From assembly GCA_900540045.1 (NCBI GenBank), contig UQEF01000032.1:1-28288 (forward strand): 28,288 bases of DNA. The letters run 5' to 3'. The stretch comes from an uncultured Eubacteriales bacterium (lineage in GTDB: Bacteria; Bacillota; Clostridia; Christensenellales; Aristaeellaceae). The first letter of the stretch is position 1. Each line of letters begins with the position of its first letter. Below, piece after piece: positions 1 through 28,288 of the stretch. The notes under the pieces were generated by a model that was given only the letters and a program-made list of their open reading frames with translations, ran no database searches and had not been told where the DNA came from. Position numbers and translations under genes: made by a program.

Positions 1-2
1 TC

Positions 3-434
3 AACTTTGCGCTGGCGATCATCCCCCTGCTGCTGGTCATGCTGATCACCGGGACGGCGTTCACTCCGGCGCTACTGCTGCTCATTTTCGACATGCTGTG
101 CCTGCTGGGCTTCGTAACAGGCATGAGCCTGCTGCTAACCACCGCCATGACCTTCTTTCAGGACACGCAATTCCTCTGGGGCGTAGTCAGCATGATGTGG
201 ATGTATCTGACGCCGCTGTTCTATCCCGAGAGCATCATCCCGACACAGTTCCTGACGATCTACCACATGAATCCCATGTACCAGTACATCACGTTTGCCC
301 GTATCTGCATCATCGATGGCGTGTCTCCTGAACCGATGGCCTATCTGTGGTGCATCCTTTCTTCGGTGGTGGTGCTGGGGCTGGGGATTCTGACGTTCAA
401 GCGGCATCAGGACAAGTTTGTGCTGTATCTGTGA
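3..434 (+). CDS. ABC-2 polysaccharide exporter permease (Wzm type), 3' part only
   Basis: The reading frame is open from the left edge of the window, so the start lies outside. The visible ~143 residues are very hydrophobic and form several membrane segments, with the arrangement typical of the C-terminal half of ABC-2 permeases that export O-antigen, teichoic acid or capsule chains (a hydrophobic helix pair, the short WMYLTPLFYP motif, then a last helix and a short basic tail ending KFVLYL). The WxYLTPxFYP-type motif is characteristic of this family. The stop codon is followed after 10 bases by the start of a Wzt-type ATPase gene, and the two would form one transporter. The substrate is probably the polysaccharide made by the genes downstream; this is inferred from context. 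The homologous TagG/RfbA exporters cannot be told apart from this fragment. Confidence 0.85.
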   Translation, partial: NFALAIIPLLLVMLITGTAFTPALLLLIFDMLCLLGFVTGMSLLLTTAMTFFQDTQFLWGVVSMMWMYLTPLFYPESIIPTQFLTIYHMNPMYQYITFARICIIDGVSPEPMAYLWCILSSVVVLGLGILTFKRHQDKFVLYL

Positions 435-444
435 GGTGAAGCGG

Positions 445-1173
445 ATGGAAACGATGATTGAGGTCAGGGATGTGTCCATGCGCTTTCGCATGGCCAACGA
501 CCGCATCAGCAGTATCAAGGAATACGCCATTGCCCGGCTGCGCGGGAAGCTGAAATACAACGAGTTCGAGGCCCTCAAGCATGTGAGCTTCGACGTCAAG
601 CGCGGAGAGGTCATGGGGCTGATCGGGCACAACGGCGCGGGCAAGAGCACGCTGCTCAAGGTGATTTCCGGCATTTTGAAGCCCACGGAGGGCAGCGTGA
701 TTGTGCGCGGAAATGTCGCGCCGATGCTGGAGCTGGGCAGTGGCTTTGATTTTGATATGACTGGCAGGGAAAACATCTTCTTGAACGGCGCGATTCTGGG
801 CTATTCCGAGGAGTTTCTCAAGAGCAAGTACGAGGAGATCGTGGCTTTTTCGGAGATTGGGCCGTTCATTGACATGCCGCTGCGCAACTATTCGTCAGGC
901 ATGGTAGCGAGGCTTGCGTTTTCGGTGGCGACGGTGGTGGTACCGGAGGTGCTGATCGTGGACGAGGTACTCGCGGTAGGCGATGCGGAGTTTCAGGAGA
1001 AGAGCCGAAAACGGATGATGGAACTGATGAGCGGGGGGACGACGGTGCTGTTTGTGAGCCATAGCATGGATCAAATACGACAGATGTGCAATCGTGTCGT
1101 GTGGCTGGAACGCGGCTCGGTGAGGATGTTCGATACGACACAGCTGGCCTGTGACGCTTACGAAAACGGTTAA
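445..1173 (+). CDS. wzt: ABC transporter ATP-binding protein for polysaccharide export (Wzt/TagH type)
   Basis: This 242-residue ATPase would energise export of a finished, lipid-linked polysaccharide through the permease encoded just upstream. Walker A is GHNGAGKS at residues 61-68, the ABC signature is NYSSGM near 148-153, and Walker B is VLIVDE at 169-174, followed by the H-loop in [27 protein letters not shown] is the stretch that marks the polysaccharide-export subfamily. The start at 445 was chosen because GAGGTG (433-438) sits upstream and the frame before it overlaps the permease tail; ATG 454 is an alternative. The protein ends soon after the ATPase fold, so it lacks the C-terminal carbohydrate-binding domain that long Wzt proteins use for chain-terminus recognition. 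A decayed second copy of this gene type lies at 8755-9394. Confidence 0.88.
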   Translation: METMIEVRDVSMRFRMANDRISSIKEYAIARLRGKLKYNEFEALKHVSFDVKRGEVMGLIGHNGAGKSTLLKVISGILKPTEGSVIVRGNVAPMLELGSGFDFDMTGRENIFLNGAILGYSEEFLKSKYEEIVAFSEIGPFIDMPLRNYSSGMVARLAFSVATVVVPEVLIVDEVLAVGDAEFQEKSRKRMMELMSGGTTVLFVSHSMDQIRQMCNRVVWLERGSVRMFDTTQLACDAYENG

Positions 1174-1195
1174 ACAGTTGAGGAGGGTACAGGCT

Positions 1196-2935
1196 TTGCA
1201 GGAATATCAACGCTGGCTGGAAAAAGCAGCCTCAAATGAAGAAATCTTTCAAGAACTTAAAGCGATTGCCGGCCATACTGAAGAAATCAGGGATCGCTTC
1301 TACCGGGAATTGGAATTCGGCACAGGTGGATTGAGGGGCGTACTCGGCGCAGGCACAAACCGCATGAATGTGTATACCGTCGGCAAGGCGACACAAGGAC
1401 TGAGCCATTATCTGAAGCGCACTTTTGCTACCCCGTCCGTAGCTATTGCCTATGACAGCAGAATTCATTCGGATCTGTTTGCCGTAACGGCAGCGACAAT
1501 TTTTGCTGCCAATGGGATTGCTGTTCATCTGTATCCCCGACTGATGCCTACGCCGGCACTCTCCTTTGCCGTACGCGATCTGAAGTGTAGTGGGGGCGTC
1601 GTGATTACAGCCAGCCATAATCCTGCGAAATACAACGGCTACAAGGTCTATGGTCCGGACGGGTGCCAAATTACGACGCAGGCAGCAAAGGAAATCCAGA
1701 AAGAGATTGACGCCGTTGATCCGTTTGAAGATGTGCGTCGAATGGATTTTGGCACCGCTGTCGCGCGGGGACAGATCATCAATATCGATGAGGATATGAT
1801 CAACCGTTATCTGGCAGCTGTTGGAACAACTTCTGTCCTGCCCGAAGGCATTGATCAGAGCTTCTCTATTGTGTATACGCCGCTTAACGGCACGGGCGTA
1901 TCCTGTGTGCCGCGATGCCTGAAGGAACATGGTTTTACCCGGCTCATCATGCCTGAAGAACAGGATCACCCGGATGGTCATTTTCCGACCTGCCCGTACC
2001 CGAATCCCGAGATCCGTGAAGCCTTGGATATCGGTCTTCAACTTGCGCAGAGTACGAAAAGCGACCTGTTGCTGGCGACCGACCCTGATTGTGATCGTGT
2101 TGGCGCAGCTGTGCGCGAGGATGGCAAATACACCCTGATTACAGGCAACGAAATGGGGGTATTGCTTTTTGATTTTATCTGCAAAATGCGCATGGCGAAT
2201 GGAACGATGCCGGAAAACCCGATCGCCGTGAAAACGATTGTGACAACACCTATGGCTGCAAAAATCGCAGAGCACTACGGAGTTGAGCTGATCGATGTCC
2301 TGACGGGATTTAAATTCATCGGCGAGCAGATTGGCCTGCTTGAAAAAAAGAATGAGGCGGGACGCTACATCTTTGGTTTCGAAGAAAGCTACGGCTATCT
2401 GAGCGGCACGTATGTCCGGGATAAGGACGCTGTCAATGCGTCGTTGCTCATCTGCGAAATGTTCGCATGGTACCGGTCGCAGGGAAAGAGCCTTGTTGAT
2501 GCGCTTCAGGCGCTGTATAGTCAATACGGACATTATCAAAGCCGTCTGCTCTCCTTTGAATTTACGGGGGCGGAGGGGTTTGAGGCGATGCAAAAATTTA
2601 TGGAGGAGCTGCGGATAAATCCGCCTGCGTACATCCTCGATATGGAGGTAATGGCCGTGGGTGACTATTTGCATTCCTGTATACAGCATCAGGATGGGCA
2701 GCGGGAAGCCATCAATCTGCCGAGCTCCAATGTGCTGCGCTTCTGGCTGAAAGGAGATTCGCAGGTTGTTGTCCGTCCTTCCGGCACGGAGCCTAAGCTC
2801 AAGGTGTATGTGACGACGGTTGCGGATACTTGCCAGGCAAGCAGCGAGCTTGCCGCGCGACTGGCGAACGATTTTGAAAAAAGAATCCGTCGCAGCGGCG
2901 AACCAAGCATGGCCAGCCGTAATAAGCAAGGCTAA
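1196..2935 (+). CDS. Phosphohexomutase (phosphomannomutase/phosphoglucomutase)
   Basis: The enzyme interconverts hexose 6-phosphate and hexose 1-phosphate in the cytoplasm. At 579 residues it matches the long PgcA-like class of the alpha-D-phosphohexomutase superfamily. The phosphoserine loop is TASHNP with Ser140, the Mg-binding loop is DPDCDR at 296-301, the sugar loop is GFEES at 394-398, and the phosphate-binding loop is RPSGTEPK at 527-534. The start is set at TTG 1196 because a strong AGGAGGG (1181-1187) lies 8 bases upstream. A GTG at 1151 would extend the protein by 15 residues into the wzt tail and has no comparable ribosome binding site. With manC and gmd downstream, supply of mannose 1-phosphate is the likely role here. 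Glucose 1-phosphate for dTDP-rhamnose is also possible, because this class is often bifunctional. Confidence 0.88.
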   Translation: MQEYQRWLEKAASNEEIFQELKAIAGHTEEIRDRFYRELEFGTGGLRGVLGAGTNRMNVYTVGKATQGLSHYLKRTFATPSVAIAYDSRIHSDLFAVTAATIFAANGIAVHLYPRLMPTPALSFAVRDLKCSGGVVITASHNPAKYNGYKVYGPDGCQITTQAAKEIQKEIDAVDPFEDVRRMDFGTAVARGQIINIDEDMINRYLAAVGTTSVLPEGIDQSFSIVYTPLNGTGVSCVPRCLKEHGFTRLIMPEEQDHPDGHFPTCPYPNPEIREALDIGLQLAQSTKSDLLLATDPDCDRVGAAVREDGKYTLITGNEMGVLLFDFICKMRMANGTMPENPIAVKTIVTTPMAAKIAEHYGVELIDVLTGFKFIGEQIGLLEKKNEAGRYIFGFEESYGYLSGTYVRDKDAVNASLLICEMFAWYRSQGKSLVDALQALYSQYGHYQSRLLSFEFTGAEGFEAMQKFMEELRINPPAYILDMEVMAVGDYLHSCIQHQDGQREAINLPSSNVLRFWLKGDSQVVVRPSGTEPKLKVYVTTVADTCQASSELAARLANDFEKRIRRSGEPSMASRNKQG

Positions 2936-2948
2936 GAAGGACTGAGAG

Positions 2949-4238
2949 ATGAGTAGGCTGCATCCTAAAATTCTTTTAAAAAAGTTCATAATTCGCATAA
3001 AGCCTTACTTCTCTTTTCTGCCAAAGGGGGTTCGGTTGCGAATCGGGAGCGCATTGGGATGCCTGACAGGAAACAGAATCAAGAGACCTCCCGAACCGTA
3101 TTCACCCGGGCTCTTCCCTATGGGGGTTAACCTCTTCGGATTATTCAGGGCGGAGATGGGGTTGGCGCAGGGCGCAAAACTTTACGCCCATGCCCTGGAA
3201 TGCGGCAAAATACCGCATGTGTTGCTGAATCTGGATTTTTTGGAATGGCTTGCCCAGAATGATCATTCCTATGACAGACAGCTTGTTCAGGTGCCGGTTT
3301 ATGCGGTCAATGTTGTGCATATCAACCCTGATCAGTGGCGTGAAGCCATATATCCATTTGGATTGCAGGCTTTTGACCGGCATTATAACATCGGTGTATG
3401 GCTTTGGGAACTGGAGACCATCCCGCAAAAATGGCTTCCGATTCTTGCATATGTAGATGAACTGTGGGTTCCGTCGGAATTCATTGCCAGAGCACTGCAC
3501 AAGGTGACGGATAAGCCTGTTACAGTGATTCCGTATGGAATAAGCGTGCCTTTCGATGAGGCGGCAACCAGAGCTTCACTTGGCCTTCCTGAAGATCGAT
3601 TCTGCGTGCTGGTCATGTACGATTCTAACAGTTACGCGAGTCGAAAGAACCCGGCGGCCGCTATCAAGGCATATGCAAAGGCATTTGGCAAGCAAAACCC
3701 GGCTACGCATCTGGTCATCAAGGTGAACAATCCCAAGCAGGCGGACATCCAGTTCTTTGAGCGCGAGATCGAAGATCGGGCGGGCTATACCTTGATTACG
3801 GAGCAGATGGAAAAGCCGCGACTCAATGCACTCATTCGCCTGTGCGACGTATTCATCAGCCTTCATCGGAGCGAAGGATTTGGCCTAGTCATGGCGGAGG
3901 CGATGGCACTGGGAACGCCTGTGATCGCCACCGACTGGTCTGCCAATACAGAATTTATGACGAGGGAAACCTCCTGTATGGTGAATTATCAGCTTGTGCC
4001 TGTGCGCAAGCAATATCAGTATGGCGAAGCATCGCAAAGATGGGCGGAGGCCGACATCGATCAGGCGGCTGAATACTTGAAACGTCTGCTTGGGGATAAA
4101 ACGTATTACCGGAAAAAGGCGGAAGCTGGAAGGGCATGGATTACCTCCCGTTTCAGTCCGGAGGAGTCGGCTCGAAAAATGCGCAGCAGACTGGAAGAAA
4201 TCTGCAACATAAAAAGTGAGGCCGATCTGCATACCTGA
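2949..4238 (+). CDS. Glycosyltransferase, GT4 (family 1) fold
   Basis: This is a 429-residue GT-B glycosyltransferase, probably cytoplasmic and membrane-associated, adding a sugar from a nucleotide donor to the growing polysaccharide. The C-terminal donor-binding half shows the GT4 hallmark EGFGLVMAEAMALGTPVIATD (E-x7-E motif), preceded by a SRKNP segment of the kind that binds the nucleotide phosphate. The N-terminal half carries a GVNLFGLFRAEMGLAQ segment, common in acceptor-side domains of bacterial GT4 enzymes in surface-polysaccharide loci. An AGAAGGA sequence (2934-2940) precedes the ATG by 8 bases. The gene lies 13 bases after the mutase and 36 before manC, so it is probably co-transcribed. 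A mannosyl- or rhamnosyltransferase is plausible from the GDP-sugar context, but donor and linkage cannot be read from the sequence. Confidence 0.85.
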   Translation: MSRLHPKILLKKFIIRIKPYFSFLPKGVRLRIGSALGCLTGNRIKRPPEPYSPGLFPMGVNLFGLFRAEMGLAQGAKLYAHALECGKIPHVLLNLDFLEWLAQNDHSYDRQLVQVPVYAVNVVHINPDQWREAIYPFGLQAFDRHYNIGVWLWELETIPQKWLPILAYVDELWVPSEFIARALHKVTDKPVTVIPYGISVPFDEAATRASLGLPEDRFCVLVMYDSNSYASRKNPAAAIKAYAKAFGKQNPATHLVIKVNNPKQADIQFFEREIEDRAGYTLITEQMEKPRLNALIRLCDVFISLHRSEGFGLVMAEAMALGTPVIATDWSANTEFMTRETSCMVNYQLVPVRKQYQYGEASQRWAEADIDQAAEYLKRLLGDKTYYRKKAEAGRAWITSRFSPEESARKMRSRLEEICNIKSEADLHT

Positions 4239-4274
4239 TGCAGACGCGGCATGAACGAAAGGTGTGAAGATGCC

Positions 4275-5345
4275 ATGAAAAAAACAGCACTCATTATGGC
4301 CGGAGGTCGTGGAGAACGCTTCTGGCCCAAGAGTCGGCAGGACATGCCCAAGCAGTTTCTGTCGCTGACGGACGATGATAAAACCATGATTCAGTTGACG
4401 GTAGAACGCATTCGTCCGTTGGTGGATATCGAAGACATCTATATCGCAACGAACCAGGATTACAGGGAGCTTGTACGCAGGCAGCTACCGGAGTTGCCGG
4501 AGCAGAATATTCTGTGTGAGCCGGTAGGTAAAAACACTGCCCCATGTATTGGGCTCGGCGCTATGCACATCGCTAAAAAGTATGAGGATGCTCTGATGTT
4601 CGTGCTGCCGTCGGATCATCTGATTAAAATGGATAAGATTTTCCTCCGGTCCCTGCAGGACGCCTGCGATGTGGCTGAGCAGGGCGAGAATCTGGTGACT
4701 ATCGGCATTACGCCAAACTCTCCGGAAACCGGTTATGGCTATATCCGTTTTGACGCAGAGCACACGCTGGGAAGGGCATTTCGGGTGGAGCAATTTGTCG
4801 AAAAACCGGACTTAGAGAGGGCCAAGGAATATCTGGCTTCTGGCCAATATATGTGGAACAGCGGCATGTTCACATGGAAGGTATCCACAATTCTGAAAAA
4901 TATCCAGACGTTTATGCCTGATACCTATGAGGGCCTGCAACGCATCGGGCAGGCGATCGGTACTGAACAGGAGACCGAGGTGCTAGGCCGGGAATTCATG
5001 GCGTTTAAGTCCGAGTCCATCGATTATGGCATCATGGAGAAGGCGTCCAATATTTACATTCTTACGAGCGCGTTTGGTTGGGACGACGTCGGCTCATGGC
5101 TGGCAGTCGGGAGAATCAAAAAGACAAATGATCTGGGCAACATCGTCAGCGGCAACGCGATCACGGTAGACACGAAAAACACGATTATTCAGGGGGAAAA
5201 GAAGCTAATTGCAGCAGTGGGGTTGGAGAATATAATTATCGTGGATACACCGGACGCGTTGCTTGTGTGCGAAAAGGATCATGCAGGCGAGATTAAAAAG
5301 GTGCTGGAGAACCTGAAAATCTGCAACAGGACAGAGTACCTCTGA
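4275..5345 (+). CDS. manC: Mannose-1-phosphate guanylyltransferase
   Basis: This enzyme makes GDP-mannose from GTP and mannose 1-phosphate in the cytoplasm. The pyrophosphorylase signature GGRGERFWPKS is at residues 10-20 and the FVEKP motif at 174-178. LPSDH and GYGYI stretches typical of the family are also visible. At 356 residues it is the short, single-domain form without the fused phosphomannose isomerase domain of long ManC/AlgA proteins. The start at 4275 gives the N terminus MKKTALIMAGG expected for the family; an in-frame ATG at 4251 would add 8 unconserved residues. The ribosome binding site is weak (AAAGGTGTGAAG, 4258-4269), which leaves the start slightly uncertain. It lies between the phosphohexomutase that could supply its substrate and gmd, which would consume its product. 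Confidence 0.9.
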   Translation: MKKTALIMAGGRGERFWPKSRQDMPKQFLSLTDDDKTMIQLTVERIRPLVDIEDIYIATNQDYRELVRRQLPELPEQNILCEPVGKNTAPCIGLGAMHIAKKYEDALMFVLPSDHLIKMDKIFLRSLQDACDVAEQGENLVTIGITPNSPETGYGYIRFDAEHTLGRAFRVEQFVEKPDLERAKEYLASGQYMWNSGMFTWKVSTILKNIQTFMPDTYEGLQRIGQAIGTEQETEVLGREFMAFKSESIDYGIMEKASNIYILTSAFGWDDVGSWLAVGRIKKTNDLGNIVSGNAITVDTKNTIIQGEKKLIAAVGLENIIIVDTPDALLVCEKDHAGEIKKVLENLKICNRTEYL

Positions 5346-5396
5346 GATGGACAAGCAAGATAGTTTCATCATTATCAATATACGGAGGAGATAATC

Positions 5397-6425
5397 GTGA
5401 CTAAGCGGGCATTGATTACGGGTATCACGGGGCAGGACGGTTCTTATCTGGCGGAGCTATTGCTTGAAAAGGGGTATGAGGTTCATGGTATGACGCGCCG
5501 TGCCTCGCTGCCCAATACGGGCCGCATCGAACATATCATGGATAAGATCACGCTGCATGACGGTGATCTGAGCGACACGGCGAGCATCATGCGCATCATG
5601 AGCCTTGTGCACCCGGACGAAGTTTACAACCTGGCGGCGCAGAGCCACGTTCAGGTGAGCTTTGATGTGCCGGAGTATTCTGGCGATGTGGACGCGATCG
5701 GCGTGCTGCGCATGCTGGAGGCGATCCGCATTCTGGGTATGGCAAAGACGTGCAAGTTCTATCAGGCTTCAACGTCCGAACTCTTTGGCAAGGTAGAGGA
5801 GATTCCTCAGAAGGAGACCACGCCCTTCCACCCGTACAGCCCTTATGCGGTTGCCAAGCAATATGGCTTCTGGATTGTCAAAGAATATCGTGAGGCGTAT
5901 GGTATGTTTGCGGTAAACGGTATTCTGTTCAATCATGAGTCTGAACGTCGGGGCGAAAACTTTGTGACCCGGAAAATCACGCGCGCAGCTGGTCGAATCG
6001 CATGCGGACTTCAAGAAAAACTACAGCTGGGCAATCTGGATAGCAAACGCGATTGGGGATATGCCAAGGACTATGTGGAATGCATGTGGCTGATGCTCCA
6101 GCATGACCAGCCCGAGGACTTTGTCATTGCAACTGGCGTGCAGCACACCGTGCGTGAGTTTACAACGTTGGCATTCAAGCATTGCGGCATTGAGCTGGAA
6201 TGGCAGGGCAGTGGGATTGATGAAAAAGGCGTAGATAAGGCTACGGGCAGTGTGTTGGTTGAAGTCAATGCAGCATGGTTCCGGCCAACTGATGTGGATA
6301 ACCTGTGGGGTGATCCGACGAAGGCAAAGACCGTGCTTGGTTGGAATCCCCAGAAGACCAGCTATGAGGAGCTTTGCGCAATTATGGCTGAGCATGATCT
6401 TGAGCTTGCAAAAAAAGAGAGATAA
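5397..6425 (+). CDS. gmd: GDP-mannose 4,6-dehydratase
   Basis: Gmd converts GDP-mannose to GDP-4-keto-6-deoxymannose, the branch point to GDP-D-rhamnose, GDP-L-fucose and related sugars. The protein is an extended short-chain dehydrogenase of 342 residues. The NADP-binding GxxGxxG is GITGQDG at 9-15, the catalytic pair is Y150-x3-K154 in YAVAKQYG, and the family stretches TSELFGK and [11 protein letters not shown] are present. The start is GTG 5397, supported by GGAGGAG (5384-5390). The partner reductase is not adjacent; a candidate lies ~7 kb downstream at 13380. The tail [13 protein letters not shown] is echoed by a relic on the opposite strand near 17454. The gene ends ~120 bases before a strong hairpin terminator. 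Confidence 0.95.
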
Positions 6426-6546
6426 AGTGTAACCAACCTTTTAAAGAATATAGGTTATGGGGAACAGGGGAGTTTAAAGTACCCAACTCTTTAAGTGAAA
6501 TCTAAAACCATCGATATAAGCGGCGGATTCTAACGAGATTTTCTTG

Positions 6547-6587
6547 CACGGTTCCCCTGCACCGTTGCAGGGGAACCGTGTGTTTTT
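6547..6587 (+). terminator. Intrinsic terminator after gmd
   Basis: A perfect 15-bp stem (left arm 6547-6561, right arm 6566-6580, loop CCGT) is followed by TGTTTTTG. The position, ~120 bases downstream of the gmd stop and before a gene-poor scar, fits the end of the wzm-wzt-manC-gmd transcription unit. Confidence 0.75.
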
Positions 6588-6621
6588 GAAAAAATCACCG
6601 AGGTGAGCTTTTTCAACACAC
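6578..6621. repeat. Second, imperfect inverted repeat overlapping the terminator
   Basis: The sequence from GTGTG at 6578 to CACAC at 6621 can fold back on itself through TTGAAAAA..TCACC paired with GGTGAGCTTTTTCAA, with a 1-base bulge. It shares the GTG of the terminator right arm, so the two hairpins are mutually exclusive. It might be an end of the decayed insertion sequence that follows, or a second terminator with its own T-run. The stretch from 6622 to 6779 is AT-rich and I recognise nothing in it. Confidence 0.5.
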
Positions 6622-6779
6622 AGAAATATAAGTCATTCTTCTACATATGACTTTTTAAGTTCTCGCATGAACGTTTTATTTCCAAAATTATCATGGACTA
6701 AAGGAGTAAGCAGAAGTGATTGAACCTGTAAAAAAACAAATTATATAAATTTGCGGAGGAATGGTCTACATAATAATTA

Positions 6780-7112
6780 TTTGTTAGAGCTGAACAATTC
6801 CATGACCAACTGGAAAACTTGCCTCTTCCCTCTCTGGATAAGCATGCAGTTGTGATCATGGATAATATGAGATCCCACCATGCGAAGATGATTATGGATC
6901 GATCAATGAATAGAGATTCAAATACGTCTATTTGCCGCTATATAGTCAGACTTTAATCCGACATTTTTGGGCAAAACCAAAGGCTATTCATCAGAAGTTG
7001 AAGGCTGTTTCCATGCCAATCTGCCTTCTGCTGTTCAACCAGCTTTTCATGTTATTTTTCTCAGCATGGTTATGATGAATGGTTTCAGTCTTGTGGCATT
7101 TGCGTTATTTGA
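6780..7112 (+). pseudogene. Decayed IS630-family transposase, C-terminal part
   Basis: Broken reading frames together give the C-terminal half of an IS630-type DDE transposase. From 6780 one frame reads FVRAEQFHDQLENL and then VVIMDN, which carries the second catalytic Asp. A frame change near 6930 leads to YLPLYS, and further shifts give SDFNP and HFWAKPK, the decayed form of the family motif LPPYSPDLNPIEHFWA. A last frame reads YDEWFQSCGICVI and stops at 7110-7112. At least two frameshifts are needed, and the N-terminal DNA-binding part is missing, so the gene is dead. It ends within a few bases of the rmlA relic, which suggests that this element inserted into or deleted rmlA. Identification rests on the motifs only. 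Confidence 0.8.
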
Positions 7113-7117
7113 GTAGT

Positions 7118-7231
7118 TTGCTAAACGGCTGGATTTCAAAGGAAAAGCTGCTAGAGAGCGCGGCGCGCTATGACAAAATCCCGTATGATATCCGTCTCAA
7201 AGCCGTCGGAGAAAGAAAGGTATTGCATTGA
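7118..7231 (+). pseudogene. rfbA: 3' remnant of rmlA (glucose-1-phosphate thymidylyltransferase)
   Basis: One frame reads LNGWISKEKLLESAARYDK and then IPYDIRLKAVGER before a stop at 7229-7231. This resembles the C terminus of RmlA proteins, which end with a NGWI-x-REKLLE helix and a PYG-x-HLKAVAEG tail. The stop overlaps the ATG of rfbC as TGATG, the spacing expected of an original rmlA-rmlC operon pair. Everything upstream of this stretch (about seven eighths of the gene) has been replaced by the IS630 relic. No rmlB is visible either. The match is short (about 37 codons), but position, frame and coupling to rfbC all agree. Confidence 0.7.
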
Positions 7232-7794
7232 TGAAAAAGCTCGAGACCAGATTGCCCGGGGTGTATCTCATTGAGCCGCAAGTCTTTGGTGACCGTCGCG
7301 GCTATTTCATGGAAACCTACTCCACCGCCGCCTTTGCAGAAATGGGCATCGACACGGTGTTCGTGCAGGATAACCAGTCCTTCACGGCACAGAAGGGGAC
7401 GCTTCGTGGCATTCACTTTCAAAACGCGCCCATGGCTCAGGCCAAGCTGGTACGCGTGACCCACGGCGCGGTGATGGATGTGACAGTCGATCTGCGGAAA
7501 GGAAGCCCCACCTACCTGCAATGGACTGCCACGGAGCTCAGCGCGGAAAACAAACACATGCTCTATATTCCGCGAGGCTTCGGGCATGGTTTCAAAACCC
7601 TGACGGACAACGTAGAGTTTTGCTATAAAGTGGACAATCTTTACAGCAAAGAACATGACCGCGCCATCCGTTTTAACGATCCTGCTATCGGCGTGTACTG
7701 GGGAGAAGTGGTGGAGGAGCTGCTGTCGCAGAAGGACATGACCTCCCCCCTGCTATCAGACAGTGACTGTAACTTCGTGTATGGAGAAATGTAA
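7231..7794 (+). CDS. rfbC: dTDP-4-dehydrorhamnose 3,5-epimerase
   Basis: RmlC epimerises C3 and C5 of dTDP-4-keto-6-deoxyglucose, the third step of dTDP-L-rhamnose synthesis. The protein has 187 residues, the usual length, and forms a cupin fold. Catalytic His62 is in TLRGIHFQ and the Tyr of the active site is Y132 in CYKVDN. DNQSFTAQKGTLRG and YIPRGFGHGF are family signatures. ATG 7231 is preferred over the adjacent TTG 7228; AGAAAGG (7214-7220) is the ribosome binding site. The start overlaps the stop of the rmlA relic, so translation was once coupled to it. Promoter and upstream pathway genes were probably lost with rmlA, so expression of this gene is uncertain. Confidence 0.93.
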   Translation: MKKLETRLPGVYLIEPQVFGDRRGYFMETYSTAAFAEMGIDTVFVQDNQSFTAQKGTLRGIHFQNAPMAQAKLVRVTHGAVMDVTVDLRKGSPTYLQWTATELSAENKHMLYIPRGFGHGFKTLTDNVEFCYKVDNLYSKEHDRAIRFNDPAIGVYWGEVVEELLSQKDMTSPLLSDSDCNFVYGEM

Positions 7795-7813
7795 TGCGAG
7801 GAAGCTCATACAA

Positions 7814-8734
7814 ATGAAAGTATTTGTTACGGGCGTCTGTGGCCAACTGGGCCATGACGTGATGAATGAATTGGCCCGGTGCGGGCATGAGGGCCTGGGG
7901 AGCGATCTTGCACCCGTATACAGCGGCGTGCAGGACGGAAGCGCGGTATGTGCCATGCCCTATGAGCAGCTGGACATCACGAACGCGGAAGCTGTGCGGG
8001 AAAGCCTCCTGCGCGCACGGCCCGACGCGGTGATCCACTGCGCTGCATGGACGGCGGTGGACGCGGCTGAGGATTCCGAAAATCGGGACAAGGTGCGCGC
8101 GATCAACGCAGGCGGAACACGGCACATCGCGAAAATCTGCAGGGAGCTGGGCTGTAAGCTGATGTACATCAGCACGGACTATGTGTTTGGCGGCCAGGGC
8201 AAGGAGCCCTGGAAACCGGAATGCGAGGACTACGCGCCCCTGAATGTCTATGGGCAGACCAAGCTGGAGGGCGAGCAGGCAGTACGTGAGCTGGTGGAAA
8301 AGTTCTTCATCGTGCGCATCGCATGGGTATTCGGACTAAGTGGAAATAACTTTATCAAAACCATGCTGCACCTTGGGCAAACGAATTCCACCCTACGCGT
8401 GGTTAGCGATCAGGTCGGTACGCCAACCTATACGCCGGACCTAGCGCGGCTGCTAGTCGACATGGTTGAGACGGAGAAGTACGGAACCTACCATGCCACC
8501 AACGAGGGTGGGTACATCAGCTGGTACGACTTTGCCTGCGAGATCTTCTGTCAGGCGGGGTTATCCGTGACCATACAGCCCGTGACGACGGCGGAATACG
8601 GCTTATCAACGGCAGCTCGCCCGTTCAACAGCCGGCTGGATAAAACCAAACTTGTGAAAAATGGCTTTGCGCCCCTGCCTGACTGGCGCGACGCGCTGGG
8701 AAGGTATCTGAAAGAGATGCAGAAAATTCAATGA
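7814..8734 (+). CDS. rfbD: dTDP-4-dehydrorhamnose reductase
   Basis: RmlD reduces the RmlC product to dTDP-L-rhamnose. The 306-residue protein is an extended SDR with the nucleotide-binding GVCGQLG near the N terminus, the STDYVFGG stretch, and the catalytic Y146-x3-K150 in YGQTK. VRIAWVFG and the late RPFNSRLD motif are also typical. The start at 7814 gives the expected MKVFVTG N terminus and is preceded by GAGGAAG (7798-7804). An upstream in-frame start at 7763 would overlap rfbC and is unlikely. It lies 19 bases after rfbC. The pathway needs rmlA and rmlB, which are destroyed or absent here, so this pair works only if those two are encoded elsewhere. Confidence 0.93.
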   Translation: MKVFVTGVCGQLGHDVMNELARCGHEGLGSDLAPVYSGVQDGSAVCAMPYEQLDITNAEAVRESLLRARPDAVIHCAAWTAVDAAEDSENRDKVRAINAGGTRHIAKICRELGCKLMYISTDYVFGGQGKEPWKPECEDYAPLNVYGQTKLEGEQAVRELVEKFFIVRIAWVFGLSGNNFIKTMLHLGQTNSTLRVVSDQVGTPTYTPDLARLLVDMVETEKYGTYHATNEGGYISWYDFACEIFCQAGLSVTIQPVTTAEYGLSTAARPFNSRLDKTKLVKNGFAPLPDWRDALGRYLKEMQKIQ

Positions 8735-8754
8735 ATCGCCGTTTTAAAAATAAC

Positions 8755-9394
8755 CTTGTCTTTTCTAACCTTCAGCGTGGCAAATAGGGGGCAGGAGGCC
8801 GTGGGCCGTATCAGTGTAAACAGGTGCGGCAAAAGTACCATACTCAAGCTGAGGGCCCGCACAATCTACCTCAAACAGGGCAAGCTAGAGTCCCAGGCGT
8901 GTCTCCAGCCTGATTGAACTGGGAGCAGGCTTCCACCCCGATATGACTGGCCGGGAGAATATCTATATCAACGCCTTCCTCTTTTGCCTTACCTAAGGCC
9001 GGCTGGAGGAGATTATCCCATTTTCGGAGTTTGGTGCCGCCATTGACACGTCGGTAAGAACCTACTCGTCGGACATGTATATGCCCTTGGCCTTCTCGGG
9101 GGCCTTCCATGTAGACGCAAATATCCTGCTGGTGGACAAGCTCCTGACTGTGGGAGACATAGCATAGGTTTCCAGGATAAGTGTTTTAACAAATTAAAGA
9201 GCATTAAGGCCTGCGGGACGAACATTGTGATTGTCTCCCATTCCCTTGGACAAATTGAGGAGATTTGCGACTACTCGATCTGGCTCAAAGACAGAAAGCT
9301 GGAGATGCTTGGGGACCCCGGCAGGTTCACACCCGCTATATGGAATTATTTTAGAGAGAGGAAGAATCACACATGGCCATTTGGATGGATATGA
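8755..9394 (+). pseudogene. Decayed second Wzt-type polysaccharide export ATPase
   Basis: Fragments of a Wzt-type ATPase can be followed through the stretch. SVNRCGKSTILKL is a damaged Walker [19 protein letters not shown] is the subfamily stretch, TYSSDMYM is a damaged signature (Gly replaced by Asp), and ILLVDKLLTVGD is a damaged Walker B (Glu replaced by Lys). After a stop near 9165 another frame continues with FQDKCFNKLKSIKACG, IVIVSHSLGQIEEICD and DRKLEMLGDP, and stops at 9392-9394. There is also an in-frame stop near 8994 and a deletion after Walker A. The gene is dead by several independent lesions. Its 3' end overlaps the start of the tandem glycosyltransferase gene. The matching permease is absent, and the intact exporter at 3-1173 could serve instead. 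Confidence 0.9.
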
Positions 9395-12243
9395 CCAACA
9401 GTCTGCAGACGTGGAAGGGCGGTGTTGTGGGCATTGTGCGCGCGGAGCTGGAAATCGCCAAAAATATGAAGCGGTGTGATCCTGATGTGCGCTTTTTTAG
9501 GTTTAACGGTTCGGCCTTTGAGGAGGTTGGGGAGCACGAGTTGGAATGGCTCTGGACGTGTGAGTCGGTGGGAGACGCTTATCTGACTGCGATGGGTCGC
9601 AAGCAGACCTCCGGGCTGGAGGGGAAAGGCGGTGAGGAAAGCGTTGAGGAGCTGCGCAAGGTATATCCGGGTCTAGATAACGCCTATCGCTATTCCGGCA
9701 GCCGGCTCCACCGGGCCATTTGGGGCCTTCTCCTCTACGCCAACACCCTGCCTGCTGGGATACGGGGCTTTACCAAGGGCGCAATCACCCTCGTCGCTGC
9801 CCCGCTGAAGAAGATCTCCCTCTGGCGTGCCCGCTGCAAAGCAGCACAACAGGCCCAGGCGGCGCAAGCGTCGAAGGAAGCACAGCGCTCCTCCCCGTTT
9901 TTCCACCCCTTTGGGCAGGATGATCTGATCTTTTCCTGCGGCTGGCTTTACAGCGGAAAGGAGGAGGGGTTTGAAAAGGTTAAGGAGGAGCTCCCCTCCA
10001 TTTTTATCACCTATCTTATCTACGACATCATTTTAATCCGGGAGAACACAAAGCACTTCTATGACGTGACGCTCTCCGCGGATTTTGAAACGTATCTGAA
10101 GTGGGTCTCCATGCACTGCGACGCGATCCTGTACGGCGGAAAGACGGCCATGGAGGACACCCAGTCCTATCAGTCCAAGCACCACCTCCCCGTGCCCCCG
10201 GGGTATCCGGTGTATTTCGGATCGAACATCGTGCATACAGCCCAGGATAGCAATGCCGCTTTTGATAAATTTTGCCAAGAAAATGGCATTGAGCGCGCCT
10301 ATATCATGGCAGTGGGCTCTCTGGACGAGCGGAAGAATTACGCCACTCTCTACCGAGCCATGACGATTCTGGCGGATCATCCCAAGGAGCCCTTTCCCCA
10401 GCTGGTCATTGTGGGAAAGGGTGGAAGCTGCAAAATCCTTCAGGATACCATCCAGCGAGATCCGCGGACAGCGAAGAATATCGTCTTTGTCTCTCCCACC
10501 GACGAAGAGCTGGATCAGCTCTACCGCAACGCCGCCTTTGTGGTGTTGGCTAGCGCCTGGGAGGGGTGGAGCCTCACCTTGCCAGAGGCCCTTCAGTACG
10601 GGAAATTTGTCATCGCCTCTGACGTGCCCCCCCTACAGGAGATCGGGGCTGGCTTTATTGACTATGTGGATCCCTACGATCCCCTGGCGTGGTCGGAAAA
10701 GATTTCATACTACTACAATCACCCGGAGGAGCGCAGGTGCCGCGAGGAGACGATCCGTAGCAGCTATACACCCATCTACTGGTCGGACTGTGGGCAGCAG
10801 ATCAACGGTATTCTGCGGGATTTGAACCGCCAGACACGGCAGGAGAAACGACAAAGCCTCTACATGGATCTCAGTCTGAGCTGCTGCGCCATGCTGTATC
10901 AGGGAAAGATCACTGGTATCCTGCGCAGCGAACTGATGCTGGCAAAATGGCTGTATCGACTATGTCCGAGGATTAAGTTTTTCTCCATATTTGAACAGTT
11001 TGGTTTTTTAGAAATCGACATCAGTGCAATTGCCCCCATTCTCACTGGCGACAATTTGGATCTTGATTTCCTCACCTGCCGAGACAGTGTTGTGAACCGC
11101 TACCTTTCAATTCCTACCGCTCCGGTGTCCATAAGCAACAGCAGCTACGCTTCCAAGAGGGATGCATTTTGGTTTTTAACCAGTGTTTTCCCGCTGAATT
11201 GGCAAAAGAAGCTGATTACCATCGGGAAAAAGAAAAAAGGCCGGATGAACGCTGCGTCTTCCGCCCCGTCCACGCAAGGCGGCAAGGGGAGAACTCTACG
11301 TCTTCCTTTCGCCCCAGGCGACGTGGTCTTTACTGCCGGAACCGGATTTGATGAAAAGGTCAAGCAGGCGCTTCTGGCCGCTCGGAAGAAAATCGGCTTT
11401 AAATATGTAAGCATTGTCTATGACTTTACCCCTATTTTACTGCCCCAGGTTCATCAGAAAGCAACAATCGAACACTACATTCCATTTCTTGACTTTGTAA
11501 GCAACATGTCCGATCTCATTCTCTACGGGGGGGAGACCGCGCGGAAGGACGGCATCGCCTATCAGAAAAAGAGAGGACTTCCGATTCCCCCCTCGGCGGC
11601 CATAAAATTCGGCAGCGACATCTCCCACCACGAGGATACTGCGCCGGATGAGGATGGCGATGGGGCGAAGGCCGTTTTAAAGCGCCTAGGCATCAAGGGC
11701 CCCTATGTTTTGTCCGTGGGCACCATGGAGATCCGGAAAAACCACGAGACCCTCTACCGCGCCTATCTGCGGATGCTGGAACGGGACGAAGACATCCCCC
11801 AGATGGTCTTTGCCGGCCATCCGGGCTGGAAAACGGGAGACTTTCTCACCATCCTCGCCAGAGACGAGCGGGTAAAGGGAAAGATTCTCTGGATCACCCC
11901 CACAGACGAGGAACTGTCCATCCTTTACGAAAACTGCGAGTTCACCATTCTGGCTAGCCTGTACGAGGGATGGAGCTTGACCCTGCCAGAGAGCTTCTGG
12001 TACGGGAAATTCTGCCTGTGCTGTGACACCCCTGCCCTCAAGGAGACGGCGGGAGCGCTTTCCGAATACATCCAGGCATGGGACGAAAAGACCTGGAGCG
12101 AGCGGATCTGCTACTACCACTCTCATCCCCAGGCGCTGGCGGATCGGGAAAAGGCCATTGCGGAGCACTGGCACCCCATCAGCTGGGAAGAGTGTGCGGG
12201 GCATGTACTGTCCAAATTGGAGGAGGTGCTGTATCATGAGTAA
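9373..12243 (+). CDS. Tandem two-domain GT4 glycosyltransferase
   Basis: This 956-residue protein contains two complete, homologous GT-B glycosyltransferases. The first spans about residues 1-490 and the second about 498-956. Each half begins with a related segment (MDMTNSLQTWKGGVVGIVR against MDLSLSCCAMLYQGKITGIL). Each contains a GS/GTM-x-E/D-x-RKN nucleotide-phosphate segment, a PTDEEL-x-x-LY segment and the GT4 motif in EGWSLTLPE. Both Glu residues of E-x7-E are kept in both halves, so both may be active. Tandem GT4 proteins of this kind build repeating units in ABC-exporter polysaccharide loci, for example the WbdA-type mannan polymerases. The donor is perhaps GDP-mannose or GDP-rhamnose by context. 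GAGAGGAAG (9355-9363) precedes the start. The stop overlaps the next ATG, indicating translational coupling. Confidence 0.87.
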   Translation: MAIWMDMTNSLQTWKGGVVGIVRAELEIAKNMKRCDPDVRFFRFNGSAFEEVGEHELEWLWTCESVGDAYLTAMGRKQTSGLEGKGGEESVEELRKVYPGLDNAYRYSGSRLHRAIWGLLLYANTLPAGIRGFTKGAITLVAAPLKKISLWRARCKAAQQAQAAQASKEAQRSSPFFHPFGQDDLIFSCGWLYSGKEEGFEKVKEELPSIFITYLIYDIILIRENTKHFYDVTLSADFETYLKWVSMHCDAILYGGKTAMEDTQSYQSKHHLPVPPGYPVYFGSNIVHTAQDSNAAFDKFCQENGIERAYIMAVGSLDERKNYATLYRAMTILADHPKEPFPQLVIVGKGGSCKILQDTIQRDPRTAKNIVFVSPTDEELDQLYRNAAFVVLASAWEGWSLTLPEALQYGKFVIASDVPPLQEIGAGFIDYVDPYDPLAWSEKISYYYNHPEERRCREETIRSSYTPIYWSDCGQQINGILRDLNRQTRQEKRQSLYMDLSLSCCAMLYQGKITGILRSELMLAKWLYRLCPRIKFFSIFEQFGFLEIDISAIAPILTGDNLDLDFLTCRDSVVNRYLSIPTAPVSISNSSYASKRDAFWFLTSVFPLNWQKKLITIGKKKKGRMNAASSAPSTQGGKGRTLRLPFAPGDVVFTAGTGFDEKVKQALLAARKKIGFKYVSIVYDFTPILLPQVHQKATIEHYIPFLDFVSNMSDLILYGGETARKDGIAYQKKRGLPIPPSAAIKFGSDISHHEDTAPDEDGDGAKAVLKRLGIKGPYVLSVGTMEIRKNHETLYRAYLRMLERDEDIPQMVFAGHPGWKTGDFLTILARDERVKGKILWITPTDEELSILYENCEFTILASLYEGWSLTLPESFWYGKFCLCCDTPALKETAGALSEYIQAWDEKTWSERICYYHSHPQALADREKAIAEHWHPISWEECAGHVLSKLEEVLYHE

Positions 12244-13387
12244 GGCTAACCGCTTACAGTCCCCGTGGATCCCGGCCTTCTCCGGGCTGCGCTTTCTCAT
12301 TATTATCTTTTTGTGTCTTCACCATTTTGATGCGTTCAATGACCTGCAGGTACCCGGCTGGTCAGAAGTCATGCGGCTTTTGACTGAAGGTTATCTAAGT
12401 GTCAATTTCTTCTTCATCTTGTCCGGCTTTGTGATCCAGTACTCCTACGGACCACAACTACGGCAGGGTGTCCTTAGCACCAAGAGCTTTTTGTTCAATC
12501 GCTTTGCTCACCTGTGGCCCACTTATCTTCTGGCCCTGGCGGCAGCTCTGGTTGTCTATGCGGGTGTTTCCGCTCCCTATTACCTGAAAACGAGTTCTTT
12601 CTGGTGCCATGTCTTTATGGTGCAGAGCTGGATTCCGGACAGCACCTTTGCATTTAATTTCAACGGAGCGGCATGGTCCGTCTCCACCGAGGTGTTTTTT
12701 TATCTGCTGTTTCCCTGCCTAGTACAACTCAAGGACAAGCACCGTAACGCCCTGATGGTGGGGCTGTGGGGGGGTATCCTACTCAATATCCTTGTTATGG
12801 GGCTCGCCTCCCCCCTTGCCGACTGGCTGCTTTATATCAACCCTGTATTCCGTCTGGCGGAATTTCTCTTGGGAATATGGCTGTGCGACCTATTCCGCAC
12901 TGGCCTTTTCGCGCCCTCCAGCAAAAAGAGCGCCACCATTATGGAGGGCGTGGCGGTTCTGATTCTGGTCTGCTCTATCGGCATCGCCATGAGCGCGGCC
13001 ATTGGTTGGCAGTGGCGCTGGCAGATTTTCTACACCATTCCAACCGCTATTCTCATCTACGTTTTCAGCTTTAGCCGCGGGTATCTCTCCGCCTTGCTGG
13101 GGTGCAGGTTCGCCCGTTTTCTGGGGGAGCTTGCCTTCCCCATCTATCTCATCCATCAGATCCTGATTAATTTGGCCAAGCGACTTTTTCTCCCTCAGCT
13201 GGTGGACTCTCAAGCTCTTCTGTTGGCGGAATTGGGGCCATTGTGGTCTCCATTTTGCTTGCCATTCCCATCCAGTTTCTGTTTGCAAAGCCGCTCAACC
13301 GCTGGCTGCGTAGACAGTGGGAGCGCCATATGCAAAGGTCAGCTTTATAGAAACAGCGACAGTAGGAGTGTGTTGTATTGTGAATAA
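12236..13387 (+). CDS. Acyltransferase-3 family membrane protein, C terminus frameshifted
   Basis: This is an integral membrane O-acyltransferase (acyltransferase-3/OafA type) likely to acetylate the polysaccharide. The N terminus PAFSGLRFLIIIFLCLHHF carries the family Arg and His, followed by GYLSVNFFFILSGFVIQYSY and RFAHLWPTYLLAL, all typical. ATG 12236 is preceded by GGAGGAGGTG and overlaps the previous stop by 8 bases. Near 13205-13222 the frame is lost. The +1-offset frame continues with the expected last helix (VGGIGAIVVSILLAIPIQFL, then KPLNRWLRRQWE) and stops at 13348-13350, giving a protein of ~371 residues. As sequenced, the reading frame instead runs to 13387 with ~57 aberrant residues. 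A one-base loss in the gene, or a sequencing error, explains this. Activity of the shifted form is doubtful. Confidence 0.85.
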   Translation: MSKANRLQSPWIPAFSGLRFLIIIFLCLHHFDAFNDLQVPGWSEVMRLLTEGYLSVNFFFILSGFVIQYSYGPQLRQGVLSTKSFLFNRFAHLWPTYLLALAAALVVYAGVSAPYYLKTSSFWCHVFMVQSWIPDSTFAFNFNGAAWSVSTEVFFYLLFPCLVQLKDKHRNALMVGLWGGILLNILVMGLASPLADWLLYINPVFRLAEFLLGIWLCDLFRTGLFAPSSKKSATIMEGVAVLILVCSIGIAMSAAIGWQWRWQIFYTIPTAILIYVFSFSRGYLSALLGCRFARFLGELAFPIYLIHQILINLAKRLFLPQLVDSQALLLAELGPLWSPFCLPFPSSFCLQSRSTAGCVDSGSAICKGQLYRNSDSRSVLYCE

Positions 13388-14276
13388 GAAGCTGTTGATC
13401 ACAGGGGGAAACGGCTTTATCGGCCGTTATCTCTGCCGGGAGTGCATCAAGCACGGGATCGATTTTCTCGTGCTGTCCCAGGATGGAACGTGCGCACAGC
13501 GCGGAGGAACCGGATTTCCTGCCAACCTGCTGGATGCCCGCTCCCTAGATCGCGCCATCGAGTACTTCCAGCCCCACGCAGTGATCCACCTGGCCGCTAT
13601 TGCCTCCCCCGTGCACCAAAACATCGCCGAGGTGTACAACGTCAATGTAGTAGGCACAGAGAATCTACTAAACTCCGCCCAAAAGCATCTCCCCGCCGGG
13701 AGCCGTGTAATTCTTGCCAGCACTGCCGGGGTATACGGCAACCAGCCGGTCAGCCACTTGAGTGAGGATATGCCCTTTAACCCAGTGAATCACTACTCCT
13801 ACAGCAAGATGGTCATGGAGTTTTTGAGCCGGCAGTACGCCGATGCGCTGGATATCAATATTATCCGGCCGTTTAATATTATCGGCCCTGGCCAGAAGGA
13901 GAATTTTTTTATCTCCAAGTTGATAAAGCATTTTTCTCAGCGGGCACCTGAGATCTTCCTTGGCAATTTGAAAGCGGTACGGGACTATGTTTCTGTGGAG
14001 CTCTGTGCCAAAACCGTGCTGGATCTGGCGGTGTCTCAGGAGCCTATCCCCCCGGTTTTGAATATCTGTTCCGGCACGGGACACTCCTGCGAGGACGTTG
14101 TCCATATCTTGGAGGAGCTGACCGGGCACCACCCTAAAATTCACTCCACCGCCGATCTATCCAGGCCCAATGAAATCTGGCGTTTGGTGGGCGATCCCAG
14201 CAGGTTAAAAAGTGTGATCCATGGAAAATACAGCATTGATCCGTTGGAGGCGATCCTCACAGGGATGCTGACATAA
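13380..14276 (+). CDS. NAD-dependent epimerase/reductase, probable GDP-4-keto-6-deoxymannose reductase
   Basis: The 298-residue protein is an extended SDR with the dinucleotide-binding GGNGFIG at residues 9-15 and the catalytic Y139-x3-K143 in HYSYSK. Several stretches resemble Rmd, the reductase that makes GDP-D-rhamnose from the Gmd product: RPFNIIGPGQ, then GNLKAVRDYVSV, and a C-terminal RPNEIWRLVGDPSRLK close to the R-P-x-E-V-P-x-x-x-GD-x-S-x-L motif. With gmd in the same window this assignment is attractive but not proven; a UDP-sugar epimerase is the main alternative. The start is GTG 13380, with AGGAG at 13364-13368. In-frame extension to 13317 would overlap the acyltransferase further and has no ribosome binding site. 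Confidence 0.8.
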   Translation: MNKKLLITGGNGFIGRYLCRECIKHGIDFLVLSQDGTCAQRGGTGFPANLLDARSLDRAIEYFQPHAVIHLAAIASPVHQNIAEVYNVNVVGTENLLNSAQKHLPAGSRVILASTAGVYGNQPVSHLSEDMPFNPVNHYSYSKMVMEFLSRQYADALDINIIRPFNIIGPGQKENFFISKLIKHFSQRAPEIFLGNLKAVRDYVSVELCAKTVLDLAVSQEPIPPVLNICSGTGHSCEDVVHILEELTGHHPKIHSTADLSRPNEIWRLVGDPSRLKSVIHGKYSIDPLEAILTGMLT

Positions 14277-14381
14277 GCAGTTTGGGCCACATCCCCTGGG
14301 ACGGGGCATTTTTCCCAGCATCCTCCGAGCATTTCCCAAAGCAGGCCTTTTAAAATGAATGAAAGAAGATAGGAGACCACT

Positions 14382-15980
14382 ATGGTAAGACCACGCAAGA
14401 CAGTTTTTATCATCATTGTTACCTGCTTTATCTGCATTCCCCTGGTGATACAGGGGGGATACACACTTACCGGGAAGCGGTACGATATCCCCCTGGTTGG
14501 AGTTGCAAGCGACACACAGGCGCCGAAAAAATCCCTGCAGGGCTTTCTGGAGGGGAGCTACCAGTCCGACTATGAGCAGTGGCTGAACACTAACCTTATT
14601 CCCCGGGGCGTCCTCGTTAAGCTGTATAATCAAATTCGATACAGTCTATTCAACCTAGGAAGTGAATGGATCATTGGAAAAAATAAGGACATCATCGGCC
14701 TTGACTATATCAATGAGTATCTCAGCCTCGGACAGGCGTATAATTTTTCCTTGGCGGAGAATCAGCAGGCGATGCAGGCATACGTCGGCCATCTGGTGAG
14801 TGTTCAGGATAAGTTGAATAAGGTTGGTAAAAGTTTCCTCATCTATACCACGCCTTCCAAAGCCGAGTATTACCCCGAGAACATTCCGGAAAAGTATTGG
14901 CTGCAGAAGCCAGAGAACGGGGTGCGCGGCATCTCCCTTTTCCGCGAGCTGATTGCACAGACCGACGTCAACTACTTGGACACCCGAGAAATTATTGAGC
15001 AGAACAGGGAATATCCCCTGTTCTATACCACGGGGATCCACTGGGCGCGCCCCATTGAACAGCAGGTTTCTAACGCGATTTTCGAAAAGCTGGAGGACAT
15101 CTCGGGCAAGCACTTTCGCAAGTTGGAGCTGATGGATGTCCACGCTAGTGAAACGCCCTTTTGGCGAGATTCAGATGTGTTTCAGTTGCAAAACCTCTAC
15201 GAGCGCGTGTCGGGCCAGACGTACTATGAGTATGACGTAGTGCCAGTCTACACAGATGCCTATGACAAGCTGAATATTTTAAAGCAGGGCGGCTCCTTTT
15301 CTGAGGGGTTGGAGCATGACTATTACTCCTTTTTCCCCAACGAGAGCTATGTCTATCTTAATTACAACACTTATGCTGTAGAAAATGGAGTCTGGCGGCC
15401 CATCAGTGGCTGGGAAGAGATAGACCTAGCCAGTTACCTGGATCGTGCGGATTATGTTGTCATTGAAGTGAATGACTGTGTGCTCCCCAGCTATTCCAAC
15501 GGTTTTGTGGAGTACCTGGATCTGTTTCTGGACTCCTATGTCCCAACTCAGGCTTCGCCTAAGACATACGGGGTAAATCTGGATGCTTCCACGTTGACCG
15601 GCGGCGATGTGTGCGGCGGACTGTACGGATTTGAAGACGGTTTCTGCTGGTCCACTGGGAAGAGCTATGTCATCCTCCAAAATCCTATGATCGCCCAAAA
15701 CGGTCTGGAGCTTCAGTTTAATCTTCCCCCGGAGCTTTTTCAGGGCATGGATGTGCAGCTAGTTGCCTATGTCAATCAGAAAAAGAAGGCGGAATTATTT
15801 GTGAATTCCGCCGGCCCATGCAGTATCATCCTTACACCGGAAATGCTCAGTCCAGCGGCGGACGACATCTATGAAATTGAGCTCTACTGCTCTCACTCTT
15901 TTATTCCCGCACAGCTTGGCATAAGTGATGACACGCGCACTTTGTCCATGCAAATTGTATATATTGGTGAGGTCAGATAA
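14382..15980 (+). CDS. AlgX/AlgJ-like polysaccharide O-acetylation protein
   Basis: This 532-residue protein has a short basic N terminus, one membrane segment (about residues 7-27) and a large outside domain. The domain resembles the SGNH-type acetyltransferases AlgX/AlgJ, which pass acetyl groups from an MBOAT partner to exported polysaccharide. TTPSKAEYYPENIPEKYW is the conserved P-x-K...YP-x-x-x-P stretch. The His-Trp pair sits in GIHW at 218-221, and the likely nucleophile Ser305 is in GGSF. In the canonical proteins these motifs read D-x-HW and GDSF, so both Asp positions are Gly here. The C-terminal ~120 residues may form a beta-rich, carbohydrate-binding-like module. AGGAG (14371-14375) precedes the ATG. 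The MBOAT gene follows after one base, a pairing typical of such systems. Confidence 0.8.
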   Translation: MVRPRKTVFIIIVTCFICIPLVIQGGYTLTGKRYDIPLVGVASDTQAPKKSLQGFLEGSYQSDYEQWLNTNLIPRGVLVKLYNQIRYSLFNLGSEWIIGKNKDIIGLDYINEYLSLGQAYNFSLAENQQAMQAYVGHLVSVQDKLNKVGKSFLIYTTPSKAEYYPENIPEKYWLQKPENGVRGISLFRELIAQTDVNYLDTREIIEQNREYPLFYTTGIHWARPIEQQVSNAIFEKLEDISGKHFRKLELMDVHASETPFWRDSDVFQLQNLYERVSGQTYYEYDVVPVYTDAYDKLNILKQGGSFSEGLEHDYYSFFPNESYVYLNYNTYAVENGVWRPISGWEEIDLASYLDRADYVVIEVNDCVLPSYSNGFVEYLDLFLDSYVPTQASPKTYGVNLDASTLTGGDVCGGLYGFEDGFCWSTGKSYVILQNPMIAQNGLELQFNLPPELFQGMDVQLVAYVNQKKKAELFVNSAGPCSIILTPEMLSPAADDIYEIELYCSHSFIPAQLGISDDTRTLSMQIVYIGEVR

Positions 15981-15981
15981 G

Positions 15982-17373
15982 ATGGTATTTAGTTCTGCTG
16001 TATTCCTGTTCGTCTTTCTCCCTATCACGGCGTTTGTATACTATTTCAGCGCTGCCCAGGTAAAAAACTACGTCCTATTGATTGCCTCGCTGTTCTTTTA
16101 TGCCTGGGGTGAGCCACAGTATATTCTGCTGATGCTGCTCTCCATTCTGATCAACTATGTCTTCGGCCTCATCATAGAAGGGATACGCGGCAGAAAGAAG
16201 GATAAGCTGTGTTCCCTGCTTATGTGTCTGGCCGTGGTGTTCAATCTTGCACTTTTGGGATACTATAAATATGCTGGATTTTTGTATGAAAATTTAAACC
16301 GGGTATTGCCGCTCAATCTGGATATCCCCCAAGTACCTCTGCCTATCGGAATTTCTTTTTACACCTTCCAGATCCTCTCCTATGTCATCGATGTCTACCG
16401 AGGAAACGTGCCGGCACAGAGAAATGTGTTAAACCTAGGGCTGTATATATCCTTTTTCCCTCAGCTCATCGCCGGTCCCATTGTACGGTATATTGACATT
16501 GAAGCGCAAATCAAAAGCCGCCAGCTGTCCATGGATAAGGTATATGAGGGTCTGCGCTGCTTTACAGCCGGATTTGCAAAAAAAATACTTCTAGCCGATC
16601 AGCTAGCACCGCTGGCGGATGCCATGTTTAATGCCAGCGACATCTCCGCGCCCAGCGCTTGGGTGGGTGCAATTGCTTACACATTCCAAATCTACTTTGA
16701 CTTCAGCGGATATTCTGACATGGCCATTGGTCTTGGAAAAATCTTCGGTTTTGAATTTGCACAAAACTTCAATTACCCCTATATCTCTCGATCCATCCAG
16801 GAATTCTGGCGCAGGTGGCATATTTCCCTTTCCACCTGGTTCAAGGACTATGTGTATATTCCCCTGGGAGGCAGCCGGAACGGGACCTGGCGCACATACA
16901 GGAACCTGATCATCGTCTTTTTTTTCACAGGACTCTGGCACGGAGCCAGTTGGAATTTTATTGTTTGGGGCCTATACTATGTGCTGTTTCTCATCTTTGA
17001 GCGGATGGGCGGTCATGCCATTTTGGATCGGTTGCCGCGGTTTTTGCAGCACATCTATTCACTGCTTATCATCATAGTGGGCTGGGTTTTCTTCCGGGCA
17101 CAAGACCTGGAAAGCGCGCTGCACTACTTAGTGAGTATGTTCACCGCCAGCGACGGGGCATGGACAGACCTGTATATCCACCTGAACCCGCAGCTGGTAT
17201 TTTGCCTGGTCGCAGCCACCATCTTCTCGCTACCCGTGGGAAGGGTTCTGGTACAGCGGCTGCGCGGGAATACGCAAATTATTTACGATGGCTTTTTGGT
17301 GATTGTCTTTCTCATCGCCATTTCCTATATGCTGGGGAGCGGGTTCAGCCCATTCCTCTACTTCCGCTTTTGA
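15982..17373 (+). CDS. AlgI-like MBOAT O-acyltransferase
   Basis: This 463-residue multispanning membrane protein moves acyl (usually acetyl) groups across the membrane for polysaccharide O-acetylation. MVFSSAVFLFVFLP at the N terminus is characteristic of the AlgI/DltB branch. The conserved WRRWHISLSTWFKDYVYIPLGG is at about 276-297 and the catalytic His320 is in TGLWHGASWNF. The start at ATG 15982 lies one base after the previous stop, with GGTGAGG upstream, so the two genes are translated together. With the AlgX/AlgJ-like neighbour it forms a complete transfer pair: membrane carrier plus extracytoplasmic transferase. It is the last gene of the polysaccharide operon, 30 bases before a strong terminator. 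Confidence 0.93.
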   Translation: MVFSSAVFLFVFLPITAFVYYFSAAQVKNYVLLIASLFFYAWGEPQYILLMLLSILINYVFGLIIEGIRGRKKDKLCSLLMCLAVVFNLALLGYYKYAGFLYENLNRVLPLNLDIPQVPLPIGISFYTFQILSYVIDVYRGNVPAQRNVLNLGLYISFFPQLIAGPIVRYIDIEAQIKSRQLSMDKVYEGLRCFTAGFAKKILLADQLAPLADAMFNASDISAPSAWVGAIAYTFQIYFDFSGYSDMAIGLGKIFGFEFAQNFNYPYISRSIQEFWRRWHISLSTWFKDYVYIPLGGSRNGTWRTYRNLIIVFFFTGLWHGASWNFIVWGLYYVLFLIFERMGGHAILDRLPRFLQHIYSLLIIIVGWVFFRAQDLESALHYLVSMFTASDGAWTDLYIHLNPQLVFCLVAATIFSLPVGRVLVQRLRGNTQIIYDGFLVIVFLIAISYMLGSGFSPFLYFRF

Positions 17374-17403
17374 CCATAGCCGACGGGTATGAGACGCATC
17401 ATA

Positions 17404-17438
17404 AAAACGGGAGATAGCAGCGCTGTCTCCCGTTTTTT
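17404..17438 (+). terminator. Strong intrinsic terminator closing the polysaccharide operon
   Basis: A 15-bp stem with one G-T pair (17404-17418 against 17422-17436, 3-base loop AGC) ends in a run of six T. An A-run on the left arm means it could also terminate transcription arriving from the right on the - strand. Confidence 0.9.
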
Positions 17439-17453
17439 CATCTGTCCTTAAAG

Positions 17454-17513
17454 CTAGGTGGCCTTCTCCTTTTTGCCTAGCTGGAGGTCGTGCTCGGCCA
17501 TAATGGCGGGTAA
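17454..17513 (-). pseudogene. gmd: Relic of a gmd 3' end
   Basis: Read on the - strand, this stretch gives [17 protein letters not shown] and a stop at 17456-17454. The intact Gmd in this window ends [15 protein letters not shown], so at least 12 of 14 core positions agree. At the DNA level most differences fall at third codon positions, which shows descent from a diverged functional gmd and not a recent copy of the gene at 5397. Upstream on the - strand the match ends at about 17510, where a transposase fragment begins. The relic is far too short to work. Confidence 0.7.
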
Positions 17514-17586
17514 ACCAAATGACCTGATTTATTTTTCGAAGCAGGTGATTTTTTGGAATCAATTCCGCTATATTCAGAATCACCAT
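17512..17586 (-). pseudogene. N-terminal fragment of an IS1182-type transposase
   Basis: On the - strand an ATG at 17586-17584 opens MVILNIAELIPKNHLLRKI followed by NQVI. This is the conserved start of IS1182-type DDE transposases, which begin with a x-L-x-x-L-x-P-x-x-HLLRKID-x-x-I-x-F segment. The match stops after ~24 residues, where the gmd relic joins. A TATAAT on the same strand lies at 17637-17642 and may be what remains of its promoter. Nested inverted repeats at 17544-17584 lie inside this fragment. Confidence 0.65.
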
Positions 17587-17861
17587 ACTTATTCGACCGC
17601 TCTTCTATCCCATCACACCCGTCCATCGTTTGTTTCAATTATACCATAGGGGGGGAAGAAGTGTTTGGGGCTTTTGTTAACAGGTTCCTTATGCCACCTT
17701 ATCCAAAAATGAATTTTGTGTTAATTTTTTCACTCTACACTTCCAAACGCCTCCCTTTTTCTCCTTGTATTTATGAAGGGCCTTTTTTCGCCTGCCCCTT
17801 CAGCATCTGCATAACCCACCCCCAAAAACCAAAAACTACCGTCGTACAAGGAGGCGATTCA
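17587..17861. other. AT-rich stretch without a recognised gene
   Basis: This 275-base stretch separates the transposase relic from the small gene before the recombinase. It contains pyrimidine-rich segments and a G-run near 17648-17655. Apart from the ribosome binding site at its right end and the - strand TATAAT near 17640, I recognise nothing in it. Confidence 0.5.
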
Positions 17862-18125
17862 TTGGAGATCAGCATAAGGGATGCGCAAAAAATCGTTGAG
17901 GTCTGGCTGACCAATTCCGAAAAAAACGACCCGGCCATTGCGGCAAGGCTACAGCCGCTGTACCGGGCGTACCAAAAGCAAAAATATACCGTAGCGGTGT
18001 TTCAGTCCGGCAACGCCGATCTGTTTGGCTGCACGCGCGACCTGCTGCGTTACAATAGAAAGCGTGTCGCGGAGCTGGAAACCCTGCGCGAAAAGAGTGC
18101 AGGCCCGGCTGCGCCCGAACCGTAA
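17862..18125 (+). CDS. Small protein of unknown function paired with the recombinase
   Basis: This 87-residue soluble protein starts at TTG 17862, supported by a strong AAGGAGG (17848-17854) 7 bases upstream. A longer in-frame reading back to 17553 crosses the AT-rich stretch and is not credible. The sequence is mostly helical in character (SIRDAQKIVEVWL, LQPLYRAYQKQKYTVAVF, RDLLRYNRKRVAELETLREK), with a charged C-terminal helix and a Pro/Ala-rich end. I do not recognise a domain. Its position just before the serine recombinase, with no other gene between, suggests a role in the same element: a recombination directionality factor, a regulator, or an accessory DNA-binding protein. That is inference from position and size only. 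Confidence 0.75.
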   Translation: MEISIRDAQKIVEVWLTNSEKNDPAIAARLQPLYRAYQKQKYTVAVFQSGNADLFGCTRDLLRYNRKRVAELETLREKSAGPAAPEP

Positions 18126-18181
18126 GCGATCAAGCAACCGATAAAAAAAGTAAAAAACGACCCGTTCTGCGCCCAAAAGAC

Positions 18182-18210
18182 TTGCAATCCCCCGCAGGAT
18201 CGTGTACAAT
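18182..18210 (+). promoter_or_regulatory. SigA-type promoter for the recombinase
   Basis: TTGCAA (18182-18187) and TACAAT (18205-18210) are separated by 17 bases. Transcription would begin near 18217 and leave a leader of ~150 bases before the ATG at 18367. Confidence 0.65.
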
Positions 18211-18244
18211 GTTATCTGTATCAATCGTTTTTTATACGATAACA
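18210..18244. repeat. Inverted repeat over the recombinase transcription start
   Basis: TGTTATC-TGTAT (18210-18221) is mirrored by ATAC-GATAACA (18234-18244) around a T-rich centre. It begins at the last base of the -10 element and covers the expected start point. It could be an operator for a repressor or a hairpin in the leader. Confidence 0.5.
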
Positions 18245-18366
18245 GCAGCGTCTAAAAACTCGCATGAACAAAAGACAGCCCCAAAGCGGCAAGGCGCACT
18301 CCCCCGCACCTGTCCTCAGCGTCCCCAGCCGCAAATGGCAAACCACCCGAAAGGAGGCAGCCCGCC

Positions 18367-20535
18367 ATGATCGAAACCTTCGACATCGCCGGTTACACCC
18401 GCATTTCCGTGGACGATGAGCTGGACCGGGATAACGTCTCCATCGAAAACCAGAAGGCCATCATCCGCGACTTTGTGAAGCAGCGCTTTCCAGGCAGCAG
18501 CCTCACCTTCTTTGAGGACCGCGACCGCTCCGGCTACACCTTTGAGCAGCGCGAGGGCTATCAGGAGATGCGCCGCGGCCTGATGGCCCACAAGTATGAC
18601 ATTTTGCTCGTCAAGGATTTCTCGCGCTTCTCCCGCCGCAACAGCCGCGGCCTGGTGGAGCTGGAGGACCTGCGCGACGCCGGCGTGCGCATCATCTCCA
18701 TCGGCGACGGCATCGACTTCCCCAACGATGACGACTGGCTGAAAATCCAGTTTCAGTTTCTCATCAACGAAATGCCCGTCACCGATACCAGCAAAAAGGT
18801 ACGAAACGTCATCCGCCGGCGGCAGGTGGACGGAAAATGGATCTGCGCCGCGCCCTATGGCTACACCGTCAACAAGCGCAAGGAATTTGAAGTGGTGCCG
18901 ACCGAAGCGGACATCGTGCGCCGCATCTTTGACCACTACAACAACGATGGCTGGGGCTACAAGAAAATTGCCAATTTTCTGACCGCGCAGGGCATCCCCA
19001 CGCCGCGCATGTCCGAGCAGATGCGCAGGGAAGCCGCCGGTGAGGAAACCCGCCGCGCGGCCAAGAGCGCGTGGGCGATCGTGACCGTGCAGGGCATCCT
19101 CGACAATGACTTCTACATCGGCACATTCCGTCAGGGCAAGACCACTCGCGTCAAGATCAACGGCAAGGACGTGGCGCGGGACGAAAGCGAGCATATCGTC
19201 ATCGAAAACCACCACCAGCCCATCATCGACTACCGCACCTTCGCCACCACGCGCGCGCTGCGCGAAAGCCGCTCCCGCTCCCACTACCGCGGCGTCAAGA
19301 AGTACGACAACGTCTACTCCGGTTTCCTCCAGTGCGGCGACTGCGGAAGCCCGATGTTTGCCATGAGCCGCAGCGACCTGGCCCCCGCCTACACCTGCGG
19401 CACCTATCACCGCCGGGGGACGGCGGGCTGCACCAGCCACCACATCCGCGCGGACCGGCTGGACGAGCTGATGAAGCTGTATGTCCGGCGCGTGATGGAA
19501 AGCTCGGCTTCCATGATTGAGCGGCTGAATCAGGACCTTGCCGCCGAGCAGGAAAACGTCGCCGAAACCGAGCAATCCGCCGACCACCTCGCTTCGGTGC
19601 TGGACGACCTGCACGAGGAGCTCAAGGCCACCAAGCGCCAGCGCATCCGCGACATCATGAAGCACCCCGATCAGGAGGCGCTGCTGGAGGAAACCTACGA
19701 CGAGCTGGAAAGCGACCTCCAGCGCAGGATCGAAGGGCTGACCCATCAGATCGACCTGCTCTCAGACAGGCGCAACACAATCCTGCGGGTCAACCGCGTG
19801 GCCAAAACCGCCATGGACGTTTTTAGGGACATCCTCGCCAAGGAAAAGCTCGACCGAAACGACCTGCGGCTCATCATCGACCACATCAAGGTCTACGAGG
19901 ATCACCTCGAAATTCAGCTTCAGGCGGATATCGACCAGCTGCTTCGGTCCTGCGAGCTGGAGGATACCGTAAATTTTAAGCCAGGCATCGAAAACGCCCT
20001 GGGTTGCCAACTTGTCCAGTCTGCCAGAAACCAGCGGGACAAGGTTTTCGATGTCCATGTTGTCAGCAGCGGCGACCCCCTGGAGATTTACACCGACCGG
20101 GATGGCGAGGTCATCCTGAAGAAATACTCCCCCATCGGGGAAATGTCGGCCTTCGCCAAGGATTATACGGAATCCATCTTTCGCGCCATGGGACACATCG
20201 CCTGCATCGTGGACCGTGATCAGGTGGTGGCAGCCAGCGGCGTAAGCAAGAAGGAACTGGCTGACAAGCCTATCAGCCACGATCTGGAAACGGCCATCGC
20301 CAACCGGCAGACCGTGGCCATCAACCGCGCGGGCGGCGGCAAGATCGTGGCCGTGACCAACGAGGAGGACATCACCGGCTATACGGCGCAGGTGGTCTCC
20401 CCCATCATTGCGGACGGCGAGGCCATCGGAGCGGTGCTGCTCCTGTCCAAGGAGCAGGGCGCCAAGATGGGAGACGCGGAGCTCAAGGTGGCGGAGACCG
20501 CCGCGGGCATCGTGGGCCGCCAGATGGAGCAGTAA
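18367..20535 (+). CDS. Large serine recombinase fused in frame to the SpoVT C-terminal part
   Basis: The 722-residue protein begins with a resolvase catalytic domain (residues 1-150): the nucleophile is Ser14 in YTRIS, with a DFSRFSRR motif further on. A recombinase DNA-binding domain follows (about 165-280), then a zinc ribbon with Cys323, Cys326, Cys344 and Cys355, and a charged coiled coil (about 370-460). From about residue 569 (GDPLEIYTDRDGEVILKKYS) to the end (ETAAGIVGRQMEQ) it matches SpoVT: the second half of its AbrB domain plus the whole GAF-like domain. The first ~30 SpoVT residues are missing. AAAGGAGG (18350-18357) precedes the ATG. The frame has no stop at the junction, and the downstream genes are the normal neighbours of spoVT. 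Either the element sits inside spoVT, or this is a stable fusion protein. Recombinase activity looks intact from the motifs. Confidence 0.9.
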   Translation: MIETFDIAGYTRISVDDELDRDNVSIENQKAIIRDFVKQRFPGSSLTFFEDRDRSGYTFEQREGYQEMRRGLMAHKYDILLVKDFSRFSRRNSRGLVELEDLRDAGVRIISIGDGIDFPNDDDWLKIQFQFLINEMPVTDTSKKVRNVIRRRQVDGKWICAAPYGYTVNKRKEFEVVPTEADIVRRIFDHYNNDGWGYKKIANFLTAQGIPTPRMSEQMRREAAGEETRRAAKSAWAIVTVQGILDNDFYIGTFRQGKTTRVKINGKDVARDESEHIVIENHHQPIIDYRTFATTRALRESRSRSHYRGVKKYDNVYSGFLQCGDCGSPMFAMSRSDLAPAYTCGTYHRRGTAGCTSHHIRADRLDELMKLYVRRVMESSASMIERLNQDLAAEQENVAETEQSADHLASVLDDLHEELKATKRQRIRDIMKHPDQEALLEETYDELESDLQRRIEGLTHQIDLLSDRRNTILRVNRVAKTAMDVFRDILAKEKLDRNDLRLIIDHIKVYEDHLEIQLQADIDQLLRSCELEDTVNFKPGIENALGCQLVQSARNQRDKVFDVHVVSSGDPLEIYTDRDGEVILKKYSPIGEMSAFAKDYTESIFRAMGHIACIVDRDQVVAASGVSKKELADKPISHDLETAIANRQTVAINRAGGGKIVAVTNEEDITGYTAQVVSPIIADGEAIGAVLLLSKEQGAKMGDAELKVAETAAGIVGRQMEQ
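20071..20535 (+). other. spoVT: Displaced 3' part of spoVT
   Basis: These codons encode residues ~31 onward of a SpoVT-like regulator, a sporulation transcription factor that acts late in the forespore in Bacillus. The retained part holds GDPLEI, the VILKKYSP strand and the GAF-like ligand domain (GHIACIVDRDQVVAASG, then VSPIIADGEAIGAVLLL). The missing N-terminal ~30 residues normally carry the RRIDDLGR and IPKEIR segments that contact DNA, so this portion alone should not bind DNA as SpoVT does. Start and control signals must come from elsewhere, either from the recombinase promoter or, after excision, from the original spoVT promoter. Confidence 0.85.
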
Positions 20536-20584
20536 CGCCCGCGCAGCGCCGGCGGCCTCTCCGCCCTCAACGCACATCATTACC

Positions 20585-20613
20585 TTGCGAAACCGCGGCA
20601 ATGCGCTTATAAT
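20585..20613 (+). promoter_or_regulatory. Promoter for the yabM/spoVB-like gene
   Basis: TTGCGA (20585-20590) and a perfect TATAAT (20608-20613) are 17 bases apart. The start point would be near 20620, about 50 bases before the TTG start. The -10 element lies in the loop of the inverted repeat at 20590-20629. Confidence 0.65.
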
Positions 20614-20630
20614 AGGCTTGCCGCGGTTTT
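20590..20630 (+). terminator. Perfect inverted repeat, possible terminator or operator
   Basis: A perfect 12-bp stem (20590-20601 against 20618-20629) with a 16-base loop is followed by only a short T-run (TTTT, ending at 20630). It lies ~55 bases after the stop of the recombinase-SpoVT gene and may end that transcript. Because it straddles a promoter it may instead be a regulator binding site. Confidence 0.5.
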
Positions 20631-20671
20631 GCCATATTCCGCCGCCAATATGCTTTTTTCGGAGGCCTTTT

Positions 20672-22264
20672 TTGAGCAGTACGCAGAAATCCATCCTCAG
20701 CGGCATGACCATTTTGAGCGTGGTGGGCCTGATCTGCAAGATCGTGGGCGCCCTGTACCGCATCCCCCTGGCCTGGCTCATCGGGGACGAAGGTATGGGT
20801 ACCTATCAGCTGGTCTTTCCCACCTATAACATGCTGCTGACCATCTCCTCGGCCGGCCTGCCGGTAGCCATCAGCCGCATGGTCAGCTTCACGCTGGCTC
20901 GCGACGACCCCCGCAACGCCCGGCGCATCTTCCGCGTGGCGCTGTGCCTTCTTTCCACCCTCGGCCTGATTGCCACACTGCTCATGCTGGTCATGAGCCC
21001 CACGCTCGCCCTGCGCTCGGGCGACCCCTCCACCCAGCCGGGCTTTGTGGCCATTGCGCCGGCCCTTTTGCTGGTATGCGCCATGTCCGCGCTGCGCGGC
21101 TTCATGCAGGGACAGCAGAACATGGTGCCCACCGCCATTTCCCAGCTGATCGAGCAGGTGGGCAAGGTGTTTGTCGCCCTGCCGCTGGCGTATTTCGGCA
21201 TGCGCATCTCCGTGGCCTATGCGGCCGCGGGCGTGCTGCTGGGCACCTCCATTGCCGAGGGCGTAGCGCTTCTGTACATGGTGGTGATCTACCGGCGCAA
21301 GCGCGCCGCTTTTGACGCCCTGCCCCAAAACCCGGATGAGACGCCTCTGGCCGTGCGCCCCCTGCTCAAGCGCCTGCTGTCTTTGAGCATCCCCATCACG
21401 CTGGGCGCGTGTATCGTGCCCATCGCCTCCTTTATCGACAGCGGCCTCCTGCTCAACCGTCTGGTGGACGCGGGCATCGAGCGCGCCTCCGCGCTGGGGC
21501 TCTATGGGCGCTATTCGGGCTATGTGCTCACTTTGATCAATGTGCCTACCGCCCTGGCCGTGGCCATTTCCATGAGTCTGGTCCCCTCCATCTCCAGCGC
21601 GATGGCCAGGGGCGACGGCAAAACCATGCGCCGCCAAAGTTCGCTGGGACTGCGGCTGTCCTTTGTGGTGGGGCTGCCCTGCTCCATCGGCATGAGCCTT
21701 TTGTCCTCGCAGATTCTCAGCCTGATCTATCATTTTGATACGCCGGAGGCCCTGCGCGTGACCGCCGAGCTGCTCCGCCTCTCGAGCCTCACCATCGTGC
21801 TCTTTACCGTGGTGCAGTCCACCAGCGGCATTTTGCAGGGCCTGCGCAAGCAGCGCATTCCCATGTATACGCTCATGGCGGGCGTGGCCGTCAAGGTGCT
21901 GCTCAACTACACGCTGATCGGCATGCCCGGCATCAACATCTACGGCGCGCCCATCGCCTCGCTCGCCTGCTACACCATCAGCATGCTGCCCAACCTGTGG
22001 TATGTGCGCAAGTACACCGGCATGAAGCTGGACCTGAAAGGCATTCTGCTCAAGCCCGCGCTGGCCACTGCGCTCATGGGCGCGGTGCTGGCGCCGGCCA
22101 TCCGCCTGCTGCCCTCGGGACGGCTGTGGACGCTGGCGCTGGTCGCGCTGGGCGTCTGCACCTATGCCGCCTTTGCGCTTCTCACCGGCGCGCTGACCCG
22201 TGATGACCTAGCTCCCCTGCTCAGGCGCTTCGGACGCGGCAGGGCGCCAAAGAAGGAGGATTGA
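20672..22264 (+). CDS. yabM: SpoVB/YabM-like polysaccharide flippase (MVF/MOP superfamily)
   Basis: This 530-residue protein has about 14 membrane segments and belongs to the MOP exporter superfamily, which flips lipid-linked sugars or peptidoglycan precursors. The N terminus ILSVVGLICKIVGALYRIPL, then GMGTYQLVFPTYNMLLTIS and SAGLPVAISRMVS are strongly conserved in the SpoVB/YtgP/YabM group. The start is TTG 20672, chosen because CGGAGG (20660-20665) is at the right distance; an ATG at 20705 has no ribosome binding site. In Bacillus yabM lies directly after spoVT and before yabN, and the same order is seen here. A role in spore cortex or wall synthesis is likely from family and place, though the exact cargo is not known. 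The mazG gene follows after 3 bases. Confidence 0.9.
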   Translation: MSSTQKSILSGMTILSVVGLICKIVGALYRIPLAWLIGDEGMGTYQLVFPTYNMLLTISSAGLPVAISRMVSFTLARDDPRNARRIFRVALCLLSTLGLIATLLMLVMSPTLALRSGDPSTQPGFVAIAPALLLVCAMSALRGFMQGQQNMVPTAISQLIEQVGKVFVALPLAYFGMRISVAYAAAGVLLGTSIAEGVALLYMVVIYRRKRAAFDALPQNPDETPLAVRPLLKRLLSLSIPITLGACIVPIASFIDSGLLLNRLVDAGIERASALGLYGRYSGYVLTLINVPTALAVAISMSLVPSISSAMARGDGKTMRRQSSLGLRLSFVVGLPCSIGMSLLSSQILSLIYHFDTPEALRVTAELLRLSSLTIVLFTVVQSTSGILQGLRKQRIPMYTLMAGVAVKVLLNYTLIGMPGINIYGAPIASLACYTISMLPNLWYVRKYTGMKLDLKGILLKPALATALMGAVLAPAIRLLPSGRLWTLALVALGVCTYAAFALLTGALTRDDLAPLLRRFGRGRAPKKED

Positions 22265-22267
22265 CCC

Positions 22268-23719
22268 ATGAACCGCCTGACCATCGTGACCCTCGGAACC
22301 GGCGGAGAGGCTTTTCTGACCCGCGGCGTGGAGCGCGCGCTTCATGAGGCGCCGCGCGTGGTGCTGCGCACGGCGCGCCACCCCATGGCGGATTTTCTCA
22401 AGGAAGAGGGCATCGCCTTTGAGACGCTGGATGCGCTCTACGACGAATGCGAGGACTTCGATACCTTCAACCGCGCGGCCGCCGTCAAGGTGCTCAGCCT
22501 TTTGAATGAAAGCCCCGTGTGCTATGCGGTGAGCGACGCGGCCTTCGACGAGACCGTGGCCCAGATTCAGCGGCTCAAGCCCAGGGAGGCGGATGTGCGG
22601 GTCCTGCCCGGCGTGAGCCATGCGGACCGCTGCCTGGCCCTGGTTGCGGATGCGCCGGCAGGCGTCAGGCTGTACGCGGCGGAGTCCTTTTTGCAAACCC
22701 GCGTTTCCCCGGAGGAACCCCTGCTGGTAACAGAGCTGCACAGCCGCGAATGCGCGGGCAGCGTAAAGCTTCGGCTGATGGACCTTTTGCCCGAGGACCT
22801 GCCCGTATCCTTCTTCACCGGCGACGAAAGCACGGGCGAACTGGCCATGCATTCCGTGCCGCTCTACGAGCTGGACCGCCAGAGCGCCTACGACCACCTC
22901 ACCGCCGCCTATGTGCCCGCCGTGCCCATGGAGAGGCGCATCCGCTACGACATGGACGATCTGGTGCGTGTGATGGAGCGCCTGCGCGCGCCCGACGGCT
23001 GTCCCTGGGACCGTGAGCAGACCCATGAGAGCCTGCTGCCGAGCCTGCTGGAGGAGAGCTACGAATACATTCAGGCCGTGCGCGACGGCGACATCGACCA
23101 TATGTACGATGAACTGGGCGACGTGCTTTTGCAGGTGGTATTCCACGCCGAGGTGGCACGGCAGCATGGCGATTTCGACCTTCATGACGTCACCACCGCC
23201 ATCTGCCACAAGATGATCGAGCGGCACACCCACATCTTCGGCACGGAAAAGGCCGACACCGCCGGGCAGGTGCTGGATAACTGGGAGGCCCTCAAGCGCC
23301 GCCAGCGCGGCATCACCACGCACGCGCAGGCCATGGAGGACGTATCCACCGGTCTGTCTCCCCTGCTTCGCGCCAGCAAGGTGCAGCATAAGGCACACAA
23401 GGTGGGCTTTGACTTTGCGGGTGCGGCGGAGGCGCTCGGCAAGGTCTATGAAGAGGCGGACGAAGTGGCCCAGAACCTGCACGACGGTGCGGACCCGGAA
23501 ATGGAGCTGGGCGATCTGCTGTTTTCCGTGGTGAACGTTTGCCGCCTGGCTGGCAAGAACCCCGATATTGCCCTTTCTGCTTCCACAAATAAGTTTATTT
23601 CCCGCTTCCGTGCCATGGAAAACGCCATAAAAAAGTCGGGAAAATGCTTAGAGGACTTGACTTTATCGGAAATGGATGTATACTGGAACACAGGAAAGCG
23701 AGGCGGGCAAAGGGTTTGA
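22268..23719 (+). CDS. mazG: MazG nucleotide pyrophosphohydrolase with N-terminal methylase-like domain (YabN)
   Basis: The 483-residue protein combines a tetrapyrrole (SAM-dependent) methylase-like domain (about 1-220, starting MNRLTIVTLGTGGEAFLT) with two MazG units. The first MazG unit holds EESYE at 262-266 and YDELGD at 280-285, the Mg-binding acidic motifs, after a CPWDREQTHESL stretch typical of the family. The second unit is weaker (YEEADEVAQN, ELGDLL). MazG hydrolyses nucleoside triphosphates to monophosphates and removes aberrant nucleotides; the job of the methylase-like part is unknown. This architecture and place match Bacillus yabN. AGGAGG (22254-22259) gives strong initiation. 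The last ~60 bases contain a promoter for hup. Confidence 0.93.
   Translation: MNRLTIVTLGTGGEAFLTRGVERALHEAPRVVLRTARHPMADFLKEEGIAFETLDALYDECEDFDTFNRAAAVKVLSLLNESPVCYAVSDAAFDETVAQIQRLKPREADVRVLPGVSHADRCLALVADAPAGVRLYAAESFLQTRVSPEEPLLVTELHSRECAGSVKLRLMDLLPEDLPVSFFTGDESTGELAMHSVPLYELDRQSAYDHLTAAYVPAVPMERRIRYDMDDLVRVMERLRAPDGCPWDREQTHESLLPSLLEESYEYIQAVRDGDIDHMYDELGDVLLQVVFHAEVARQHGDFDLHDVTTAICHKMIERHTHIFGTEKADTAGQVLDNWEALKRRQRGITTHAQAMEDVSTGLSPLLRASKVQHKAHKVGFDFAGAAEALGKVYEEADEVAQNLHDGADPEMELGDLLFSVVNVCRLAGKNPDIALSASTNKFISRFRAMENAIKKSGKCLEDLTLSEMDVYWNTGKRGGQRV
23657..23684 (+). promoter_or_regulatory. SigA-type promoter for hup inside the mazG 3' end
   Basis: TTGACT (23657-23662) and TATACT (23679-23684) are 16 bases apart, within the last codons of mazG. 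The start point would be near 23691, giving a leader of ~115 bases before the GTG of hup. Confidence 0.7.
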
Positions 23720-23806
23720 GCCAAAAACCCCGTGAGATCGCGCTTTCCATGAACGAAACCCCGTCTTCCGTGCTATGCATGGGAAAATCAAAGGAGGTAA
23801 TTCATT

Positions 23807-24082
23807 GTGAACAAAGCTGAATTGACTGCCGCCATCGTTAAGAAGACCGGTTTTACCAAGAAGGACGCTGAGAAGGCGATTGCTGCCGTGACCGACGTCA
23901 TCACCGAGACCCTGGCCGCTGGCGAGAAGGTCCAGATCGTTGGCTTCGGCGGCTTCGAAGTCCGCAGCCGCCCCGCGCGCGTGGCCCGCAATCCCCGCAC
24001 CGGCGAGCAGATCAGCATCGAGGCCTCCAAGGCCCCCGTCTTCAAGGCCGGCAAGGCTCTGAAGGACAGCGTCAACAAGTAA
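23807..24082 (+). CDS. hup: HU-type nucleoid DNA-binding protein
   Basis: This 91-residue protein is a typical HU: helical dimer part MNKAELTAAIVKKTGFTKK, then the conserved GFGGFEVRSRPARVARNP with the DNA-binding arm RNPRTGEQI, and the C-terminal helix FKAGKALKDSVN. It packs and bends DNA as a homodimer. The start is GTG 23807, with a near-perfect AAAGGAGGT (23790-23798) 8 bases upstream. It has its own strong promoter and its own terminator, as expected for an abundant protein. A hup gene between mazG and rqcP is a common clostridial arrangement. Confidence 0.97.
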   Translation: MNKAELTAAIVKKTGFTKKDAEKAIAAVTDVITETLAAGEKVQIVGFGGFEVRSRPARVARNPRTGEQISIEASKAPVFKAGKALKDSVNK

Positions 24083-24091
24083 TTCTTTTTG

Positions 24092-24165
24092 GAAAAATCG
24101 CCGTCACCGATGGCGGTCCGCGCGTCGTCCGGCAGTCTGCAGCGGCTGTCTGACGGCGCTTTTTT
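24092..24165 (+). terminator. Intrinsic terminator after hup
   Basis: GAAAAATCGCCGTCA (24092-24106) pairs with TGACGGCGCTTTTTT (24151-24165) around a GC-rich region that can form an inner hairpin. The perfect 8-bp core plus flanking A/T pairs and six T fit a terminator. Confidence 0.75.
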
Positions 24166-24171
24166 CGTCCC

Positions 24172-24200
24172 TTGCCCACCGCGGCCAAATGCGGTATCAT
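24172..24200 (+). promoter_or_regulatory. SigA-type promoter for the M42 peptidase operon
   Basis: TTGCCC (24172-24177) and TATCAT (24195-24200) are 17 bases apart, just after the hup terminator and about 33 bases before the ATG. It probably also serves rqcP, ispD, ispF and comEC. Confidence 0.6.
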
Positions 24201-24232
24201 AAGAAAAAACCATGTTTTGGAGGAAATGTTCC

Positions 24233-25261
24233 ATGCCGCTTGACGCCTGCTATTCCCTTGACCAGACCCTGCGCCTCCTCTCCATCCCCAGCCCCACGGG
24301 CTATCCCCGTCAGGTATGCGGCGCCCTCGTAGAAACGCTGGAAGGCCTTGGCTTTTCTCCCCGGCAGCTCCGCAAAGGCGGCGTGGTGTGCCCCCTGGGC
24401 GGCGAGGGACGTCCTCTCGCGCTGGCTGCGCATGTGGACACGCTGGGGCTGATGGTGCGCGCCGTCAAGCCGGACGGGCGGCTGGCCTTCACCTGCCTGG
24501 GCGGGCCGTCCCTGCAGGCGGTAGAGACCGAAAATGTGACCGTCATCACCCGCGGAGGCCAGCGCTACACCGGCGTGGTGGAGCTGCGCAACGCCTCCAA
24601 GCACGTCAACCGCGAGCTGGACAGCGAAAAGCGCGACGACACGACGCTGGAGATCCTGCTGGACGAGGAGGTTTCCTCCCGCGAGGACGTGGAGCGGCTG
24701 GGCATCGCCGTGGGCGATATCGTCTGCCTGGACCCCCGCGCCCGCGTGACCGAAAGCGGCTTCATCCGCAGCCGCTTTCTGGACGACAAGCTCAGCGCCG
24801 GCATGCTGCTGACGCTGGCCAGGGGCGTGGCGGAAGGTACCGTCCGGCTTTCGCGCAAGGTCACGCTGTTTTTCTCCGTCTATGAGGAGGTCGGCCACGG
24901 CGCGTCCTGCGGCCTCCCGGAGGATACCGAGGACCTTCTGGTGGTCGATATGGGCTGCGTGGGCGAGGGGCTTTCCTGCCGCGAACAGCAGGTATCCATC
25001 TGCGCCAAGGATTCCTCCGGCCCCTATGATTACGAAATGACCGGCGAGCTCATCGCGCTGGCCAAGTCAAACGGCATCGACTACGCCGTGGACGTATACC
25101 CCGCCTACGGCAGCGATGCGGCGGCGGCGCTGCGCGCGGGGCGTGACGTGCGCTTTGCGCTCATCGGCGCGGGCGTATACGCCTCGCACGGGTATGAGCG
25201 CAGCCACCGCAAGGGCGTGGAGAACACCCTGCGCCTGATCGAAGCGGCCGTGACCGCCTGA
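24233..25261 (+). CDS. M42 family metallo-aminopeptidase
   Basis: This 342-residue cytoplasmic protein matches the M42 glutamyl aminopeptidase family (often annotated endoglucanase). It shows the two-metal site in order: AAHVDTLGLMV (His, Asp), RFLDDKLSAG (bridging Asp), the catalytic EE pair in VYEEVGHGAS, VVDMG (Asp), and a C-terminal ASHGYERSH (His). The start at ATG 24233 is chosen because TGGAGGA (24218-24224) lies 8 bases upstream; an earlier ATG at 24212 would place this ribosome binding site inside the gene. It begins the operon with rqcP, 16 bases downstream. A peptidase here is not part of the usual spoVT-yabO block. Substrates cannot be predicted. Confidence 0.92.
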   Translation: MPLDACYSLDQTLRLLSIPSPTGYPRQVCGALVETLEGLGFSPRQLRKGGVVCPLGGEGRPLALAAHVDTLGLMVRAVKPDGRLAFTCLGGPSLQAVETENVTVITRGGQRYTGVVELRNASKHVNRELDSEKRDDTTLEILLDEEVSSREDVERLGIAVGDIVCLDPRARVTESGFIRSRFLDDKLSAGMLLTLARGVAEGTVRLSRKVTLFFSVYEEVGHGASCGLPEDTEDLLVVDMGCVGEGLSCREQQVSICAKDSSGPYDYEMTGELIALAKSNGIDYAVDVYPAYGSDAAAALRAGRDVRFALIGAGVYASHGYERSHRKGVENTLRLIEAAVTA

Positions 25262-25277
25262 AAGGAGCAAACCCCTC

Positions 25278-25556
25278 ATGAGGTTGGACAAGTTTTTGAA
25301 GGTTTCGCGCATCATCAAGCGCCGCACCGTGGCCAACGAGGCCTGCTCGGGCGGCCGCGTATCGCTCAACGGCAAGGTGGCCAAGCCCGGCGCGGAGGTG
25401 CGCGAGGGCGACGTGCTGGAGATCCGCTTCGGCAGCCGGGTGGGGCGCTACCGCATCCAGAGCGTGAAGGAAACCGTGCGCAAGGAAGGAGCGCAGGACA
25501 TGTACGAGGTGCTTGAGGAGGATGAGCAGACGCGCATGGAGCGCGGGGAGGCATAA
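25278..25556 (+). CDS. rqcP: S4-domain RNA-binding protein RqcP (YabO)
   Basis: The 92-residue protein is a small S4-domain protein: MRLDKFLKVSRIIKRRTVAN, followed by GGRVSLNGKVAKPGAEVREGDVLEI, the RNA-binding loop and strand of the fold. In Bacillus the orthologue YabO/RqcP binds 50S subunits and works with RqcH in tagging stalled nascent chains with alanine. Length and position after mazG and hup match. AAAGGAG (25261-25267) precedes the ATG. The Bacillus neighbours yabP, yabQ and divIC do not follow; ispD does, one base after the stop. Confidence 0.93.
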   Translation: MRLDKFLKVSRIIKRRTVANEACSGGRVSLNGKVAKPGAEVREGDVLEIRFGSRVGRYRIQSVKETVRKEGAQDMYEVLEEDEQTRMERGEA

Positions 25557-25557
25557 G

Positions 25558-26259
25558 GTGAAAAGCTACGCCATCATCTTGGGCGGGGGCAGCGGCCGCC
25601 GCATGGAGGCGGACCGCAACAAGGTGTTTCTGCCGCTTCGGGGCATTCCCGCCATCGTGCGGGCCATCGCGCCGTTTTCCGCGCTCTGCGCGGGCGCGGT
25701 GGTGGTGGCTGCCGCCGCCGAGGTGGAGGAGATGCGCGCGGTGATCGCCCGCTGCGGGCTGGACCGCTTTGTGATGCGGGTGGTGCCCGGCGGCGCGGAG
25801 CGGCAGGACTCGGTGCGCTGCGGGCTGGACGCCCTGCCGGCCGACGCCGAATGCGTGCTCATCCACGACGGCGCGCGCGCTCTGGTCACCGAGGACGTCA
25901 TCCGCCGCGCCATCGAATCGGTGGAGAAGCGCGGTTCGGGCATCGCGTCGATGCCTGTGACCGACACCATCAAGCGCGCCGCGCCCGACGGGCTGGTGCT
26001 GGATACCCCCGACCGATCTGCCCTTCGCGCCATGCAGACCCCGCAGGCCTTCCGGGTGGAGCTGATCCGTAAAGCCCACGAGATCGCCCGCCGGGACGGG
26101 TTTTTGGGGACGGACGACGCCGCTTTGCTGGAGCATGCGGGCATGCCGGTCTACCTGTGCGAGGGCAGCCGCGAAAACCTCAAGCTCACCACTCCCACCG
26201 ACCTCATGCTCGCCGGGCTGATTCTGGCCGCGCGGGCGGAAAAGGAGCTGATTGGATGA
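25558..26259 (+). CDS. ispD: 2-C-methyl-D-erythritol 4-phosphate cytidylyltransferase
   Basis: IspD makes CDP-methylerythritol in the non-mevalonate (MEP) isoprenoid pathway. The 233-residue protein starts KSYAIILGGGSGRRM with the CTP-binding glycine loop, followed by KVFLPL with the catalytic Lys. GGAERQDSVRCGLDAL, LIHDGARALV and AMQTPQAF are family signatures. The start is GTG 25558 with GGGGAGG (25545-25551) upstream. It overlaps ispF by ATGA, so the two are translationally coupled, as in many bacteria where both act in the same pathway. The upstream in-frame extension lies inside rqcP. Confidence 0.95.
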   Translation: MKSYAIILGGGSGRRMEADRNKVFLPLRGIPAIVRAIAPFSALCAGAVVVAAAAEVEEMRAVIARCGLDRFVMRVVPGGAERQDSVRCGLDALPADAECVLIHDGARALVTEDVIRRAIESVEKRGSGIASMPVTDTIKRAAPDGLVLDTPDRSALRAMQTPQAFRVELIRKAHEIARRDGFLGTDDAALLEHAGMPVYLCEGSRENLKLTTPTDLMLAGLILAARAEKELIG

Positions 26260-26747
26260 TGCGCATCGGACACGGCATGGACGTGCATCGCCTGGTGGAG
26301 GGCCGAAAGCTCATCCTCTGCGGGGTGGAGGTGCCCCACACGCTGGGCCTGCTGGGCCACAGCGACGCCGACGTGGCCACCCATGCCCTGATGGACGCGC
26401 TGCTGGGCGCGGCTGCGCTGGGCGATATCGGCAAGCTCTTTCCCGATACGGACGAGCGCTACCGCGGCGCGGACTCCATCAGGCTGCTGAAGGAAGTCTG
26501 CGCGCTGCTCCGCCGGGAAGGCTATGCGCTGGGCAACGCGGACGTGACCATCGTGGCGCAGCGGCCCAAACTGCGCCCCTACATCGACGTCATGCGGGCC
26601 CGTCTGGCTCAGGCCATGGGCGTGGAGGATGGCCGCGTGAGCGTCAAGGCCACCACCACCGAACATCTCGGGTTTGAGGGCGAGGAGCTGGGCATCAGCG
26701 CGCACGCGGTATGCCTGCTGGAAACGCTCTCCCCTGAACCGAGGTAA
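26256..26747 (+). CDS. ispF: 2-C-methyl-D-erythritol 2,4-cyclodiphosphate synthase
   Basis: IspF cyclises CDP-methylerythritol 2-phosphate to MEcPP in the MEP pathway and works as a trimer. The 163-residue protein carries the zinc site D9-x-H11 in GHGMDVHRL, the GHSDADV motif, DIGKLFPDTD, and the C-terminal KATTTEHLGFEGE substrate loop. The start may be ATG 26256 or the next codon, ATG 26259; AAAGGAG (26241-26247) fits either. The stop lies 4 bases before the comEC ATG. The kinase IspE is not in this window. Confidence 0.96.
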   Translation: MMRIGHGMDVHRLVEGRKLILCGVEVPHTLGLLGHSDADVATHALMDALLGAAALGDIGKLFPDTDERYRGADSIRLLKEVCALLRREGYALGNADVTIVAQRPKLRPYIDVMRARLAQAMGVEDGRVSVKATTTEHLGFEGEELGISAHAVCLLETLSPEPR

Positions 26748-26751
26748 CGTC

Positions 26752-28288
26752 ATGTGCCGCGTCCGAAACCGCCTGCAGCTCGCGGCGGTTTCGGAGCGCA
26801 ACGGCATACTGCTTATAGTCTCTCTTTCGTTTCTGGCAGGCTGTCTGTCGGCCCTGCGGCTGACGGGCGGGCTCTGGCTCTGGGGTCTCGCAGGGCTGTC
26901 CCTTCTGATGGGATGGCTCCTGCGCAGGCTGGGCGCGGGCGCGGGGATTGCGCTCGCGTTCTGCTTTTTCGCGCTGGGTGCGCTTCGCTTTCAGGCCGCC
27001 TATTTCACGCCCCAGCCTGATCCCGGCACCTATGAGATCACCGGATATGTCTACGGCGGTGCGGGCGAGCGCCCGGACCAGCGCGTGGCCTTCGTGCTGG
27101 ACGATGTAGCGCTGGATGGTGCGCCCGCTTCGGGCAGGGCCTATTGCACGCTGCATTACGATGACGTCCCGCCCGTGCTGTTCGACGGCGCGCAGGTCCG
27201 CTTCGAGGGGCGCGTGTATCTGCCGGATGGAAAATCCGGCGAGCCGCATATGGATTTCGCCCTGTGGATGCGCCAAAGCGGCCAGTCCTTCGGCATCGCC
27301 GCCTATCAGGGAATCGCGGTGCTCAACGGCGAGGCGGACGCGCCCGTCAGGGACGCGGCCTACCGCGTGCGCCAGTCCTTCATCCGCGCGCTGGAGCGTG
27401 TCATGGGCGAGGAAGCGCGCGTGGCCGTGGCGCTGCTGCTGGGCGAGCGCGACGGGCTGAGCCGGCAGGAGCGCGAGGCGTTCGAAACGCTGGGCGTGGC
27501 GCATGTGATGAGCGTGTCTGGCCTGCACGTCGGACTGTTGGGCGGTCTTTTGCTGGGCGTGATGCGCCGACTGCGCGTGCGCCGCGTGCTGCGGCTGCCG
27601 GCTCTGGCGGTGTTTCTGGCGGGATACTGCGCGCTCACGGGATTTTCCGCCGCCTCGGTGCGGGCGGCGGTCATGCTGATGCTCACGCTGCTGGCGCAGC
27701 TGGCCTCGCGCAGGCCCGACCGCCTGACCACGCTGGCCGCCGCCATGCTGGTTGTGCTGGCGCTGGACCCGCTGCAGGCATGGTCGGCGGGGTTTGTGCT
27801 CAGCTTTTCGGCCATGCTGGGCATCACGCTGCTCCTGCCGCCGCTGACGCGCCTGTTTGTCCGCCTGTTTCCCTATCCGGAAAAGAGCCGTCCCCTTCGG
27901 TACGCGCTGGGCCGGTTGGGACGGGGTGCGCTGTCGCTGACGGCGGTTTCGCTCGCCGCGCAGGTGGGCGTGCTGTTGCCCACAGCGGCGTACTTTCACC
28001 AGCTCCCGCTCTACGGCGTGCTGATTAACCTGCTCATTGTGCCGCTGGCAGGCACGATGCTCACGCCCCTGTGCGCCATAACGCTGCTGTTTTCCTCCGT
28101 TCCCCTCGCGGGGCAGGCGCTGGGCTGGACCGCTTCCCTGCTGGCGCGGCTGCTGCTGTGGCTGGTGGCGCTGCTGTCCGAGCTGCCGGGCGCAGCGTTG
28201 CGCGTGGCATCGCCGCCCGTGCTGGCAGGCCCCGCGCTGGAGCCCTTGATGGAGGAGGTGTTCCACGGGGCGGCCTTCTCAAAGTCGC
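26752..28288 (+). CDS. comEC: ComEC/Rec2 DNA-uptake channel, 5' part
   Basis: The frame is open from ATG 26752 to the right edge (512 codons) with no stop. The sequence begins with two or three hydrophobic segments (IVSLSFLAGCLSALRL, LWLWGLAGLSLL), then an OB-like outside domain (YEITGYVYGG onward). The competence-domain signature ALLLGERDGLS and GVAHVMSVSGLHVG follow, and then a series of membrane helices with AAQVGVLLPTAAYFHQLPL. ComEC forms the membrane channel for single-stranded DNA in natural transformation. The C-terminal metallo-beta-lactamase-like domain would lie outside. GAGG (26741-26744) overlaps the ispF stop and sets the start. Whether the cell is competent cannot be judged; comEC is common in non-competent Firmicutes. 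Confidence 0.93.
   Translation, partial: MCRVRNRLQLAAVSERNGILLIVSLSFLAGCLSALRLTGGLWLWGLAGLSLLMGWLLRRLGAGAGIALAFCFFALGALRFQAAYFTPQPDPGTYEITGYVYGGAGERPDQRVAFVLDDVALDGAPASGRAYCTLHYDDVPPVLFDGAQVRFEGRVYLPDGKSGEPHMDFALWMRQSGQSFGIAAYQGIAVLNGEADAPVRDAAYRVRQSFIRALERVMGEEARVAVALLLGERDGLSRQEREAFETLGVAHVMSVSGLHVGLLGGLLLGVMRRLRVRRVLRLPALAVFLAGYCALTGFSAASVRAAVMLMLTLLAQLASRRPDRLTTLAAAMLVVLALDPLQAWSAGFVLSFSAMLGITLLLPPLTRLFVRLFPYPEKSRPLRYALGRLGRGALSLTAVSLAAQVGVLLPTAAYFHQLPLYGVLINLLIVPLAGTMLTPLCAITLLFSSVPLAGQALGWTASLLARLLLWLVALLSELPGAALRVASPPVLAGPALEPLMEEVFHGAAFSKS
26763..26794. repeat. Perfect 11-bp inverted repeat in the comEC start region
   Basis: CCGAAACCGCC (26763-26773) is followed after a 10-base loop by its exact reverse complement (26784-26794). 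It lies in codons 4-15 of comEC and could fold in the mRNA just after the start codon. There is no T-run, so it is not a normal terminator. Confidence 0.6.

What the first reader, a model, noticed from the sequence alone, without database searches (positions are those of the whole stretch)
18367..20535. Serine recombinase reads in frame into SpoVT: a candidate skin-like element controlling a sporulation regulator
One uninterrupted frame encodes a complete large serine recombinase followed by SpoVT residues ~31 to the end. The first ~30 SpoVT residues (the main DNA-contacting part) are absent, and the genes downstream (yabM, mazG, hup, rqcP) are the usual neighbours of spoVT. Known skin elements interrupt sigK and some other sporulation genes and are excised by a serine recombinase during development. 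An element that splits spoVT and uses the host codons as the recombinase's own C terminus would be a new version. It would also tie recombinase and regulator together: before excision the cell makes recombinase-SpoVT(C), after excision it makes SpoVT. The GAF-like ligand domain of SpoVT attached to the recombinase could even sense a signal that controls excision.
Basis: partly seen in the sequence, partly recalled or inferred. Interest (0 to 1): 0.93.

Follow-up and report, generated by a model that had tools for sequence, protein, structure and literature searches.

The report
Mobile element splitting spore regulator spoVT
Here a recombinase gene runs without a break into the back part of the spore-regulator gene spoVT, and many relatives carry the missing front piece 7 to 81 kb upstream, so a mobile element has split the gene there and presumably here too; it would likely be cut out inside the developing spore to restore spoVT, whereas the best-studied elements of this kind leave only the mother cell.

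Summary
Confirmed: window 18367-20535 is one 722-aa frame, a large serine recombinase running into SpoVT codons 31-184. It is common: 40 of 300 genomes sampled from one family carry a stop-free fusion. In relatives the missing spoVT codons 1-33 lie elsewhere, and on shared contigs 28 of 29 times upstream on the same strand, 7-81 kb away. Both junctions share the core GGYGACC; joining them gives full-length SpoVT. The other product has inverted arms around GA and gives the recombinase a short C-terminus that evolves as protein. In one metagenome assembly intact and split forms share 141 bases and part exactly at the core. Recombinase and SpoVT identities are decoupled, so the element is mobile. 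A small gene near the recombinase, a candidate directionality factor, has sigma-F-like sites in 24 of 52 copies (7 of 409 controls); spoVT has sigma-G-like sites, the recombinase sigma-A-like sites. But spoIIR, a usual sigma-F gene, does not match these patterns. Best reading: a skin-like element excised in the forespore, then perhaps reintegrated. Excision, timing and the factor's role are inferred; no circle was found. The window's own front piece would lie left of base 1. Searches of held papers listed no spoVT element.

The parts
1..17373 (+). Polysaccharide gene cluster (ABC transporter, phosphomannomutase, manC, gmd, rfbC, rfbD, glycosyltransferases, acyltransferases, AlgX-like, MBOAT); inferred cargo of the element, whose left end would lie beyond base 1
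   Evidence: ORFs and Pfam; GC 0.517 against 0.655 downstream; pmm and gmd homologues (56%, 74%) inside G010's 81-kb element, none of these genes found in the other elements compared
17809..17838 (+). GCATA-N16-CAAAAACTA, a near match to a forespore-type promoter before the small gene; not counted as a hit
   Evidence: Position; the window copy is no hit
17862..18125 (+). Small gene, 87 codons with TTG start; candidate recombination directionality factor
   Evidence: Homologues on the + strand in 60 of 76 loci at E<=1, four of them weak; with the window, 41 of 61 lie within 300 bases of the recombinase start. No family match above cut-off, no convincing fold match
18182..18210 (+). Sigma-A-like site TTGCAA-N17-TACAAT before the recombinase
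   Evidence: Position; such sites before 31 of 56 recombinases against 70 of 409 control ORFs
18367..20070 (+). Large serine recombinase, residues 1-568, putative catalytic Ser14 (role by recalled family knowledge; invariant in 45 aligned sequences)
20059..20098 (+). attR-like junction: recombinase-side arm from 20059, core GGCGACCC 20071-20078, predicted crossover GA 20074-20075, then spoVT DNA
   Evidence: the crossover dinucleotide is inferred from the symmetry of the arms in G027
20071..20535 (+). spoVT codons 31-184 and stop, in frame with the recombinase
20536..28288 (+). Host chromosome right of spoVT (MATE type, mazG, hup, M42 peptidase, rqcP, ispD, ispF, ComEC-like)
   Evidence: near homologues follow spoVT in relatives with split and with intact gene; ComEC-like named by recall

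Best explanation
A mobile element has split spoVT after codon 30 in relatives, and presumably here, so that its recombinase gene now ends in the back part of spoVT, and it is predicted to be excised by that recombinase inside the forespore, which would restore spoVT when the developing spore needs it. Shown in relatives: the gene is split at one core, its front piece usually lies upstream on the same strand, the halves join to a full SpoVT, and intact alleles exist, in one assembly beside the split form. Inferred: the recombinase is made throughout growth; the small gene is a directionality factor switched on by sigma-F; excision follows; sigma-G then transcribes whole spoVT. The excised circle would give the recombinase back its own short tail, and with the factor gone after germination that form would reinsert the circle. 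One crossover thus swaps the C-termini of two proteins.
For: Front piece in 26 of 30 and 24 of 37 split genomes, upstream on the same strand in 28 of 29 same-contig cases. Shared core and, in G027, arms that pair at 13 of 15 positions around GA. Joined halves give SpoVT of 175-184 aa in 27 of 27 pairs, 21 with an identical 8-base core (joined at the homologous codon, so the frame at the joint follows by construction). Front piece pN/pS 0.09; tail 0.36 in frame against 1.49 and 1.14 in shifted frames. Intact SpoVT with the same 154 residues as the window. Assembly fork exactly at the core in G043. Decoupled identities of recombinase and SpoVT part. Sigma-F-like sites before 24 of 52 small genes, controls 7 of 409; sigma-G-like before 21 of 39 spoVT copies, controls 0 of 409. 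Spore genes kept: SASP 39 of 41, spoIIR 22 of 24, strong sigG hit 39 of 41 though 6 pass the curated cut-off.
Against: No excision was seen; the G043 fork could be two strains. No circle: 0 pattern hits in viral contigs, all 102 candidates carry SpoVT_C. No front piece found in 4 of 30 and 13 of 37 split genomes (some drafts). G013 has the pieces in reverse order; G342 has the recombinase inverted and unfused; G277 has stops. Known forespore genes of the hosts hardly match the patterns: spoIIR 0-1 of 21, SASP 2 of 24 (F) and 0 of 24 (G). The patterns were made after seeing part of the data (27 unseen copies: 6 hits) and copies are related. The window's own small gene is no hit. 20 of 61 small-gene hits lie 0.8-8.2 kb away. 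The tail is diverged or lost in several hosts, e.g. G025.
Confidence: 0.6

Rival explanations
1. Skin-like element excised in the mother cell, or in growing cells at low rate, with no forespore control.
For: Studied elements of this kind act in the mother cell (PMC4191935; PMC5025042); yin is growth-phase dependent (PMC10747680, abstract). My promoter patterns are not confirmed by spoIIR or SASP.
Against: SpoVT works in the forespore in B. subtilis and B. cereus and is under sigma-F and sigma-G in C. difficile. Mother-cell patterns before the small gene: sigma-E 1 of 52, sigma-K 0 of 52.
Confidence: 0.15
2. Ordinary integrative element that uses spoVT as its target and costs its host sporulation until it is lost; empty sites come from strains without it, and there is no developmental switch.
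For: Mobility, split and intact forms among relatives, no circle seen.
Against: Conserved front piece (pN/pS 0.09, though recent insertion would also give this), 30 of 30 fused frames open, spore genes kept in most hosts, high prevalence in one family.
Confidence: 0.2
3. Stable new protein: recombinase-SpoVT(C) is itself the selected product, a recombinase with a ligand-sensing tail, and the front piece is a relic.
For: Fused frame open in all 30 split genomes; solved SpoVT is among the top fold matches of the fusion model (model confidence moderate, pLDDT 73.7, pTM 0.43).
Against: The two parts have separate histories, the front piece is strongly conserved, intact alleles exist.
Confidence: 0.03

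Closest known systems
skin element of C. difficile (sigK; CD1231 recombinase, CD1234 directionality factor)
   Same: Serine-recombinase element splits a sporulation regulator gene; recombinase constitutive, directionality factor cell-specific (PMC5025042, passages)
   Different: Target is spoVT; recombinase fused in frame to the back part of the target; predicted control in the forespore; element mobile between hosts with variable cargo
SPbeta in spsM (SprA, SprB)
   Same: Closest solved recombinase by sequence and fold (YokA = SprA is recalled); attachment sites with a core and inverted repeats; excision restores a spore gene (PMC4191935, passages)
   Different: SPbeta is a phage and leaves in the mother cell only
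gin in gerE of B. cereus
   Same: Non-phage element splitting a spore regulator gene (PMC5595907, passages)
   Different: Three recombinase genes; no fusion to the target was mentioned in the passages seen
yin in yabG of C. botulinum
   Same: Element in a sporulation gene, integrated and circular forms in one culture (PMC10747680, abstract)
   Different: Other target; described as found in one isolate only
SCC cassettes (CcrA/B/C)
   Same: Ccr models are the best recombinase matches in NCBIfam, far below cut-off; variable cargo
   Different: Insert near the end of rlmH without splitting it (recalled)
Integration-dependent phage immunity (attP inside the repressor gene; recalled, no call)
   Same: Integration changes the C-terminus of a protein
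   Different: Here recombinase and host regulator would exchange C-termini in one crossover

Membership tests
Skin-like sporulation gene-intervening elements | Splits the coding region of a sporulation gene into 5' and 3' parts | tested here: met
   Met in relatives; in the window only the 3' part is visible
Skin-like sporulation gene-intervening elements | Element encodes a site-specific recombinase and has attachment sites with a shared core | tested here: met
Skin-like sporulation gene-intervening elements | Precise excision restores the gene during sporulation | not testable with these tools
   Only joined alleles and one assembly fork seen
Skin-like sporulation gene-intervening elements | Excision confined to the mother cell (described for skin, SPbeta) | tested here: inconclusive
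   Promoter-like sites favour the forespore; spoIIR and SASP do not confirm the patterns
Large serine recombinases | Resolvase, Recombinase and zinc-ribbon domains, conserved Ser in the N-terminal domain | tested here: met
   Ser14 invariant in 45 sequences
Recombination directionality factors | Small protein that turns the recombinase to attL x attR excision | not testable with these tools
   Size and position fit; no family match above cut-off or fold match
SCC cassettes | CcrA, CcrB or CcrC recombinase by NCBIfam model | tested here: not met
   Best 111 bits against a cut-off of 900
SpoVT (TIGR02851) | Whole protein with AbrB-type N-terminus | tested here: not met
   182 bits against a cut-off of 236, profile positions 28-180 only

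The most novel reading that the evidence does not exclude
A germ-line developmental DNA rearrangement: in each sporulation cycle the element leaves the forespore chromosome under sigma-F control, travels in the spore as a circle and reinserts on outgrowth, and each crossover swaps the C-termini of recombinase and regulator (integrated: recombinase-SpoVT(C) and SpoVT(N)-tail; excised: SpoVT and recombinase-tail).
Probability: 0.4. Interest if true: 0.95.

Novelty: new variant of a known kind. Interest (0 to 1): 0.88.

Why it matters
The studied skin and SPbeta elements persist because they leave only the mother cell, which dies. An element in a forespore regulator with forespore-type control would break that rule and force either a cycle of excision and reintegration or steady loss and reinfection. 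It is frequent in one gut family (40 of 300 sampled genomes), so it bears on whether these commensals can make spores: a genome that seems to lack spoVT may carry it split, with the back part annotated as a recombinase. It also offers recombinases whose own C-terminus is changed by their reaction, a possible built-in direction switch. Cargo, here probably polysaccharide genes, would ride on it.

Tried and rejected
Chance or assembly fusion: rejected. Old vertical fusion: rejected on decoupled identities (identities only, no tree built; the group with SpoVT part near 45% came). A second intact spoVT beside the split one: none listed for the 30 split genomes; G034 and G043 hold both an intact gene and a front piece. 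G043 looks like an assembly fork; G034's front-piece contig shares only one 83% match of 213 bases with its intact one and is unexplained.

Led nowhere: attP pattern in viral contigs, 0; circle-form recombinase, all 102 candidates carry SpoVT_C (five looked at); family and fold searches for the small protein (one sub-cut-off GlpG match of 18.9 bits); phage records MT839487 and MT836658: the first ends just before the recombinase-side arm, the second holds a fusion; plasmids: no record where one place covers 80% of the query, best row 29% identity.

Controls: spoIIR and SASP upstreams were first read partly on the wrong strand; strands were corrected and counted (SASP; both). spoIIR gives 0-1 of 21 for every pattern, SASP 6 of 24 for one host pattern that I drew partly from SASP itself. 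spoIIR start sites are uncertain. These controls do not confirm the promoter patterns.

Rows dropped: L010, L045, L072 and L080 (recombinase start cut off). One search took 52 small genes (hit at E<=1e-4 starting within 3 residues, 110 bases upstream), 56 recombinases with enough upstream and 39 spoVT copies; the 409 control ORFs of 100 aa or more come from a simple ORF finder and include recombinase ORFs and some small genes. Two degenerate front pieces (G005, G028) were left out of promoter, tail and joining counts.

Full report
What is there. Window 18367-20535 + is a single 722-aa frame: a large serine recombinase followed from residue 569 by SpoVT codons 31-184. SpoVT's N-terminus is missing and lies nowhere else in the window. 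No genome is held for the window, so what is said of the left side comes from relatives.

It is common. The junction region gave 1910 proteins at E<=1e-3 among 3846 candidates; 119 of the 120 listed carry a recombinase domain besides SpoVT_C. A scan of species genomes found 109 relatives and kept 80 loci. Among 300 genomes sampled from the family of G007 (itself included), 38 show a full-length stop-free fusion in the listing, G020 and G383 are fused, and G277 has two stops. In a class-wide sample it is 6 of 391, G007 included; G793 has recombinase and SpoVT matches in separate segments.

The front piece. With a SpoVT N-terminal query, 26 of 30 split genomes show codons 1-33 elsewhere (32 genomes; G023 and G031 are intact; none found in G008, G016, G019, G032). 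In a second set it is 24 of 37 (39 genomes, G145 and G159 intact; one front piece has a stop). Where both pieces are on one contig, the front piece is upstream on the same strand in 28 of 29 clear cases, 7-81 kb away, among them Chakrabartyella piscis (34 kb), Ruminococcus bicirculans chromosome II (20 kb) and the 3.97-Mb contig of G072 (27 kb). The exception is G013 (front piece 19 kb downstream). G342 (recombinase inverted beside the front piece) and G002 (partial front piece) are kept apart.

The sites. Both junctions share GGYGACC (single-base exceptions in G012 and G029). Joining at the homologous codon gives SpoVT of 175-184 aa in 27 of 27 pairs, 21 with an identical 8-base core. The joint is in frame by construction; the open halves and the shared core are what this shows. 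The other product in G027 is GTTATCAGTGACGGC-GA-CCCGTCACAGATAAC, arms pairing at 13 of 15 positions around GA, the layout expected of a serine-integrase attP (established knowledge). G027's element is 25,774 bp.

A second C-terminus. Past the core the front piece reads on in frame, mostly for about 24 codons ending near LAKRxGW; in some hosts, G025 for one, it is diverged or lost. In the circle this becomes the recombinase's C-terminus. It evolves as protein: pN/pS 0.36 (0.28 for closer pairs) against 1.49 and 1.14 in shifted frames, 33 sequences; the front piece is at 0.09. So one crossover would swap C-termini: recombinase-SpoVT(C) and SpoVT(N)-tail become SpoVT and recombinase-tail. That the circle form is what selection acts on is inference; the short SpoVT(N)-tail peptide could be.

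Intact alleles. Intact SpoVT proteins exist whose last 154 residues equal the window's (P0122, 85 members; P0123). In MAG G043 a contig with intact spoVT and one with front piece plus element share exactly 141 bases and part right after the core, as an assembly fork between attB and attL would. This shows both forms in one assembly; it does not tell excision from a strain without the element. No circle was found.

Mobility. Among 172 fusions, identities to the window are decoupled: P0245-P0284 have recombinase 80-82% and SpoVT part 45%; five have 56% and 95-97%; P0009 has 79% and 100%. In 100 relatives of G027 there are 8 full and 3 cut-off fusions, and 14 of 24 genomes then searched have intact spoVT. 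Cargo varies: of the ORF clusters in 19 elements and the window only the recombinase (19 inside, and once more) and the small gene (12) are widespread. In the window the upstream 17 kb is a polysaccharide cluster at GC 0.517 against 0.655 downstream; pmm and gmd homologues lie inside G010's 81-kb element. That this cluster is cargo is inferred.

Candidate factor and timing. A gene of about 85 codons lies upstream of the recombinase in 60 of 76 loci besides the window (E<=1, four weak at 0.004-0.94; 41 of the 61 within 300 bases, the rest 0.8-8.2 kb). It has no known family or fold. A sigma-F-type pattern precedes 24 of 52 copies, 7 of 409 control ORFs and 1 of 56 recombinases. I made the pattern after seeing 25 copies; in the 27 unseen it hits 6 (p 4e-5). 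A version with GG before the -10, after the G reported for sigma-F promoters of C. difficile (PMC3789822, passages), hits 18 of 52 small genes, 1 of 409 controls, 0 of 24 SASP genes. Mother-cell patterns: sigma-E 1 of 52, sigma-K 0 of 52. spoVT has a sigma-G-type site in 21 of 39 copies, controls 0 of 409; recombinases have a sigma-A-like site in 31 of 56, controls 70 of 409. Against this: spoIIR matches in 0-1 of 21 and SASP genes in 2 of 24 for the F and 0 of 24 for the G pattern, strands corrected; copies are related, so p values overstate; the window's own small gene has only a near match. The timing is therefore the weakest step.

Why it fits. Hosts mostly keep spore genes: SASP 39 of 41, spoIIR 22 of 24, a strong near-full-length sigG hit in 39 of 41, of which 6 pass the curated cut-off. 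These sets mix split and intact hosts. SpoVT is a forespore regulator, essential for sporulation in B. cereus (PMC5061766, passages); in C. [quoted passage not shown] If the same holds here, a cell with split spoVT that is to make spores must restore it in the forespore. C. difficile skin has the same logic in the other cell: constitutive recombinase, directionality factor only in the mother cell (PMC5025042, passages).

What is new. SPbeta and skin leave only the mother cell and so stay in the spore genome (PMC4191935, passages); yin is growth-phase dependent (abstract). Here target and promoter-like sites point to the forespore, the germ line, and the recombinase shares its reading frame with the gene it splits. 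My searches listed no report of an element in spoVT or of a recombinase-SpoVT protein; most subscription papers and all preprints are outside the library. I rate it a new variant of the skin kind.

Noticed in passing
G015 (isolate P7), loci L094, L243, L250, L252, L254, L255: Two spoVT front pieces and four further copies of the tail without the SpoVT part; in L250 the arm and tail follow unrelated DNA. Perhaps scars of other insertions or several cassettes.
   Followed up: partly
G342, L310, L316, L317: Front piece directly beside an inverted, unfused recombinase, back part of spoVT 40 kb further on: a rearranged element.
   Followed up: partly
L049 (Angelakisella massiliensis): Intact spoVT about 120 bases downstream of a free recombinase of this family, with arm-like remnants between.
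   Followed up: partly
L073, L309, L311: Recombinases of this family whose arm runs into other DNA, in genomes with intact spoVT elsewhere.
   Followed up: partly
G013, L120-L121: Front piece lies 19 kb downstream of the fusion on one 37-kb contig; unexplained.
   Followed up: partly
18 contigs of relatives left of spoVT: Genes left of spoVT are hardly shared even among relatives with intact spoVT (largest shared group 3 of 18), while genes on the right are; the left side looks like a hotspot.
   Followed up: partly
G005 L114 at 3623; G028 at 2503: Degenerate extra spoVT front pieces beside the good one, perhaps older scars.
   Followed up: no
window 9373-12243: 956-aa protein with two glycosyltransferase stretches in one chain, in the predicted cargo.
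   Followed up: no
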